Assembly: GCF_000313615.1 (NCBI RefSeq)
Contig: NZ_AMZQ01000001.1
Span: forward strand, 186,001-250,000
Length of the DNA: 64,000 bases
Direction: 5' to 3'
DNA from: Campylobacter showae CSUNSWCD
GTDB taxonomy: Bacteria; Campylobacterota; Campylobacteria; Campylobacterales; Campylobacteraceae
Below are positions 1 to 64,000 of the stretch, piece after piece (position 1 is the stretch's first letter; the number at the start of each line of letters is the position of its first letter). The translations under genes were made by a program, and so were the position numbers. Under the pieces are notes generated by a model that was given only the letters and a program-made list of their open reading frames with translations, made no database searches and had not been told where the DNA came from.

Positions 1-636
1 AATCTAGGCTTTGCGTATGATTATACGCTCTTTGAGGATGTAAATTTAAGCGTAAATGCCGGCGGCAGCTGCGCCATAACTGGCGTTAGCGGCTGCGGCA
101 AATCAACTATACTCCACATACTTTCCACTCTTTTGCGACCAAAAAACGGCGAAGTTATCTACGGGGGTAAATCGCTTTACGACCTATCGGCAAACGAGCT
201 TTTACGCATTCGTAGATTTGATTTTGGTATTATTTTCCAGGCGCACTATCTTTTTAAAGGCTTTAGCGCGCACGAAAACATCGAGCTAGCCTCCGTTTTA
301 TCCGCTCAGAAAATCGATGATGAAATTTTGGCAAATTTAAAAATAGACGGTGTAATGAATCAAAAAGTAGGCGAGCTAAGCGGCGGACAGCAGCAGCGCG
401 TCTCAATCGCTAGAGTGCTTTGCAAAAAGCCGCGCGTGATATTTGCCGACGAACCGACGGGAAATCTGGACAAACAAACCGCAAATGAAGTGATGCAAAC
501 GCTGTTTAACTACATCAAAGCAAACGATGCGGCGCTGGTTTTGGTCACTCACGACAACGAGCTCGCGCAAAGATGTGACGAGGTTTATCGCCTCGAAGAT
601 AAAAAATTCTCTTTAATTTCTCCTGAAGATATTTAA
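1..636 (+). CDS. ABC transporter ATP-binding protein, LolD/MacB type (5' end outside window)
   Basis: The reading frame is already open at base 1, so the start codon lies upstream. In order it shows the Walker A motif GVSGCGKST (about bases 82-108), a Q-loop (IIFQAHYLF), the ABC signature LSGGQQQRVSIAR, Walker B with DEPTGNLD, and the H-loop in LVTHDNE. This is a complete nucleotide-binding domain of the small-exporter class that energises lipoprotein or peptide export and partners with separate permease proteins. No permease is visible here. C. jejuni has a similar ATPase beside fliR, which supports orthology. The substrate cannot be told from sequence. Confidence 0.9.
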   Translation, partial: NLGFAYDYTLFEDVNLSVNAGGSCAITGVSGCGKSTILHILSTLLRPKNGEVIYGGKSLYDLSANELLRIRRFDFGIIFQAHYLFKGFSAHENIELASVLSAQKIDDEILANLKIDGVMNQKVGELSGGQQQRVSIARVLCKKPRVIFADEPTGNLDKQTANEVMQTLFNYIKANDAALVLVTHDNELAQRCDEVYRLEDKKFSLISPEDI

Positions 637-1060
637 ATATTTTTATTAGGCGGCGAGTTTTCAAATTTACTGCTTAAATTTTAAGCGTCAAATTTACGAG
701 CTATTTTTTGAGTTTAAATTTATCGCAAACCGCCTAAAGTGACCACTTCTGAACGAACAAAATTTATAATCAAATTTAGTCTCGTAGCCGTATTTTATAA
801 AGCGTAGCGATTTTTTAAATTTACCGCACGACAAGCTAAAATTTAACCCAAAACAAAAGCTAAAAGCGACCGCCAAATTTAAACCTCTTAAATTTAAAAA
901 GCAACAACGGCACGAATAAAATTTGGCAGACAAAGCGGTGTTTTGCGCCCCTTGACCACACCCAAATTTCCGCACATTTTCATCTGTCTTTCAAATTTAC
1001 CGAATTTTCAAGGATTTAAGCCTAAAATAACGGCATTTAAATTTAAAACGAAAGATTCAA
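637..1060. other. intergenic spacer packed with AAATTT
   Basis: This 424-base stretch holds no convincing gene, RNA or terminator. I counted 14 copies of the self-complementary hexamer AAATTT, where well under one would be expected by chance at this base composition. Short open frames on both strands here have no ribosome binding site and no recognisable protein character. Confidence 0.7.
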
Positions 1061-1822
1061 GTGGAGCTAGTCGAGTTTTTTGCGCCCGAGCGCGTCATCA
1101 CCTTTATGCTGCTATTTGCGCGTATCGGCGGGCTGATGCTATTTTTCCCGTTTTACGGGCATGAACAAATCCCCATGAGCGTCAAGACCGCATTTTCGTT
1201 TCTACTCACGCTATTTTTGTTTCCGCTTGCCAGCATCAAAAGCGGCGAGATTTACTATCTAGCCGTAGAGATCGTGAGCGAGGCGGCGCTGGGGGTTTGC
1301 GCAGGGTTGCTGCTTCATATCGTTTTTGCCAGTTTGCAGCTAGCGGGCGAGCAGATATCGATGATCATGGGTTTTTCGATGGCTTCGGTGCTTGATCCAC
1401 AGACTGGCCTTAGCTCGCCCGTGATCTCAAATATCATAAATTTCCTCGCACTCATGACCTTTTTGGCCTTTGACGGGCATCATTTGATCCTACTTTTTAT
1501 CTCAAATTCGCTCACGCACGTTCCGTTAGGCGGCTTTTACCCGAGCCCAGATATCGTACAGTATGCCTCTAAATCTATGATAAATTTGTTCACTTTTGGC
1601 TTTATTATTTCCTTCCCGATTTTGGCGCTTTCGCTACTTTCTGATTTGATTTTTGGTATGCTGATGAAGACAATGCCGCAGTTTAACTTGCTGGTCGTTG
1701 GCTACCCGATCAAGATCACGATCGGCTTTGCCGTGCTGATCGCGATATTAGCGGGCATGATGGAGCTTTTTAGGCAGCTTGTGCTTCGCGTTATCAACGA
1801 CCTTCCGTCGCTATTTTTCTAA
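1061..1822 (+). CDS. fliR: flagellar biosynthesis protein FliR
   Basis: This 253-residue integral membrane protein has the usual length of FliR, a component of the flagellar type III export gate that works with FliP, FliQ, FlhA and FlhB in the inner membrane. Recognisable family stretches are the N-terminal ITFMLLFARIGGLMLFFPF, the central EQISMIMGFSMASVLDPQ and the C-terminal FNLLVVGYPIKI. About six hydrophobic spans can be seen. The start is GTG at 1061; an ATG in another frame upstream is a shadow. It is followed by the acidic protein and gmk in the same direction, as in C. jejuni. Confidence 0.96.
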   Translation: MELVEFFAPERVITFMLLFARIGGLMLFFPFYGHEQIPMSVKTAFSFLLTLFLFPLASIKSGEIYYLAVEIVSEAALGVCAGLLLHIVFASLQLAGEQISMIMGFSMASVLDPQTGLSSPVISNIINFLALMTFLAFDGHHLILLFISNSLTHVPLGGFYPSPDIVQYASKSMINLFTFGFIISFPILALSLLSDLIFGMLMKTMPQFNLLVVGYPIKITIGFAVLIAILAGMMELFRQLVLRVINDLPSLFF

Positions 1823-1886
1823 AACTAAGCTTGAAGTAATGGAAAATGTTTTAAAATACGTTTTTTAGGTATAAAAAGGAGAATTC

Positions 1887-3500
1887 GTGAAAATCGTTCT
1901 TGCAAATGCCAATCCCGCGGTATCGCGTTTGGCGACGCTGGCTCTTAGCAAAATGGGTTACGAATATGTTGAGATCGGCGATGTAGGCGAGCTTAGCGGC
2001 GTTTTTGACGTGCTTATTTTAGACAGCGATATCGACGTAAAAGAGACGAACCTAAAAGAATTCGCAAATAAAATTTTATACCTTTCCTCTAAAAATTCTC
2101 CGACCTTTGAATATGCCGACAGGATACTGCCAAAGCCGTTTTTACCGACGGAATTTATCACTATCGTGGAGGATCTAGCGAGCAAGACAAAGAGCACCGA
2201 GCAGCCTGTTACGACAAGCGATGAAACCGGCGAGGCATCGTCCGATGGGTTTAAGTTTGTGAACGATCCGACCAAAGAAATCATTGAGAAAGAAATAATC
2301 GATGCCGACATTGGCGGATTTGGGTTGGATAATCAATTAGTTAATGTTGCTCAAGAGGTTCATGGTAAAGATAGCGCATTTGATGAGCTAAGCGAGATTG
2401 TAAAAGCTATCGACGATATGGACGAGCTAAGCGACAAACTTGAAGACGATGAGCTAAATTTGGATGGTTTGATTGATGATGAAATAATGAAATTCGGAGA
2501 ACTAGACGAATTTGATGTTGCCGTAAAAGATAATAATTTTGATGAGATTTCTTCGGATTTAGATGCCGACGATAAGCGTGTAGATGTCGAATTTCAAATA
2601 CCGGATGATCCTATATTTGACGCAACCGAGTTTGATGCAGCGCATGGCGGAGAGGAGTTAAAAGGATTTGATGGGGGTAAATTAGAGCTTGATTTTGATG
2701 ATAGGATTGAAGATATCAAGAGTCAAATCGATGAAATCGACAAGATGGACGATCTGTCGGAAAATTTGAATGCAGACGACGAGGATTTGGATATCAAATT
2801 TGAAACGAGGGAAGATTCTACATTTAACATAACGGAGTTTGCAACCGTAGAGGGCGAGAAAGACCTTGAAGTTGTAGAAGATTTGAAAGAAACAGTAGCT
2901 GATGATAAATTTGCGGTCGATAAGCTCGATGAGCAAGAGGATATTTTCGCTAGCGAAAATATGAAGTTTGATGAACCTAGCGAACAAGCTGTGTATGTAG
3001 CAAACAGTGTTTTAGGCGATGAATCTTCACTAGAAGATATGGATTTGGCGGGCGAGACGGAGCAAATAGAGTTTAGCGGCGAAGAAAATTTGACGCAACA
3101 TGCTTTGGATGATGAGCTTGCGGAGGATATTTTCGCCGCAGACGAGCAAGGCGAGACGGAAATAAGCTCCGAGCAAGAAGAGCAAGAAATCAGCGAACCA
3201 GAAGCCATGCAAAACGATCTTGAAATAGCTCAGGAGCTTGATCCGAGCGAGTACGGCGACATCGATCAAATAAGCGAAAAAGATATGGCGTTAGTGCTTA
3301 ACGAGAGCGGGTTATTGGATGATGAGATGGTAAATTTGAGTTCGCAAAAAGATCAAGCAACGTCAAAGATGGACGAACTAAAGGTTCAAATTTCAGACGC
3401 CGTGGCTAAAAATCTAGAAAATTCGTTGCAAGACGGCGAACTGCGAGAGGCTCTAAAAAATCTCAATATAAAAATCAATATAAGCTTTGAGGAAAAGTAG
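1887..3500 (+). CDS. receiver-like N-terminal domain with long acidic repetitive tail
   Basis: A 537-residue protein starting at GTG 1887 behind a good AAAAGGAG site. Residues 1-100 look like a degenerate CheY-type receiver: a beta-strand start (MKIVLANAN), DVLILDSDID at 41-50 in the phosphoacceptor position, LYLSSKN near 65-70 and the KPF motif at 83-85. The remainder is extremely rich in Asp and Glu and contains diverged repeats, for example around residues 225-255 and 300-330 (each with an ADD…F…ATEF/ITEF pattern). C. jejuni has a 'highly acidic protein' at the same place between fliR and gmk. Phosphorylation and function are unproven; partner binding through the acidic tail is a guess. 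Confidence 0.8.
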   Translation: MKIVLANANPAVSRLATLALSKMGYEYVEIGDVGELSGVFDVLILDSDIDVKETNLKEFANKILYLSSKNSPTFEYADRILPKPFLPTEFITIVEDLASKTKSTEQPVTTSDETGEASSDGFKFVNDPTKEIIEKEIIDADIGGFGLDNQLVNVAQEVHGKDSAFDELSEIVKAIDDMDELSDKLEDDELNLDGLIDDEIMKFGELDEFDVAVKDNNFDEISSDLDADDKRVDVEFQIPDDPIFDATEFDAAHGGEELKGFDGGKLELDFDDRIEDIKSQIDEIDKMDDLSENLNADDEDLDIKFETREDSTFNITEFATVEGEKDLEVVEDLKETVADDKFAVDKLDEQEDIFASENMKFDEPSEQAVYVANSVLGDESSLEDMDLAGETEQIEFSGEENLTQHALDDELAEDIFAADEQGETEISSEQEEQEISEPEAMQNDLEIAQELDPSEYGDIDQISEKDMALVLNESGLLDDEMVNLSSQKDQATSKMDELKVQISDAVAKNLENSLQDGELREALKNLNIKINISFEEK

Positions 3501-4109
3501 TTGAAGGGGCAAATTTTAATTATCTCCGGTCCTAGCGGTAGCGGTAAAAGCACACTTTTAAGCCGTCTTTTAAAAGAGGAAAACGATCTTTATTTTTCGA
3601 TATCAAGCACAACGAGAGCGCCGAGGCAGGGCGAGACCGAAGGCGTGAATTATTATTTTATAAGCGAAGACGAGTTTAAAAAAGGCATAGATGCGGACGA
3701 GTTTTTAGAGTGGGCGTGCGTACACGGCAACTACTACGGTACTTCGCTAAAGCCCGTTTTAAAGGCACTTGAAGAAGGCAAGATAGCGATTTTTGACATC
3801 GATGTGCAGGGCTTTAATATCGCAAAATCAAAATTTGCCAAAAATATCACCTCCGTTTTTATCACGACTGCTAGCAAAAACGAACTAAAATCAAGGTTGC
3901 AAAATCGCGGCACCGACAGTGCAGAAACTATCGAAAAACGGCTGATAAACGCGGTCGGCGAGATGGAGCATATCTTAGAGTATGATTATTTTTTGATAAA
4001 TGATGATCTGCAAAGCTGCTATGAAAATTTGCGTGGGATTTTGCGCTCGATGCGCCTAAAAACGTCAAATTTAGACGCAAAAGAGATTATTAACAAATGG
4101 AATAATTGA
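3501..4109 (+). CDS. gmk: guanylate kinase
   Basis: This 202-residue enzyme phosphorylates GMP to GDP in the cytoplasm. The P-loop GPSGSGKST sits at residues 8-16, followed by the GMP-binding stretch STTRAPRQGE and the lid region RLQNRGTD. Length is typical of bacterial Gmk. The start is TTG at 3501, directly after the stop of the acidic protein, with GAGGAAAA as ribosome binding site inside the upstream gene, so translation is probably coupled. Confidence 0.96.
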   Translation: MKGQILIISGPSGSGKSTLLSRLLKEENDLYFSISSTTRAPRQGETEGVNYYFISEDEFKKGIDADEFLEWACVHGNYYGTSLKPVLKALEEGKIAIFDIDVQGFNIAKSKFAKNITSVFITTASKNELKSRLQNRGTDSAETIEKRLINAVGEMEHILEYDYFLINDDLQSCYENLRGILRSMRLKTSNLDAKEIINKWNN

Positions 4110-4149
4110 TAAAATTATGCTAATATAACGAAAATCAAAAGGAGAAAAA

Positions 4150-4374
4150 ATGGGTCCAAGCGTCCAACAATTGCTTATTATTTTACTTATCGTGGTCTTG
4201 CTTTTTGGAGCGAAAAAGATCCCCGAGCTCGCAAAAGGCCTAGGTAAGGGCATAAAGAGCTTCAAATCAGAAATGGAAGACGATAAAAAAACCGAGAACG
4301 TAGAAAAAGTAGAAGAGAAAAAAGAAGAAACCGCAACCGCCGCAAAGACTGAAGATGCGGCTAAAAACGCGTAA
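4150..4374 (+). CDS. tatA: twin-arginine translocase subunit TatA
   Basis: This 74-residue protein has the TatA/E plan: one N-terminal membrane helix ([15 protein letters not shown]), the FG hinge, an amphipathic helix ([17 protein letters not shown]) and a charged Glu/Lys-rich tail. It oligomerises to move folded twin-arginine proteins across the inner membrane. AAAAGGAG precedes the ATG. tatB/tatC are not in the window. The aldo/keto reductase relic at 7698 has a twin-arginine signal of the kind this system exports. Confidence 0.95.
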
Positions 4375-4383
4375 GGAAAGGCG

Positions 4384-5970
4384 TTGAAAAAAAGCGTAAT
4401 AAACGAAATAAAAGGCGCCGTGGACTTTGATTTTGCGCTGGAAAAGCCAAAAGATAAGGGCTTGGCGCACTACGCGATGCCTACTTTTAGCCTGGCAAAA
4501 CAGCTCAAAAAATCCCCAGTAGCTATCGCTGCCGAGCTGGCGTCTAAATTTGAAAATAGCGAAATTTTCGAGGCAACGGCGCTAAACGGCTATATAAATT
4601 TTAAACTAAAGCCCGCATTTTTAGATAAATTTGCCTCCGCTAGCCTTGCAAATCCGAGCGAGTTCGCAAAAGGCGGCGGAACTAGCGGCGAGAAAATTTT
4701 GCTCGAGTACGTCAGCGCAAATCCGACCGGTCCGCTTCATATCGGGCACGTTAGGGGCGCGGTTTTCGGCGATACGTTAGCTCGCGTCGGGCTTCATATC
4801 GGCGAAAATATCTCGACTGAATACTACATTAACGACGCAGGCAATCAAATCGAGCTTCTAGGCACATCTATTTCGCTTTGGGCGCGCGAAAATCTGTTCG
4901 GCGAGAGCGTGGCGTATCCGGAGAAATTTTACCGCGGCGACTACATCGAACCTATCGCAAAAGAGGCGCTAGAGAAATTTGGCAAAGAGATATTTTACGA
5001 CGAGAGCCGAAATCTCGAACTCGCCGAGTTTGGCAAGGATAGAGTGCTGGTTTTGATCAAGCAAAATTTAGCCGACGCGCAAATTTTTATCGAGAACTGG
5101 GCTAGCGAAAAGAGCTACTACGACAAGCTCCCTCTCACACTGGACCGCTTAAAAAGCGAGAACGGCATCTATGAGAGCGAGGGTAAAGTCTGGCTAAAAT
5201 CAAGCGAAGTGGGCGACGAAAAAGATCGCGTCATCGTGCGCGAGGACGGTCGCGGCACCTACCTAGCTGGCGACGTGGTGTATCACGACGATAAATTTAG
5301 GCGCGGGTTTGATCGCTGCATCGACATCTGGGGTGCCGATCATCACGGCTACATCGCACGCATGAAGGCGGCGCTACATCTGCTTGGATACGATGAAAAT
5401 CGCCTTGAGATCATACTTTCACAGATGGTGAGACTGCTAAAAGACGGCGAAGCCTACAAGATGAGCAAGCGCGCGGGCAACGTCGTGCTGATGAGCGACG
5501 TGGTCGAGGAGATCGGCTACGAGGCGCTTAGATTTATATTCCTTAGCAAGCGCTGCGACACGCACCTAGAGTTTGACGTAGACGAGCTAAAGCGCGAGGA
5601 TAGCTCAAACCCGATATTTTATATCAACTACGCGCACGCCAGGATCAATCAAATTTTCGCAAAAGCAGGTAAAAACGTCGCTGATGTCGCGGGCGTGAAA
5701 TTTGCAAATTTGAACGAAGACGGCAAGAATTTGCTATTTGAGGCGCTCACGCTAAACGATATCCTGGTCGATAGTTTTAACACGCGCTCGATGAATAAAA
5801 TTTGCGACTACCTAAAGAGCCTGGCTGCGAATTTTCATAAGTTTTACAACGAAAATCGCGTCGTAGGCAGCGAAAACGAAGACGAGCTTTTGAAGCTTTT
5901 CGCCGTCGTCGCACTCTCGATAAAAACGGCTCTAGGGCTAATGGGTATCGCTGCAAAAGATAAGATGTAA
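4384..5970 (+). CDS. argS: arginine--tRNA ligase
   Basis: This 528-residue class I aminoacyl-tRNA synthetase has the HIGH-type motif in SANPTGPLHIGHVRGA (about residues 114-129), a KMSKR signature in AYKMSKRAGNVV, and the C-terminal DALR anticodon-binding region. The start is TTG at 4384, nine bases after the tatA stop, with AAGGAAAG as ribosome binding site. The gmk-tatA-argS order is the one I know from C. jejuni. A strong terminator follows at 5991. Confidence 0.97.
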   Translation: MKKSVINEIKGAVDFDFALEKPKDKGLAHYAMPTFSLAKQLKKSPVAIAAELASKFENSEIFEATALNGYINFKLKPAFLDKFASASLANPSEFAKGGGTSGEKILLEYVSANPTGPLHIGHVRGAVFGDTLARVGLHIGENISTEYYINDAGNQIELLGTSISLWARENLFGESVAYPEKFYRGDYIEPIAKEALEKFGKEIFYDESRNLELAEFGKDRVLVLIKQNLADAQIFIENWASEKSYYDKLPLTLDRLKSENGIYESEGKVWLKSSEVGDEKDRVIVREDGRGTYLAGDVVYHDDKFRRGFDRCIDIWGADHHGYIARMKAALHLLGYDENRLEIILSQMVRLLKDGEAYKMSKRAGNVVLMSDVVEEIGYEALRFIFLSKRCDTHLEFDVDELKREDSSNPIFYINYAHARINQIFAKAGKNVADVAGVKFANLNEDGKNLLFEALTLNDILVDSFNTRSMNKICDYLKSLAANFHKFYNENRVVGSENEDELLKLFAVVALSIKTALGLMGIAAKDKM

Positions 5971-5990
5971 GAGTTAAATTTAATAAATTT

Positions 5991-6020
5991 AGAAGCGCTT
6001 AAAACGGCGCTTCTTGTTTT
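5991..6020 (+). terminator. intrinsic terminator after argS
   Basis: A stem AGAAGCGC/GCGCTTCT with an eight-base loop is followed by TGTTTT. It would end the long fliR-to-argS transcript. Confidence 0.8.
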
Positions 6021-6040
6021 AAAACAACCCCTTAAAATCC

Positions 6041-6388
6041 ATGAATCTTTCCAAATTTTCCGCCGCATTTTTCTTTATATTTTTGATAGCGATCGAGTAT
6101 CTGGCTCTCACGCCCGCACAGATAAAACTCATCGAAAACAGCTGGGATAAAGCAAATCACTTCATTGCATTCGCCGCGCTTTACGTTACTTTGTATCTTG
6201 GCTTTTCTAGGTTAAATTTGGGCGCAAAGGTCGCTATTTTGCTAGCTTATGGTATCCAGATAGAGATCATGCAGTCGTTTGTACCAAATCGCTATTTTAG
6301 CTTGCTAGATATCGTCGCAGACGGTATCGGTATAGTTTTTGGGATCTTAGTGGCGAGAATTTTGAACGGATTTAAGGCTAGATTTTAA
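6041..6388 (+). CDS. VanZ-like small membrane protein
   Basis: A 115-residue protein with three to four hydrophobic spans. The family signature is visible: D-K-A-N-H-F-I-A-F in the second quarter and IEIMQSFVPNRYFSLLDIVADGIGI toward the end, typical of VanZ-like proteins. These are found widely, and apart from the weak teicoplanin resistance of the enterococcal member their role is unknown. The ATG at 6041 lacks a clear Shine-Dalgarno sequence. It stands alone after the argS terminator. Confidence 0.75.
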   Translation: MNLSKFSAAFFFIFLIAIEYLALTPAQIKLIENSWDKANHFIAFAALYVTLYLGFSRLNLGAKVAILLAYGIQIEIMQSFVPNRYFSLLDIVADGIGIVFGILVARILNGFKARF

Positions 6389-6612
6389 ATTTAATACTCC
6401 AAATTCGACTAGTGCTAGCTTATTTTTGCATTACACTGTTTTACTTTGTTTTAACTCAAATTTTATCGTCAAATTTAAACTAGCCCGCGGAGCAAAGCGA
6501 TAAATTTATAAATAGTCGCTAAAATATGCCCTAAATTTAGCAGCAAAAGGCAAGAAAACAGCACAACTCGCGGCTAAATTTAAAAGAAAAACCCAAAACG
6601 AAAGAGTAAAAA

Positions 6613-7482
6613 ATGAAATGGCAAGATAGCAGACGAAGCGACAACGTCGAGGATAGGCGGCAAAACAGCGTAAACAGCATGGGCTCGCTGGGCGCGCTCA
6701 TACCGATTATTAGATTTTTGCTGGGCTCAAATATCGGCCGCGTGGTACTAGTTATCGGCGCGGTCGCGTACTTTATGGGCTTTAACCCTCTCGCGCTACT
6801 TGAGGGCGGCGGCGCGGGCACTCAAAGGGCGGCGCTAGATAGCCCGCAGGAGAAGGAAAAGGTCGCCTTCGTCTCGGCGGTGTTGGCGCAGACCGAGGAC
6901 GTGTGGAGCAAGGTGTTTAAGGCGGGCGGCGCACAGTACAAAGAGCCTAGCTTGGTGCTTTTTAGAGACGGCGTTTCTAGCGCGTGCGGCACGGCTAGCT
7001 CGCAGATGGGGCCTTTTTACTGCCCAGCGGATAAAAAAGTCTATCTAGATCTTAGTTTTTTTGAGGAGCTAGAGGCTAAATACAAAGCCGCGGGAGACTT
7101 TGCGCAGGCGTACGTGATCGCCCACGAGGTCGGACATCATGTGCAAAATTTGCTAGGAACGCTCGGTAAAGTAAACGAGCTAAAATCGCGCACTAAAAGC
7201 CCGGTGGAGCAAAACGCGCTACAAGTCAAGGTCGAGCTACAGGCCGACTGCTATGCGGGCGTCTGGGCGCACTACATGGGGCGCTACAACGTGCTAGAAG
7301 ACGGCGACATCGAGGAGGCGCTAAACGCTGCGAGCGCGATAGGCGACGACGCGCTACAGAAAAAATACCAAGGCCGCGTGACGCCCGACTCGTTCACGCA
7401 CGGCTCGTCAAAGCAGCGCATGACGTGGTTTAAAAAGGGTTTTGAGGGCGGACAGCCAAGCTCGTGCGCGTTTGAGATCTGA
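6613..7482 (+). CDS. YpfJ-family neutral zinc metallopeptidase
   Basis: This 289-residue protein has the family layout: a charged N-terminus (MKWQDSRRSDNVEDRR), one membrane helix at about residues 36-58, and a periplasmic zinc-protease domain with the HEVGHH active-site motif near residue 172, followed by ELQADCYAGVWAH. Four Cys are spread through the domain. A natural substrate has not been established for the family. An ATG with AAAGAG upstream defines the start. No neighbour suggests a partner. Confidence 0.92.
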   Translation: MKWQDSRRSDNVEDRRQNSVNSMGSLGALIPIIRFLLGSNIGRVVLVIGAVAYFMGFNPLALLEGGGAGTQRAALDSPQEKEKVAFVSAVLAQTEDVWSKVFKAGGAQYKEPSLVLFRDGVSSACGTASSQMGPFYCPADKKVYLDLSFFEELEAKYKAAGDFAQAYVIAHEVGHHVQNLLGTLGKVNELKSRTKSPVEQNALQVKVELQADCYAGVWAHYMGRYNVLEDGDIEEALNAASAIGDDALQKKYQGRVTPDSFTHGSSKQRMTWFKKGFEGGQPSSCAFEI

Positions 7483-7697
7483 ATTTGACTTTTTAGCTCT
7501 GGACCGCGTTTGGCGAGCGTAAATTTCTACTCGGCCGCATTTAGATAAAATTTAAATCCAAGTGCGGCTTTTTCGGACCTCGTTTTGTGGAATCAAATTT
7601 AAATTTTCGTGATTTTAAGCAAATTTTAACGCGGCAGCGCCGTTTGGTTTGCAAATTTAAGCGTAAAAAGCGATAAGATCAAAAAAACGGAGCAAAA

Positions 7698-8635
7698 ATG
7701 AAAAGAAGGGACTTCATGAAAGGCGCGGCGACCTGCGCGGCGGGGCTTGCTGCGGGGTTGGATTTGTTTGCCCAGCAGACTAGCAAGACCAGTGCGGTAA
7801 ATTTGACGGACGGCGTAGATCTAAGCGGTGCGAAAAATCTCGGCGAGAGGCTTGCCGCGATGACGCCATATCTCACGCTAAATAATAGAATTTTGATGCC
7901 GATCATCGGACTTAGTGCAGCTAAATTTGATGATTTGAAAGACAAAAACGCGCTGGGGGCGGCTCTTGGGCTAGGTTACCGCCTGATCGATACGGACGGG
8001 GGCGAGGAGGCTGCAGCAGCCGCGTTTGAGGCTAGCGGTTTAGGGCGCGGACAGCTATTTATCCAAAGCTCGCTCGGTGCTCAAAACGGCGACGAAAGCG
8101 GCATGATAAAAAGCTTTGAACGCTCCTTAAAAAAACTAAATACCGACTACGTCGATCTACTTTTACTGCGCGCAGGGGCGGGCGATGCTAGCTCTGCGTG
8201 GGGCGTTTTGCAGCGGCTTTACCGTGAGGGACTTGCGGCGTCGATCGGCATTTGCGATTACCCTGGAGAATTTGGAGTCGAAAATTTAGCCAAAATCGCG
8301 CAAGGTAGCGAAGTTAAACCCGCGGTTTATCAAACGCCCTCTCGCTCCTATCTACAGCGCTTTGCTACGCGCGGCAAGGTGACCGCGACCATGACGTGCA
8401 AGTAGAGCTACTATATGAGCCCGGCGAAGAGCTAAAAGAGCCCGCGCTCGCGCAAATCAGCTAAAAATATGGTAAAACGCGGATGCAAATCATCTTGCGC
8501 TGGCTCGTACAGCACCGGTTTTGCGTGGTAGTAAACCCTGCTAGCAAGGAGCGATTGCTTGAAAATATCGATATTTTCGGATTTGAGCTAGCACGCGAGG
8601 ACGCCGCGCAGGTAGAAAAGCTCTGGCGGAGCTAG
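7698..8635 (+). pseudogene. Tat-signal aldo/keto reductase, broken by frameshift and stop
   Basis: The first 235 codons encode a twin-arginine signal (MKRRDFMKG, cleavage probably near FAQQ) and an aldo/keto reductase barrel (LGLGYRLIDT, YVDLLLLR, ASIGICDYP). The frame then ends at 8405. The rest of the enzyme continues in another frame from about 8387 (HDVQVELLYEPGEEL) through an in-frame TAA at 8462, where CAA would be expected, to LRWLVQHRFCVVVNPASKE and a stop at 8633. One frameshift plus one nonsense change means the gene is inactive, assuming the sequence is right. AACGGAGC precedes the ATG. Confidence 0.85.
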
Positions 8636-8839
8636 TAGGCGGACGAGGTTGGGTTTAGGCGTCAAATTTGCGTGTTTTAAATTTAGAGAGCTTGGACTGA
8701 TGGCAAATTTTAAGAGCGTTTTGCTTATTTGCCGCGCTAAATTTGCTAGCTTGATAGACGTTAAATTTAGCTTTAGCGGTCTTGGCTAAAATTTCGCGAA
8801 TCGCAGCGAAAAAGCGGACAACGAACCTAAGGAAAATCA

Positions 8840-10186
8840 ATGAAAAACTTGGACTACGAGGTGCTTAAGGCGGAGTGGCAAAAAGAGTGGAATGAAAAGG
8901 GCGAGAAATATGCCAAGGCCGTAAACGATATGGTGGCGTTTGCGGAGGTTCACGGCTGGGACGCCTATAATGGCGAGGAGCCCGTCGATGATAGAGCGCA
9001 TCTGGGCGAGGCAATATTTGCGCTGCTAAAGGAAGCCAACGAGCGCGGCGAGACGGCGAAATTTAGAGCCGATTTTCCGCCCTCAAACATTATCTTTGAG
9101 GAGAGCGAGGATGAAGCAGGTAATGCTGACGAGAAGGATAAAATAGCAGACAAGCTAGGCAATGTAGATCAAATTTGCCCTCTTGGCGGCGAGAACGTCC
9201 TTTTTATCGTCTCGCAAAGTGATCCTGAAGGCTGGCATAAGAAGCTATATCTGCTAGAAGGCGAGCGCGTTAGCGTTATCGCAGATGGCGTCATTACGGT
9301 GGGCAAATCAAAGCGAAACGAAATTTACGCCCTTCTTAAGAGAGACGAGATTGAGCTCGTAAAAGGCTACGACGGCAAGGGCGGCGGTGAGCCTATCGCA
9401 AAATTTAGCCACAATGTGGAGCTAACATACGACGAGGCTGAAATTTTACCTTTTAACGACGGCAAAAAGGTGCTTTTGAGCTGCCACGACGGAATTTTTT
9501 TGATCTCGCAAAGCGGCGTGAAGCTCATCCATCCGATCTATGAGGACGGGCAGCTCTACGAGGACGACGACGGCAACGCTGCACTCTATATCGATATGGC
9601 TAACGCGACGCTATCAAGCGACAATGCTCTCATCGTCGCCGGCGAGCAGTGCGGCGATCACGTCCTGATGGATCGCGAGGGCGAGCGACTGGGCAGCATC
9701 GGCGCGCAGAGCTCGTATCCGCATTTTTGCCTCTTTAGCGCGGACGATACGCAGCTCATCACGAACTCCTGCCACTTCTACAACGGCGTCACGATCGGCG
9801 TGGATAGGGTGGCTCTAAAGCGAGGGCTAAAGGTCGAGGCTTATTCGTACGACGAAGAGGGTGAGAAAAATTTCACGCTGATCGACGATGCGATGAGGGT
9901 ATATGCGGGCGTAGCGACGCAGGACTTTTACATTCTCGGCGACGCATACGGCTACATCAAGGCAGTCGGCAAGGACGGGCGTAAAATTTGGCGCCACTAT
10001 CTGGGCGGCACGATAAAATCTATGGCGATAAGCGAGAACGGCAGCGTGCTATTTGTGGGTACATACGGCGGCAGACTGCATAAGCTACGCCTGGGCGCGG
10101 GCCAAGACAGCCACACGATCGGCAACGGCAACCACAAAGAGGAGTTTAGACTGATCGCTTACGAGGATAAAATTTATCGGTGGTAG
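8840..10186 (+). CDS. uncharacterised protein with beta-propeller-like repeats
   Basis: A 448-residue protein with no signal peptide. Residues 1-90 are helical and charged; the rest has regularly spaced blade-like units (for example DGVITVGKSKRNEIYALLK, DGIFLISQSGVKLI, and KDGRKIWRHYLGGTIKSMA followed by SENGSVLFVGTYGGRLHKL). The last units resemble PQQ/WD-type propellers. AAGGAAAA lies upstream of the ATG. I do not recognise the gene, and nothing next to it gives a pathway; a scaffold role is conceivable but unsupported. Confidence 0.7.
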   Translation: MKNLDYEVLKAEWQKEWNEKGEKYAKAVNDMVAFAEVHGWDAYNGEEPVDDRAHLGEAIFALLKEANERGETAKFRADFPPSNIIFEESEDEAGNADEKDKIADKLGNVDQICPLGGENVLFIVSQSDPEGWHKKLYLLEGERVSVIADGVITVGKSKRNEIYALLKRDEIELVKGYDGKGGGEPIAKFSHNVELTYDEAEILPFNDGKKVLLSCHDGIFLISQSGVKLIHPIYEDGQLYEDDDGNAALYIDMANATLSSDNALIVAGEQCGDHVLMDREGERLGSIGAQSSYPHFCLFSADDTQLITNSCHFYNGVTIGVDRVALKRGLKVEAYSYDEEGEKNFTLIDDAMRVYAGVATQDFYILGDAYGYIKAVGKDGRKIWRHYLGGTIKSMAISENGSVLFVGTYGGRLHKLRLGAGQDSHTIGNGNHKEEFRLIAYEDKIYRW

Positions 10187-10599
10187 CCGCGGCGCGTTGC
10201 TTTAGCGGTACTTTGCCTTGCGAGCGTTTGCGAGTTTGTCGTGCGATGTTTGTTGGTTTTTGCGTTTTTGATTAGCTAGCATTTTAGAGCGCTGAAAACG
10301 CGACCAGGCTTTTGCATATCGAAAAAACTCCAAATTTGCCAGCTTGAAAGCCGTAAAAGCTACGCGATGTTATAGTGCTTTTAAAAATCATCAGGATCAA
10401 ATTTGGCCTAAATTTGCTGCTCGTTAAAGCCCGCTCAGTCAAGAGCTAGCGTTCGTATTTTATTAACAAAGATAGCTTGCGCCACATTGCAAGATCAAAC
10501 AAATCTCAGCAGTTTATAGCGGCGGCTTTGGTCAAATTTACCGTCCGCTTCATGCTATAGGCAAATTTGACGTTACCGGCGCGTCGGGCTAAATTTGAC
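10187..10599. other. intergenic spacer
   Basis: This spacer lies between the propeller protein and the convergent rsfS gene. I see no gene, RNA or clear terminator. Several AAATTT copies are scattered through it. Confidence 0.6.
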
Positions 10600-10926
10600 T
10601 TAGGCTTTCGCCTCTTTTAGCTTGCTTAAAAACTCTTCGATGTTGTATTTGGCGCGGTACTGTGCGCTCATGAGGTGGATGAGGATGTCGCCCAGATCGA
10701 TCACGACCCAGTCGCCGGAGCTTTCTATGCCTAAAAACTGCTCGCCCTCGTCTTTTAGCCCCTCTTTTAGGTCGTCCGTTAGCGAGTAGGCGTGGCGTTC
10801 GCCCATCGTGGTGGCGATGATGACGCATTTTGCGATGTATTCGCGCCCGCTCATATCGATAGCCTCGATAGCTTCGGCCTTTTTGGCGTCTAGGATTTTG
10901 ATGATTCGCTCGATTCTTTCTTGCAT
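10600..10926 (-). CDS. rsfS: ribosome silencing factor RsfS (Iojap family)
   Basis: This cytoplasmic protein of about 108 residues binds ribosomal protein uL14 and blocks subunit joining under starvation. Family stretches include EAIDMSGREYIAKCVIIATTMGERHAYSL and SSGDWVVIDLGDILIHLM. The frame is open up to 10968, but the ATG at 10926 has AAGGAAAA just upstream and matches the family start, so I prefer it. It overlaps the end of nadD by 37 bases, the usual nadD-rsfS pairing, and suggests coupled translation. Confidence 0.92.
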   Translation of the reverse strand: MQERIERIIKILDAKKAEAIEAIDMSGREYIAKCVIIATTMGERHAYSLTDDLKEGLKDEGEQFLGIESSGDWVVIDLGDILIHLMSAQYRAKYNIEEFLSKLKEAKA

Positions 10927-11462
10927 GTTTTTCCTTGATAAAATTTCGCCGCCTCGTCCGCTATACACGGTATCATCAGGCTTTTGTCTAAATTTTGCCT
11001 GATTTGCGAGGACGAAACGGGCGCGTTTATGTTTAAAATTTTAAAATTTTCAGGCACGGCTACGTCGTCGCGGCTAGCTACGACGAAGGTTGCGAGCCTA
11101 AAGAGCTCGTCTATCTCGTGCCATTTGTCTAGGCTCGCTAGGTGATCGGCGCCGATGATGAGATAAAGCCGGCTCACAGCGTAAATTTGCCGCATGTGCC
11201 GCGCGCTCTCTATCGTCGGTACTGGGCGATTTTGCGCGATCTCATAGTCGCTCACGCAGACTTTAGCTAGCGTGCCCCAAGCCTCGTTCGCCCACCTTAG
11301 CCGAAGTAGCGGCGGAGCGGAAAACTCGCTCTTAAACGGGCTGATAAACGTCGGCATGATGATGAGCTTATCCGCGTCTAGCTGCTCTAGCGCGGCTTTA
11401 ACGACGGCGTCGTGCCCGAGATGAGGCGGGTCGAAACTACCGCCAAAAAGCGCGATTTTCAT
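10890..11462 (-). CDS. nadD: nicotinate-nucleotide adenylyltransferase
   Basis: This 190-residue enzyme adenylates nicotinate mononucleotide in NAD synthesis. The nucleotidyltransferase signature GGSFDPPHLGH is at residues 8-18, and the C-terminal SSSQIR motif (a version of SSTxIR) is present. It is divergent from gapA, the same arrangement as in C. jejuni, and overlaps rsfS downstream. The end of the protein is about ten residues longer than needed, which produces the overlap. Confidence 0.94.
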   Translation of the reverse strand: MKIALFGGSFDPPHLGHDAVVKAALEQLDADKLIIMPTFISPFKSEFSAPPLLRLRWANEAWGTLAKVCVSDYEIAQNRPVPTIESARHMRQIYAVSRLYLIIGADHLASLDKWHEIDELFRLATFVVASRDDVAVPENFKILNINAPVSSSQIRQNLDKSLMIPCIADEAAKFYQGKTCKKESSESSKS

Positions 11463-11775
11463 AAATTTGCCTTTAAAATTTTGGTGCAGTTTAGCGAATT
11501 TGAAGTGAAATTTGGTTGAAAATCAAAAAATTCGCCGATAAAGCGCAAATTAAATGGATATTTTGTAAAATTTGGGGATTTTTGGGCTTGCGAGGCTTGT
11601 TTTTCAGCGAGCAAGCGAGGGGCAAATTTGCAAAGGCGGGCTTTGAAGCGGCTTAAATTTACGCGCTTAGCGGAGTGCGGAGGCGGATAAATTTAACGCA
11701 CAAAAGCTAAAAGTACGAAAATAACCTTTCTGGGCGCCCTAAAGCGACCGGAAAATCTAGCACAAGGAGCTAAAC
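11463..11775. other. divergent control region between nadD and gapA
   Basis: This 313-base spacer should hold the promoters of nadD-rsfS (leftward) and of the gapA operon (rightward). I could not pick out a convincing -10/-35 pair. It contains several AAATTT copies and an AAGGAG ribosome binding site right before gapA. Confidence 0.55.
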
Positions 11776-12771
11776 ATGGTAAAAATCGCGATCAACGGTT
11801 TTGGACGTATCGGTAGGTGTGCTGCGCGTATTATTTTAGAGCGAGACGATGTTGAGCTTGTCGCTATTAACGACACCGCAACAAGGGATATGACGAGGTA
11901 TTTGCTCAAATACGACAGCGTGCATGGCGAATTTAAGCAAGACGTTAAGGTGATAAGCGACGATTTTATAGAAGTAAATGGCAAAAAGATAAGAGTTTTT
12001 TCTACAAGAGATCTAAACGAGCTTAGCTACGCAGACTACGGCGTAGACGTGGTTTTAGAGTGTACTGGCAAGTTTTTAACCACTGAAAAATGCGAGCCAT
12101 ATCTTGCTCGTGGCGTCAAAAAAGTCGTCATGAGCGCTCCGGCAAAAGACGACACGGCGACCTTTGTAGTGGGCGTAAACGACGATAAATACGCAGGCGA
12201 AGCGATCGTCTCAAACGCAAGCTGCACTACAAACGGCCTAGCTCCAGTTGCAAAGGTGCTAAATGATAAATTTGGTATCGTAAAAGGGCTGATGACCACG
12301 ATCCACGCCTATACAAACGGCCAGAGCCTAGTTGATGTAAAGGCCAAAGACTTCCGCCGTTCGCGCGCTGCAGCGCTAAATATCGGACCTACGACCACAG
12401 GGGCTGCAAAAGCGATCGCTAAAGTGCTTCCAGAGCTAAGTGGCAAACTACACGGCCAAGCAGTGCGCGTGCCAGTGGCAAACGTATCAATGGTCGATTT
12501 AACGGCGGTTTTAAAAAGACCGGCCAGCAAAGATGAGATAAATGAGGCCTTTAGAGCGGCTGCGGAGTCAAATTTAAAGGGAATTTTATTCGTCGATGAT
12601 GACTACAGAGTTAGCAGCGACTTTTGCACGAGCGCATACAGCAGTATCGTAGCTAGCGACACTACGCAGGTCATCGCTGATGATATGGTGAAGGTCTTTG
12701 CGTGGTACGACAACGAGTGGGGCTACTCAACAAGGCTTGTAGATCTTGCTAAAATCGTAGCTACAAAGTAA
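11776..12771 (+). CDS. gapA: glyceraldehyde-3-phosphate dehydrogenase
   Basis: This 331-residue enzyme has the NAD-binding INGFGRIGR at residues 5-13, the catalytic Cys in SNASCTTNGLAP near 150 and the conserved DNEWGYSTRLVDL close to the C-terminus. In campylobacters, which usually lack a complete glycolytic entry, it works mainly in the gluconeogenic direction. AAGGAG lies before the ATG. It starts a gapA-pgk-tpiA cluster, with pgk 16 bases downstream. Proline codons lean toward CCA, unlike most of the window. Confidence 0.97.
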   Translation: MVKIAINGFGRIGRCAARIILERDDVELVAINDTATRDMTRYLLKYDSVHGEFKQDVKVISDDFIEVNGKKIRVFSTRDLNELSYADYGVDVVLECTGKFLTTEKCEPYLARGVKKVVMSAPAKDDTATFVVGVNDDKYAGEAIVSNASCTTNGLAPVAKVLNDKFGIVKGLMTTIHAYTNGQSLVDVKAKDFRRSRAAALNIGPTTTGAAKAIAKVLPELSGKLHGQAVRVPVANVSMVDLTAVLKRPASKDEINEAFRAAAESNLKGILFVDDDYRVSSDFCTSAYSSIVASDTTQVIADDMVKVFAWYDNEWGYSTRLVDLAKIVATK

Positions 12772-12787
12772 ATTTAAAGGGTGAAAA

Positions 12788-13987
12788 ATGAGTGAAATTT
12801 TATCGATCAACGACCTTGAACTTAACGGCGCAAAAGTTTTTATAAGGTGCGATTTTAACGTGCCTATGGACGAGTTTTTAAACATCACTGATGACCGCAG
12901 GATCCGCTCAGCGATACCAACTATCCGCTACTGCCTAGATAACGGCTGCGGCGTGGTTTTGGCTAGCCATCTTGGACGCCCAAAAAATGGTTACGAGGAG
13001 AAATTTTCACTTCGCGGCGTAGCAAAAAGGCTATCAAGACTGCTTGATAGAGATGTGATATTTGCTGAAGATGTGATCGGAAATGACGCTAAGACAAAGG
13101 CTGAGGCGCTAAAAGCTGGCGAAATTTTGATGATAGAAAACTTACGCTTTGAAAAGGGCGAAACTAAAAACGACGAGGCTTTGGCAAAAGAGCTTTCAGG
13201 ATTTGGCGAATTTTACATTAACGACGCATTTGGCGTCTGCCACAGGGCTCACGCATCTGTCGAGGCGATCACTAAATTTTACGATGAAAAGCATAAGGCG
13301 GCGGGATTTTTACTACAAAAAGAGATAAATTTTGCTCAAAATTTGATAAAACATCCATCACGTCCATTTGTCGCAGTTGTGGGTGGCTCAAAGGTTAGTG
13401 GCAAGCTTCAAGCACTACATAACCTGCTTCCGCGCGTAGATAAGCTAATAATTGGCGGCGGCATGGCATTTACGTTTTTAAAATCACTTGGCGAAAACAT
13501 CGGTAATTCGCTCCTTGAAGAAGAGCTCATCGAAGATGCAAGACAAATTTTACAAAAAGGCAAAGAGCTAGGTGTCAAAATTTATCTGCCAGTAGATGTC
13601 GTCGCTGCTCAGACATTTTCAGCTGAAAGTGCCGTGAAATACGTCCCTGCTCAAGAGATCCCAAACGGCTGGATGGGGCTTGATATTGGCCCTGCGTCTA
13701 TTAGGCTATTTAAAGAGGTTATCGCCGATGCGCAAACCATCTGGTGGAACGGACCTATGGGTGTTTTTGAGATGGATAAATTTAGCAAAGGTAGTATCAA
13801 AATGAGCCACGCCATCATTGACACGCACGCGACTACCGTTGTTGGCGGCGGTGATACGGCTGATGTAGTTGAGCGCGCTGGAGACGCTGATGAGATGACA
13901 TTTATCTCAACTGGCGGCGGTGCGAGCTTGGAGCTAATAGAAGGCAAAGAGCTACCTGGCATAAAGCCGCTTAGAAAAGAGGAGTAG
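12788..13987 (+). CDS. pgk: phosphoglycerate kinase
   Basis: This 399-residue two-domain kinase interconverts 1,3-bisphosphoglycerate and 3-phosphoglycerate. It shows the N-terminal RCDFNVP substrate motif, the hinge [11 protein letters not shown], and the nucleotide-binding GGGDTADV with the trailing STGGGASLE. Length is standard. AAAGGGTG precedes the ATG. It sits between gapA and tpiA with very short gaps, so the three enzymes are most likely one transcript. Confidence 0.97.
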
Positions 13988-13990
13988 GTC

Positions 13991-14671
13991 TTGAAATTTC
14001 TAGCGAATTTAAAGTGTAACCACACAAGAGAGAGCTTTAGAGAGTACGCTGAAATTTTAGATGCAAATTTAAGCGCAAACGACGACGTGAGCGTCTTTGC
14101 CCCAGCTAGTGCCTTTGATGAAAAAAAGCATATTTTTAGGCTTGGGGCGCAGAATTTCTACCCTTGCGAGAGTGGGGCATTTACTGGCGAGATCGGCAAG
14201 GCGATGCTTGATGAGTTTGAGATCAAAGATGTGCTGATCGGCCACTCTGAGAGGCGTGAAATTTTAAAAGAGAGCGAGGAGTTTTTGCGAGCGAAATTTG
14301 ACTTTGCCGCAAAAAACGGCTGGAACGTCATCTACTGCATCGGCGAAAATTTAAACACAAATGAAAGCGGAGCGACCAAAGAATTTTTAAGCCGCCAGCT
14401 TGAAAATATAGACCTTGGCTATAAAAATCTAGTCATCGCCTACGAGCCGATCTGGGCGATAGGAACTGGCAAGAGTGCTAGCATAGAGCAGATAGATGAG
14501 GTGCTAAGTTTTTTAAAGACAAAGGCAAATGTGCCGCTACTTTACGGCGGAAGCGTCAATGCTGCAAATATAGCTGATATCGCAGGTATCAAAAGCTGCG
14601 ATGGTGTTCTAGTAGGCACAGCCAGCTGGGATGCGAATAATTTTTTAAATTTGATACGCGTTGTCTCGTGA
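13991..14671 (+). CDS. tpiA: triose-phosphate isomerase
   Basis: This 226-residue TIM barrel is shorter than the usual 250 residues, as in other campylobacters. The catalytic His is in [10 protein letters not shown], the catalytic Glu in [11 protein letters not shown], and the phosphate loop in LLYGGSVN. The start is TTG at 13991, three bases after the pgk stop, with GAGGAGTAGG serving as ribosome binding site. It completes the lower glycolytic/gluconeogenic cluster. Confidence 0.96.
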
Positions 14672-14753
14672 GCGCTTTTTAATGAGTTCGAAATTTTAAG
14701 TCTGCGACAGGCTATTTGCCTAGTCTTGACCTAAAATTTCTACACAACATTAA

Positions 14754-15644
<891 letters not shown>

Positions 15645-15656
15645 TCTATCTATATA

Positions 15657-15690
15657 AATTTGGCGGGGCGACTCGCCAAATTCTTCTTTT
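15657..15690 (+). terminator. intrinsic terminator after fabI, with AAATTT in the stem
   Basis: The arms AATTTGGCG (15657-15665) and CGCCAAATT (15674-15682) pair perfectly and are followed by CTTCTTTT. One extra base upstream makes the left arm begin with AAATTT. Confidence 0.75.
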
Positions 15691-15722
15691 AAATTTCACC
15701 AAATTTATTGAAAGGACAGAAA

Positions 15723-16391
15723 ATGAGAGCTTTAGACGAGCTTATAGACGTCAGCGAGCCAGGCTGGGCGCTAGTAGAAGAGTGGCTAAAAGAGGCTAAA
15801 AATGGCTATGAAATTTTGCCCCGAGATGAGAGCAGGGCGCAAAGTGAGCTTTTGGGACTTCAGGTCACTACTCGCTCGCCGATGGGAGCGCTTGTTTATG
15901 GGTGCGGTGGCGTAGTGATAGATGACGGTTGGCTGCGTGTGCTGGGCTCTGGATGTGAGCGTATGAAGCGCGGAATTTATAGCTTCAATCTTGGCAAAAG
16001 TTTTAGCGAGCCAGGGCAAATGCCTAGCTATTTGCTTGTAGCAGACGATGTTTTGGGCGGATTTTTCGCGGTAAATGGCGGTGCTTTTCATGGCAAAGCC
16101 AGCAACGTCTTTTACTACGCACCAGATAGCGGCAAATGGGAAGATACGCAGCTTGGCTACTCGCAGTTTTTGTACTGGGTGCTGTGCGGCGATATATCTA
16201 AATTTTATGAGCTCTACCGCTGGGATGGCTGGCGCGAGGATGTGCGTAAATTTAGCCTTGATAGGGTGATGTTTGCGTTGCCACCACTTCTTTGGCAAGA
16301 CGCCGACGTAAGGCTAAGGCTAAAAGAGATGAAAAAAGAGGGCGTTGATATCGATGAGTATTTTGCTTCCGTTCTTAACGGCGGCGAGTAA
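15723..16391 (+). CDS. DUF2625-like protein
   Basis: A 222-residue soluble protein. The pattern MGALVYGCGGVVIDDGWLRVLGSGCERM, then a stretch ending in FFAVNGGAFHG and a YYAPDS turn, is what I recall of the DUF2625 family, whose function is unknown. The frame opens at a TTG at 15708, but the ATG at 15723 with AAAGGAC just upstream is the better start. It lies between fabI and an old yellow enzyme, each with its own spacing, so no operon role is evident. Confidence 0.75.
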   Translation: MRALDELIDVSEPGWALVEEWLKEAKNGYEILPRDESRAQSELLGLQVTTRSPMGALVYGCGGVVIDDGWLRVLGSGCERMKRGIYSFNLGKSFSEPGQMPSYLLVADDVLGGFFAVNGGAFHGKASNVFYYAPDSGKWEDTQLGYSQFLYWVLCGDISKFYELYRWDGWREDVRKFSLDRVMFALPPLLWQDADVRLRLKEMKKEGVDIDEYFASVLNGGE

Positions 16392-16550
16392 AATTTCAAA
16401 TTTGATACAAATTTACATAAAACCGTTGCGACTCGTTAGCCTTTATGGTTGATTTGCACTCTCGCAGCGGCTACTAAAATTTACCGCACGACTAAATAAA
16501 TTTAAACAAATATCCTAAAATAACCGCAAATAATCTTTAAAGGATTTCTC

Positions 16551-17576
16551 ATGCAAAGCTTGCTTTTTTCGCCGCTAAAAATCGGTGATCTGCAGATCAA
16601 AAACCGCATCGTGATGCCGCCGATGTGCATGTATAAGGCTAAAAACGAGAACGGCTGTCCTAGATGCTTTCACCGCTTGCACTACGCCGCTCGCGCGCTA
16701 GGAGGCGTCGGGCTCATCATCGTCGAAGCTACGGCGGTCGAGCCTAGAGGCAGGATCACGAGCCGCGATCTGGGGCTATGGAACGACGAGCAGCTAGAGG
16801 CACACGCCAGACTCGTCAAAGAGTGCATCAAATACGGCGCCGTAATGGCCGTCCAGCTCGCGCATGCCGGCAGAAAAAGCGAATGCGAGGATCTGATCGC
16901 GCCTAGCACGGTAAAATTTAGCGAGAGCTACAAAACGCCGAGACAGATGAGCGCGGAGGATATCGTCTCGGTCAAGCAAAGCTTCGTCCAAGCAGCAATC
17001 AGAGCCGAGCGCGCAGGATACTCCGCGACCGAGATCCACGCCGCGCACGGCTATCTCATCAGCGAATTTCTCTCGCCTGAGATCAATCTGCGAGACGACG
17101 AATATGGCGGGAGCTTTGAAAATCGCACGAGATTTTTAAAAGAAATTTTAAGCGAGGTAAAAGCCGCGGTGCAAATCCCCGTCGGCGTGCGCATAAGCGC
17201 GGATAGCTGGGTAAAAGGCGACTGGAGCCTAGAAGATAGCGTACGGCTAGCAAAAGAGCTCGAGGCTTTGGGCGCGGCGTTTATCCATGTCTCGGCGGGC
17301 GGATTTTTTGAGCATACGGATAGCGCGCCTGCGTTTACTCCGCTTTATCAAGCTGGCTATGCTAAGGCGGTAAAGCAGGCCGTTAGCATCCCAGTAATCG
17401 CGGTTGGACTCATAACAAAGGCATCCGAGGGCGAGGCGCTGCTACTAGGCGGCGTTTGCGACGCGGTGGCTTATGGCAGAGAGCTGCTGCGAAATCCAAA
17501 TTTTGCGCAGGCTGCCATGAGCGAGCTAGGGTGCTCTGAGCTGATAGAAAACTCGTATAAGAGGGCGTTTAAGTAA
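16551..17576 (+). CDS. NADPH dehydrogenase, old yellow enzyme family (NamA/YqjM-like)
   Basis: This 341-residue FMN barrel has the family marks: KNRIVMPPMCMYKA at the N-terminus with the YqjM-type Cys, QLAHAGRKSE, the substrate-binding pair in EIHAAHGYLISEFLSP, and the FMN-phosphate loop ending in AVAYGRELLRNPNF. Enzymes of this kind reduce alkene bonds next to carbonyl or nitro groups and are often linked to oxidative stress. AAAGGAT precedes the ATG. It appears to be a single-gene unit. Confidence 0.92.
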   Translation: MQSLLFSPLKIGDLQIKNRIVMPPMCMYKAKNENGCPRCFHRLHYAARALGGVGLIIVEATAVEPRGRITSRDLGLWNDEQLEAHARLVKECIKYGAVMAVQLAHAGRKSECEDLIAPSTVKFSESYKTPRQMSAEDIVSVKQSFVQAAIRAERAGYSATEIHAAHGYLISEFLSPEINLRDDEYGGSFENRTRFLKEILSEVKAAVQIPVGVRISADSWVKGDWSLEDSVRLAKELEALGAAFIHVSAGGFFEHTDSAPAFTPLYQAGYAKAVKQAVSIPVIAVGLITKASEGEALLLGGVCDAVAYGRELLRNPNFAQAAMSELGCSELIENSYKRAFK

Positions 17577-17825
17577 AATTTGGCGAGATCACTCGGCGTA
17601 AATTTGAACTAGTTGCGTCGGTTAAATTTGGCGCAAATTTGATCGGTCGCTTGGGCGAGCTCTTTGATGAATTTATTCTAAATTTTGGGCTATAAATTTG
17701 GCAAATTTGGATTCCTGCAACGGCGTCAAATTTGATTTGATTGCGGCTGATTTTAGCGGTGCTAATTTATAAATATAGTGGCTTATTTTTTGATTTATTG
17801 CGTCAAATTTGTAGAATAAAAGTAG

Positions 17826-17855
17826 AAATTTAAGCCGCAAAAACGGCTTAAATTT
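17826..17855. terminator. perfect hairpin capped by AAATTT, likely end of the exbB-exbD-tonB transcript
   Basis: A 12-base stem AAATTTAAGCCG/CGGCTTAAATTT encloses CAAAAA. On the minus strand it is followed by a T-rich run, so it could terminate leftward transcription from tonB. It touches the stop codon of the tonB relic. Confidence 0.7.
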
Positions 17856-17991
17856 ACGTGAGCTTGTAGCTAACCGGGATTTTGATGGCGTAGTCGCGAT
17901 CAAGCGTCGGAAAATCCGGCGCGGCGCGATTTATGAGCTCGACTGCGGCTTCGTCTAGTATGAGCTTATTGTCATAAATTAATGGAGTAAA
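17854..17991 (-). pseudogene. 3' relic of a second tonB
   Basis: On the minus strand, 45 codons and a stop encode LDEAAVELINRAAPDF and then LDRDYAIKIPVSYKLT, which parallels the last 34 residues of the intact TonB immediately upstream (LDEAAIDTIKRAAPDF, LDRDYIMTIPIGFTLN): about 20 of 34 positions are identical. An in-frame stop lies just before the fragment and there is no start codon or ribosome binding site. It is too short to be a functional TonB. Confidence 0.85.
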
Positions 17992-18023
17992 TTAACCCGC
18001 ATCAAATGACTTAAATTTTACAG

Positions 18024-18875
18024 CTAATTCAGTGTAAAGCCAATAGGAATTGTCATGATGTAATCTCTATCTAGCTTTTCAAAATCTGGAGCTGCTCTTT
18101 TTATGGTGTCTATTGCAGCCTCGTCTAATGTATCAAAGCCTGAACTTTTTACGATTTTTATGTCGCTAACAGTTCCATCTTTTTTAAACAAAAACCTGAC
18201 ATGAGCTATGCCTTGATGGCGCATTTTTTGAGCTCGCTTTGGATACCTAAGATGCTTTTTAATAGCCTTTTGGTACTTATCCCTATTAAAATTACTACTT
18301 GCAGAAGGATCTGAAAAATTAATCTCTCCGACCGTTTGGGCTCCGCTAGGCGGTAAATTTGATTTTACGTTCGAGCTTGGAGTGCTACTTGGCTGTGTCG
18401 CGGGCGGCGTAGGGGTCGGCGGCGACGGCTGTGCGGGCGGTACTACCTGCGCTACTTGCGGTTCTGGCTCAGGCGTTTTAACCGGTTTTGGCGTAGGTTT
18501 AGGCTTTGGCTTTGGTTTTTCCACAGGCTTTTCTATCGGTTTTGGTTTCTCCACTGGTTTTGGTTTTTCTATCGGCTTAGGCGGCTCAACCGGTTTTGGC
18601 GGTTCTGGCGGCGTGACGACAGGTTCAGGCGGAGGAGGCGCAGGCGGTGCCGGAGGCGGCGGGGCAGGCGGGGTAGGTGCCGGCGGGAGCGGAGCTGCTG
18701 GCGGCGTAAAAGTATTTAGCGCTATCTTAACGCTTTTTTCTTCCGGCATAGGTTTTATCTCTTCGTAAAATTTGATAAAAGATCCGATGAGGATAGAGTG
18801 CAACAGGATAGAAACGCCAAGCCCCGTAAAGCTGGCGCGTCTATTCAGTTGTTGTCGTGATAGCGAAGTTTTCAT
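18024..18875 (-). CDS. tonB: energy transducer TonB
   Basis: A 283-residue TonB: an N-terminal membrane anchor (GLGVSILLHSILIGSFIKFY, residues 19-38), a long periplasmic Pro-rich spacer with PAPPPP- and KPKP/EKPKP-type repeats (about residues 55-165), and the C-terminal domain with RYPKRAQKMRHQGIAHVRF. It passes proton-motive energy from ExbB/ExbD to outer-membrane receptors such as the one at 19856. It overlaps exbD by 35 bases. The last 350 bases are more AT-rich than the spacer and than the relic downstream, which may reflect replacement of the 3' end. Confidence 0.96.
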   Translation of the reverse strand: MKTSLSRQQLNRRASFTGLGVSILLHSILIGSFIKFYEEIKPMPEEKSVKIALNTFTPPAAPLPPAPTPPAPPPPAPPAPPPPEPVVTPPEPPKPVEPPKPIEKPKPVEKPKPIEKPVEKPKPKPKPTPKPVKTPEPEPQVAQVVPPAQPSPPTPTPPATQPSSTPSSNVKSNLPPSGAQTVGEINFSDPSASSNFNRDKYQKAIKKHLRYPKRAQKMRHQGIAHVRFLFKKDGTVSDIKIVKSSGFDTLDEAAIDTIKRAAPDFEKLDRDYIMTIPIGFTLN

Positions 18876-19218
18876 GATTCTTTTCTTTTAGTATGTCGAT
18901 AACCTTGATAAACGAGTCGAATTTACTCTCTTTATCGCTTTTGAGTTCTATTAACGTTTCGTTTTTTATCTCGTTTAGCTTTTCTTTTAAATTTTCCTCG
19001 GCGATTTTCTCTTCGCCTATAAAAAATTCATTATCTTTATTAATTAAAACGGCGATTTTGTCTTTTTCGTCTTGCTTTTTTTCCGCGCTCTCGCTGTTTG
19101 GCAGGTCGATTTTGATATTGCCCTGAGCGATAAAGGTAGAGATGCTAAGCACGATAGCTAGCAAAACTAGCATAATATCTATGAGCGGGATTACGTTTAA
19201 TCCCTCTTTTTTAGGCAT
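18841..19218 (-). CDS. exbD: biopolymer transport protein ExbD
   Basis: A protein of about 125 residues with one membrane helix near the N-terminus (NVIPLIDIMLVLLAIVLSIS) that carries the conserved proton-pathway Asp, and a periplasmic domain rich in Lys and Glu. Together with ExbB it forms the motor that drives TonB. The ATG at 19218 is preferred; a GTG at 19224 is also possible. The start lies inside the last codons of exbB region and the end overlaps tonB, so the three genes form one operon. Confidence 0.95.
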   Translation of the reverse strand: MPKKEGLNVIPLIDIMLVLLAIVLSISTFIAQGNIKIDLPNSESAEKKQDEKDKIAVLINKDNEFFIGEEKIAEENLKEKLNEIKNETLIELKSDKESKFDSFIKVIDILKEKNHENFAITTTTE

Positions 19219-19639
19219 TCTCACGTGAAGCCTTGTAGCGGTTTACTAAAACGTCCACTTTTCTCATAAACGCGTTGTAGATCATTAGCGTAGGTATCGC
19301 GACGATGAGGCCTAGCGCGGTTGCTTTTAGCGCGAGAGACAGGCCGACCATGATGCTTTTAGTATCGATGCCACCGCTCATACCCATGTCGTAAAAGGTT
19401 ACCATGATGCCCGCAACCGTACCCAAAAGCCCGATATATGGCGCATTTGAATAAACGATATAAAGCGTTGTTAAATTTCTGGTTACGCTCTCTTCAAAGT
19501 CGTCTTGATTCTTATAATTTTCAAATTTAACGTTTGCGTAAAAGATCAAGCGCTCTATCGTAAGCCACACTACCGTAAAACTCATAAGCCCTAAAATACC
19601 GATGATAACGTAATCGACGTTGTGTTTGAGAAATTCCAT
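19211..19639 (-). CDS. exbB: biopolymer transport protein ExbB (TonB system)
   Basis: A 142-residue MotA/TolQ/ExbB-family protein with three membrane spans. The diagnostic stretch NAPYIGLLGTVAGIMVTFYDMG is present, followed by LSLALKATALGLIVAIPTLMIYN. It is the short ExbB form, usual in epsilonproteobacteria. It is the first gene of exbB-exbD-tonB, divergent from a heme-type receptor, with a palindrome between them that suggests shared iron control. Confidence 0.95.
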   Translation of the reverse strand: MEFLKHNVDYVIIGILGLMSFTVVWLTIERLIFYANVKFENYKNQDDFEESVTRNLTTLYIVYSNAPYIGLLGTVAGIMVTFYDMGMSGGIDTKSIMVGLSLALKATALGLIVAIPTLMIYNAFMRKVDVLVNRYKASRENA

Positions 19640-19669
19640 TTAATGCCTTCTTATAAAATTTGCGCGCCA

Positions 19670-19675
19670 ATTATA
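19670..19675 (-). promoter_or_regulatory. -10 element for exbB-exbD-tonB
   Basis: On the minus strand a perfect TATAAT (GATATAATTGG) lies 31 bases upstream of the exbB start, embedded in an AT-rich region, as expected for a Campylobacter vegetative promoter. Confidence 0.65.
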
Positions 19676-19718
19676 TCAGATTATGGTATTTATTGTCAAT
19701 AACAAATAAGCAAGTAAT

Positions 19719-19742
19719 ATTTTAGATAAATTTATCTAAAAT
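19719..19742. promoter_or_regulatory. 24-base perfect palindrome, candidate Fur operator
   Basis: Two TTTTAGATAAA half-sites face each other with no spacer, plus one further matching pair at the ends. It sits between exbB and the receptor gene, 114 bases before the receptor start, where an iron repressor would act on both. A second, less perfect AT-rich inverted stretch lies at about 19681-19703. Half-sites resemble but do not equal the classical Fur box. Confidence 0.55.
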
Positions 19743-19855
19743 TTAGTCTTAAGATTATAGTATTCGTTTTCAAAATTTGAGCGGATTAAAGAAAACAAAA
19801 TTTAAATGTTTTTCTAAATCGGCGCAAATTTTCATAAATTTAAAGAGGAGAAAAA

Positions 19856-21862
19856 ATGAGTTTTAACAATGTTGCGAAGATTTCTTTCGTAGCGGCTCTA
19901 GCTATCGGCGCAAACGCCGCCGAGAATGTAACGCTAAGCGGCGTAGAGGTAAGTAGCACTAGCGGTGGCTACGGCGTAGACGACGTAAAAATAAGCACGA
20001 GAAACGCAGGCATACTAAAAGACGTTATGCGCGATATCCCGGGCGTTTACGTAGGCGGTACGAACGGCATGAATCAAAAAATTTACATGAGAGGCGTTAG
20101 CGACCGCGGTCTAAACATCACGATCGACGGCGCTAAGCAAAACGGTAATACTTTTCACCATAACGCAGACCTACTAATCGACCCTGATCTGATCAAAGCC
20201 ATCGACGTTGAGGTCGGCTCGCGCTCTGTAGTAAACGGCGCCGGAGCTCTTGGAGGCTCGGTGGCTTTTAGGACGGTGGACGCTAGAGACCTGCTAGATG
20301 ACGGCGAAATCATCGGCGCTAAAATCAAAACGGGCTACGCCTCAAACAACGACGAATTTTCGCAAGGGCTAATGGTCTTTACCGCGCCCGTCGAGGGGCT
20401 TGACTTTTTAGCCGCGATAAATCACAAAGGTTACGACTACGGCAAGAGCGGCAACGGTAAGAAAATAGGCGGCGACGGCAATGACCTTAGCTATCTTTTT
20501 AAGCTTGGATATAGCTTTTTAGACGCACACAGGATATCGCTCTCTCACGAACACAACCACTACAAGGGACTTTATCCGTTGAGAGCGGAGTTTGGCAGCT
20601 GGCATAGCGGAGGTAATGCCGACGCTAATCGCAAATACGAGCGCGATACGACGACGTTAAAGTACGAATTTACGCCGAGCGAGCTGCTGAACCTCGATGT
20701 AACGGCCTATCATACGAAACATCAGAGGATCGACGATAGCAAATGGGGTGTAAAAACTAGAGGCCTAAGCGCGAAAGCAAAAACAGTGGTAGAAACAGGC
20801 GACGTGACGCAGACGCTAAGATACGGCGCGGAGTACTACCATAGCGAAAACTTCAATAAACCGCAAAACAACCGCCCCGAAAAAGTAAACAACTACTCGT
20901 TTTACTTAGAGGATGCGATCAAATTTGCAGGCCTAACTGTGACTCCTGGCATCAGATACGAGCGTCACGAGTTAAAGACCTATAACGGCACGGGCGCAAA
21001 TATCGGCGGATACAAATACAAATTTGACGAATTTACGCCCGCTCTCGCGCTTGATTACGAGTTTATGAAGGGGCTTGGAGTATTTGCCAGCTACGCTAAA
21101 GTGTTTAGAGGACCGGATGTTATGGAGTCTATGCTAGCTAGCGGCGCTAGTAGGGGTACGGCGCTAGGATACAGAGCAAACCCTGATCTAAAGGCCACTA
21201 CTGGCGATAGCTACGAGATCGGCGGACGCTACAAGGGCGAGTTTAGCGAAACGGGACACGTTAGCTTCGTAGCTAAATACTTTAAAACCAAATACAAAAA
21301 TCTAATCGTAGATAATAACGCAGCAGGCGGGCGTATAAATCCGGTGCTTTATAGGATCAACGCAGGCGGCGCGGATATCGACGGCGTCGAGCTTTTAGCG
21401 AGGTTAAACCTCGATGCGCTAAGCTTAGGTGCTAGCTACACTCATCAAAAAGTAAGATACAAAGACCGCGTGAGTAACGGCAGCGGCGGCTACTACACGT
21501 CAAATATCATCGGCTACCGCGACCAAGGCGACAAATACACCTTTAACGCCGAGTATTCGATAAACGCTATCGATACGCTTGTGGGCTATAATCTTATTTA
21601 TTTTGCCTCAAAAGACACGACGAGCGCTGGCAACGACGCTGCCGTACATATCCCGAGCTACGCCGTGAGCGACATCTATCTCACTTATGCGCCAAGCGGC
21701 GGTAAATTTAAAGGACTTGAGATAAACGCAGGCGTTTATAACGTATTTAACAAAGCCTACGTCTCGCACTCTCAAAGAATGGCCCAGTACACGGGCGATG
21801 CGAACGCAATCGACTGGGAGCCGGGCAGAAACTTTAAGGTGAACGTCTCTTATAAATTTTAA
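19856..21862 (+). CDS. TonB-dependent outer-membrane receptor, probably heme/hemoglobin (ChuA/HmuR type)
   Basis: This 668-residue protein has a signal peptide ending near IGANA, a plug domain (KDVMRDIPGVYVGG, YMRGVSDRGLNITIDG) and a 22-strand-type barrel that ends in a terminal Phe (NVSYKF). The heme-receptor landmarks are present in modified form: FRGP (for FRAP) near residue 421 and NPDLK near 446. No separate TonB box is obvious beyond NVTLSGVEVSS near the mature N-terminus. AAAGAGGAG precedes the ATG. It is divergent from exbB-exbD-tonB, which would energise it. Heme as ligand is inferred from the motifs. Confidence 0.9.
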   Translation: MSFNNVAKISFVAALAIGANAAENVTLSGVEVSSTSGGYGVDDVKISTRNAGILKDVMRDIPGVYVGGTNGMNQKIYMRGVSDRGLNITIDGAKQNGNTFHHNADLLIDPDLIKAIDVEVGSRSVVNGAGALGGSVAFRTVDARDLLDDGEIIGAKIKTGYASNNDEFSQGLMVFTAPVEGLDFLAAINHKGYDYGKSGNGKKIGGDGNDLSYLFKLGYSFLDAHRISLSHEHNHYKGLYPLRAEFGSWHSGGNADANRKYERDTTTLKYEFTPSELLNLDVTAYHTKHQRIDDSKWGVKTRGLSAKAKTVVETGDVTQTLRYGAEYYHSENFNKPQNNRPEKVNNYSFYLEDAIKFAGLTVTPGIRYERHELKTYNGTGANIGGYKYKFDEFTPALALDYEFMKGLGVFASYAKVFRGPDVMESMLASGASRGTALGYRANPDLKATTGDSYEIGGRYKGEFSETGHVSFVAKYFKTKYKNLIVDNNAAGGRINPVLYRINAGGADIDGVELLARLNLDALSLGASYTHQKVRYKDRVSNGSGGYYTSNIIGYRDQGDKYTFNAEYSINAIDTLVGYNLIYFASKDTTSAGNDAAVHIPSYAVSDIYLTYAPSGGKFKGLEINAGVYNVFNKAYVSHSQRMAQYTGDANAIDWEPGRNFKVNVSYKF

Positions 21863-21886
21863 TTTCTATTCTAAACTTACGCTTCC

Positions 21887-21914
21887 GGGGGCTTAAATTT
21901 AAGCCCCTTTTTTC
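21887..21914 (+). terminator. strong intrinsic terminator after the heme receptor, with AAATTT at its centre
   Basis: The 20-base perfect palindrome GGGGCTTAAATTTAAGCCCC (21888-21907) is followed by a run of T residues. The uptake-like hexamer AAATTT forms its centre. Confidence 0.9.
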
Positions 21915-22196
21915 TATCTTTTATAAAATTTATTCAAATTTAGCTTTGTTTATTTTTGCTATTTGCGTGAGGAAGGTTGCTTTGTAAAATCCGCTCAAAT
22001 TTAACCTGTTTTTGGCGGAGCGAATAAAATTTGGCTACGGAACATCAAGAATAAAACCTAAATTTGAGCGGTTAAATTTGCGAGCGTTTGGCGTCAAATT
22101 TGACGGACGGTTTTTGGTTTTTATATTTTCAAGATGCTGGTATTGGGAGGTAAATTTTGGGGCAAATTTGAAGTTAAATTTGCTACGGTCAAATTT

Positions 22197-22223
22197 AAAA
22201 AGGCGAGCCGAATTTGACTCGCC
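22197..22223 (-). terminator. intrinsic terminator for the Sel1 lipoprotein gene
   Basis: On the minus strand GGCGAG…CTCGCC form a stem around a ten-base loop and are followed by TTTTT (22197-22201). It lies 49 bases past the stop of the gene at 22272. Confidence 0.75.
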
Positions 22224-22271
22224 GTAGTAAATTTAACGCCGAATTTAAATGCGTTAAATTTACAGTTTTTA

Positions 22272-22880
22272 TTATCGCTTTCTGCCCATTCTTTTTAGAT
22301 TGTCGCATGCAGACGTGTCGCCGCTAAAGCACGCCGAGCGATAGATGCTTCTAGCTTTTGTTTCATCCTGCGCCACGCCTAGTCCGTGTTCGTAGAGGAC
22401 CGCAGTGTTTGTGCAGCACGGTACGTCGCCTAGTTTGCAGCCTCTATCGTAGGCCGACATGGCGTTTGCATAGTCCGGTTCTTTGCCGTCGATTGCCGAG
22501 CGATAAAATTCGCCTAAGTAGTAGCAAGAGTACGCCCCGCCGTTCGTGCATGAGGCGCTATAGATTTCAAGTGCTTTGTTTGCGTCTTTGCTTACGCCAA
22601 GGCCGGTTTGGTACATGTTGGCGAGGTTTGTGCAGGCGGCTTGATAGTTGTTTTTGCACGCTCTTTCATAGTATTTTAGAGCGGTTTTATGATCTTGCAA
22701 ATTTTGATAACTGATGGCAAGATCGTTGCACGCGGAGTAGTTGCCGCTTTCGCATTTGGGTTTTAGTACTTCTATGGCGCGTTTGTTAAAATCATAGTCC
22801 GGGTTGTCGCTAGGGCCGCCGCTTGAAGCTGCGCATCCTACGAATAAAAACCCGATAAAGGCAAGAAGTAAATTTCTCAT
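22272..22880 (-). CDS. Cys-rich Sel1-repeat lipoprotein (Hcp-like)
   Basis: A protein of about 202 residues. It begins with a lipoprotein signal (MRNLLLAFIGFLFVGC, lipobox FVGC) and then has four to five Sel1/TPR-like repeats, each with a Cys pair about eight or nine residues apart (for example CESGNYSAC, CKNNYQAAC, CTNGGAYSC, CFSGDTSAC). This is the layout of Helicobacter cysteine-rich (Hcp) proteins, with repeat-internal disulfides, expected in the periplasm or outer membrane. I prefer the ATG at 22880, well spaced from GGAAAGG; the frame is open up to 22913. Exact function is unknown. Confidence 0.85.
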   Translation of the reverse strand: MRNLLLAFIGFLFVGCAASSGGPSDNPDYDFNKRAIEVLKPKCESGNYSACNDLAISYQNLQDHKTALKYYERACKNNYQAACTNLANMYQTGLGVSKDANKALEIYSASCTNGGAYSCYYLGEFYRSAIDGKEPDYANAMSAYDRGCKLGDVPCCTNTAVLYEHGLGVAQDETKARSIYRSACFSGDTSACDNLKRMGRKR

Positions 22881-22899
22881 TTTCATCCTTTCCGTAGTT

Positions 22900-24243
22900 T
22901 TAAAATTGTCCAAAGAGGTCGTTTAACGCTTCGCTGATGCTAGGATGGGTGAAAATCTGATTTTTAAAGAAATCAGCACCCGCGCCTAGAGCCATTGCGA
23001 TGGCGATTTCGTTGATAAGCTCGTTTGCATAAACGCAGTGAAATGCCGCGCCTAAAATTTTGCCGCTTTTTGCGTCCACGATCGCTTTTAAAAATCCGGT
23101 TTCGTTGCCGACTACCTTTGCGCCGGGAACTGCTGCTAGCGGGAGTTTTAGGACTTTAAAGTCTAAATTTTGCGTCGCGGCCCGTTTTTCGCTTAGCCCG
23201 ATGCTAGCTAGCGGAGTCTCGGTAAAAAGCGTGCTGGCGTGAGGAGAGCGGTTTAGAGTGCTGCGTTTGCCAGCGCCAAAAAGCTTGTCAAAGACGATAC
23301 GAAAATCATCTAGACTCGTATAGGTAAAAAGCTCACCACCGCGAACGTCGCCTACTGCATAGATATGCGGCTGGTCGGTTTGCAAAAACTCGTTTACGAG
23401 CACGTTTCCTTTGGCGTCGGTTTGTACGCCCGCCGCGCTTAAATTTAGCTCCGCAGTCGCCGCTACTCGTCCGGTCGCTAGTAAAAACGCGTCCGCTTCA
23501 AGGCATTTTGTTTCACCGTTTTGAGTAAAAATCAGCGCGCAATCTTTTAAATTTTTAACTTCGCAACCCTCTAAAATTTCGATCCCTTGCGTTTGTAGTA
23601 GCGCCTTTACGCTCTCTCTCACGTCATCGTCCTCGTTTTTTAGTACGCCCGAGCGAGCTACGATAGTGACTTTTGAGCCAAACTCGGCAAACATCGAGGC
23701 AAACTCAAGCCCGATGTATCCGCCGCCTACGACTACTAGGTGCTTTGGAAGCGTTTTTAGATTTAAAATCCCCGTGCTGTCGTAAGCCAAATTTGAACTA
23801 ACCTCAAAGCTAGGTTTTTCGTTAACGGAGCCTGTATTTATAACGATAGTCGGCGCGGTAAGTAGGCTTTTTGAGCCGTCTGCGGCCGCGACTTCGACGC
23901 TATTTTTATCTACAAATTTAGCCGTACCGTTTATCACGTCAATGTTTGCATTATCATCAAGCATCGCGAAATTTTTGGCTCTAAGCGCGGAGATTAGCTT
24001 GTCTTTCTTTTCGACGCTAAGCGTGAAATACTCGCCTGCGACGTTATTGTTGACGTATTTTGCCTCTTTGCTTAAATTTACTAGTTTTTTAGTCGGAATG
24101 CAGCCGACGTTTATGCACGTACCGCCATACATCTGCGCCGATTTTTCGATCACGGCAACTTTTTTACCTAAATTTGCGGCTTTTACGGCGAGGGTTTTGC
24201 CGGCCTTGCCAAAGCCGATGATGATGATATCGTAGTTTTTCAT
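22900..24243 (-). CDS. pyridine nucleotide-disulfide oxidoreductase, RclA-like
   Basis: A 447-residue flavoprotein with FAD-binding IIIIGFGKAGKTLA, the redox pair in GGTCINVGCIPTKKL, the NAD(P) fold in LVVVGGGYIGLEFASMF, and the dimer interface ending in THPSISEALNDLF with the usual C-terminal His. The N-terminus closely recalls E. coli RclA, the reactive-chlorine-protective copper reductase, and there is no heavy-metal domain as in MerA. The start overlaps the upstream gene by ATGA. A role in oxidant or copper stress is inference from family. Confidence 0.88.
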   Translation of the reverse strand: MKNYDIIIIGFGKAGKTLAVKAANLGKKVAVIEKSAQMYGGTCINVGCIPTKKLVNLSKEAKYVNNNVAGEYFTLSVEKKDKLISALRAKNFAMLDDNANIDVINGTAKFVDKNSVEVAAADGSKSLLTAPTIVINTGSVNEKPSFEVSSNLAYDSTGILNLKTLPKHLVVVGGGYIGLEFASMFAEFGSKVTIVARSGVLKNEDDDVRESVKALLQTQGIEILEGCEVKNLKDCALIFTQNGETKCLEADAFLLATGRVAATAELNLSAAGVQTDAKGNVLVNEFLQTDQPHIYAVGDVRGGELFTYTSLDDFRIVFDKLFGAGKRSTLNRSPHASTLFTETPLASIGLSEKRAATQNLDFKVLKLPLAAVPGAKVVGNETGFLKAIVDAKSGKILGAAFHCVYANELINEIAIAMALGAGADFFKNQIFTHPSISEALNDLFGQF

Positions 24244-24545
24244 ATGTTTTTTCCTAGTATGTAGTGCGTAGTTTCATTCACTTTTTTTATGTTTATCTTG
24301 TTTTTTTCAGCCCAGTTTTCGATCACGTTTAGCGCACCGGGCATTTTGCCCGCGTTTTTTATCTTAAACACGTCCTCGCTGCCACTCATCGCGACAAAGC
24401 TACCAAGCGGTTTTAGGTGGTCGTTTAGCGTGACGATGCTGCTTAAATTTAACCCGTCGCAGTTGTTTAGGATGCGTTTAACTTGCGCGGTGGTTGCGTC
24501 GTTTTCGTTGTAGCCTAGTTGGTTTAAGAGAGCTGAAATTTCCAT
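24240..24545 (-). CDS. small conserved-looking protein of unknown function, coupled to the RclA-like gene
   Basis: A 101-residue soluble protein without signal or membrane segment. I do not recognise it. It has an N-terminal helical part with one Cys (RILNNCDGLNLSSIVTLNDHLKPLGSFVAMS) and a C-terminal NKINIKKVNETTHYILGKN. AAAGGAAA lies upstream of the ATG. Its stop overlaps the RclA-like start by four bases and prfB ends 11 bases upstream, so it is co-transcribed with both. It might assist the flavoprotein, but only proximity suggests this. Confidence 0.75.
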   Translation of the reverse strand: MEISALLNQLGYNENDATTAQVKRILNNCDGLNLSSIVTLNDHLKPLGSFVAMSGSEDVFKIKNAGKMPGALNVIENWAEKNKINIKKVNETTHYILGKNI

Positions 24546-24556
24546 ATTTTTCCTTT

Positions 24557-25657
24557 CTAGTTTATGCTTTTTTGGCTTACTAAAACGCCCTCGATGAGCT
24601 TTTTTATGTCGCCGTCTAGTATCGCGTCGGTTTGGCTATACGCCTCGCCGCTGCGGTTGTCTTTAACCTGCTGATACGGGAAAAGCACGTATGAGCGGAT
24701 CTGGTGACCCCAGCCGATCTCGCTTTTTTCGATGCTGCCCGCGGCTTCTTGCTGTTTCATTAGCTCTAGCTCATACAGGCGCGATTTTAGCATTTTCATC
24801 GCTGTGGCTTTGTTTTTGTGCTGGCTGCGGTCGTTTTGACACTGCACGACGATGCCAGTAGGCGCGTGAGTGATGCGTACGGCAGACTCTGTTTTATTTA
24901 CGTGCTGACCGCCTGCTCCGCCTGCACGGTAGGTATCGATTTTTAGGTCTTTTTCGTCGATTTCTATCTCGATATCGTCATCGATCTCCGGGCTTACCAT
25001 CACGCTGGTAAAGCTAGTATGGCGGCGGCCCGCGCTATCAAACGGACTGGTTCGCACTAAGCGGTGGATACCGTTTTCAGCCTTTAGATAACCGTAGGCG
25101 TTTACGCCTTTAACGATAAAGCTAACGTCCTTTAGCCCGGCTTCTTCGCCCTCTTGGAAGTCTAGAGTTTCGACCTTAAAACCTTCTCTTTCGCAAAAGC
25201 GCAGGTACATGCGGTATAGCATACTCGCCCAGTCGTTGCTCTCAGTGCCGCCAGCGCCCGGGTGGATGGTGACGATAGCGTTTTTGCCGTCGTCCTCGCC
25301 GCTAAGCAGCATAGAAATTTCTAAATTTACTATCTTATCCTCTAACTCGCCAGCCTCGGCAAATAGCGAATTTATCGTCTCTTCGTCGTTTTCAGAGTTT
25401 GCCAGCTCGTATAGATCCTTTGCGTCGTCTACGGCGCTTTTAGCGTTTAGGAAGTTATTTAAGATGTTTGAAATTTTAGTTTTTTCCTTGCCGATTGCGC
25501 CCGCTTTTGCGATGTCTTGCCAGAAATTTTGATCGTTTTCCATCTCCTCGATCTCTTTTAGGCGAGCTTTGATGCTCTCGGGTTTTACGACGCCAGCTAT
25601 ATTTTCTACTTTTGTGTTTAGTGTTTTTAGGAGTTCAGTGTATTCGTAATTATCCAA
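24557..25657 (-). CDS. prfB: peptide chain release factor 2
   Basis: This 366-residue class I release factor recognises UGA and UAA. It has the GGQ peptidyl-hydrolysis motif in [17 protein letters not shown] and the SPF-type stop-codon motif in [12 protein letters not shown]. The reading frame is continuous: the programmed +1 frameshift known from E. coli prfB is absent. The start is TTG at 25657 behind AAAAGG. It is first in a leftward group with the small unknown gene and the RclA-like gene, and divergent from panC. Confidence 0.97.
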
Positions 25658-25689
25658 AATTTAAGACCTTTTTTGTGCTTTTTGGCGTG

Positions 25690-25695
25690 ATTATA
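25690..25695 (-). promoter_or_regulatory. -10 element for prfB
   Basis: A minus-strand TATAAT within ATGTTATAATCACG lies 32 bases upstream of the prfB start. Confidence 0.65.
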
Positions 25696-25726
25696 ACATA
25701 TTTGTAAGAGTAAAGATAAAATTTGA

Positions 25727-25732
25727 TATAAT
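25727..25732 (+). promoter_or_regulatory. -10 element for panC-rimO-tilS
   Basis: TATAAT in GATATAATCGCGC lies 32 bases before the panC ATG, with an AT-rich upstream part shared with the divergent prfB promoter. Confidence 0.7.
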
Positions 25733-25764
25733 CGCGCGTTAAAATAAAACACAAAGAAGAGAAA

Positions 25765-26586
25765 ATGCAAATTTTAAGAACAGCAGAACAGCTGCGAGAT
25801 TTCGTCGCGGCAAATCCCGAAAATATCGGCTTTGTACCCACGATGGGCGCGCTTCACGACGGACACGCTAGTCTCATAAAAAAGTGCGTAGCGCAGAACA
25901 AAACCGCGATCGTTTCGACCTTCGTAAACCCGACGCAGTTTTTAGCCGGCGAGGACTTTGAGAGCTATCCAAAAAACGAACAAAACGACGCTAAAATTTG
26001 CGAGGAGCTAGGCGTGCACGCGATGTTTGCGCCTGAGGCTAGGGAGCTGTATTTTGATACCGAGCCGCTAATCAGCGCGCCTGAAAATTTAGCAAGCGTG
26101 CTTGAGGGCAAGACTCGCCCTGGACACTTTGACGGCGTGCTTCGCGTGCTAAATAAGCTCTTTAATCTAACAAACGCAAAGCGCGTCTATATGGGCAAAA
26201 AGGACGCGCAGCAGCTGCTCATCGTGCGTAATTTCGTAAAGACCTGTTTTTTAAATTTAGAGATCGTGCCTTGCGAGATCGTTCGCGCGCGAGACGGACT
26301 GGCGCTTAGCTCACGAAACGCCTACCTAGACGAGGGGCAAAAGCTAGAGGCGCTTAAGCTTTCGCATTCGCTTAAAAAAGCCTCAAATTTGATCGCGGCT
26401 GGCGAACTAAGCGCACAAACGATAAAAGGCGAGATGCTACAAACTCTAGAGCCGCTAAACGTCGATTATGTCGCGATCGTGGATAGAAATTTAAACGAGA
26501 TCTCGCTAATAGAGCCGGACAACACCATCATCCTAGTCGCCGCGTATGTAGGCAAAACGCGTCTGATCGACAATCTGTGGGTATAA
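25765..26586 (+). CDS. panC: pantothenate synthetase
   Basis: This 273-residue enzyme joins pantoate and beta-alanine with ATP to make pantothenate for coenzyme A. The HIGH-like ATP-binding motif is in [15 protein letters not shown], followed by FVNPTQF, the adenylate site [10 protein letters not shown] and [12 protein letters not shown], and the KMSKS-like [17 protein letters not shown] lies before the ATG. It is the first gene of a tight group with rimO (one base gap) and tilS. Confidence 0.97.
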
Positions 26587-26587
26587 G

Positions 26588-27895
26588 ATGGGCAAACTTC
26601 ACTTAGTATCATTAGGCTGTAACAAAAATCTGGTGGACTCCGAGATCATGCTCGGACGCCTGCAAAACTACGAGATCACGCCAGATGTCGCCTCTGCTGA
26701 TGTCATCATCGTAAACACCTGCGGCTTTATAAACTCGGCGAAAGAGGAGAGTATCCGCGCGATCCTGGATATGCACGAATCGCGCAAAAAAGGCTCCTTG
26801 CTCGTGGTCACAGGCTGCCTCATGCAGCGCTACCGCGAGGAGCTGATGAAGGAGCTACCGGAGGTCGATCTTTTTACCGGCGTCGGAGACTACGACAAGA
26901 TCGATGAAATCATCCTAAAAAAGCAAAATTTATTTAGCCCGGACACCTACCTGCAAGCAAGCGAAGAGCGCGTGATAACGGGCTCAAACTACCATGCCTA
27001 CATCAAAATTTCAGAAGGCTGTAATCAAAAATGCAGCTTCTGCGCGATCCCAACCTTTAAGGGCAAGCTAAAATCCCGCGCGCTGGAAAATATCGTAGAT
27101 GAGGTGCAAAAGCTCGTAAAAAAGGGCTACTACGACTTTAGCTTCCTCTCGCAAGACAGCAGCTCGTATATGCGCGATCACGCTGTTAGCGACGGGCTCA
27201 TCTCGCTCATTGACGCGGTCGAAAAGATCGAGGGCGTCAAAACCGCACGCATACTTTATCTCTACCCGAGCACCACCTCAAACGCGCTAGTGGAGCGTAT
27301 CATCGCTTCGCCGGTGTTTGCGAACTACTTTGATATGCCGATCCAGCATGCAAGCGATAAAATGCTAAAAATCATGAGGCGTGGAAGCGGCGCGGCGCGG
27401 ATCAAAGAGCTTTTAAATTTGATGAAAAAGGCACCCGGTGCATTTTTACGAACGGGCGTCATAGTCGGGCACCCGGGCGAGGGCGAAGCAGAATTTGACG
27501 AGCTTTGTGCGTTTTTGCAGGAGTTTAAATTTGACCGCATTTCGGCGTTTGCTTATTCGAAAGAGGAGGACACGCTCTCGTACGAGATGGAGCAGGTGCC
27601 CGCCAAAATCATCTCAAAGCGCCTAAGCAAGATCGAAAAGATCACTCGTGTCGCGATAGAAGCGAGCTTTGCGCAGGAGCTGGGCAAGAAATTTATCGTA
27701 TCGCTCGAGGGCGAAAGCAGCGAGGGCGAGATGTTTTATGCCGCGAAAAAGGCGCTATGGGATAAGGACATCGACGGCGAAATTTTGATCAACGAAAGCG
27801 ACGTGGAGCAGCTAGAAATCGGCGGTCGCTACTGGTGCGAGATCACGCAGGTAGCGGGCAGCCAGGCGCTGGGCAAGATCACGGCAAAGGCCTAA
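26588..27895 (+). CDS. rimO: ribosomal protein S12 methylthiotransferase
   Basis: A 435-residue radical SAM enzyme that methylthiolates an Asp in protein uS12. It has the N-terminal UPF0004 domain with conserved Cys ([24 protein letters not shown]), the radical SAM CxxxCxxC in [14 protein letters not shown], and a C-terminal TRAM domain. The N-terminal [12 protein letters not shown] pattern separates RimO from its tRNA-acting relative MiaB, which lies at 32453 in the same window. It begins one base after panC. Confidence 0.96.
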
Positions 27896-27896
27896 A

Positions 27897-28883
27897 GTGC
27901 TAAGTGCGCCCGTTTTGCATAAGCTAAAATCGGGGCGAAATCTGCTTGCATTTTCGCACGGCGTCGATAGCACGGCGCTTTTTTACCTCTTAGACGAGGC
28001 TGGCGTGAAATTTGACCTTGCGATCGTGGACTACAACGTCCGCGCGCAGAGCAAGGACGAAGTCGCCTCGGCACGAGATCTAGCGGCTAAATTTAACAAA
28101 CAAATCTATGTAAAAAGCGTGCAGCTGGGTGAGTCAAATTTTGAACACGAGGCGCGCGCGGCTAGATACGAGTTTTTTGGCCAAATTTGCCGCGAGCGCG
28201 GATATGAAAATTTGATCTTAGCGCATCAGTTTGACGATAAATTCGAGTGGTTTTTGATGCAGCTTGGGCGGGGTGCTGGGCTTAGCGAGCTGCTAGGTAT
28301 GCAAGAGCTAGAAGCTCGCGAGGACTACGTGATCGCTCGTCCGCTTTTAGGCGTACGAAAGTGCGAGCTGGAGCGGTTTTTGCGTGAGCGAAATCTTAAA
28401 TACTTCACCGACGAGACAAATTTAACGGGCCGGTTTAAACGAGGCTTTATTCGCGCTAAATTTAGCGAGCCGTTTTTAAACGAGTACTTTAGCGGCGTGA
28501 AAAAAAGCTTTGAGTTTTTGGCGGCCGATGCGTTAAATTTGGCCCCTGAGATTTCTAATCCATCTCCAAAAATTTACCTCGTAAAACGCGGCCGGGGCGA
28601 GATTCGCGGCGTAGATCAGGCGTGCAAGCGGCTAGGACTCGTGCTAAGCTCGGCGCAGCGAAACGAATGCGCTCGCTGCCTAGAAAATGGCACGGGCTGC
28701 GTGCTCGGCGGCAAGGTTGCCGTGGGTGCGGGCAAATATTTTATTTTCGTAACGCCATATATCAAAGCGGCTATGGAAAAGAAATTTAAAGAAGCGTGCA
28801 GGCAGCTCGCCATCCCGCCGATAAACCGCGGATTTTTATTTTCCGCGGGCGCGGATCTGTCTAAATTTAAAGAGTTTTTGTAG
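27897..28883 (+). CDS. tilS: tRNA(Ile)-lysidine synthase
   Basis: A 328-residue N-type ATP pyrophosphatase that converts C34 of the AUA-reading tRNA-Ile to lysidine. The PP-loop reads SHGVDSTALFYLL (SGGxDS variant) near residue 20, and AHQFDDKFEWFLMQLGRGAG with RPLLGVRKCELERF follows. The start is GTG at 27897, one base past the rimO stop. The first Gly of the loop is replaced by His, a variation I recall from other campylobacters. The protein is shorter than in enterobacteria, without the extra C-terminal domain. Confidence 0.94.
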   Translation: MLSAPVLHKLKSGRNLLAFSHGVDSTALFYLLDEAGVKFDLAIVDYNVRAQSKDEVASARDLAAKFNKQIYVKSVQLGESNFEHEARAARYEFFGQICRERGYENLILAHQFDDKFEWFLMQLGRGAGLSELLGMQELEAREDYVIARPLLGVRKCELERFLRERNLKYFTDETNLTGRFKRGFIRAKFSEPFLNEYFSGVKKSFEFLAADALNLAPEISNPSPKIYLVKRGRGEIRGVDQACKRLGLVLSSAQRNECARCLENGTGCVLGGKVAVGAGKYFIFVTPYIKAAMEKKFKEACRQLAIPPINRGFLFSAGADLSKFKEFL

Positions 28884-29292
28884 GCTTTGGCTTATAATCG
28901 CTACTAAAATGGCTAAAATTTAAGATCAAAAATAAAGCGAACTCGATTTTAAATGCGTTTTTCTTTGCCGCCTTTATACAAAAACTCGCGCATCAAAATC
29001 TAAATTTGCCATAAATTAGAACCTGATTGTAAACGAATCAAAAGAGTGATTAAATTTGGTGATTTGGTGCGGTTAAATCTAGTCGAATTTGCGTACGCGT
29101 TTTTAAAATCGATCGGCGTGAGTTTTGTTGGCTCTAAAACTTCTATTTTTGTAAGTTAACTTTTGCCGCTTTGTCAAGACGCCTAGTCAAAATAGCAGTC
29201 GTTGAGTCGGCAGTGTTGCTAAATTTGAGTATTTTTTTATCTTTATTTAAATTTCAAAGATTATACAAAGAAGCCGAGATAAAAACTAAGAC
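28884..29292. other. intergenic spacer between converging tilS and the PilO-like gene
   Basis: This spacer of 409 bases holds no gene or RNA that I can support and no clear hairpin terminator on either side. A few AAATTT copies are present. Confidence 0.6.
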
Positions 29293-29820
29293 TTATCTTA
29301 AGCTGTAAATTTTGACGCCAAAGGTCGCGTCGATTTTTTCGGCATCCTTGCGCATTTTGATCGGAAAGTCGATTTTTACGATATTTTCATAGCTTTGAAG
29401 TGCATCTATAAACTCATAAAATTTAGTAGGCGTTTTCATGGAGCCGGTTACGGTTAGTCCGTAGATAGAGATTTCGCCGTTTTTTACAGCCTCTTTTGGT
29501 TCGCTTAGATTTACGTTCATAAAGTACTTTGAGGCAAATTGAGTAAAATTCTCTACGTCAAATTTGTTTTCAAGAGCGTCTAACGCGACTTTGTCGTTTT
29601 GCTTTATCTCATTTAGGGCTTTTGATTTGGCGTCGTAGAGCCTTTGCGTTTGCGCACTTGCGGCGATTTGCATGCGACTTTCGTATTTGACCTGCTTGTA
29701 CTCTTTGATGCTAGGCACTAAAAATGCAAATATCATCACTAAGCAAGCGACTATGAAAACAAGTACATAGATGAGCAGTTTTGTAATGTCGATATTTTGC
29801 AGGCTTCTATCTTTGCTCAT
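29293..29820 (-). CDS. PilO-like inner-membrane protein
   Basis: A 175-residue protein with one membrane helix (about residues 13-35), a coiled-coil stretch (KQVKYESRMQIAASAQTQRLYDAKSKAL is helical) and a small ferredoxin-like domain with ISIYGLTVTGSMKTPTKFYEF. That plan and the place after a PilN-like gene match PilO/GspM of type IV pilus and type II secretion platforms. It overlaps the upstream gene by 14 bases. C. jejuni has an unassigned gene in this spot. Assignment rests on architecture, not strong sequence identity. Confidence 0.65.
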   Translation of the reverse strand: MSKDRSLQNIDITKLLIYVLVFIVACLVMIFAFLVPSIKEYKQVKYESRMQIAASAQTQRLYDAKSKALNEIKQNDKVALDALENKFDVENFTQFASKYFMNVNLSEPKEAVKNGEISIYGLTVTGSMKTPTKFYEFIDALQSYENIVKIDFPIKMRKDAEKIDATFGVKIYSLR

Positions 29821-30337
29821 TTTTGCCCTCGTAGTTGTCGGTTTTGTTTGTGCTGATGAAGTTTAGCCAGCCGCTATCTAGCTGATAAAAAGAGGTGTTT
29901 GACGTGCTAAAAATCGATTTTAACGGCGTTGCCAGTAGCATATTGTAAATATCGCGGCTGGGCGTAGTGCCTTTTATGATTAGCGAGTTTTTATCCATCG
30001 AGATCTCGTGTAGCGTGATGCTTGAGGGAACAAGATCGAGTAGATTACGCAGGCTTTGTTTTAAGACGGCATTTGAGGCTGCTATTTCGTTTGCGCTATC
30101 TCTTCTTTGCTTTAAAAGCGCAGTGAGCTCGTCGGCTTGCTTGATTTGCTCTTGCGTCTGCTCTTGTTTTTGTTTTGAAATTTGCGTTTCGTTTCGTAGC
30201 GAGTTGCTTTTAAACTCGACAAAGAAATTTGCTGCAGCGAAAAGTAACACGATTATAGCTATAAAAAGTAGCCAAATTTTGCTAAAAAGGTTAATAATAG
30301 GTTTTTTTTGGGGTTTTATAAAGCTATAACTAGTCAT
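29807..30337 (-). CDS. PilN-like inner-membrane protein
   Basis: A 176-residue protein with a cytoplasmic N-terminus (MTSYSFIKPQKKP), a membrane helix at residues 23-43, a Gln/Lys-rich coiled coil and a periplasmic domain. The PilN hallmark is LLDLVPSSITLHEISMDKN followed by LIIKGTTPSRDIYNMLLATP (fimbrial assembly type). It would bridge a PilM-like cytoplasmic protein and a PilO-like partner. It overlaps both neighbours (8 and 14 bases), so the three are translated together. Confidence 0.72.
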   Translation of the reverse strand: MTSYSFIKPQKKPIINLFSKIWLLFIAIIVLLFAAANFFVEFKSNSLRNETQISKQKQEQTQEQIKQADELTALLKQRRDSANEIAASNAVLKQSLRNLLDLVPSSITLHEISMDKNSLIIKGTTPSRDIYNMLLATPLKSIFSTSNTSFYQLDSGWLNFISTNKTDNYEGKNEQR

Positions 30338-31331
30338 TTTCCAACTCTTTTTTCATTAACTCGGTCATTGTTTTTAGCGTATCGACCGGATAAACAGCTG
30401 TTTTTACTAAAAGTTCGTTTTCTAGATAATGTAAAAACGTAGCGCTCGTCCTCTCTGTAGCGTCGAAAATCACGACATTTTCGATAAAATCGCCGTCATA
30501 TAGAGGATTTGAGTAAAATTCTTTAAGTGCTAACGATATATACCGGTACATACTCATATCGCGCCCAAATATCGATACCGAGGCGGTTACATCGGTGGAT
30601 TCTGGCATATTTATATCGTAGTCGAGGTCGGCAAACTCCTCTTGGCTATCGCCGGTCTTTAACATATCGTCTAAATTTTCTAGACCGTCCATGTTGTTAA
30701 AGCTTTCGTCTACATTCGTGATAAAATCATCTATCTCGTCGCTGTTTTCTTTATCAAATTCGACATTCTCGTCGCCGTCGTCCTCATCTAGCTTACAAAC
30801 CGTGGCGTATTTTGCGCCGTTACCCGATGTAATGCAGATGGCGAAAATTTCTTTGCACGCATAGATAAAAAGCGTCTTTGCGGTTGGTAAATTTAGTTTT
30901 TCGATCTCTTTTTGGATTAGTATAATAGGCGAGTAAAGCACATCAACGTCGATGTTGCCAAATTTACTCTCGGCGGCTTTAACGTCTGAAAGTTTTGCAT
31001 AGATCAGCCAATTTTTAGCGGGATTTATGCAGGTTATCTCTTTTGTCTTTATGCCTAGTTTTTCGAGATTTTCGGCATTTTTAGCTTCAAACGCTCCTTG
31101 TTCGAGCGCGTCGAAAAACAGCGAAATATAAACCCATTTATACTCTTTTTGTAGATTTTTTAGATACTCTTTTATTCTGTCTGAGATTTTGCCGGACTCA
31201 TCTAGGTCAAATTCATTTTTTATCGTTTTGATCGGAGTTGCACCCTTGTATGCTTCGCCGTAAAATATGCATTTTTTAGACTGGATAACGGCGCTAAGAT
31301 ATAAGACGCTAAAAAAACGACGTATCAGCAA
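30330..31331 (-). CDS. putative PilM-like protein with acidic insertion
   Basis: A 333-residue protein placed before PilN- and PilO-like genes. Alternating hydrophobic strands (KWVYISLFFDALEQG, TLFIYACKEIFAICI, VVIFDATERTSATFLHYLE) would fit an actin-like PilM/GspL fold, but no nucleotide motif is clear. Residues 195-245 form an Asp/Glu-rich insertion. The start is TTG at 31331 after AGGAGAAA. I call it PilM-like mainly from operon position. Confidence 0.55.
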   Translation of the reverse strand: MLIRRFFSVLYLSAVIQSKKCIFYGEAYKGATPIKTIKNEFDLDESGKISDRIKEYLKNLQKEYKWVYISLFFDALEQGAFEAKNAENLEKLGIKTKEITCINPAKNWLIYAKLSDVKAAESKFGNIDVDVLYSPIILIQKEIEKLNLPTAKTLFIYACKEIFAICITSGNGAKYATVCKLDEDDGDENVEFDKENSDEIDDFITNVDESFNNMDGLENLDDMLKTGDSQEEFADLDYDINMPESTDVTASVSIFGRDMSMYRYISLALKEFYSNPLYDGDFIENVVIFDATERTSATFLHYLENELLVKTAVYPVDTLKTMTELMKKELEND

Positions 31332-31387
31332 AGATTTCTCCTAAAAATTACGATGCGTTATAATACCCAAAAAGCCATAAAATAGAG

Positions 31388-31840
31388 TTAAAACAGCTCT
31401 TTTTGTAGGGTTAAAAATTTATCTCTTATTCGTTTTGCTTCTTCTTGCAGGTCTGAGTCCGTTAAATTTGACGGCTTAAGCTCTGCATAGTCGCTCACGG
31501 CGATGTCGCACATCATGCGAATTTTGTCTAAATTTACTTTGCTTACCTTGCCTGATTTGCTGATTTTTTGGATATTTTCTAGGTAGCCGTTTGAGCGAGC
31601 GATGTAGAGGGCGTATTTTTGCGAGATTTCGCTTTGTACCATCACGGTGTGAGCTAGTTTGTTGTAGATGTCTTTATGGTAGGCTGATTTTGAGAGCTTA
31701 TAGGCGGTTTCGTAATCGCCCATTTCGTAGTAAAATTTGGCTCCAAGTGCGTTCTTGTAAGACGGACTAAGCGTAACAAATGAGACAAAAATAGCCGCCA
31801 AAAGCGCTCCGATAATTAAAATAACGGTCTTTGAGCTCAT
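31388..31840 (-). CDS. single-pass membrane protein, TPR-like, unknown
   Basis: A 150-residue protein with an N-terminal membrane anchor (VILIIGALLAAIFVSFVTL) and a helical periplasmic part with one TPR-like pair (ALGAKFYYEMGDYETAYKLS). The start overlaps the acyltransferase-like gene upstream by ATGA and the PilM-like gene follows after 56 bases. I do not recognise the family. Its location suggests it serves either the envelope platform encoded downstream or simply shares its transcript. Confidence 0.7.
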   Translation of the reverse strand: MSSKTVILIIGALLAAIFVSFVTLSPSYKNALGAKFYYEMGDYETAYKLSKSAYHKDIYNKLAHTVMVQSEISQKYALYIARSNGYLENIQKISKSGKVSKVNLDKIRMMCDIAVSDYAELKPSNLTDSDLQEEAKRIRDKFLTLQKELF

Positions 31841-32469
31841 TTTTCCATCTCCTTTTTTATCTGCTCTCTTGCGGCTTCTAGCTCCATGCCTATCACGCTA
31901 AAAGACGGCGAGAGGGTATAAGAAATCTCGCTAAACGGCTTTGGGATTATCATCTTATCCCAGCTTTTTAGCTGCCAAAATTTGCTCGCTTCATAGTTTA
32001 AAATTTGTATAGGCGCATTTTGCTTTTGCGCGATGACGACGGCTCCGTCGGCGACGCTGTGATAGGGGCCGCGCGGGCCGTCCGGGGTGATGATGACGTC
32101 GGTGCCGCCTTTTAGCTCTCTAAAGCTTTGCGCGAGGGCCTTTACAGCGCCTTTTGAGCTACTGCCCCTGATCGCACCGATACCGAAAAACGAAATCACG
32201 CGCGCGATAATCTCGCCGTCTTTGTGGTCGCTTATTATGACTTTGGCGCATCTTTGCGGATTTTGGCCGTTTTTCCACCAGTGAACGTAGGCAAAGCTCA
32301 TCAGTGCAAGCCTGCCGTGCCAAAATAGCACGACGCAGGGCTCGTTCGTCAAATTTGTCTTAGAAAAGCTCTTTTTGCAGGTTAAAAATATAATCCAAAT
32401 GAAACAATAGATAATGCGCGGGGCTAAATTTATAAAAACGCTTCGTTTAAATTCAGCCCACAAGCTCAC
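31837..32469 (-). CDS. DUF374 lysophospholipid acyltransferase-like protein
   Basis: A 210-residue protein with an N-terminal hydrophobic anchor ([13 protein letters not shown]). The acyltransferase-type core includes [38 protein letters not shown] and [18 protein letters not shown], as in the DUF374 family of LPLAT-like enzymes. It may acylate a lipid in the inner membrane; a real substrate is not known. The start is GTG at 32469, inside the end of miaB (17-base overlap). Epsilonproteobacteria commonly keep it next to miaB. Confidence 0.85.
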
Positions 32470-33763
32470 CGTAAAGCACCATTCTTTTTGGATCGTTCAC
32501 GCGCACTTTTAGCGTTTTGCCTAGCAGCTCTTCGCTACCTGCGACTTGAACGAGGAAGTTATTAAAGCTCCTGCCGGCAACGCCGCCGTTTGCGCGAAGC
32601 TCCTCAAAATATACGTCGAAAATTTTGCCTTTTTGCGCCGCAACGATTTCGTCTAAAATTTCGTTATGGCGACTTTGTAGGCGGGTTAGACGAGCGCTTG
32701 CGACGGCGTCTGGGATTTGATTAGTAAATTCTGCCGCCTTGGTCATCGGGCGAGGCGAATACTTAAAGCTAAAAATTTGCTCGAAGCGTACCTTTTCTAG
32801 CACGTCCATCGTATCCTCAAACTCCTCGTCCGTTTCACCTGGAAACGCCACGATGATGTCGGTTGAGATGCTAACCTCAGGGCACATCGCGCGCAGTCTA
32901 GCGGCTCGGTCTAAAAACCACTCTTTGGTGTAGCCGCGCTTCATCTCGCGTAGGACTTTAGTGTTTCCGCTTTGAAGCGGCATGTGCATGGATTTGCAAA
33001 TTTTGGGATTTTGACTAAAGATTTCTAAAAATTTATCGTCCATATGGAGCGGATGAGGGCTAGTAAATCGTATGCGCTCGACGCCCTCGATCTCGCTGAT
33101 CTTTACGAGCAGGTCGCTAAAATCGATCTTCTCGTGCGCGCCTGAAAATCTCTTACCGTAGTTGTTTACGTTTTGCCCGAGCAAGAAAATTTCCTTCGCT
33201 CCGCCCTCGGCTGCCTTTTTTACTTCGCGCAGGATTAAATTGGCCGGGATCGAGATCTCGTCGCCTCTGGTGTGCGGAACGATGCAGTAGGTGCATTTTT
33301 TATCGCAGCCGATCGAGATATTTATGTGGCTTTTATACGGAGAGCCGCGAAATTCGCCGAATGCGTACTCGCTCTCGTCGTGATTTATGTCGGTGCTGAT
33401 AAATTTAGGCGTCTTAACGGCGGCTGAAATTTTACTGACGTTTCGCGCGCCGAGTACGAAATCCACGTAAGGCGCTCGTTTAAAAATTTCGCTTCCTAGG
33501 TGACTTGCCGTGCAACCGCAAACTCCGATTTTAGCGCCCGCTTTTTTTACTTTTTCAAAACCGCCGACTTCGCTAAAAAGCTTATGCACGGGCTTTTCGC
33601 GCACCGAGCAGGTGTTAATAAGGATGAGGTCGGCCTCGGAGATGTCCTGAGTGAGCTCATAGTCCTCTTTTTGCTTGAGCTCGGCGATGATGTGCTCGCT
33701 ATCGCGGACATTCATCGCGCAGCCTAAAGTCTGGATAAAGAGCTTTTTTTGCGCTGCGCTCAA
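32453..33763 (-). CDS. miaB: tRNA-2-methylthio-N6-dimethylallyladenosine synthase
   Basis: A 436-residue radical SAM methylthiotransferase for A37 of tRNAs reading UNN codons. Conserved Cys are in [22 protein letters not shown] and GVCGCTA; the radical SAM cluster is in [16 protein letters not shown], and a TRAM domain ends the protein. The N-terminal pattern separates it from RimO at 26588. The start is TTG at 33763, overlapping the stop of the preceding gene by four bases. Confidence 0.96.
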
Positions 33764-34002
33764 AGGATGTGCACCTCGTACATATAGTCGTTTTCATCGA
33801 GTCCGTATTTTACGGTGCGGTGATAGACACTAAGGCCTTTTTCCTCGAAAAATTCAACCAAAGCGATGAGTTGTTTGTGGCTGTTTTCTCTGTCGAAATA
33901 GAAAATTTGTTGCGGATCTTTTGCAAATGCCGCTTCGATTTTTTCAAGAGAGATCGTTTTTGGTTTGGCGTCAAGTTGCGTTCTAGCGAGTTTTAGCTCC
34001 AT
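33760..34002 (-). CDS. HP0268-like small nuclease-fold protein
   Basis: An 80-residue protein that matches the plan of Helicobacter pylori HP0268, described as a small Smr-fold protein with nicking/RNase activity: [13 protein letters not shown], a central [25 protein letters not shown] and a C-terminal [23 protein letters not shown] precedes the ATG. It heads the miaB operon, as it does beside H. pylori miaB. Activity of this copy is inferred from the relative only. Confidence 0.82.
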
Positions 34003-34092
34003 TTTTAATCCTTTGAAATCTTTAATTTAATCTGTGAATATAGCAAATTCATCATAAAAAACGCATTAAACTTCTTAAAAGTATAAAGTTTG

Positions 34093-34098
34093 TATAAT
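34093..34098 (+). promoter_or_regulatory. -10 element for nusA
   Basis: TATAAT in TTTGTATAATACC lies 54 bases before the nusA ATG, behind a T/A-rich upstream stretch typical of Campylobacter vegetative promoters. Confidence 0.7.
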
Positions 34099-34151
34099 AC
34101 CCCTCTAACTCAAAAATTCCCCCAAATTTTAAATAACGGAGCAAAAATAAT

Positions 34152-35252
34152 ATGGAAAAAATAGCGGATATCATAGAATCTATCGCAAATGAAAAAGGGC
34201 TCGAAATCGAGGATGTAAAAGAGCGCGTCATAAGAGCTATTATCAATACCGCAAAGAAAATTTACGGCGAAAACTACGAATACGACGCGGTTATCGATAA
34301 TGCGACCAAGACCCTTCATCTATATCAAAAAATCACCGTCGTAGAGGATGGCGACGAGCGCTTGGCCGAGGATAACGAGCACTTTCTAAGCGTAAGCGAA
34401 GCCAAAAAAGTAGACTCTGGCGTAGAGATCGGCGACGAGCTAACATACGAGCTATCTACCGACAACCTCGGCCGCACCGCCGCGCAGACACTTCACAAGG
34501 AGCTTGAGTATCACATCCAGCGCCTGATGGAGGAAAAAATCTTTCAAAAATACCAAGACATGGTCGGGCACATGGTTTTTGGCTCTGTCACGCGCGTAGA
34601 TAGTGAGGAAAATACCTTCATCGAGATAGACGAGCTACGAGCCGTGATGCCGCGCAAAAACCGCATAAAAGGCGAGAAATTTAAACCTGGCGATGTCGTA
34701 AAAGCCGTCATAAAAAGCGTCTATATAGATAAATCCATGGGTATAAAGGTCGAGCTAAGCCGCACATCGCCAAAATTCCTCGAAGCTCTGCTAAAAGCCG
34801 AAGTGCCTGAGATCAAAGATGGCCTCGTATTGATCGCGGCAAGCGCTAGAATCCCGGGTGAACGCGCTAAAGTAGCACTCGTAGCAACTTCGCCAAACGT
34901 CGATCCCGTGGGTGCGACAGTGGGCACAAAGGGTGTGCGCATAAACGCCGTGACAAAAGAGCTAAACGGCGAAAATATCGACGCGATCGAGTATTCGGCA
35001 GAGCCTACGATCCTCATCACTCGCGCGATGGCACCGGCGATCATCAGCTCCGTAAAAATCGGCGAGGATAACAAAGCCGTCGTGAGCCTAGTAACCGAGC
35101 AAAAGAGTAAGGCTATCGGCAAAAGTGGCATAAATATCAGGCTAGCTAGCATGCTAACCGGTTACGAGATCGAGCTAAACGAGCTTGGCGCTAGAGGCGA
35201 GAGCAAAGATGAAAACGCAAAGGATCTAAAAGCGCTGTTTGGCGATCTGTAG
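34152..35252 (+). CDS. nusA: transcription termination/antitermination protein NusA
   Basis: A 366-residue RNA polymerase-binding factor with the N-terminal NusA domain, an S1 domain (about residues 135-200), and two KH domains (landmarks PGERAKVALVATSPNVDPVG and KAIGKSGINIRLASMLTGYEI). It lacks the C-terminal acidic repeats of the E. coli protein, as usual in this class. ACGGAG lies before the ATG. It is divergent from the HP0268-miaB operon and seems to be transcribed alone, since the next gene is 315 bases away. Confidence 0.96.
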   Translation: MEKIADIIESIANEKGLEIEDVKERVIRAIINTAKKIYGENYEYDAVIDNATKTLHLYQKITVVEDGDERLAEDNEHFLSVSEAKKVDSGVEIGDELTYELSTDNLGRTAAQTLHKELEYHIQRLMEEKIFQKYQDMVGHMVFGSVTRVDSEENTFIEIDELRAVMPRKNRIKGEKFKPGDVVKAVIKSVYIDKSMGIKVELSRTSPKFLEALLKAEVPEIKDGLVLIAASARIPGERAKVALVATSPNVDPVGATVGTKGVRINAVTKELNGENIDAIEYSAEPTILITRAMAPAIISSVKIGEDNKAVVSLVTEQKSKAIGKSGINIRLASMLTGYEIELNELGARGESKDENAKDLKALFGDL

Positions 35253-35567
35253 CCCAATTTGAGCCTTTTGGTCGCATGCGTTTGGGGCGGTAAATTTGAG
35301 GTACGGCGTCCAGGTCAAATTTGATCTGTGTCGTCTGCTAAAATTTGCCGCTTTTTTATTTTCTATTTTTAATGCGTTAAATTTTATTCATAAATCAACA
35401 AATTTGCCACACTTTTCTCGCAAAACCCGCACCGCAAAAATAATGACGCCGAATTTACAAGACCGTCCAACTATAGAGTAAATAAATCCAATACATTTAA
35501 ATATAATTTTAAAAATGTTTAAGGACGCAATATGTAAAATACTCGCAACAACCTCGCAGGATCAAAA
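35253..35567. other. intergenic spacer after nusA
   Basis: No supported gene, RNA or terminator is present. A weak CAGGA element before 35568 serves the next gene. Several AAATTT copies occur. Confidence 0.55.
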
Positions 35568-36575
35568 ATGAATGCAAAATCGCCGAATCAAACCAAACCC
35601 CTCAAAAAGCTACTTTTGATAGCCTTGATCGCCCTCATCGTCGGCAATGCCCTGATGTACGTAAATCAAAGGAGCGAGTGGCTCTATGACGGGCAGTCGT
35701 ATCCAAAAGCAAAAGAGTGGCTGATAGGTGCAAATTTTATGATGGTGTATGGCAATTTTCTAACCAAACTCCCCTTTGTCGATGAAAAAAGCCTTATCGT
35801 CCAGCCCGTGCTTGCCCTGCAGGATTATTTCATAAAAAGATGGAAAGAAAATTTACCCGACGACGATGCGGAAAAGTACGCGGACTGGTATGTTTTTAGG
35901 CTGATGATGTATATCATGAATACATCAGGCAGCACCGTCCTATACGGCAACAACAAATATTCTTTTGAAGAGACGATAGAATTTAACGAAAAAGCCTGGG
36001 AAACTATAGAAAATATGGTGAAATTTGAGGCTAAGGATAAGATGTTTCAAAAAATCAGGCTTGCGGCTTTTAATAACTTATCGATTATTTTCACGAATAA
36101 TTTTACGGCGTATTGGATAAAAAATCCTCTGTATTCTAAGCCCAAATCTAAAAACTATAGGTCGGATGAGTCTCAAGTAAACATACCAAAGATGCTTAAA
36201 GACGTCAAACAGCACGAAAGACTCATAAAGCTGCGCGAATATATAAAATATATGAACGCGCTTTACTCTTCAAAGTATCCCGAAATTTACGACAAAGCTC
36301 GCAAAGCAAAGACGGCAGAATACTTTGAAAACGAAAGAATTCACGCGATAGCAAGCCAAATTTTATACTGGCAAATACGTACAAATAGGCATGCAAACAT
36401 AGACGGCTTTTGTCAAACGGATAAAAACGAGTATCTAAAAGACTACATCGAAACTAGAAAATGGTTTTTGGCAAACGAGGATGATTTGAAGGCTAAGGGG
36501 GTTAGCATAAAATCGACCGTAATAAAATCCGTGGACGACAAGATAAAAGAAGTCTGCGAGGACGTTAAATTTTAA
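35568..36575 (+). CDS. membrane-anchored protein of unknown function
   Basis: A 335-residue protein with a basic start, one membrane helix (LLLIALIALIVGNALMYV, residues 15-33) and a long, mostly helical extracytoplasmic part rich in Tyr, Lys and aromatic residues. I recognise no domain or catalytic motif. Base composition is more AT-rich than in the neighbouring genes nusA and dnaX. It stands alone between spacers, so genomic context does not suggest a role. Confidence 0.75.
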   Translation: MNAKSPNQTKPLKKLLLIALIALIVGNALMYVNQRSEWLYDGQSYPKAKEWLIGANFMMVYGNFLTKLPFVDEKSLIVQPVLALQDYFIKRWKENLPDDDAEKYADWYVFRLMMYIMNTSGSTVLYGNNKYSFEETIEFNEKAWETIENMVKFEAKDKMFQKIRLAAFNNLSIIFTNNFTAYWIKNPLYSKPKSKNYRSDESQVNIPKMLKDVKQHERLIKLREYIKYMNALYSSKYPEIYDKARKAKTAEYFENERIHAIASQILYWQIRTNRHANIDGFCQTDKNEYLKDYIETRKWFLANEDDLKAKGVSIKSTVIKSVDDKIKEVCEDVKF

Positions 36576-36633
36576 AATGCGCCGCGAAAGCGTCAAATTT
36601 TATAAAAACGTTAGCGAGATAAATTTAAGATTA

Positions 36634-36652
36634 AGGCGGCGAGTAACCGCCT
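36634..36652 (-). terminator. possible weak terminator of the small lipoprotein gene
   Basis: AGGCGG and CCGCCT pair around a seven-base loop, 10 bases past the stop of the small lipoprotein gene. The T-run after the stem is poor, so this is tentative. Confidence 0.35.
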
Positions 36653-36661
36653 GATTTGAAG

Positions 36662-36772
36662 TTATTTATTTTTAGTGGAGCGGTACATCGGGTGCTGATA
36701 GTCGTTTCTTTCGCAACCCACAGCTAAAAATCCAAATACCAAAACAAGCACGCATAATATAACTTTTCTCAT
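36662..36772 (-). CDS. 36-residue lipoprotein
   Basis: A short gene on the minus strand. The ATG at 36772 follows a strong GGGAGAAA site; the product begins with a textbook lipoprotein signal (MRKVILCVLVLVFGFLAVGC), leaving a mature peptide of only about 17 residues (ERNDYQHPMYRSTKNK after the Cys). The clean signal peptide and ribosome binding site make it likely real despite its size. Role unknown; it may modify the outer membrane surface or bind another envelope protein. Confidence 0.7.
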   Translation of the reverse strand: MRKVILCVLVLVFGFLAVGCERNDYQHPMYRSTKNK

Positions 36773-37114
36773 TTTCTCCCTTTTTTGAATTTCATTTTCG
36801 CGCGATTATAGCAAATTTCGCGAAATTACCAAAATTGCCGCGGCTAAATTTGGCGGAATTTAGGCGGAGCTATTTTCGTCAAATTTGTCGCCGTTCAGTG
36901 AGAGTCAAAAAGTGCGCGCGTCAAATTTGCTTGCCCGATTTTTCGCTCTTGCTCGTCTAGCGCCCGCATACGATAGATTCGCGCTCGCAGGCAAATTTAT
37001 TAGTCCAAATTTGTCCCGCCCGCCGACTCGTCTTACAGCGCACCGAGCCGTAATATATTAAATTTTTATCCAAAAAAAAGTAGAATATCTCATCTTAAAT
37101 TTAAGGAAAAATCC
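36773..37114. other. divergent spacer between the small lipoprotein gene and dnaX
   Basis: This 342-base spacer has AAATTT repeats and no supported gene. A possible weak -10 (TAGAAT near 37081) and AAGGAA precede dnaX. Confidence 0.5.
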
Positions 37115-39694
37115 GTGTTGCAAGCATTAGCGCTTAGATATAGACCGCGAAATTTTAGCGAGCTCATAGGCCAGGAGGCCGTCAGCACCAGCCTCACGCA
37201 CGCTCTGGACGAGAGTCGCCTCACCCACGCCTACCTTTTTTCGGGGCTTCGCGGCAGCGGCAAAACATCGAGCGCGAGGATATTTTCAAAAGCGCTGGTT
37301 TGCGATCACGGCCCGACTAGCCAGCCATGCGAGGAGTGCGCCAACTGCATCGCCGCAAACGAAGGCCGCCACATCGACATCATCGAGATGGACGCTGCCA
37401 GCCACCGCGGTATCGACGATATAAAGGGGCTCATCGAGCAGACCAAGTACGCTCCGGCGATCGCGCGCTTTAAGATTTTTATCATCGACGAGGTGCACAT
37501 GCTCTCCACGCCCGCGTTTAACGCGCTGCTAAAGACGCTCGAGGAGCCGCCGCCCTACGTCAAATTTATCCTAGCCACGACCGATCCGCTCAAGCTCCCA
37601 GCCACGGTGCTATCGCGCACGCAGCATTTTAGATTTCGCCAGATCTCGCGCCCGGACGTCGTCGCGCATCTTGACTTTATCCTAAACCGCGAAAACGTCC
37701 CGCACGAAAAAGAGGCCCTCGAGATCCTCGCCCGTAGCGGCGCTGGCTCGCTGCGCGACACTCTCACGTTGCTAGATCAGGCCATCATCTATGCTAGGGG
37801 CGAGCTAACGCAAAGCGCCGTCGCGCAGATGTTGGGGCTGCTTGATCCGCAGCGCATAGAGGAGATACTCGCACTTGTTATGAGCGGCGATAAATCAGCT
37901 GTGAGCGCGGCGGTAGCGCAGCTGGAGAGTTACGATGCCGAAATGGTGATAGATGAGATAACGGCCAATCTAAAGGCAAATTTTCTCGCGCAAAGCCCGA
38001 AATACTCGCTGCTTTTATACGAGAGATTTTTTAGGATCCTATCGCAGGCGCGCTCGATGCTAAGTATCAGCAGCGACGGCGGATTCGTGCTTGGCGTGAT
38101 GCTTTTTATGATGATCGAGGCGATCAATCTAAAATCGATCGACGAGATGATAGCCGTGGATGCGAGGGAAAAATTTGCGGATTCGCAAGGTCGCGCGGCT
38201 GATTTTGGCGGCTCCCGTTCGGCGTCAAATTTTGCTGGCGGACGAGGCGAAGCGGCTAAATCTGCGGCTCCTGCGCAGACTGGTCAAATTTCACCATCTA
38301 TAGACGGATCGAATTTGACGGGCGCAAACGGGGCTAAACCCGTCTCGAAAAACAGCGCGACTGAGGGGCGAAATTTGAGCGCTCAGACTCTAGCCGGCTC
38401 GGCAAATTTAAATGCCAAGGCGCCGCAGGAGCCGGGCGGCCAAACCCGCGCCGCAAAAACTCCAAATCCCGCTTACGAAGCGTTTTTGGCCAAAATTTAC
38501 GACCGTAGCTTTGATCTTGGTGAGTGTTTTAAAAACTGCATAGAGTTTTTGGAGTTTTCAGACGGCTGCATGAGCCTAGCCTCAAGCGCGGCGGGCGACG
38601 ATCAGAAGCGGCTTCGCGATGGATCGAAAGTGATTTTGCAGATTTTGCGCAGCCTTTTTGGCGAGAGCGCAAAGATAAAGATAACTCCCAGGCAAAGCCC
38701 AGAAATAGGGGCGCAAGAGCAAAATGGTGCGGCAAATTTGGATGACGAGCGCGGTGGTGCGGCAAAATCTGAGAGCAATGAGGCGACGCCAAACCAGGCT
38801 GGCTCCAAAATTTACTCTGACGACACGCAAGAAAATTTAAATCAAAACGACCAAGTGCAAGAGCTCTCAAATTTGACGGGGAATTTATTTTCGGACGGTA
38901 GCGAGGAGAGGACGGCTACGCCCTCGGAGCAAAATTTAGACGCTAAATTTGAAAGCAGCGAGCAGGGTGAGCAAACGCAAAATTTGACGCAGCAAACGCA
39001 AACGGATATAAATGACGCGGCTCCGAGCACGCAAGCAAATAGCGACTCACCCAGCGATAAAACCACGCCATTAAATTTAAACGAAAACGAGTCAAATTTG
39101 ACGCGAAGCTCGCAGACGAATTTAAAACATCCGGCCGAGCCTAAATTTGCGCCCGATTTTGAGAGTATGCGAGATGACACGCACGATTTTAACGAGGCAT
39201 ATTCGCTAAAATTTAAGAGCGATGATGGCACCCTGGCTGGGGCGGATCTAGCGTTTTTAGATGACGAACTAAGACGGCTAGAGAGCCAAAATACTGCAAA
39301 AACGGAGCAAAAGCCAATCGGCACAGCTAAATTTAACCAAAACAGCGCGCCGCAAACGGCTGCCTTTGGCGAGCCGCCGTTTGATCCTGATGACGTGAGC
39401 GAGATGTTTAGCGAAGCAGCAGAGTATGACGACGGCCTTTTTGAGCGAGATGCTAACGAGCCCGCAAACGCCGACGCAAGGCAAAATTTAGATACGACAA
39501 ATTTAATCGGTGACGAGTTTCAAAGCGAATCAAATTTTGACGACTCGTCCTCAAGCGAGACAAATTTAAACGCTCAAAATCCTACGTCAAATTTGGCCGC
39601 AAAAACTCAAGCCGATCCTAAGGCTGCAAAAAATCAAGCGGTTTTAAAAGAAGCCAAGCGACTATTTGGAGAGCCTGAAATTTTAGAAATTTGA
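37115..39694 (+). CDS. dnaX: DNA polymerase III subunit gamma/tau with a very long low-complexity tail
   Basis: The clamp-loader ATPase. Residues 1-350 are the normal core: Walker A GLRGSGKTS near 45, the zinc-binding Cys set CDHG…CEECANC near 67-82, Walker B FIIDEVHML near 120, and the sensor region. The protein is 859 residues long, far beyond the roughly 500 of C. jejuni. The tail from about residue 350 is dominated by Asn, Gln, Ser and Glu with recurrent SNLT, ANLD, AKFE, QNLT motifs encoded by AAATTT-containing DNA. A small structured stretch (about 455-530) may be the conserved C-terminal domain of the family. The start is GTG at 37115 with AAGGAA upstream. Confidence 0.95.
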   Translation: MLQALALRYRPRNFSELIGQEAVSTSLTHALDESRLTHAYLFSGLRGSGKTSSARIFSKALVCDHGPTSQPCEECANCIAANEGRHIDIIEMDAASHRGIDDIKGLIEQTKYAPAIARFKIFIIDEVHMLSTPAFNALLKTLEEPPPYVKFILATTDPLKLPATVLSRTQHFRFRQISRPDVVAHLDFILNRENVPHEKEALEILARSGAGSLRDTLTLLDQAIIYARGELTQSAVAQMLGLLDPQRIEEILALVMSGDKSAVSAAVAQLESYDAEMVIDEITANLKANFLAQSPKYSLLLYERFFRILSQARSMLSISSDGGFVLGVMLFMMIEAINLKSIDEMIAVDAREKFADSQGRAADFGGSRSASNFAGGRGEAAKSAAPAQTGQISPSIDGSNLTGANGAKPVSKNSATEGRNLSAQTLAGSANLNAKAPQEPGGQTRAAKTPNPAYEAFLAKIYDRSFDLGECFKNCIEFLEFSDGCMSLASSAAGDDQKRLRDGSKVILQILRSLFGESAKIKITPRQSPEIGAQEQNGAANLDDERGGAAKSESNEATPNQAGSKIYSDDTQENLNQNDQVQELSNLTGNLFSDGSEERTATPSEQNLDAKFESSEQGEQTQNLTQQTQTDINDAAPSTQANSDSPSDKTTPLNLNENESNLTRSSQTNLKHPAEPKFAPDFESMRDDTHDFNEAYSLKFKSDDGTLAGADLAFLDDELRRLESQNTAKTEQKPIGTAKFNQNSAPQTAAFGEPPFDPDDVSEMFSEAAEYDDGLFERDANEPANADARQNLDTTNLIGDEFQSESNFDDSSSSETNLNAQNPTSNLAAKTQADPKAAKNQAVLKEAKRLFGEPEILEI

Positions 39695-39722
39695 GGCGTT
39701 TAATTTAGCTCGTTAAATTTGC

Positions 39723-40934
39723 ATGCCGTTTTGCTATTTTTGGCAGGGCGCGACCGTCAAAGCGTGGAATAACGGCCTAAACGCTGATCAGAAAAAGCGC
39801 CTTGAGCGCGAGCTAAAAATAGGCGTGGGCCTAGGTGAAACTACGCCGATGTTAGCTCAAAGAATAGCGCAGGTTTTACAAAAAAACAAACGCGATGCAA
39901 CGGCGATTGCATTAACCGGAGCGGGCGCGATAGTAAGCGAAATTCGCCAAGCCTTTTTTGAGGCTAACGACGACGTCATAAAATGCTACAAATACCAAGC
40001 CACGCTAGATACTCGCACGTCAGAACTATGCAGAGCTTACGATGGCCTAATGTGGGATAAAGACTACAAGCCCATCGGGCATAACTTCCCGTTTCGCAAA
40101 CCGCGCGTAAATACTCATTTTAATTGCCGCAGCACCATAATACCCGTAACTAAAAGCTGGGACGAGCTAGGCATCGAGGGTATGGATAGCGCAAATGATC
40201 GCACGAGGTCGTCTATGAACGGCTACGTGCCGCAGGATATGAGCTTTAACGACTGGCTAAAAACCCAAAGCCCCGAAACGATAGAAAAGACGCTAGGCAA
40301 AGGCAGAGCCGAGCTATTTATGCAAGGCAAGATCACTATGCGGGATTTGATAACGCAGCAGGGGCGGAGCGTAAATTTAGAGGATTTAGTAAAGAAAAAG
40401 ACGCTAAAAACGGTATTTTCAAAAGATAACGTAAGTATAAACGAAATAGAGGCCATCCGTGATTGGACGGGGGCTAGCAGTAGAAAAATCCGCGAGTATA
40501 TGACCGGTACATTGAAAGAGCAGTTATATCCCGAGGAAAAAGAAAGCTTTGATAACTTTATTAACTTATTCAATAAATACGAAAGCAACATCAAAAAAGG
40601 AACGGACATATATAGAGGAATAGGCTTTGATGAGGTTGAAGTTTATGAAAATAGTATATTTGCGAAGTTAAAAGCCGGTGATGAATATTTTGATAAAGCT
40701 ATTTCTAGTTTTTCGTTAGAGCAAAGCGTAGCAAAACATTTCAGTGGTCGCAACGGAAGTTACAAAGAGATAATACTAAAAACAAAATCGCGAGGCAAAG
40801 AGCTTTACGTAAATGATTTCTCAGACTACGAGGAAAAGGAGGTTTTGGTAAAGGGCGGTGAAAAATTTAAAGTAATCGAGATAAAAGACGAAGTAATAGA
40901 CGGCGATAATGTTATGGTCGTTTATATTGAATAA
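39723..40934 (+). CDS. orphan phage head-morphogenesis protein fused to an ADP-ribosyltransferase domain
   Basis: A 403-residue protein. Residues about 60-150 match Mu gpF/SPP1 gp7-type minor head proteins (LDTRTSELCRAYDGLMW, then NTHFNCRSTIIPV). Residues about 285-400 look like an R-S-E class ADP-ribosyltransferase: DIYRGIGF (Arg), ISSFSLEQSVAKHF (Ser-x-Ser region), EEKEVLVKGGEKFKV (ExE motif). No ribosome binding site precedes the ATG and the phage N-terminal part seems missing, so the 5' end may be lost. No other structural phage genes are nearby. The 3' half is clearly AT-richer than dnaX, and AAATTT is nearly absent (two copies), both signs of transfer. Confidence 0.8.
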   Translation: MPFCYFWQGATVKAWNNGLNADQKKRLERELKIGVGLGETTPMLAQRIAQVLQKNKRDATAIALTGAGAIVSEIRQAFFEANDDVIKCYKYQATLDTRTSELCRAYDGLMWDKDYKPIGHNFPFRKPRVNTHFNCRSTIIPVTKSWDELGIEGMDSANDRTRSSMNGYVPQDMSFNDWLKTQSPETIEKTLGKGRAELFMQGKITMRDLITQQGRSVNLEDLVKKKTLKTVFSKDNVSINEIEAIRDWTGASSRKIREYMTGTLKEQLYPEEKESFDNFINLFNKYESNIKKGTDIYRGIGFDEVEVYENSIFAKLKAGDEYFDKAISSFSLEQSVAKHFSGRNGSYKEIILKTKSRGKELYVNDFSDYEEKEVLVKGGEKFKVIEIKDEVIDGDNVMVVYIE

Positions 40935-40940
40935 CTTTTG

Positions 40941-41378
40941 TTAAAGCCAATCGGAAGCATAAGCCTTGTAGGTCTTTTTGCGCCATTCCAAAAGAAAATC
41001 TTTATTTATGGATTTTTCTTTAAATTCGTCGTAGGCTTCTTTTATCCTTGCTTCGTTTTTCATTAAATAGTAGTTAAGCGTAATAGTGCCCCCCGAATTC
41101 TCGTATGCTTCAAATTCGTCAAAGCTCATTACTCCGCCGTCCGGACTTATTATTGCCACAGAGGGCTTTTTGACCCATTTGTCGTTTTCATCTACGCGCA
41201 AGCCGTATGTTGCGTCGTAAGCGACCCGCAACCATTTTAAAAGAAAATCTTTGTCTTTTGATTTCTTATTGAATTCGCGCCATCCTTTGTCCCTTGTCAA
41301 GTCGTTTTGTTGAGCGTAATGATAAGAGGCGCGAACTGCATTGGAGCTATTTTGTGCAAACTCGTTAAAACTAATCAT
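40941..41378 (-). CDS. small protein with an internal duplication, convergent to the ADP-ribosyltransferase gene
   Basis: A 145-residue soluble protein I do not recognise. It holds two similar units: FNKKSKDKDFLLKWLRVAYDA and FKEKSINKDFLLEWRKKTYKA, with a beta-rich middle (KKPSVAIISPDGGVMSFDEF). No AAATTT occurs in it and the composition is AT-rich like the 3' half of its neighbour, so both may have come together. AAAAGGAT precedes the ATG. It could be a cognate immunity protein or simply cargo; nothing in the sequence decides this. Confidence 0.65.
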   Translation of the reverse strand: MISFNEFAQNSSNAVRASYHYAQQNDLTRDKGWREFNKKSKDKDFLLKWLRVAYDATYGLRVDENDKWVKKPSVAIISPDGGVMSFDEFEAYENSGGTITLNYYLMKNEARIKEAYDEFKEKSINKDFLLEWRKKTYKAYASDWL

Positions 41379-41491
41379 AATAAAATCCTTTTCTTTTATT
41401 ATACCACTTTTTCAAAACCAACCCCATTTAAAATTTAAGTTACTATTCTATCAAAGGCAGTGCCTTAAATTTAACTCTCGTGGAGGACAAA

Positions 41492-41611
41492 ATGACGATC
41501 GAGGAGCTAGAAAAGCAAGTCAGTGATTTGCAAGCCGAAAAAGAAGCGATGAACGCTAAAAACAAAGAGCTTTTAGGCGAGGTAAAAAAGCTAAAAGCGA
41601 AAAAACGCTGA
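41492..41611 (+). CDS. short coiled-coil peptide, probably phage-derived fragment
   Basis: A 39-residue frame with a strong TGGAGGA site before the ATG. It encodes a pure coiled coil (MTIEELEKQVSDLQAEKEA and then KNKELLGEVKKLKAKKR), the kind of start seen in phage scaffold or tail-related proteins. It sits next to the phage/ART island and may be the first part of a truncated gene. Confidence 0.45.
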   Translation: MTIEELEKQVSDLQAEKEAMNAKNKELLGEVKKLKAKKR

Positions 41612-41821
41612 TGATTGCTCATGCTCGCAAAGAGGCGGACAGCAAAAAATAAAAGCAAATTTGAAAAGCCGCGTTAAATTTTGGTGCTCAAATAGCCGTC
41701 GTTGGAATAAATTTAAGCGGAGAGGGTTTAGTAAATTTATAAATTTTAGAGAGTTTCAAAACAGGTCGGCGAGCCGAAACGACTCGCGCAAGGGTTAAAT
41801 TTATCTAAAAACGCAACTTCA

Positions 41822-43168
41822 CTATTCGTTTAGTATCGAAAGAAGCTCTTTGTTGTCTTTGGTTTTTAGCATCTTGGCGTATAAAAATTTGAGTGCTTCT
41901 ACGTCGTCCATCGTCGCGATCGCCGAGCGGATAGCCCAGATCTTTTGCAGTTCGTCTGGTTTTTGCAGTAGCTCCTCTTTTCTGGTGCCTGATTTTAGTA
42001 CGTTGATGGCTGGGTAGATTCGGCGGTCGGAGATATTGCGATCTAGTACGATTTCGCTGTTGCCCGTGCCTTTAAACTCCTCAAAAATAACCTCGTCCAT
42101 ACGTGAGCCCGTGTCGATGAGTGCGGTGGCGATGATGGTGAGGCTGCCGCCGTGCTCGATATTTCGCGCCGCGCCGAAAAAGCGTTTCGGCTTGTGCAAG
42201 GCGTTTGCGTCCACGCCGCCGGTTAGCACCTTGCCGCTTGGCGGAGTTACGGTGTTATACGCGCGCGCTAGGCGGGTGATGCTATCTAGCAGGATGATGA
42301 CGTCCTTGCCCATTTCTACGAGGCGTTTGGCCTTTTCGATGACGAGCTCGGCGACGCGCACGTGGTTCATCGCAGGTAGGTCAAACGTCGAGCTAAACAC
42401 TTCGCCCTTTACGCAGCGCTGCATGTCGGTGACCTCCTCGGGGCGCTCGTCCACGAGTAACACCATGAGATGCGACTCCGGGTGGTTGCGTGCGATACCG
42501 TGGGCTAGCTCTTTCATGAGCTCGGTTTTACCGCTTCTTGGAGGGGCGACTATGAGGCCGCGCTGACCCTTGCCAAGAGGGGTAAAGAGATCGAGCACGC
42601 GGCCTGTTAGCTTCATCGGATCGTACTCGAGGCGAAGTTTTTCTGTCGGGAAAAGCGGAGTCAGGTTGTCAAATAGCGGTCGCTCCTTAGCCTCGATTAG
42701 CGGCATATAGTTTAGCGCTTCGATTTTTAGCAGGGCATAGTATTTTTCCTGATCTTTTGGTTCGCGTACTTGACCCGTCACGATGTCGCCCACGCGCAGG
42801 GCAAATTTGCGAATTTGAGAGTTTGAGACGTAGGCGTCGTTTGAGCTGTCGCTGAGGTTTGCGTCTACCGAGCGCAAAAAGCCGTAGCCCTCGCTCGTGA
42901 TCTCTAAAATGCCCGTGAAAAGTATAAATCCGCCTTGTTTTGTTTGGGTTTTTAGGATCTCAAATATCAAATCTTGTCTGCGAAATTCGCGCGGATTCTC
43001 GACGCCTACGCTGTTTGCGATAGCGATGAGTTCCTCTAGGCTAAGAGTTCTTAGCTCTTCGATTTTGTGTCCGTCGACTGGGATGTGAGTGCGTGAGTTT
43101 TGGTGTTTTTTTGTGGTTTTTTGACTTTCCTGCGTGGAATTTGCAGGTTGGGTCGCGTTATTTTCCAT
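41822..43168 (-). CDS. rho: transcription termination factor Rho
   Basis: A 448-residue hexameric RNA helicase. The N-terminal tail is Gln/Thr/Asn-rich; the RNA-binding domain has GYGFLRS; the ATPase part has [19 protein letters not shown] (Walker A), [13 protein letters not shown] (Walker B region) and the Q- and R-loops ([23 protein letters not shown]). AAAGAGGA precedes the ATG. It faces dnaX from the other side of the phage/ART island, while in C. jejuni I recall dnaX and rho as neighbours. Confidence 0.97.
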
Positions 43169-43275
43169 TGTGTCCTCTTTAAAATTACGGAATAATTTTG
43201 TAGATAAATTTAAGTTTCAAAAGAAGTTTTGAAAGTCGCATTTTATAAAATTTTGGCTTTGATGTCAAGAAGTGA

Positions 43276-43281
43276 TATAAT
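43276..43281 (+). promoter_or_regulatory. -10 element before the broken cation-efflux gene
   Basis: TATAAT in GTGATATAATCTCG lies only 10 bases before the first possible ATG (43292), so the mRNA would be nearly leaderless, or translation starts at a later ATG (43310 or 43313). Confidence 0.6.
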
Positions 43282-43291
43282 CTCGCCAAAA

Positions 43292-44417
43292 ATGAAAAGT
43301 AATATCAAAATGATGGATTTTAAAGACGGCAAGCGCGAAAAAACAATCATAAAACCGCGCTTATTGGCATAGTTACAAATTTTTTCTTAGCCGGAGCGAA
43401 AATTTTTATCGCTATGGTCTCAAACTCGGTCGCGCTGATATCAGACGCTGTAAATAACCTTAGCGATGCAGGCTCAAGTATCATCACGATATTTGGCTCA
43501 AAACTAGCTAGCAAGATGCCCGACGAAGACCACCCCTACGGCTACGGCAGGACCGAGTATATCGGCGGTCTCATTGTTTCGGTTATAGTGCTGATGCTGG
43601 GATTTCAGTTTTTAAAAACTTCGGTCGAAAACATCTTCGCGCCCGAGCCCACCAGCTTTACGATACCGTTTTTAGCGTTTTTGTTTTGCGCGATATTCGT
43701 CAAATTTGCGCTCGGCTTTTACTATAAAAAGATCGGTAAACAGACCAAATCTATCTCGCTAAAAGCCGTAGGGCAGGAGGCTCTGGGCGATGCGATCATA
43801 TCGTGCGTGATCCTCGTCTCTGCTGCGCTGTCATACTTCGACGACATCCAGATAGACGGATATGCGGGCGCTTTGGCGTCGCTTTTTATTATCATAAACG
43901 GCGTACTTTTGATAAAAGAAACCTTTGATAAAATCATCGGTCAGCGCGTGGAAAAAGAGATCAGCGACGAAATTTACGCCGCCGTAAATCGCTGCGAGAT
44001 CGTGCGCGGCGCATACGATTTGATCCTTCACAACTACGGCGCACAGCGATACGTAGGCTCGGTAAACGTCGAGATAGACGAGCATTTGCCCTTAGCGAAG
44101 TTTCGCAGAGGCTAAACGAGCTTCAGATCGAGATTTATAAAATTTACAGGATTTATCTGGTTTTTGGCGTTTATAGCGTAAATTTGGGGCAGGACGAGAG
44201 CCGCGCCTGCGTGGCAAATTTGCTCTCGGAGTTTAGCAGCGTGCGCGGATTTCACGCATTTTTCATTGATAGCAAGAAAAAGAGCGTGAGGTTTGACGTG
44301 GTGGTCGATTTTGCCGAGAAAAATCTGGGCGAACTACGCGCCCAAATCGAGCGCAAAGTCGCGCTAGGCTTTCCCGGATATAAAATTTTCATCGTGATAG
44401 ATAGGGAGTTTGCGTGA
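43292..44417 (+). pseudogene. cation diffusion facilitator transporter with two frameshifts
   Basis: Joined across frames, the region encodes a complete CDF/FieF-like efflux protein: KREKTII, then ALIGIVTNFFLAGAKIFIAMVSNSVALISDAVNNLSD, the HPYGYGRTEYIGGLI metal-site region, six membrane helices, and a C-terminal ferredoxin-like domain (from LNELQIEIYKIYRIYL to the stop at 44415). The first break is at about 43353-43358 in a run of A residues, the second at about 44090 in a run of C residues; each would be repaired by one extra base. This fits decay, reversible slippage, or homopolymer sequencing errors. Confidence 0.85.
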
Positions 44418-44619
44418 GAAGTCGCTAGTTTTTCGCCAAATTTGAGGTTAAAATTTAAGGGCGATTTGCGTAATTTACTAGCATTTTCAAGGTACTGGTC
44501 TTGGCCGACTCTACTCAAATTTACGGCTACCTTTTGACGAGAGTAAAATTTGTCAAATTGAACAAAATCTCAGCTACGTCAAAGCTCGTAAAATCAAGCA
44601 AGGCTTTAGAAATTTTGCG

Positions 44620-44625
44620 TATAAT
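44620..44625 (+). promoter_or_regulatory. -10 element for ccoI-ccoS
   Basis: TATAAT in GCGTATAATCTAA lies 34 bases before the ccoI ATG. Confidence 0.7.
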
Positions 44626-44659
44626 CTAAAAATCTTAAAACGAAAGAAAAAAGTAACCG

Positions 44660-47062
44660 ATGGGCAAATTTAAGTGCGCGCATTGCAGGGGCGAATTTGA
44701 GCGCGAGGCGCTGATAGAGCGCGGTGGAGAGCTGTTTTGCTGCGAGGGATGCGCGGGAGTTTACGAGATACTTAACGCAAGCGGACTGGGCGAATTTTAC
44801 GAAAGGCTTGGTAAAACTACGTTAAATCCGGCTCGGGACGCAAAAAATACGGCGCAAAAGTCGCAGGAAGACCTTGCGGCTATTTATCAAAACTACGTCA
44901 AAAACGAGAATGGATTTAACAAAATCTCGCTCATCATCGAGGATATACACTGCTCGGCTTGTATCTGGCTAAACGAGAAGGTTTTATTTGCGCAGAAGGG
45001 AATTTTGGAGGTAAATATAAACTCGGTTAATAACAAAGCCCTCATCGTCTGGGACGAAAACGAGGTAAATTTGGCTCAAATTTTCGCCCTCGTCCGCTCT
45101 ATCGGCTTTGAACCCTACCCATACGACGCGCAGACTCAGGAGCATAGACTCGCCCTGCAAAAGCGCGAATTTTACGCGAGGCTGCTGGTGGGCATTTTTT
45201 GCACGATGAACATCATGTGGCTGGCCATCGCGCAGTACGGCGGCTACTTCACGGGCATGCGTCAGGACGTGCGCTCTATCATAAATTTCGCCGAATTTAT
45301 CCTCGCTACGCCGGTGCTTTTTTACACGGGAAGCGGGTTTTTTAGGGGTGCTTGGGGCGCGCTAAAAAACAAAACGCAAAACATGGATAGCCTTATCGTC
45401 ACGGGCACGTTAGCAGCTTACGTTTTCTCGATTTACTCGATGTTTTCTAGGCAGGGCGAGGTGTATTTTGACTCGGTTGCGATGATAATCACTTTCGTAT
45501 TTATCGGCAAATATCTGGAAATTTTAAGCAAAAAAAAGGCCGCCGACACGCTAGATAACCTAAACTCGTTAAATTTAAACTCAGTTAGCGTCAAAAACGG
45601 CGACGAGATAACGCTAAAAAGCGCGCAGGAGGTGAGGGTGGGCGAGCTCGTGGTCGTGAGAGCTGGCGAACGCGTACTGCTAGACGGCGTCGTCGTTAGC
45701 GGCGCGGCGAGCTTTGATCTCTCTAGTCTTAGCGGCGAGAGCGCGCCTGCGTATCTTAGCGCAAAAGATGGCGAAAACGAGATAAAAAGCGGCTCTGTGT
45801 GCGTAGACGGCACGCTGGTTTATGAGGTCGGCGCCGTGTTTAGCGAGTCGGTGCTAGCGCGTATCATAAATCTGCTAGAAACCGCCGCAGCCAAAAAGCC
45901 GCGTATTCAGGCGCTCGCAGACGCCATCGCGGCGAGATTTTCGGCCGCTATCACGGCGCTGGCGCTAGCGACGTTTGCGTTTTGGTTCTGGCGCACTGGC
46001 GAGCTCTCCACCGCGCTCATCGTCGCGATCTCGGTCGTGGTGATCTCGTGTCCCTGCGCGCTTGGGCTTGCTACGCCAGTTAGCACGCTCGTTGCGCTTG
46101 GGGCTGGCTTTAGGCGCGGGATAATTTTTAAAGAGGCGCGCATCATCGAAAGCCTAGCGAAGTGCGATACGGCCGTGTTTGACAAGACCGGCACGCTCAC
46201 GTCGGGGCGGCTTAGCGTGAGTAAATTTACGCACGCGGATAAATTTGACCCGAGCCTACTTTTTTCGCTGGTTAACGGCTCTACGCATCCCGTTAGCCGC
46301 GCCGTGGGCGAATATCTGCGCGCAAATTTTAGTGATTTAAAACTTTTAGAGTTAAGCGGCTTTGAAAATATCGCGGCACGCGGCACGCAGGCTAAATTTG
46401 GCGGTAAAAAGCTAGCGGGCGGGAGCGAAAAATTTATGCGAGAGCTAGGGCTTTATGACGGCGAAGCGGTGCGTGGGACTAGCTATTTTTTTGCCGCGGA
46501 GGGCGAGATTTTGGCGGTGTTTGAGCTAGAGGAGAGCCTAAAAGAGGGCGCCAAAGAGTGCGTAGCCGCGTTAAAAAACGCTGGTATGCGAGTAGCGATG
46601 CTAACGGGCGATAACGAATACGCCGCAAAGCGCGTAGCAGAGCAGCTAGGCGTGGGCGAAACGGTCGCGAACGCTCTGCCTACGGATAAGGCCGCATACG
46701 TGGAGCGGCTGGCGAATCAGGGGCGAAATGTGCTGATGATAGGTGACGGGATCAACGACGCCGCCGCGCTCGCGCTCTCAAGCGTGGCCGTGTGTATGGG
46801 TAGCGGAGCGGCCGTGAGTATCGCAAAAAGTGACGTCGTGCTAATGAGAGACGACCCAGCCTCGCTCGCGGCTGCAGCGAGGCTCGCGCGCAAAACCTAC
46901 CGAATCGTGCGGCAAAATTTGGCCTTTTCGCTCGTTTATAACGCCGTGACGATACCGCTGGCGATGGCCGGCTACGTCGCGCCCGCCGTGGCTGCGCTAT
47001 CGATGTCGCTAAGCTCCGTCGCGGTCGTGCTAAACGCGCTGCGGGTTAGGAGCGAGCGATGA
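44660..47062 (+). CDS. ccoI: copper-translocating P-type ATPase for cbb3 oxidase assembly
   Basis: An 800-residue P1B ATPase. An N-terminal Cys-rich segment (CAHCRGEFE, CCEGCAGVY) precedes a heavy-metal domain with CSACIW, then eight membrane helices with the metal-transport motif SCPCALGLATP, the phosphorylation site FDKTGTLTSG and GDGINDAAAL. The Cys-rich start and the overlapping ccoS gene mark it as the CcoI/FixI type that delivers copper for cytochrome cbb3 oxidase, rather than a detoxifying CopA. C. jejuni has the same pair in the same region. Confidence 0.94.
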   Translation: MGKFKCAHCRGEFEREALIERGGELFCCEGCAGVYEILNASGLGEFYERLGKTTLNPARDAKNTAQKSQEDLAAIYQNYVKNENGFNKISLIIEDIHCSACIWLNEKVLFAQKGILEVNINSVNNKALIVWDENEVNLAQIFALVRSIGFEPYPYDAQTQEHRLALQKREFYARLLVGIFCTMNIMWLAIAQYGGYFTGMRQDVRSIINFAEFILATPVLFYTGSGFFRGAWGALKNKTQNMDSLIVTGTLAAYVFSIYSMFSRQGEVYFDSVAMIITFVFIGKYLEILSKKKAADTLDNLNSLNLNSVSVKNGDEITLKSAQEVRVGELVVVRAGERVLLDGVVVSGAASFDLSSLSGESAPAYLSAKDGENEIKSGSVCVDGTLVYEVGAVFSESVLARIINLLETAAAKKPRIQALADAIAARFSAAITALALATFAFWFWRTGELSTALIVAISVVVISCPCALGLATPVSTLVALGAGFRRGIIFKEARIIESLAKCDTAVFDKTGTLTSGRLSVSKFTHADKFDPSLLFSLVNGSTHPVSRAVGEYLRANFSDLKLLELSGFENIAARGTQAKFGGKKLAGGSEKFMRELGLYDGEAVRGTSYFFAAEGEILAVFELEESLKEGAKECVAALKNAGMRVAMLTGDNEYAAKRVAEQLGVGETVANALPTDKAAYVERLANQGRNVLMIGDGINDAAALALSSVAVCMGSGAAVSIAKSDVVLMRDDPASLAAAARLARKTYRIVRQNLAFSLVYNAVTIPLAMAGYVAPAVAALSMSLSSVAVVLNALRVRSER

Positions 47063-47271
47063 GCGGGGCGGTCGTGGCGATGATGATCGGGGTTTCTACG
47101 CTACTGGGCGCGTGCGGGCTGGCGGCGCTGCTGTGGGGGCTTAAAACCAGGCAGTTTGATGACGAGCGCAAATTTTTGGACGGGACGAAATTTGACGACG
47201 AAGACGCACTAAACGACGCCTACGAGCTGGAGCTTCGCCGTAAAGAAAAGGGCTATAAGCCGCCTGAGTGA
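47059..47271 (+). CDS. ccoS: cbb3-type cytochrome oxidase assembly protein CcoS
   Basis: A 70-residue protein with one N-terminal membrane helix (VVAMMIGVSTLLGACGLAALLW) and the typical short tail LKTRQFDDERKFLD. CcoS is needed for heme and copper insertion in cbb3 oxidase. It overlaps ccoI by four bases (ATGA), a coupling common for this pair. Confidence 0.92.
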   Translation: MSGAVVAMMIGVSTLLGACGLAALLWGLKTRQFDDERKFLDGTKFDDEDALNDAYELELRRKEKGYKPPE

Positions 47272-47770
47272 GGCAAATTTACGTTTAAATGGGGGCTAAA
47301 TTTTGGTCGTAAATTTAACGGATAGCGGCTTTAAATTTGAGCGGATAAATTTGCGATAAAATTTAAGCCTGAGCGAATTTTGCGCTAAATTTGCCACCTT
47401 AAAATGCACGATGAGGCGGTAAATCTGAGTGAAAATTTTAAAAGCAGCGGACATCACAAGCGGATTTAATGCAGATAAATTTGATCTAGTCGGTGCGACT
47501 ATGGCAAATTTGACGTTTATGCGGCTAAAATCGGTGAGTGTCGGTTAAATTTGATTCACGGGTTTGGTTGTGTAGCGGCGTCAAATTTGACTCAAATTTT
47601 GCAAGCCTTTGCGTCTATTAAAATTATTTCTTCTAAAAGACGCGGCAAAAGCTCAAATTTAAAGCTAAATTTAAGCTCGGCGAGCAAGAGCGGCTTGCCG
47701 AAAAAGCAAGCCAAGCGCGGGATTTTTATGATTTGTTCCGTAGAGATCGTTTGAAATCTACTTGCAAAGA
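47272..47770. other. intergenic spacer very rich in AAATTT
   Basis: In 499 bases I counted 15 AAATTT copies, several in the extended form TCAAATTTGA. Short open frames here (for example 47551-47754 and a 39-codon frame near 47430) are mostly built from those repeats and I do not accept them as genes. Confidence 0.7.
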
Positions 47771-48073
47771 TTATTTCAAGCTATCGATATACTCACTAAC
47801 AGTCGCCATATCCTCGTCGCTTAGGTTTTTGGCGTGCAGCTGCATGACCTTGCCCATGCCGAAGTTATTGTTTGAGCCGTCTTTGTAGCCTTGTAGCGCT
47901 TTTATGCGGTCTTCTTTGCTGATGCTAGTTAGCGCAGGCACTTTGTTTGCGTATTTTACGTCCGCTTTTTCGCCGTGACAGGCTGCGCATTTTTTGTAAA
48001 TAGCTGCGCCGTCGGCCGCAAGTAGAGAAAAATTTAGCGCCAAAACGGCGGTTGCAATGTGATAGATTTTCAT
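47771..48073 (-). CDS. cytochrome c553-type protein
   Basis: A 100-residue periplasmic monoheme cytochrome c with a signal peptide (AVLALNFSLLAADG, cut before ADG) and the heme motif CAACHG near residue 32; a Met ligand is likely in NFGMGKVMQLHAKNLSDEDM. It would carry electrons to the cbb3 oxidase whose assembly genes lie next to it. It closely parallels the gene at 48216; the two are a tandem pair. Confidence 0.92.
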   Translation of the reverse strand: MKIYHIATAVLALNFSLLAADGAAIYKKCAACHGEKADVKYANKVPALTSISKEDRIKALQGYKDGSNNNFGMGKVMQLHAKNLSDEDMATVSEYIDSLK

Positions 48074-48181
48074 CTTTCGTCCTTTTTGATAGAAATTTAG
48101 ACGAGATTATAGCCCTAAAAGCTTAAAAGAAAAGAAATTTTATAAAAAAGTTACTAAAATGAAGCGCGAAATAAAAAGCAG

Positions 48182-48209
48182 AGAAAAATCGGCGGAAAAA
48201 CTCCGCCGA
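48182..48209 (-). terminator. intrinsic terminator after the upstream cytochrome gene
   Basis: On the minus strand TCGGCGG/CCGCCGA pair around AGTTTTT and are followed by TTTTTCTC. It lies directly after the stop at 48216 and separates the two cytochrome genes. Confidence 0.85.
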
Positions 48210-48215
48210 AAAGGG

Positions 48216-48521
48216 TTATTTTAGAGTAGGGATGTACTCTGATAGAGCTGCGATGTCGTCATCGCTAAGAGGTTTTGCGATAGGTTTCATCATTGCAGAA
48301 GACTTAAATTTGTCCAAGCTGCCCTCTTTGTAACCTTTTAAAGCCTCGGCGATCTCTTCTTTTGAAAGCGTGTTAAGCGCAGGAACTTTGTTTAGATACA
48401 CTTTTTCGGCTTTTGGTCCGTGACAGGCCGCGCATTTTTTGTAAAGTGTTGCGCCGTCAGCGGCAAATAGGCTGCCCGCTAGCAATGCGGCTGCACCTGA
48501 AACAACGATTAGTTTTTTCAT
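48216..48521 (-). CDS. cytochrome c553-type protein, paralogue
   Basis: A 101-residue monoheme cytochrome c with signal peptide (LLAGSLFAADG) and CAACHG near residue 32. It shares ATLYKKCAACHG, NKVPALNTLSKEE and the LSDDDIAALSEYI end with the paralogue at 47771, so the pair arose by duplication. The candidate Met ligand is in FKSSAMMKPIAKPL. AAAAGGAT precedes the ATG. It is the gene nearer the heptose operon and has its own terminator. Confidence 0.92.
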   Translation of the reverse strand: MKKLIVVSGAAALLAGSLFAADGATLYKKCAACHGPKAEKVYLNKVPALNTLSKEEIAEALKGYKEGSLDKFKSSAMMKPIAKPLSDDDIAALSEYIPTLK

Positions 48522-48649
48522 TTTATATCCTTTTGTGGAGTTGTGACGGGCAAATTATAATACAAAAAGCTAAATTTTACATTAGTTTTTCACATTAGTT
48601 TCTAGTGCGGCGCGGGCGGCGATTTTCGGTTAAATTTAGCTTTTTTTTG

Positions 48650-48655
48650 TATAAT
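48650..48655 (+). promoter_or_regulatory. -10 element for the heptose operon, almost touching the start codon
   Basis: TATAAT in TTTGTATAATTTTCG ends only seven bases before the gmhB ATG at 48663, so transcription would begin at or next to the start codon. Confidence 0.65.
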
Positions 48656-48662
48656 TTTCGAC

Positions 48663-49187
48663 ATGGATAAAAAAGGGTTTAAAACGGCGCCCAAAAAGGC
48701 GCTATTTCTTGATCGCGACGGCGTTATAAACGAGGATGCGGGCTATGTTTATAGACGCGAGGATTTCGTTTTTAAAGAGGGCATTTTTGAGGCTTTGAGG
48801 GAGTTTGCCAAGGCTGGCTACGCACTAGTCGTGGTGACGAATCAATCAGGCATCGGACGAGGCTACTACACGCTGGAGCAGTTTGATGAGCTTTGCAGGT
48901 TTATGCTGGGCGAGTTTGAAAAAGAGGTCGTAAAGATAGAGAAAATTTACTTTTGTCCGCACGCGCCGGAAGCTGATTGCCTTTGCCGTAAACCAAAGCC
49001 AGGCATGCTGCTAAATGCCGCAAACGAGCTAAATATCGACCTTGCGCGCTCAATCATGATAGGCGACAAGGATAGCGACGTGCAGGCCGGGCAGAGTGCT
49101 GGCGTCGGGATAAATTTAAAGCTGGACGACAGGCTAAAAAGCGTGGCGGACGCGCTGGAGTTTTTAAAAAAAGAAGGAAAAATATGA
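48663..49187 (+). CDS. gmhB: D-glycero-beta-D-manno-heptose-1,7-bisphosphate 7-phosphatase
   Basis: This 174-residue HAD phosphatase removes the 7-phosphate during ADP-heptose synthesis. Motif I is LFLDRDGVINED, motif II VVTNQSGIGRG, motif IV MIGDKDSDVQAG, and the GmhB-type zinc loop is in CPHAPEADCLCRKPKPGM. No Shine-Dalgarno sequence precedes the ATG and the -10 element sits right before it. It starts the four-gene heptose operon with overlaps of four to eleven bases. Confidence 0.95.
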   Translation: MDKKGFKTAPKKALFLDRDGVINEDAGYVYRREDFVFKEGIFEALREFAKAGYALVVVTNQSGIGRGYYTLEQFDELCRFMLGEFEKEVVKIEKIYFCPHAPEADCLCRKPKPGMLLNAANELNIDLARSIMIGDKDSDVQAGQSAGVGINLKLDDRLKSVADALEFLKKEGKI

Positions 49188-50170
49188 AAGATATAAAAAG
49201 AGTCGCGATAACTGGCGCGGCGGGCTTTATCGGCTCAAATTTGGCGCATTATTTCGATGAAAATTTAAAAGACGTAGAAGTGCTCGCCGTGGATAAATTT
49301 AGAAGCGACGAGAAATTTAGCAACGGCAACCTCAAAAGCTTCGGGCATTTTAAAAATTTGCTCGGCTTTTCGGGCGAAATTTACGAGGGCGACATAAACT
49401 GCGCTAAAACGCTAGCCATGATCGAGAAATTTGCCCCTGACGCGATATTTCACGAGGCGGCGATCTCGGATACTACGGTAACCGAGCAAGGCGAGCTAAT
49501 GAGGACAAATCTAAATAGCTTTAAAGACCTGCTAGATATCTGCGAAAAAACGAATGCCAGGATGATATACGCAAGCTCCGGCGCTACGTACGGTAACGCA
49601 AAAAGCCCGCAAAGAGTCGGCGAATGCGAAGCGCCGAATAACGTCTACGGCTTTTCAAAGCTAAAAATGGATGATCTAGGACGAAAATACGCTAAAAGAG
49701 GCGTAGCGGTCGTGGGGCTGAGATACTTTAACGTTTATGGTGCTAGGGAGTTTTATAAAAACAAAACCGCCTCGATGGTGCTCCAGTTTGGTCTGCAAAT
49801 TTTGAGCGGTAAAAATCCGCGCCTCTTTGAAGGCAGCGATAAAATCAAGCGCGACTTCGTCTATATAAAAGACATCGTGCAGGCAAATTTGCTCGCTCTA
49901 AACGCTGCTAGCGGCGTATATAACGCAGCGACGGGCACGGCAAGAAGCTTCCAGGAGATCGTGGATATCTTACAGCGCAAGCTGGGGTCAAATTTGCCTT
50001 GCGAATACATCCCAAACCCGTATGCGCGCTCATATCAGTTTCATACGCAAGCCGACATCGAGCCGACTAAAAAGGCGCTGGGATACGAGCCTAAATTTAG
50101 CCTAGAAGAGGGCATAAAAGACTACGCGGCCGAGATAAAAAGGATATACGAGGAAGAGATAAATGCGTGA
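49184..50170 (+). CDS. hldD: ADP-glyceromanno-heptose 6-epimerase
   Basis: A 328-residue short-chain epimerase that turns ADP-D-glycero- into ADP-L-glycero-manno-heptose. The Rossmann start ITGAAGFIGSNLAHYF, the catalytic-site region YASSGATYG and NNVYGFSKLKMDD (Tyr-x3-Lys) and LRYFNVYGARE are all present. The start overlaps gmhB by ATGA. AAGAAGGAAA inside gmhB serves as ribosome binding site. Confidence 0.96.
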   Translation: MKDIKRVAITGAAGFIGSNLAHYFDENLKDVEVLAVDKFRSDEKFSNGNLKSFGHFKNLLGFSGEIYEGDINCAKTLAMIEKFAPDAIFHEAAISDTTVTEQGELMRTNLNSFKDLLDICEKTNARMIYASSGATYGNAKSPQRVGECEAPNNVYGFSKLKMDDLGRKYAKRGVAVVGLRYFNVYGAREFYKNKTASMVLQFGLQILSGKNPRLFEGSDKIKRDFVYIKDIVQANLLALNAASGVYNAATGTARSFQEIVDILQRKLGSNLPCEYIPNPYARSYQFHTQADIEPTKKALGYEPKFSLEEGIKDYAAEIKRIYEEEINA

Positions 50171-51566
50171 AGTACGTGCTTTGGTCGCGGGCGATCTGAT
50201 GCTCGATCACTACATCTGGGGCAGCTGCGAGCGTATCTCGCCCGAAGCTCCCGTGCAAGTAGTAAAGATAAAAAACGAAACCAAACGCCTAGGCGGAGCG
50301 GGCAACGTAGTGCTAAATTTGCTCTCATTAGGCGCAAAAGTGGGCGTTATGAGCGTGCTCGGAGACGACGAGACAGGCGATGAGATCGAGCGGATCTTGT
50401 GCGAGCAGGGCGCTAGGGCTGAGTTTATAAAAAGAGAAAAAGGGCGCACGAGCTCGATAAAAAGCCGCGTGATGGCGACGCATCAACAAGTCGTGCGCAT
50501 CGACAAAGAAAGCGTCGAAGCCGTAACGTGCGAGGACGAGCTAGCGGCAAATTTCGCCCGCGCGCTAGAGAGCTACGACGTCGCGCTGCTATCTGACTAC
50601 GGCAAGGGTGTGCTGACGCCTACGCTGTGCCAAAAGTTTATAAAAGCCTGCGCGGATGCCGGCAAACCCGTGCTAATCGATCCAAAAGGCGCGGACTACT
50701 CGAAATATAAGGGCGCTACGCTACTAACGCCCAATAAAAAAGAAGCGGGCGAGGCCGTGGGCTTTAAAATAGAAAACGACGAGCAGCTTTTTGCGGCGCT
50801 AAATTTGCTAAAAAATGAGCTAAATTTGACCCATTCGTTGATCACGATCTCAGAGGAGGGCATCGCGCTTTTAGAGGACGCTCAGGCGGTTAAATTTCCG
50901 GCTCTGGCAAAAGAGGTCTTTGACGTCACGGGCGCGGGAGATACGGTGCTAGCGACGCTTGGCGTGATGCTGGGTGCGGGCGAAGGTATCAAAAAGGCGA
51001 TCGAGACGGCAAATTTAGCCGCCGCAGTCGTCGTAGCTAAGGTCGGCTCAGCCACGGCAAGCTTTGAGGAGATAAACGAGCTAGTACGCCGTAAAAACGC
51101 GGCTGGCTTTGAGGAGAAAATCAAAAGCGCGGACGAACTGGCCGCGACGCTGGCAAACCGAGGCGAAAAGCGGCTGGTTTTTACAAACGGCTGCTTTGAT
51201 ATCTTGCACGCGGGGCATGTGAGCTATCTGGCTAAAGCGCGGGAATTTGGCGATATACTAGTCGTCGGGCTAAACTCGGACGCATCGGTGCGCGCGCTAA
51301 AGGGTGACACTCGCCCCGTAAATTCGCAGGCCGACCGCGCTACCGTGCTGGCGGCGCTTGGGGCAGTTGATTACGTGACGATATTTGACGAGCTAACGCC
51401 TCTAAATTTGATCGAAAAGCTGCGTCCCGACGTGCTCGTAAAGGGTGCCGACTACGAAGGCAAAGAGGTCGTCGGCAGTAGCGTCGTAAAAGACGTGCGG
51501 CTGGTGGAGTTTGTAGCCGGCAAAAGCACGAGCGCGACGATAAAAAGGATAAAAAGTGAAGACTGA
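50163..51566 (+). CDS. hldE: bifunctional heptose-7-phosphate kinase / heptose-1-phosphate adenylyltransferase
   Basis: A 467-residue fusion. Residues 1-315 are a ribokinase-type kinase ([22 protein letters not shown], catalytic [13 protein letters not shown]); residues 335-467 are a cytidylyltransferase-like domain ([29 protein letters not shown]). It makes heptose 1,7-bisphosphate and later ADP-heptose, the steps on either side of GmhB. It overlaps hldD by eight bases. Confidence 0.96.
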
Positions 51567-52122
51567 AGATATGATAAAAAGCGAGCTAGAGGGTCATCTA
51601 GCTACGATAAAGGCGACCTTTGCGCTGGAAGCGGACATCAAAAAAGCCTGCGAAACGGCGGTAGCGACGCTAAAGGCGGGCGGTAAAATTTTGCTTTGCG
51701 GAAACGGCGGAAGCGCTGCAGACGCGCAGCACATAGCAGCCGAACTAACGGGCCGCTATAAAACCGAGCGCGGCGCGCTAGCTGGCATAGCTCTAACGAC
51801 CGATACCTCCGCGCTCACGGCGATCGGCAACGACTACGGATATGAGTTTGTTTTCTCGCGTCAGCTAGAGGCTCTGGGCCGCGAAGGCGATCTGCTCATA
51901 GCGATCTCTACTAGCGGAAACAGCGGCAACGTCGTAAAGGCGCTCGAGCTAGCGCGAAAAATCGGTATCAAAACGATCGGACTAAGTGGCCGTACGGGAG
52001 GCGCGATGAACGAGCTTTGCGAGCTAAATTTGGTCGTGCCGTCAAACGATACGCCGCGCATCCAAGAGATGCATATAATGATAGGGCATATCATCTGCCA
52101 AGCTATCGACGATGCGTTTTAG
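51556..52122 (+). CDS. gmhA: sedoheptulose-7-phosphate isomerase
   Basis: A 188-residue SIS-domain isomerase, the first committed step to heptose. Typical signatures are [35 protein letters not shown] and [16 protein letters not shown]. The start is GTG at 51556, overlapping hldE by 11 bases. With gmhB, hldD and hldE it completes the ADP-heptose pathway feeding the LOS core enzymes that follow; the order matches C. jejuni. Confidence 0.96.
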
Positions 52123-52216
52123 GCTAAATTTAAAAGCATTTGCGGCGGCGGAGTCAAATTTGGCCCGCCCAGCCACTCTCTAACTCCGCCTAGCGCGCAA
52201 GCAAATTTAATCACCC

Positions 52217-53479
52217 ATGAAAACCCAAACTCCAGCCTACGCCGTCATTGATCTAAAATCATTCTACGCCTCGGTCGAGTGCGTGGAGCGAGGACTTGAT
52301 CCATTTGAGGCAAATTTAGTCGTCGCCGACGCTGCTAGAGGCGAGGGCAGCGTGTGTCTAGCCGTTAGTCCCGCGCTAAAGGCACTTGGCGTAAAAAACA
52401 GATGCAGGCTGTTTGAAATACCTAAAAATATAAAATATATAATCGCGCCGCCCAGGATGCAGTTTTACATCGACTACGCGGCTAAAATTTACGGCATCTA
52501 CCTAAAATACGTCGCCAAAGAGGACATCTACGTTTACTCCATCGACGAGGCCTTTATCGACCTTACTTCGTATCTAAAATTTTATAAACTAGAAGCTAGA
52601 GTCATGGCAAAGATGATAATGGACGACATCCTAAAAACAACGGGCGTAACGCCCACCTGCGGCATGGGGACAAATTTGTATCTAGCCAAAATAGCTCTTG
52701 ACATCCTAGCCAAACACAGCGAGGATAATATCGCCTTTTTAGACGAAGCGCTCTATAAAGAAAAGCTCTGGACGCATCAGCCGCTAAATGATTTTTGGCG
52801 CATAGGCAAGCAAACTAGGGCCAAGCTTGAGCGATACGGGATATTTTGCATGAAGGATATGGCAAACGCTCCTTTTAGCCTGCTAGAAAAGGTGTTTGGT
52901 ATTGACGCCTATATCGCGCTAGATCACGCAAACGGTATCGAGCCCACCACCATAGCCGATATCAAGGCCTATAGGCCCTCAACCAAATCATACTTTAGCT
53001 CGGAAATTTTACCCAGAGACTACGAGAGGCTAGAGGCTCTAATCGTGCTAAAAGAGATGACCGATAGGCTGGCTCTAAGGATGATAAACGAGGAAGTGCG
53101 GGCTAGCGGGCTCACGATAAATATCAAATTCGCGGGCAAAAACGAACCCGCGCAAAGGGCAACGGTAAGGTTTAAAACCCCTAGCAATATCGCTAGCGTG
53201 CTCATGGACGCAGCGCAGGAGCTATATCTAAAAAAAATAAAAAACGCAGGCCTCATCAGGCAAATCGGCATATCGGCAAACGACGTCGTAAAGGAAAGCA
53301 AAACCGAAAGAAGTCTCTTTGAGGAAGAAAACGCAAAAGAAAAAACGGTACTAATAACCCTAAACAAGATAAAAGAAAAATACGGCAAAAACTCCATCCT
53401 AAGGGCCATCGACCTATTGCCCGAAGCCACCGGCCCAGATAGAAACAAAAAGATAGGAGGGCACAAAAGCGGTGAATAA
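52217..53479 (+). CDS. Y-family DNA polymerase, UvrX/YqjW-like
   Basis: A 420-residue lesion-bypass polymerase. The palm has IDLKSFYASVECVERG and the catalytic YSIDEAFIDL; the helix-hairpin-helix region and the little finger follow; the end DRNKKIGGHKSGE is the type I associate with UvrX/YqjW proteins of Firmicutes. There is no LexA-like or UmuD gene. It interrupts what in C. jejuni is a continuous gmhA-waaF region and overlaps the next gene by eight bases. Acquisition by transfer is likely but not proven. Confidence 0.88.
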   Translation: MKTQTPAYAVIDLKSFYASVECVERGLDPFEANLVVADAARGEGSVCLAVSPALKALGVKNRCRLFEIPKNIKYIIAPPRMQFYIDYAAKIYGIYLKYVAKEDIYVYSIDEAFIDLTSYLKFYKLEARVMAKMIMDDILKTTGVTPTCGMGTNLYLAKIALDILAKHSEDNIAFLDEALYKEKLWTHQPLNDFWRIGKQTRAKLERYGIFCMKDMANAPFSLLEKVFGIDAYIALDHANGIEPTTIADIKAYRPSTKSYFSSEILPRDYERLEALIVLKEMTDRLALRMINEEVRASGLTINIKFAGKNEPAQRATVRFKTPSNIASVLMDAAQELYLKKIKNAGLIRQIGISANDVVKESKTERSLFEEENAKEKTVLITLNKIKEKYGKNSILRAIDLLPEATGPDRNKKIGGHKSGE

Positions 53480-53780
53480 AGATAGAGCCAAAATCTTTAG
53501 CTCGTTTAATCCCCTCTCGACCCTAGAAAAAGCCCTAAAAGCGCAGGAGCGAGAAAAGAGCGAAAAGCTAGATCTGGACGAGTCCAAGATAGAAGAGAAC
53601 CTAAACAAAATAAGCAAACTAAAGCCCGCCGACAAGGTAAAAATCACATACTACGACGGGCAGGGCTACGTGAGCATAGAGGGGCTGGTCTCAAACGTAA
53701 ATTTGATGGATAAAAGCCTAACCGTAGTAAAAACGAGGGTCAAATTTGATGATATTTATGCGGTTGAGGTTGGTTTGTGA
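53472..53780 (+). CDS. YolD-like protein
   Basis: A 102-residue protein with a charged helical N-terminus and a small C-terminal domain (KVKITYYDGQGYVSIEGLV, then NLMDKSLTVVKTRVKFDDIYAVEV). This resembles YolD-like proteins, which in Bacillus sit next to a Y-family polymerase (UvrX) and may act like UmuD. The GTG start overlaps the polymerase stop by eight bases, so the pair is translated together. Family assignment is by pattern and context. Confidence 0.75.
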   Translation: MNKDRAKIFSSFNPLSTLEKALKAQEREKSEKLDLDESKIEENLNKISKLKPADKVKITYYDGQGYVSIEGLVSNVNLMDKSLTVVKTRVKFDDIYAVEVGL

Positions 53781-54092
53781 CGGCGGCGTTTTTGTAATTT
53801 TGCGGCGCGCGATATGATAGGTGTGGCACGCAAAACGCTTAAATTTGCTAGCTTTAAAGGCGTTTAAATTTTACTTTGTCCGCACTTTTCTTGATAGTTA
53901 AAAATGCGGCGAAATTTTAGTCGCACAAAAAATCAGTATAGTAAAATTTGCCCTGATTAAGCCACCTCGCGCTATCTCAAATGCTAGCTTTGCGTGCGTT
54001 AAATTTGGTCGCGTGCCGTTTGTAAAATATTATGCGCGGCGTGGTTTTTGCTGATTTGCGGCCGTTTGAGAAAAAGCCACGCACTAAAATTT
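53781..54092. other. intergenic spacer between converging genes
   Basis: This 312-base spacer lies between the YolD-like gene and the end of waaF. No gene or clear terminator is visible; several AAATTT copies occur. Confidence 0.55.
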
Positions 54093-55262
54093 CTAGTTTT
54101 TTACCGCTTCGGCGAGAAATTCTCGCTCGATCGCCTGGATGACGGCTTGCGGCGAGAGATCCTTCATGCAGGCGTGGGTTTTTAGCGGGCAGACGCGCTT
54201 CATGCACGGCATGCACTCTAAATTTAGGTGCAGGATGCGAGCGTTTTCGTTGCGCCACGGACAGGTCTGCGTAAATCTCGTCGGTCCAAAAAGCGCGATT
54301 GTGGGCATTTTGTAGGCTGCTGCGATATGCATCGGGCCGCTGTCGTTCGTGACGAATATCCCGCCGCTTTGTCCGATGCCGCCGATCATCTCGCACAGCT
54401 CGCGCACATTCGTTTTGCCCGCTAGATTTTCGCACTCCGCGCCGTTTTCGCGTAAAATTTGCTCGATCTGCTCGCACATATCGCGCTCGCCGGCGCCGCC
54501 AAAAATCATAATCTTAAATTTATCTTTAAAATGCAGCGCCACCTGTGCGAAGTAGGCCGGATACCAGCGTTTGGCGCTTCCGTAGCTAGCGCCCGGATTT
54601 AGCCCGAGCACGGGCGCGTCAAATTTACGCGGCTCAAAGTAAAGCTTTAACTCGTCGTCTGCGCGTTTTAAATTTAACGCCGCTTTGACGAATTTTAGGT
54701 ATTTTTGCACCTGATGCGCACTATCGTTGCTCTTTTGAAAAATAAATTTTCGCCCCGCCCACGCTCCGAAAAGTAAAATTTTACTCGCAAACGAGCTTCT
54801 AAAGCTAAATGCCGCGTCAAATTTGCCAAGCTCTCTAGCCTGCCAAAACAGCCGCCAGAGCCTAAATTTGGCCTTTTTACTGCTGTCAACGATGACGCGC
54901 TCGCAGCTTGGATGAGTCTTAAAAAGCTCGCACGCCGCAAACGAGCCGAAAAATACGATTTTGACGGGCCCATCGGCTAAATTTTCTAGATTTTGATTTT
55001 CTTGTGCATTTGCCGTCAAATTTACGCCGCCGTCAGCGTCAAATTTATCGTTCAAATTTGGCGTATCGTTTTTAAAAATTTGAATTTCTTGCGTTACGGT
55101 GCCAAAATTTTGCGATAAAAAGCTAAAGTCTCGCTCATTTTCAAATTTGCCGGTCAAATTTCCCGCGCCAAACGCCGCCGCGTGCTTTGCGATGGCCTCC
55201 ACCGCGGCGCTTGCCATTACGGCGTCGCCCAGCCAGGTCGGCAGCTCAATCAAGATTCGCAC
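54093..55262 (-). CDS. waaF: ADP-heptose--LPS heptosyltransferase II
   Basis: A 389-residue GT9 enzyme that adds the second heptose to the LOS core. The N-terminus MRILIELPTWLGDAVMA and the C-terminal IFVTNDSGPMHIAAAYKMPTIALFGPT are family signatures. It is about 70 residues longer than usual because residues 31-97 form an Asn/Asp/Phe-rich insertion coded by DNA with eight AAATTT copies. The start is GTG at 55262, overlapping the upstream glycosyltransferase by 17 bases. A Cys-rich CMPCMKRVCPLKTHACM near the C-terminus is usual. Confidence 0.93.
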   Translation of the reverse strand: MRILIELPTWLGDAVMASAAVEAIAKHAAAFGAGNLTGKFENERDFSFLSQNFGTVTQEIQIFKNDTPNLNDKFDADGGVNLTANAQENQNLENLADGPVKIVFFGSFAACELFKTHPSCERVIVDSSKKAKFRLWRLFWQARELGKFDAAFSFRSSFASKILLFGAWAGRKFIFQKSNDSAHQVQKYLKFVKAALNLKRADDELKLYFEPRKFDAPVLGLNPGASYGSAKRWYPAYFAQVALHFKDKFKIMIFGGAGERDMCEQIEQILRENGAECENLAGKTNVRELCEMIGGIGQSGGIFVTNDSGPMHIAAAYKMPTIALFGPTRFTQTCPWRNENARILHLNLECMPCMKRVCPLKTHACMKDLSPQAVIQAIEREFLAEAVKN

Positions 55263-56277
55263 GCACTATCTCCAGCGTCGCGCTCGCGTTTTTTTCGATG
55301 CTAAACTCGCTAGCAAGCGCTAAATTTCGCTCTTGTAGCATTGCCAGTCGCTCGTCGTCGTTTAGGATCTCGTCGATCAGATCGCAGATGTCGTAGTCTT
55401 GCGGCGAGCTCATCACAAACTCCTCGGGCAATATCTCCGCCGCGCCGTTTTGAGCGGTCGTAATGGCGACGCAGCCGTAGCTAAGCGCCTCTAAAACGAC
55501 GTTTGAAAACGGCTCGTACGCCGTCGGGAATAAAAACAGCTCGCTGCCTTCGTAAAATCTCGCCGTGCTTTTTTGCGCGCCCGTAAATACGGCGTTTAGG
55601 CCTAGTTCCTTGGCTAGATTTTTGTAGCGGGCGGCGTTTTTGTCGCGGCCGACGATCAGGCAGTTTACGCGCGTTTTTAGATGAGTCGCGATGCGTAAAA
55701 ACTCCTCCGCGCCCTTGCGTTTAAAGCCGCTTCCGACAAACAGCAGCGTCGGTAGGTGAAAATCAAGCCCGAATTCCTCGCAAAGAGCGAGCTTTGCTGA
55801 GCCTTTTTGTACGCGCATAGGCAAATTTACGCCGTTATAGACGACTGCGATCTTTTCCTCGGCGATGTCGTAGGTTTCGCAAATTTGGCGCTTTATAAAA
55901 TTTGAGTTGGCGATGATTTTTTTGGCGTTTTTAAAAGTGTGCTTTTCAAGGTATGGAATGACGAAATTTAGGGGGTTTACAAACCAAAAAGGCTTGGTTT
56001 TCATATAGACTTTATGCACGCCGTCGCCCGCGCGGTAGATGTCGGCGCAGGTGATGCGCTCAAGGCTAAAATAAATCTCGTCTGCGCCCTTTTGCCGCTT
56101 GGCTTGCGCGTTAAAACGCAGGGCTTTGATCCATGAGCTTAGCTTTTTGCTACCGTTAAATCCGCGCGTCTCGCACGCAACGCCCGAGTCTTTTAGGGCT
56201 TTAACGAGCCTTGAGAGATATCTCTGCGCCCCGCCGATAGCGTCCAGATTGAGCCTTAAAAATACTATTTTTTTCAT
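55246..56277 (-). CDS. glycosyltransferase family 4, WaaG-like
   Basis: A 343-residue GT-B enzyme. It has the GT4 layout: GGAQRYLSRLVKAL near the N-terminus, the nucleotide-sugar part with VGSGFKRKGAEEFLRIA, GRDKNAARYKNLAKELGL and the E-x7-E type PTAYEPFSNVVLEALSYGC. These stretches parallel E. coli WaaG, the LPS core glucosyltransferase I, so addition of a hexose to heptose I or II is a reasonable guess. It heads the two-gene leftward unit with waaF. Confidence 0.85.
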   Translation of the reverse strand: MKKIVFLRLNLDAIGGAQRYLSRLVKALKDSGVACETRGFNGSKKLSSWIKALRFNAQAKRQKGADEIYFSLERITCADIYRAGDGVHKVYMKTKPFWFVNPLNFVIPYLEKHTFKNAKKIIANSNFIKRQICETYDIAEEKIAVVYNGVNLPMRVQKGSAKLALCEEFGLDFHLPTLLFVGSGFKRKGAEEFLRIATHLKTRVNCLIVGRDKNAARYKNLAKELGLNAVFTGAQKSTARFYEGSELFLFPTAYEPFSNVVLEALSYGCVAITTAQNGAAEILPEEFVMSSPQDYDICDLIDEILNDDERLAMLQERNLALASEFSIEKNASATLEIVRANLD

Positions 56278-56384
56278 GTTCGCCTTTTAAAATTTAGCGG
56301 TATTTTATAAGTTTTTTGATGAATTTTAGGTTATGCCAGACGTGCGAGGGATGAGGGTGTAAATAAGTATAAGCGTAAAATGGG

Positions 56385-56390
56385 TATAAT
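56385..56390 (+). promoter_or_regulatory. -10 element for the rightward LOS glycosyltransferase operon
   Basis: TATAAT in TGGGTATAATCGCG lies 20 bases before the GTG start at 56411, with AAAAGGAAAA between as ribosome binding site. Confidence 0.7.
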
Positions 56391-56410
56391 CGCGCAAAAA
56401 AAGGAAAATC

Positions 56411-57355
56411 GTGAAAATTTTGCTCGTTAGAAACGATAACATTGGCGATCTCATCTGCACGACGCCAGCGATAGATGCGCTGCGAAAGGCTCATCCGCGT
56501 GCGCAAATCGACATCGTGGTAAATAGCCTAAACGTATGCGTCGTTCGCGGCAATCCATTTTTAAACAAAATCTATATCTATACTAAACCAAAGCACGTAA
56601 AAGGACTGGCGGCAAAAGTGCGGGCGTTTTGGGGAAAATGTAAAATTTTGCTTCAAATTCGCCGCGAAAGATACGATGCGACCGTGATTTTTAGGAGCGC
56701 TTATTCGCCCTCTGCCGCGATATTTGCCAGAGCAGCCGCAGCTAAAACGACGATAGGCGCGGCAAAGCAAAACGAGGGTGGTTTATTAATAACACATAAA
56801 CTAAACTTTAATCCGCCACCTCACGAGGTGCTGCTTTGCTATGAGCTAGCCGTACCGCTTGGAGCGAAATTCGACGGAGAAAAGACGCTTTACGTACCGA
56901 GCTTTAAAAGCGAGAAATTTAAGGATTTCGTTTTTTTTCACGTCTCCTCGAGGGTGGAGCAAAACCGCATGGACGAGGCTAAAATTTTACGGATTTTGGC
57001 GTTTTTAAAGCAAAATTTCAGGCACGTTGCCGTTAGCGCGGAGGACGTAAAATTTGGCGAAAAATTAGCACAAGAAGCGGGCGTGGAGTTTGCCTCGACT
57101 AAAAATCTGGACGAGTTAGCCGGCTGTATCTGGGCGGCTAAATTTGTTCTCACGCTTGACGGCGGTGTTGCACATTTAGCTCCCGCGCTTGGGGTAAAAA
57201 CTGTGCTTGTGCTTGGCAAAACAGACGCCGCTCGCTGGGCTCCGATCTACGGCGGCGCGCTGTGTACCGTGCTACAAAGCGCCAGCAAAAGGGCGCAGGA
57301 CGTGACGGACGAGGAAATCTACGAGGCGGTAAAAATATATGAAAAAAACGGATAA
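56411..57355 (+). CDS. glycosyltransferase family 9 (heptosyltransferase-like)
   Basis: A 314-residue GT9 protein. MKILLVRNDNIGDLICTTPA at the N-terminus and LDGGVAHLAPALGVKTVLVLGKTDAARW at the C-terminus mark the family. The exact acceptor cannot be told; a third heptose or a related sugar on the LOS core is plausible. The start is GTG at 56411. It begins a rightward operon of four overlapping glycosyltransferase genes in the order GT9, GT4, GT9, GT4. Confidence 0.88.
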   Translation: MKILLVRNDNIGDLICTTPAIDALRKAHPRAQIDIVVNSLNVCVVRGNPFLNKIYIYTKPKHVKGLAAKVRAFWGKCKILLQIRRERYDATVIFRSAYSPSAAIFARAAAAKTTIGAAKQNEGGLLITHKLNFNPPPHEVLLCYELAVPLGAKFDGEKTLYVPSFKSEKFKDFVFFHVSSRVEQNRMDEAKILRILAFLKQNFRHVAVSAEDVKFGEKLAQEAGVEFASTKNLDELAGCIWAAKFVLTLDGGVAHLAPALGVKTVLVLGKTDAARWAPIYGGALCTVLQSASKRAQDVTDEEIYEAVKIYEKNG

Positions 57356-58391
57356 AATCAATATCCTGGAGCTTGAAAGCTCGCTAGGCTTCGGCGGTCA
57401 GGAGCACCGCACGCAGCGCGTCATAAACGGGCTAAATAAGGATAAATTTAAGGTATTTTACGCGCTAAATCCAGGCTCAAAAAGCTTTGAAAAGCCGATT
57501 GATTGCGAGTTTGTAGAATTTAACCTAAGTAAGGTTTATAATATTTTTGAAATTTTTAAAATTTGCCGTTTCGTGCGCGAAAAAAATATCTCGATCATCG
57601 CCACACACTCTGGCAAGGACGGCAATATCGGCGCAATCGTCGCAAAGCTAACGGGCGCTAAAGTAGTGCGCACTAGACACCTACAAACTCCGATCAGATC
57701 GGCATTTAGCTATAATGTAAACGACAAAATTGTAGCCGTCTCAAATGCCGTAAAAACTCAGCTCGTCTCGCAGGGCGTGCGGGAAAATTTGATAGACGTT
57801 ATCTACACCGGCGTGGATACGGCACGGTTTAATCCAAATTTTACCAAAGATATCAAAGCAGAGCTAAATTTGAGCGCAGACTGCGTAGTAGTCGGTATCG
57901 TGGCGGTCTTGCGCGCGGCGAAAAATCATCAGCTTTTGTTTGAAGCTTTTAGCGAGCTAAATCTACCAAACACCGCTCTAGTCGTGGTCGGCGACGGTCC
58001 GCAGGAGGAAAATCTAAAAAAAATAAAAACGCCAAATATCTACATGCTAGGCTCGCGAACCGACGTGAGCGAGTTTTTGGGCAGTTTTGACGTTTTCGTG
58101 TTACCCTCAAAGATGGAGGCGCTGGGTACGGCACTGCTCGAGGCGCAGTCGTGCGGGGTGCCTTGCATCGGTAGCGACGCGGGCGGTATCGGCGAGGCGA
58201 TAAACAGCGGCGAAACGGGGCTTTTGTTTAAAAACGGCGACAAAGAATCGCTCAAAGCGGCTCTAAAAACGCTGATAGAAGACGCGGCGCTTAGGGCCAA
58301 ATTTAGCGCGAACGCGAGGGAATTTATCGTGCGAAACTTCTCGATAGAGACGATGGTCGCGCAGACAGAAGCGATGTATGAAGCTCTTTGA
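57339..58391 (+). CDS. glycosyltransferase family 4
   Basis: A 350-residue GT-B enzyme with SLGFGGQEHRTQRVI near the start, a VYNIFEIFKICRFVRE helix, the VVGIVAVLRAAKNHQLLFEA donor-domain start and PSKMEALGTALLEAQSCGVPCI. The pattern fits GT4 hexosyl/N-acetylhexosaminyl transferases of LOS outer-core pathways. It overlaps the genes on both sides (17 and 14 bases). Confidence 0.88.
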   Translation: MKKTDKINILELESSLGFGGQEHRTQRVINGLNKDKFKVFYALNPGSKSFEKPIDCEFVEFNLSKVYNIFEIFKICRFVREKNISIIATHSGKDGNIGAIVAKLTGAKVVRTRHLQTPIRSAFSYNVNDKIVAVSNAVKTQLVSQGVRENLIDVIYTGVDTARFNPNFTKDIKAELNLSADCVVVGIVAVLRAAKNHQLLFEAFSELNLPNTALVVVGDGPQEENLKKIKTPNIYMLGSRTDVSEFLGSFDVFVLPSKMEALGTALLEAQSCGVPCIGSDAGGIGEAINSGETGLLFKNGDKESLKAALKTLIEDAALRAKFSANAREFIVRNFSIETMVAQTEAMYEAL

Positions 58392-59451
58392 GAGCGCGGC
58401 GCGGCTCATTTTGCGATTTAAAAGTGTGCGCAAAACGCAGCTGGTTACGCAGCCCATCCAAACGGTCTGTTTTTTTAGCAACACCGCGCTTGGCGATACG
58501 ATTTTTAACACGCCCGTTTTTCGCGTTTTTCGGCAAAATTTCCCGCACATACGTACTGTCGCGCTGCTAAATCCATCTACCGCGCCGCTTTTTAAAACCG
58601 ATCCGAATATCGACGAAATTTTACTATACGACGGCAAAAAAGGCGGCTTTTTGCGCGCTTTATCGCAGCTAAAAAAGATAAAGCCGGACATTGTTTTTAT
58701 CCTGCACTCAAACGAGCCCGAGGCCACGCCGCTAGCCGTTTTAAGCGGCGCAAAATACGTCTTTAAGCTGCCAAATGCGGGCAGTAAATTTAGCCCCTTC
58801 CACTCAAACGCGCCAGAGCCATACGGAGATGAGCGATACGTCGTGCTAAACCGCCTCGAGCAGCTTAAATTTGTAGGCATAAAAAGTCGCGACACGAGGC
58901 TAAATTTGTATCTGTGCGATGAGGATTTCGCCCGCGTCGATGAGATGCTAAAAGGCTGCGGCTCGCGCAAATTTATCGGCTTTCAGATGGGGGCTAGCAC
59001 GGTTTCCAGGCAGTGGTTTTGGCAGCGTTGGCGGGAGCTGGCGGGAATTATTTTGGAGCGCACGGACGCCGTCATCGTGCTAACGGGCAGCCCCGCCGAG
59101 CGAGCGATGACCGCGCAGTTAGACGAGGAGTTAAGAAGCGCGCACGTGATAGATGCGGCGGGTAAATTTAGTCTGCGAGAGGCTGCCGCGCTGATAGCTA
59201 GGCTTGATGTGCTTGTGACGCCAGATACCGGTCCGCTACACGTCGCAGCCGCGCTAAGGACGCCCACGATCGGGCTTTTTGCCGTCGCTTCGCCCGTAAA
59301 TTCAAACCCTGATTTTGACGAAAATATCCATAAATTTATCAAAAAGCCGCGCACCTGTTCGCCTTGCGTCGGCAAAAATTGCAAATTTCAGGAGTGCATG
59401 CTGCAAATCGAGGCACGCGAGGTCTGGGAGATGCTAAAGGAAATGATTTGA
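58378..59451 (+). CDS. glycosyltransferase family 9 (heptosyltransferase-like)
   Basis: A 357-residue GT9 protein with a basic N-terminal extension and then FFSNTALGDTIFNTPVFRVF. FIGFQMGASTVSRQWFWQRW in the donor domain and LVTPDTGPLHVAAALRTPTIGLF near the C-terminus are family signatures, followed by a Cys-rich CSPCVGKNCKFQECM. It is the second GT9 of the operon. Acceptor unknown. Confidence 0.87.
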   Translation: MKLFESAARLILRFKSVRKTQLVTQPIQTVCFFSNTALGDTIFNTPVFRVFRQNFPHIRTVALLNPSTAPLFKTDPNIDEILLYDGKKGGFLRALSQLKKIKPDIVFILHSNEPEATPLAVLSGAKYVFKLPNAGSKFSPFHSNAPEPYGDERYVVLNRLEQLKFVGIKSRDTRLNLYLCDEDFARVDEMLKGCGSRKFIGFQMGASTVSRQWFWQRWRELAGIILERTDAVIVLTGSPAERAMTAQLDEELRSAHVIDAAGKFSLREAAALIARLDVLVTPDTGPLHVAAALRTPTIGLFAVASPVNSNPDFDENIHKFIKKPRTCSPCVGKNCKFQECMLQIEAREVWEMLKEMI

Positions 59452-60635
59452 AAAAGATTTTGTTCGTCGATACGGGGCGTGAATACGGCGGCGGGACAAA
59501 GAGTTTTTTGTATCTTTTGCGGGGGCTTGCCGCGCAGCAAAAATACGAGCTTTGCACGTTTTTTGAGACTGATTACGAGGCGGGCGGACGCAAAATCTCG
59601 CAAATCATAGAAGACTCGGGAGCTAAATTTATAAAATTTGAGCCCAAAAAACAGCCCTCAAAGCTAAAAAAAGAGCTTTTGCGCGCGCTTGGTGGGCAAA
59701 AGCTGGCAAAATACCTCTACAAAAAAGACTACGACTACGCGCTTTGCTTGCTGCGACAGGCGCGACCCGACGTAGTGCATTTAAACAATCATTTTTCAAC
59801 CAATCTCGCCTACATCGCCGCCGCAAACGCCCTAAATATCGCGGTAGTGCAACACCTGCGTAAAAACTCGGCCGTCGAGCCTTTTAAGCTTGAGATTTTA
59901 AAGCGGCTAAAATTTACGCCCGTTTGTGTTTCAAATGCGACTTACGATTTTTACGCCGCGCAGATAAAAATGCCTAAAAACGTGGTTTATAATCCCGTAG
60001 AAGCTCCTGTTTTAAGGCGGGAAAAATCTGAAGCAGGTAAAAATTTGAGCCATTTGCAGACAAATTTAAAAAATAACAGCGACGATAAAAGCGCCGCCCT
60101 AAAAGACAAATTTGACGCCGAAAAAATAAATATCGTAATGCCAGCAAATTTCTTAACACTAAAGGGACACGAGCTAGTTTTTAATGCACTTGCAGAGCTA
60201 AAAAGAAGCGATGTAAAGGTTTATTTCGCAGGTGGAGGCGAGCTAAAAGCGGGCGCGAAAGCCAAATTTGACGCGCTGATAAGATCAGGTAAGGCCGAGT
60301 ATCTGGGCTTTGTTTCCAAGATGGACGAGATTTATGCCGCGTGCGACTACGTGCTTGGATTTTCTAGCGACGAGGGGCTGCCTAGGATCGTCATCGAAGC
60401 GCTTGGCTGCGGGCTTGGCGTGGTGTACTCTGATATCGCCGTCATAAGGGAGATTTATGAAATCTCCTCAAAAAAGCAAGATTTTTTTGTAGTTCAAAGA
60501 AGCTCGGACGCGCTTTTAGCCTGCTTTGAGAGCCTGCGCAAACCCAGCTCAAAAAGCCCCGACGATGCCGTTATAAAGGCATTTAGCATAGAAAATTATC
60601 TTCGCGGGATAGATAGGATATATAGCGAACTTTGA
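59448..60635 (+). CDS. glycosyltransferase family 4
   Basis: A 395-residue GT-B enzyme. The frame is open from 59364 but the TTG at 59448, with AAAGGA upstream and an overlap with the preceding stop, gives the natural start LKKILFVDTGREYGGGTKS. The donor domain has NIVMPANFLTLKGHELVFNAL and LGFSSDEGLPRIVIEALGCGLGVVYSD. Between the domains an Asn/Lys/Ser-rich insertion (from about 60030 to 60125) is coded by AAATTT-bearing DNA. The 3' end overlaps the convergent gene by 53 bases. Confidence 0.85.
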   Translation: MKKILFVDTGREYGGGTKSFLYLLRGLAAQQKYELCTFFETDYEAGGRKISQIIEDSGAKFIKFEPKKQPSKLKKELLRALGGQKLAKYLYKKDYDYALCLLRQARPDVVHLNNHFSTNLAYIAAANALNIAVVQHLRKNSAVEPFKLEILKRLKFTPVCVSNATYDFYAAQIKMPKNVVYNPVEAPVLRREKSEAGKNLSHLQTNLKNNSDDKSAALKDKFDAEKINIVMPANFLTLKGHELVFNALAELKRSDVKVYFAGGGELKAGAKAKFDALIRSGKAEYLGFVSKMDEIYAACDYVLGFSSDEGLPRIVIEALGCGLGVVYSDIAVIREIYEISSKKQDFFVVQRSSDALLACFESLRKPSSKSPDDAVIKAFSIENYLRGIDRIYSEL

Positions 60636-61872
60636 CGAAGGCCTCGATGTCTGCGAGGTTTTGCTCGCTAAGCTCGAAAAATGCACTCGCGTCGATACCC
60701 TGCACGGTTTTAAACACAGAGCTAACGGGTGGTAAATGCGAGCTGATCACGAGCGAGTCGGCGACGCCTCTTTGCTCGCTAGCAAAACAAGGCCCCATCA
60801 GGCAGATCGTAGGCGTGCGCACGCTATCTGCGACGTAGTAGTTGCCCGTATCCGAGCTCGCGTAAAGCTGCATCTGCGAGAGATAAAACGGCAACTCCTC
60901 AAGTTTGATTTTACCTATCAAAGAGATTATTTTTAGCTCGTTTGCGCTGAATTTTTTCACGTAAGTATCGCAAGTTTGCGAGCTTAAATTTGACCCGCCG
61001 CTACTACCATTTTCGCTACAAATTTGAGCTTTTGATTGCTCGCTGTTTGCATTTTCAGGATCGCCGTAAATTTCGCTCGCGCCATTGCCGGCTAAATCCG
61101 CGAAAATGTTCCGCCGGCTCAAATTTTCCGCCCGTTTTTTATCCACATTTTCGGCGAGCAAGTTTTGTAATAGCGCCGCCTCCTCACCGACACCGAAAAT
61201 ATAAACCTCGCAGTCAAATTTGGCGAAAATTTCAAAGATTTTCTCCCAAGTTTTCTTTGGCGGCGTTTTCATTTTATTGCCAGCGCTCAGGCTCACGCCG
61301 ATCTTAAATTTATCGCTTTTTACGATATTTTCGTGTGGGATAAAGAGCGGTTGTTGCAAGCATTTTTCATATTTTAGCTCGCTAATGCCCAGCGTTTTTA
61401 AGTAGGTTAGTAACGTTAGATCATTTAGGGTATGTGGCACTTTTTTCATACCAAGCGCCAGCAGGCCAAAGTCGCTAGAGGCTGCGTAGTGATGCACGGC
61501 GACGATATTTTTAGCCAGCGTGCAGCGCGCTAAAAAGAGATTTAGACTGTTTGGCATCAGCACATAGACGCTCTCGTAGCCACGCGAAAAAAGCTCGAGT
61601 GCGAGTCCTAGTTTGGAGGCTTTTTTGCGTTTTACGTCGTTTATCGTAAATATTTTTTCTATTCGGCTGTCGTGTTTTGCGAAGGCTAGATTTATCTCGT
61701 CGATGAGTACATCAAATTTGCCCAGCTTTTCAAAGATCACGGTCGAGTTTGCGTAGTCGCCGATTTTAGCGGTTTGGATGAGTAAAATTTTGCCTTTTTC
61801 GCCTTTAAATTTTAGTTTTTTCATAGCAAAAAGATACGGGTAAATCAATAAATAAATGAGAAAATATATCAA
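60583..61872 (-). CDS. glycosyltransferase family 9 with N-terminal hydrophobic anchor
   Basis: A 429-residue protein if TTG 61872 is used; ATG 61824 would remove the 16-residue hydrophobic MIYFLIYLLIYPYLFA. I keep the longer form because similar anchors occur in campylobacter GT9 proteins. The GT9 marks are KILLIQTAKIGDYANSTVIF and LYASSDTGNYYVADSVRTPTICLMGP. An insertion of about 70 residues (Gly/Ser/Asn-rich, about 60950-61150) with four AAATTT copies separates the two domains. It is convergent to the preceding operon. Confidence 0.82.
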   Translation of the reverse strand: MIYFLIYLLIYPYLFAMKKLKFKGEKGKILLIQTAKIGDYANSTVIFEKLGKFDVLIDEINLAFAKHDSRIEKIFTINDVKRKKASKLGLALELFSRGYESVYVLMPNSLNLFLARCTLAKNIVAVHHYAASSDFGLLALGMKKVPHTLNDLTLLTYLKTLGISELKYEKCLQQPLFIPHENIVKSDKFKIGVSLSAGNKMKTPPKKTWEKIFEIFAKFDCEVYIFGVGEEAALLQNLLAENVDKKRAENLSRRNIFADLAGNGASEIYGDPENANSEQSKAQICSENGSSGGSNLSSQTCDTYVKKFSANELKIISLIGKIKLEELPFYLSQMQLYASSDTGNYYVADSVRTPTICLMGPCFASEQRGVADSLVISSHLPPVSSVFKTVQGIDASAFFELSEQNLADIEAFVKVRYISYLSREDNFLC

Positions 61873-62004
61873 AACGTAGGCCTTTATTATTTATAAAATT
61901 TAGCCTAAATTTAGCATAAATTTATAAATTTACGGCCGGTTTTTGAGCGATTGCGAGTAAAATTTAGCCAAAAACCGCTTACTGGATTTTAATGATTTTA
62001 TCGT

Positions 62005-62010
62005 TATAAT
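62005..62010 (+). promoter_or_regulatory. -10 element for the O-antigen ligase gene
   Basis: TATAAT in TCGTTATAATGGG lies 26 bases before the ATG at 62036, with TTAAGGAAAAAA as ribosome binding region. Confidence 0.7.
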
Positions 62011-62035
62011 GGGCGTTTAAAATTTAAGGAAAAAA

Positions 62036-63379
62036 ATGACGAAACTGCAAAACCGCCTGCAAAACGCCGCTTTATACCTCGTTTGCGTTTTTGTCGCTTG
62101 TGAGCATATGCCGCGTATGACGGCGGCGAAAAACGTCTCGCTTTATCTCGCGCTTGTCTGCGCGATCTGGCTTTATTTCACGGATAGGACGCGATTTGCC
62201 GCAAGGGTCGGCGTAAATTTTAGCCTTTCGCGCGCGCCTGCGTTTTGCCTTATCACATTTACTTTTTACGCGTTTTTGATCTCGGCCTTTCCCTACGCGC
62301 CGCAGTTTGACTCTCTGGGCAATGCGGCAGGGGAGTTTGGGCGCGGATTTGCTTTTTTGCTCATCGTCTATGTCGCGGCAAACGGCGAGGCTGCTCAGTC
62401 AAAATCATTTTTTTACGCGCTGATAGCGGCCTTTGCGGTTATTAGCATCTACTACGCTGCACCGCTTTTTAGCGAGTTTGAGAGGCTAGGCAGTGCGGGC
62501 GAATTTGACGTGCGGGTTGTGCGCCGAGCGTATGCGGACTATGTGGATAGATTTTTGCCTTTTGCGCTAGCGGGAGTTTTTATTTTTAGGCGGGTATGGG
62601 CGCGGATTTTGGTAGCTTTGCTTTGCCTTGCGGCCGTGGGACTTGATGTTTTGAGCGGCGTTAGGGGCAGCTGGGGAGCGATGCTGGTTTGTTTTATTAT
62701 GTTTGGTTTTTGTTTGTATATCTTAGGCGGCGAGGCGAAGCGTAAATTTAAACTCTTTGCCGTTATTTTTGCCGTTTGCGTAGCGGGTGCATCGGTGGCA
62801 GTTTTGAGCTCGCCTACTGCGATGTATAAATTTTTCCAGATCGGGATAGTGAGCGAGGCAAATCTCGAAAACGAGAGCATGAGAGAGCGCCTTGCGGAGC
62901 TTAGCTTTAGCTCGGGGCGCGACCTAATCTTAAAGGAGCGCTTGCCGCTACTGTTTGCGAGTCCGCGCGCGATAGCTGGGCTTGGATACGGCAAGGAGCA
63001 GTACGACGCCTTTTTGCGTGACGAGGCGGACAAAGGCGCGCATATCTCGATGATGCAGACGAGGCCAAACGGCGAGCGGTATTGGTTTAACGACGAGCCG
63101 TTTTTTATCGGACACTACTACTACTACGGCGCGGTCGGTACGGCGCTGATGTTTGGCGGTTTTATCTCGCTTTTGGCGTATTCGTTTAGGCATTTTTTAC
63201 GCTCGCGCGAGCTGCTTTTTGCGGCGATTTTTATCTCGCTAGCGTGTTATTTTGGCGTGCGCGGGCTGTTTGAAGCGATAAATTTACGCATACTTTATAT
63301 GTTTTATATGCTTGGATTTTTCGTCTTGCTGGCGGCAAATTCGAAAGCTGGAGCTAAAGGAGGCGGAGTTGAGCGTTAG
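62036..63379 (+). CDS. O-antigen ligase/polymerase family membrane protein (WaaL-like)
   Basis: A 447-residue protein with about eleven membrane helices and one large periplasmic loop (about residues 265-360). LDVLSGVRGSWGAMLVCF is the ligase-type motif just before a helix, and the loop holds RERLAELSFSSGRDLILKERLPLLFASP and HYYYYGAVGTALMFGGF. Proteins of this kind join a polysaccharide to lipid A core, or polymerise it, in the periplasm. It lies in the LOS locus and overlaps the deacetylase gene by 11 bases. Confidence 0.85.
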   Translation: MTKLQNRLQNAALYLVCVFVACEHMPRMTAAKNVSLYLALVCAIWLYFTDRTRFAARVGVNFSLSRAPAFCLITFTFYAFLISAFPYAPQFDSLGNAAGEFGRGFAFLLIVYVAANGEAAQSKSFFYALIAAFAVISIYYAAPLFSEFERLGSAGEFDVRVVRRAYADYVDRFLPFALAGVFIFRRVWARILVALLCLAAVGLDVLSGVRGSWGAMLVCFIMFGFCLYILGGEAKRKFKLFAVIFAVCVAGASVAVLSSPTAMYKFFQIGIVSEANLENESMRERLAELSFSSGRDLILKERLPLLFASPRAIAGLGYGKEQYDAFLRDEADKGAHISMMQTRPNGERYWFNDEPFFIGHYYYYGAVGTALMFGGFISLLAYSFRHFLRSRELLFAAIFISLACYFGVRGLFEAINLRILYMFYMLGFFVLLAANSKAGAKGGGVER

Positions 63380-64000
63380 CGTTTTGATGTATCATCATGT
63401 TTTAAAAAAGAGTGGATTTATCGCCTCTAGCGCAGAGGATTTTGCCTCGCAGATGAGATTTCTCGCCGAGGCGGGCTATAAAACGCTTACGATGAGCCAA
63501 TTTATCGCCTATAAAAAGGGCGAGCTAGCCGTGCCTAAAAAAAGCGTCCTCATCACCTTTGACGACGGCTGGAAGGACAACTACGTCTACGCCTACCAGG
63601 TCTTGCGCGAGTTTGGCTTGCGAGCGACGATATTTTTAGTGACGCAGTGGATCGAGCGCGCGAGCGAGCGGCGGGGCGAGTTTATAGAGCTAACTCACTC
63701 TGAATACAAAAAAGCAGCCTCCCAGCGCCCGCAGGACGTGTTTTTGAGTCTTGACGAGATAGCAGCGATGCGGGACGTTTTTGACTTTCACTCTCACACG
63801 CATACGCATTTTGACGAGTATTTCGGCGCGCTCCCACCTGAGGAAAATTTCACTCGGTGCCGCGAGTTTATGCGCGAAAATTTGGGCATCGAGGATAGGC
63901 TTTTATGCTGGCCTCGCGGCAAATACGACGAAAATTTGATCCGTCTAGCTAGGCAGGCGGGTTATGAGGCATTTTTCACGACGCAGCGAGGCATAAATAG
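63369..64000 (+). CDS. polysaccharide deacetylase family protein (3' end outside window)
   Basis: The open frame runs to the window end, 210 complete codons so far. After SVSVLMYHHVLKK come the NodB-type motifs: LITFDDGWKDNYVYAYQVL (motif 1, with the catalytic Asp pair), DFHSHTHTHFDEYF (metal-binding His motif) and CWPRGKYDENLIRLA (motif 3). It would deacetylate or otherwise hydrolyse a sugar N-acetyl group in surface glycan. The start is TTG at 63369, inside the end of the ligase gene. Confidence 0.9.
   Translation, partial: MSVSVLMYHHVLKKSGFIASSAEDFASQMRFLAEAGYKTLTMSQFIAYKKGELAVPKKSVLITFDDGWKDNYVYAYQVLREFGLRATIFLVTQWIERASERRGEFIELTHSEYKKAASQRPQDVFLSLDEIAAMRDVFDFHSHTHTHFDEYFGALPPEENFTRCREFMRENLGIEDRLLCWPRGKYDENLIRLARQAGYEAFFTTQRGIN

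What the first reader, a model, noticed from the sequence alone, without database searches (positions are those of the whole stretch)
637..1060. AAATTT is hugely over-represented, suggesting an uptake/self-recognition sequence
By eye I counted 14 AAATTT in the 424 bases of 637-1060 and 15 in the 499 bases of 47272-47770; chance predicts about 0.3-0.5 each. In C. jejuni the methyltransferase CtsM modifies RAATTY, and that mark is required for efficient natural transformation. AAATTT is the core self-complementary member of RAATTY. The density here could reflect selection or biased accumulation through transformation, as with Haemophilus and Neisseria uptake sequences. A plain mutational or codon bias is the alternative.
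Basis: partly seen in the sequence, partly recalled or inferred. Interest (0 to 1): 0.78.

Follow-up and report, generated by a model that had tools for sequence, protein, structure and literature searches.

The report
AAATTT, an iterated Campylobacter-type palindrome
A six-letter DNA word, AAATTT, is scattered about seven times per thousand letters through this probable Campylobacter genome and most sampled close relatives, several times more than composition or protein coding explains; it belongs to the site type that Campylobacter jejuni methylates and needs on DNA before taking it up, so it may be a self-recognition mark.

Summary
The counts of 14 and 15 are exact; the window holds 486 AAATTT (7.6/kb), 4.8 times an order-2 Markov expectation, and 340 kb elsewhere in the genome hold 2,223. 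In genes it is three times commoner than in synonymous-codon shuffles. The two intervals are merely dense gaps; density is similar in all gap types. AAATTT is the top 6-mer in 18 of 20 sampled same-genus genomes. Across the family the excess goes with an orthologous orphan D12 adenine methyltransferase (the class of C. jejuni CtsM, RAm6ATTY) and is missing in six of six sampled genomes without it; two sister genomes favour GAATTC, another RAATTY member. But four of four sampled genomes of one genus have the enzyme and no excess. AAATTT gains exceed expectation (23 against 9.0); its reduced losses are not distinctive. Best reading: a HIP1-like iterated palindrome, the preferred form of a methylated RAATTY self-mark, kept up by biased fixation, perhaps through transformation. 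Methylation and uptake were not tested; a chromosomal role, mutation bias and phased A-tract structure remain rivals. The proposed order-4 Markov test cannot decide.

The parts
1..64000 (.). 486 AAATTT copies, mean spacing 132 bp, median 66 bp; all features below are parts of this genome-wide pattern
637..1060 (.). reported gap between an ABC-transporter ATPase gene (133-636) and a FliR-type export gene (1061-1822): 14 AAATTT. A mechanical 93-aa ORF (694-975, minus) overlaps it
   Evidence: PF00005 and PF01311
47272..47770 (.). reported interval beside the end of a minus-strand cytochrome c gene (47771-48073): 15 AAATTT
   Evidence: PF00034
21863..22271 (.). another dense convergent gap: 14 AAATTT in 409 bp
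61873..62035 (.). densest of the 27 called gaps of 100 bp or more: 6 AAATTT in 163 bp, divergent

Best explanation
AAATTT is a highly iterated palindrome of this Campylobacter-type lineage: the locally preferred form of the RAATTY site that an orphan CtsM-type adenine methyltransferase marks. The copies are kept numerous by biased fixation. The most likely source of the bias is natural transformation that admits only marked self DNA, so that alleles carrying a site spread more easily, as with Haemophilus and Neisseria uptake sequences. Shown here: the genome-wide excess, its independence of codons and gene ends, its co-distribution with the methyltransferase family (with one contrary genus), the alternate palindrome inside RAATTY, and the excess of gains. 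Inferred: the genus name, that the enzyme is CtsM's orthologue, that it methylates AAATTT in this species, that uptake depends on it, and that uptake causes the bias.
For: (1) Excess: window 486, order-2 ratio 4.8; 340 kb elsewhere 2,223, ratio 4.2; highest z-score (48) of all 6-mers with expectation of 15 or more in 15 synonymous shuffles of 356 genes. (2) Specificity like RAATTY: in those genes AAATTT 2.98x, AAATTC/GAATTT 1.20x, GAATTC 0.53x, every context with a C or T half-site 0.06-0.56x. (3) Relatives: top 6-mer in 18 of 20 sampled g1 genomes; order-2 ratio of 1.2 or more in 61 of 63 sample rows of genera g1-g5 (62 genomes), at most 1.23 in 6 of 6 samples of genera g8, g9, g10 and g12, which have no orthologue. 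(4) GAATTC at 16.8-24.5x in all four stretches of sister genomes G081 and G101, AAATTT 0.5-1.0x there. (5) One PF02086 enzyme in the genome, a match in 48 of 48 g1 genomes, beside recA and a menaquinone gene with no endonuclease within about 1.5 kb. (6) Gains 23 against 9.0 expected, highest gain ratio of the 62 words tested. (7) C. jejuni uptake needs CtsM-methylated RAATTY (passages of PMC10046745 and PMC8468864).
Against: Four of four sampled g7 genomes carry the orthologue (59-62% identity; DPPY motif kept in the three aligned) but have AAATTT at 0.45-0.83x. In genus g2 the excess is weak (median 1.7x). A density of 7/kb is far above one site per transformed fragment, so extra sites should add little. 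Losses (56) outnumber gains (23), and 15 of 23 gains fall on one branch. The loss ratio (0.58) is matched or beaten by 11 other common words, so only the gain side is distinctive. A conjugation-gene stretch (L099) shows full excess in genes, 3.25x. A direct comparison with C. jejuni CtsM was not made. GAATTC in G081/G101 sits in a longer asymmetric word near AGGAATTCTAGA, so it may be another kind of element. The half-sites behave as independent, which an order-4 model reproduces.
Confidence: 0.46

Rival explanations
1. The palindrome is tied to the same methyltransferase but serves the chromosome, not uptake: for example recombination, replication control or repair guided by the methyl mark, as proposed for cyanobacterial HIP1.
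For: Density is similar over all gap types (convergent 16.2, divergent 14.5, tandem 15.3 per kb), and only 1 of 152 genes of 900 bp or more has none, 0.3 being expected. The enzyme gene lies next to recA. HIP1 also pairs with orphan methyltransferases (PMC4390886, abstract passages and section 18 part 1). PMC4294202 (passages) discusses chromosome-stabilising roles for RAATTY as speculation.
Against: MutL_C is not found in this genome (the same search rings in 11 of 14 control genomes), so the MutSL-based HIP1 model cannot apply as written. Uptake is the only function with experimental support in the Campylobacter passages I read.
Confidence: 0.24
2. A context-dependent mutation or repair bias creates AAATTT without selection or drive.
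For: The excess is present at all kinds of noncoding position. The distinctive signal in the substitution test is on the gain side (23 against 9.0) while the loss ratio is ordinary for common words, which is what a gain-side mutation bias would give. Half-sites look independent: 486/89/6 for no, one and two G (counts; arithmetic mine: 484/92/4 expected).
Against: Density stays at about 6-9/kb in 17 of 20 sampled g1 genomes from 34 to 48% GC, with no significant correlation with GC (Spearman 0.31, P 0.17, 21 rows). The relatives G081/G101 favour the opposite base, GAATTC. No mutation process confined to this hexamer is known to me.
Confidence: 0.17
3. AAATTT is a structural element: short A-tracts of the AnTn type, helically phased, that bend DNA or bind a nucleoid protein.
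For: In own noncoding DNA, pairs of AAATTT are phased with period about 10.75 bp (power 3.64; maximum of 300 random placements 2.76); 15-19 bp spacings are at 0.53x and 10-14 bp at 1.46x. Flanking TTTT runs follow the same phase in the counts, and TTTT with itself reaches 2.71 at 11 bp, both without a null run. TTTAAA is also in some excess in genes (91 against 53.5 in the window).
Against: AAAAAA and TTTTTT are hardly in excess (own sample 707 against 692 and 345 against 380) and AAAAA and TTTTT are weakly phased with themselves (power at most 1.43). The word has a sharp border: G before it at 0.07 in noncoding DNA. Two relatives use GAATTC. Other g1 stretches peak nearer 11-11.5 bp and g5 is weak, 1.7. 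A paper on periodic AT signals in C. jejuni promoters is known to me only by its title in reference lists (listing).
Confidence: 0.11
4. Codon usage or amino-acid composition, for example Lys-Phe pairs.
For: Frame 0 (Lys-Phe) has a sizeable expectation, 74 of 104 in shuffles.
Against: Observed 102, 81 and 130 in frames 0, 1, 2 against 74, 12 and 18; window noncoding density is three times coding density.
Confidence: 0.02

Closest known systems
HIP1 (GCGATCGC) of cyanobacteria and its alternates (Elhai 2015, PMC4390886)
   Same: A palindrome iterated through the genome far above chance, paired with orphan methyltransferases, replaced in a few lineages by another palindrome that fits a methyltransferase site.
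   Different: Hexamer rather than octamer, AT-rich, adenine-type enzyme, 6-9/kb against about one per 1000 nt (PMC4390886 section 18), in a genome without a detectable MutL.
Uptake sequences of Pasteurellaceae and Neisseriaceae (USS, DUS)
   Same: Possible self-recognition in transformation, dense in gaps, gain bias, lineage variants.
   Different: Those are 9-12 bp, about 1/kb and read without methylation (recalled, no call); here the core is a 6-bp palindrome and no uptake was tested.
C. jejuni CtsM and its RAm6ATTY mark
   Same: AAATTT and GAATTC are RAATTY; the enzyme is of the same D12 class (PMC4294202) and size (363 aa here; 1095-bp gene in C. coli, PMC8627207).
   Different: Here one member, AAATTT, dominates (486 of 581 RAATTY in the window), at higher excess than in genus g2; methylation here is not shown.

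Membership tests
Highly iterated palindrome (HIP type) | Self-complementary word in strong genome-wide excess over low-order models and codon shuffles | tested here: met
   window plus 340 kb of 2.12 Mb examined
Highly iterated palindrome (HIP type) | Spread through coding and noncoding DNA rather than in one repeat family | tested here: met
   flanks of the hexamer are only weakly conserved
Highly iterated palindrome (HIP type) | A methyltransferase of matching specificity in the genome | tested here: inconclusive
   D12 enzyme found; its specificity is inferred, not measured
DNA uptake sequence | Raises uptake of DNA that carries it | not testable with these tools
   needs an uptake assay
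DNA uptake sequence | Excess in self DNA and deficit in recently acquired DNA | tested here: inconclusive
   AAATTT is 43% of AATT in 37 genes of mobile-like stretches against 73% in 200 others, but the stretches were picked after seeing low density, GC differs (0.39 and 0.48), and the conjugation stretch L099 shows full excess
DNA uptake sequence | Fixation bias towards the word | tested here: inconclusive
   gains 23 against 9.0, first of 62 words; loss ratio twelfth of 62, so a gain-side mutation bias is not excluded
CtsM-type RAATTY methyltransferase | D12 class adenine methyltransferase, about 360 aa, DPPY motif, no partner endonuclease beside it | tested here: met
   PADLOC calls it type II methyltransferase
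CtsM-type RAATTY methyltransferase | Sequence orthology to C. jejuni CtsM | not tested
   the named C. jejuni protein was not fetched; inferred from class, size and family-wide conservation
CtsM-type RAATTY methyltransferase | Methylates RAATTY | not testable with these tools
   no long-read data
MutSL-dependent HIP model (Elhai 2015) | MutL present | tested here: not met
   PF08676 absent in the 99.78% complete genome

The most novel reading that the evidence does not exclude
Campylobacter-type bacteria carry a methylation-dependent uptake code that rewrites their genomes: each lineage has a favoured dialect of RAATTY (AAATTT in most, a word near AGGAATTCTAGA around GAATTC in G081/G101), marked by a core orphan methyltransferase and accumulated by transformation-driven fixation to a density several times that of known uptake sequences or HIP1.
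Probability: 0.33. Interest if true: 0.85.

Novelty: new variant of a known kind. Interest (0 to 1): 0.66.

Why it matters
It would join two phenomena, iterated palindromes with orphan methyltransferases and uptake sequences, in a group where the uptake mark is already known, in C. jejuni, to be a methyl group. Why HIP1-type palindromes exist has been open since 1995. Here there are relatives with the full excess, with a different palindrome, with the enzyme but no excess, and with neither, so cause and effect can be tested by sequencing methylomes and by uptake assays.

Tried and rejected
Codon and amino-acid bias: rejected by synonymous shuffles. Promoter or terminator link: not supported; density is similar in all gap types, level to about 240 bp from stops and 12.7-18.4/kb over 300 bp before starts. 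MutSL-based repair model: MutL not found. ComEC as a discriminator: in 150 of 150 genomes, useless. Natural loss of the enzyme: G132 has a copy with stops but AAATTT at 1.64x, within its genus' range; uninformative. The single genome-contig scan with Rho gave 80 loci, only a few from Campylobacterota; four (L002-L005) served as outgroups, all at 0.8-1.1x. Plasmid and phage searches: no match; best protein identity 58%; eight weak records; none was fetched. One search found no relative; one search matched 8 viral contigs, not used. The order-4 Markov test was not accepted as a refutation, because the half-sites are its input. Literature: searches showed no report of this excess in the rows listed (some lists were cut, for example 15 of 120 papers); of papers I saw listings, passages and one section part only, and the original CtsM paper is not held.

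Gene calls are a simple longest-ORF rule, so coding and noncoding are approximate. Genome samples are mostly 20-kb stretches around rho, chosen by hand: 72 of the 150 family genomes searched, 20 of the 48 in g1. Relatives are not statistically independent.

Full report
Observation. The window holds 486 copies, the most frequent of all 6-mers. Markov expectations rise from 22.5 (order 0) through 101.7 (order 2) to 476.0 (order 4). The order-4 value is circular, since 486 of 639 AATT are AAATTT and so AAATT and AATTT are mostly the site itself. The next palindrome, TTTAAA, has 135 copies.

It is genome-wide. The window is one 64-kb part of a 2.12-Mb genome. Seventeen further 20-kb stretches and one 242-base contig, 340 kb in all, hold 2,223 copies, 6.5/kb, order-2 ratio 4.2. 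The stretches range from 4.1 to 8.0/kb. No call names the organism; Campylobacter is an inference.

It is not coding bias. In window genes 313 copies stand against 103.7 +- 7.1 in shuffles that keep protein and codon usage; by frame 102, 81 and 130 against 74, 12 and 18. The own sample gives 1,507 against 523. Among 6-mers with expectation of 15 or more in 356 genes AAATTT has the highest z-score, 48. Contexts of AATT follow RAATTY: AAATTT 2.98x, one G half-site 1.20x, GAATTC 0.53x, all contexts with a C or T half-site 0.06 to 0.56x, CAATTG being lowest with 2 against 36.

It is not tied to gene ends. Density is 18.2/kb noncoding against 5.7/kb coding in the window, and 14.3 against 5.2 in the sample. 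Convergent, divergent and tandem gaps have 16.2, 14.5 and 15.3/kb. Density is level up to about 240 bp from stops, then falls to 7.9 and 9.0/kb in the last two bins. The reported intervals are gaps in the upper tail, P 0.02 and 0.04 uncorrected.

The word. In noncoding DNA the flanks carry a weak symmetric preference, roughly G-T-Y-AAATTT-R-A-C, milder or different in other clades. Pairs of sites in own noncoding DNA are phased near 10.75 bp, power 3.64 against a maximum of 2.76 in 300 random placements; flanking TTTT runs follow the phase in the counts. Thirteen other g1 stretches peak nearer 11-11.5 bp (power 4.5-4.9; null maximum 2.4 at 11 bp in 200 placements) and g5 is weak, at most 1.7.

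Relatives. Of 48 genomes held in the genus I sampled 20, and of 150 searched in the family 72. AAATTT is the top 6-mer in 18 of 20 g1 genomes; the exceptions G002 and G037 have 3.9 and 3.5/kb, and G042, where it is still the top word, 3.7/kb. The other 17 have about 6-9/kb at 34-48% GC. Sample rows of g1-g5 have an order-2 ratio of 1.2 or more in 61 of 63 (the own genome giving two rows); the two exceptions are G081 and G101. These two have GAATTC at 16.8-24.5x in four stretches. Its consensus is a longer asymmetric word near AGGAATTCTAGA, which has 30 exact copies in the 80 kb; in the two G081 stretches only 10 GAATTC lie in called genes, of 109. Genera g8, g9, g10 and g12 show no clear excess in 6 of 6 samples (0.68-1.23x). 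Genus g7 shows none in 4 of 4 (0.45-0.83x).

The enzyme. The own genome has one PF02086 D12 adenine methyltransferase, 363 aa, on contig C19 outside the window. Matches of 57-97% identity are in the other 47 g1 genomes (G043 partial, G044 with one stop) and matches of 50% or more in nearly all g2-g5 and g7 genomes (G132 broken, G143 partial). Genera g6, g8, g9, g10, g11 and g12 have none or only weak matches (E 8e-33 or weaker; 28-34% identity where listed). Its neighbours are recA and a menaquinone gene, with no endonuclease within about 1.5 kb. The DPPY motif is kept in all 29 sequences aligned, three g7 ones included. In the C. jejuni IA3902 methylome the RAATTY enzyme is a D12 adenine methyltransferase (PMC4294202, passages) and in C. 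coli its gene has 1095 bp (PMC8627207, passages). That the enzyme here is CtsM's orthologue is likely but inferred.

Evolution. The window was aligned with G039, G035 and G038 (91.7, 89.8 and 88.3% identity); AAATTT is conserved somewhat more than the other 63 A/T-only 6-mers (coding 0.81-0.87 against 0.65-0.75, noncoding 0.80-0.84 against 0.73-0.77). On three polarised branches it was gained 23 times against 9.0 expected and lost 56 times against 95.8 (8.7 and 93.8 with rates that leave out the word itself). Among 62 common words its gain ratio (2.56) and combined ratio are first, its loss ratio (0.58) only twelfth; the median word has 1.26 and 0.74. Losses outnumber gains, 15 of 23 gains are on the own branch, and nonsynonymous losses are not reduced (20 against 16.3). 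A fixation bias is the reading I prefer; a gain-side mutation bias is not excluded.

Foreign DNA. Genes with a low AAATTT share include an IS110 transposase, a ParA-like gene, type IV secretion genes, type I restriction genes and a gene with a sub-threshold integrase match; 3 of the 10 scanned matched nothing. The share of AAATTT among AATT is 43% in 37 genes of such stretches against 73% in 200 others, but selection was post hoc, GC differs, and the secretion-gene stretch L099 has full excess over shuffles, 3.25x. This is suggestive only.

Mechanism. C. jejuni takes up only DNA methylated by CtsM at RAATTY (PMC10046745 and PMC8468864, passages). If the same holds here, alleles with more or better sites would enter recipients more often and spread, giving the observed gain bias. 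The change from AAATTT to GAATTC within RAATTY, and the absence of excess where the enzyme family is absent, fit. The g7 genomes do not fit unless they lost competence, lost discrimination or changed specificity; none of these was tested beyond the presence of ComEC. A density of 7/kb is also more than uptake of kilobase fragments should need. I put the uptake cause a little under one half, a link to the methyltransferase of any kind at about 0.7 and the reality of the excess near certainty.

Known kinds. It works most like HIP1, whose alternates also match methyltransferase sites (PMC4390886, abstract passages and section 18 part 1), but MutL, which the published HIP1 model relies on, is not found here. 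It shares features with uptake sequences, whose defining test, uptake, could not be run.

Noticed in passing
L240, L251, L291, L292 (G081 and G101): Arrays of a 12-bp asymmetric word near AGGAATTCTAGA; 211 GAATTC in 80 kb, looking like an uptake or repeat signal of its own.
   Followed up: partly
own genome, genes of window and L082-L099: CAATTG (2 against 36) and ACATGT (3 against 31) are almost absent from genes compared with synonymous shuffles, as if avoided.
   Followed up: no
L169, L235, L236 (g9 and g12 genomes without the enzyme): ACATGT is enriched 2.6-5.5x over order-2 expectation (11-14 copies per sample): possibly another iterated palindrome.
   Followed up: no
own genome and relatives, noncoding DNA: AAATTT and TTTT runs are helically phased at about 10.75 bp with a deep gap at 16-18 bp.
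   Followed up: partly
L201, L205: The methyltransferase gene lies next to recA in the own genome and in G038.
   Followed up: no
L099 (contig C11): Type IV secretion genes (VirB4-, VirB6- and VirD4-like), the VirB4-like protein about 57% identical to those of C. jejuni plasmids.
   Followed up: no
G132 contig C1 near 185-186 kb: The methyltransferase orthologue is broken by stops in this g2 genome while AAATTT frequency is ordinary for its genus.
   Followed up: no
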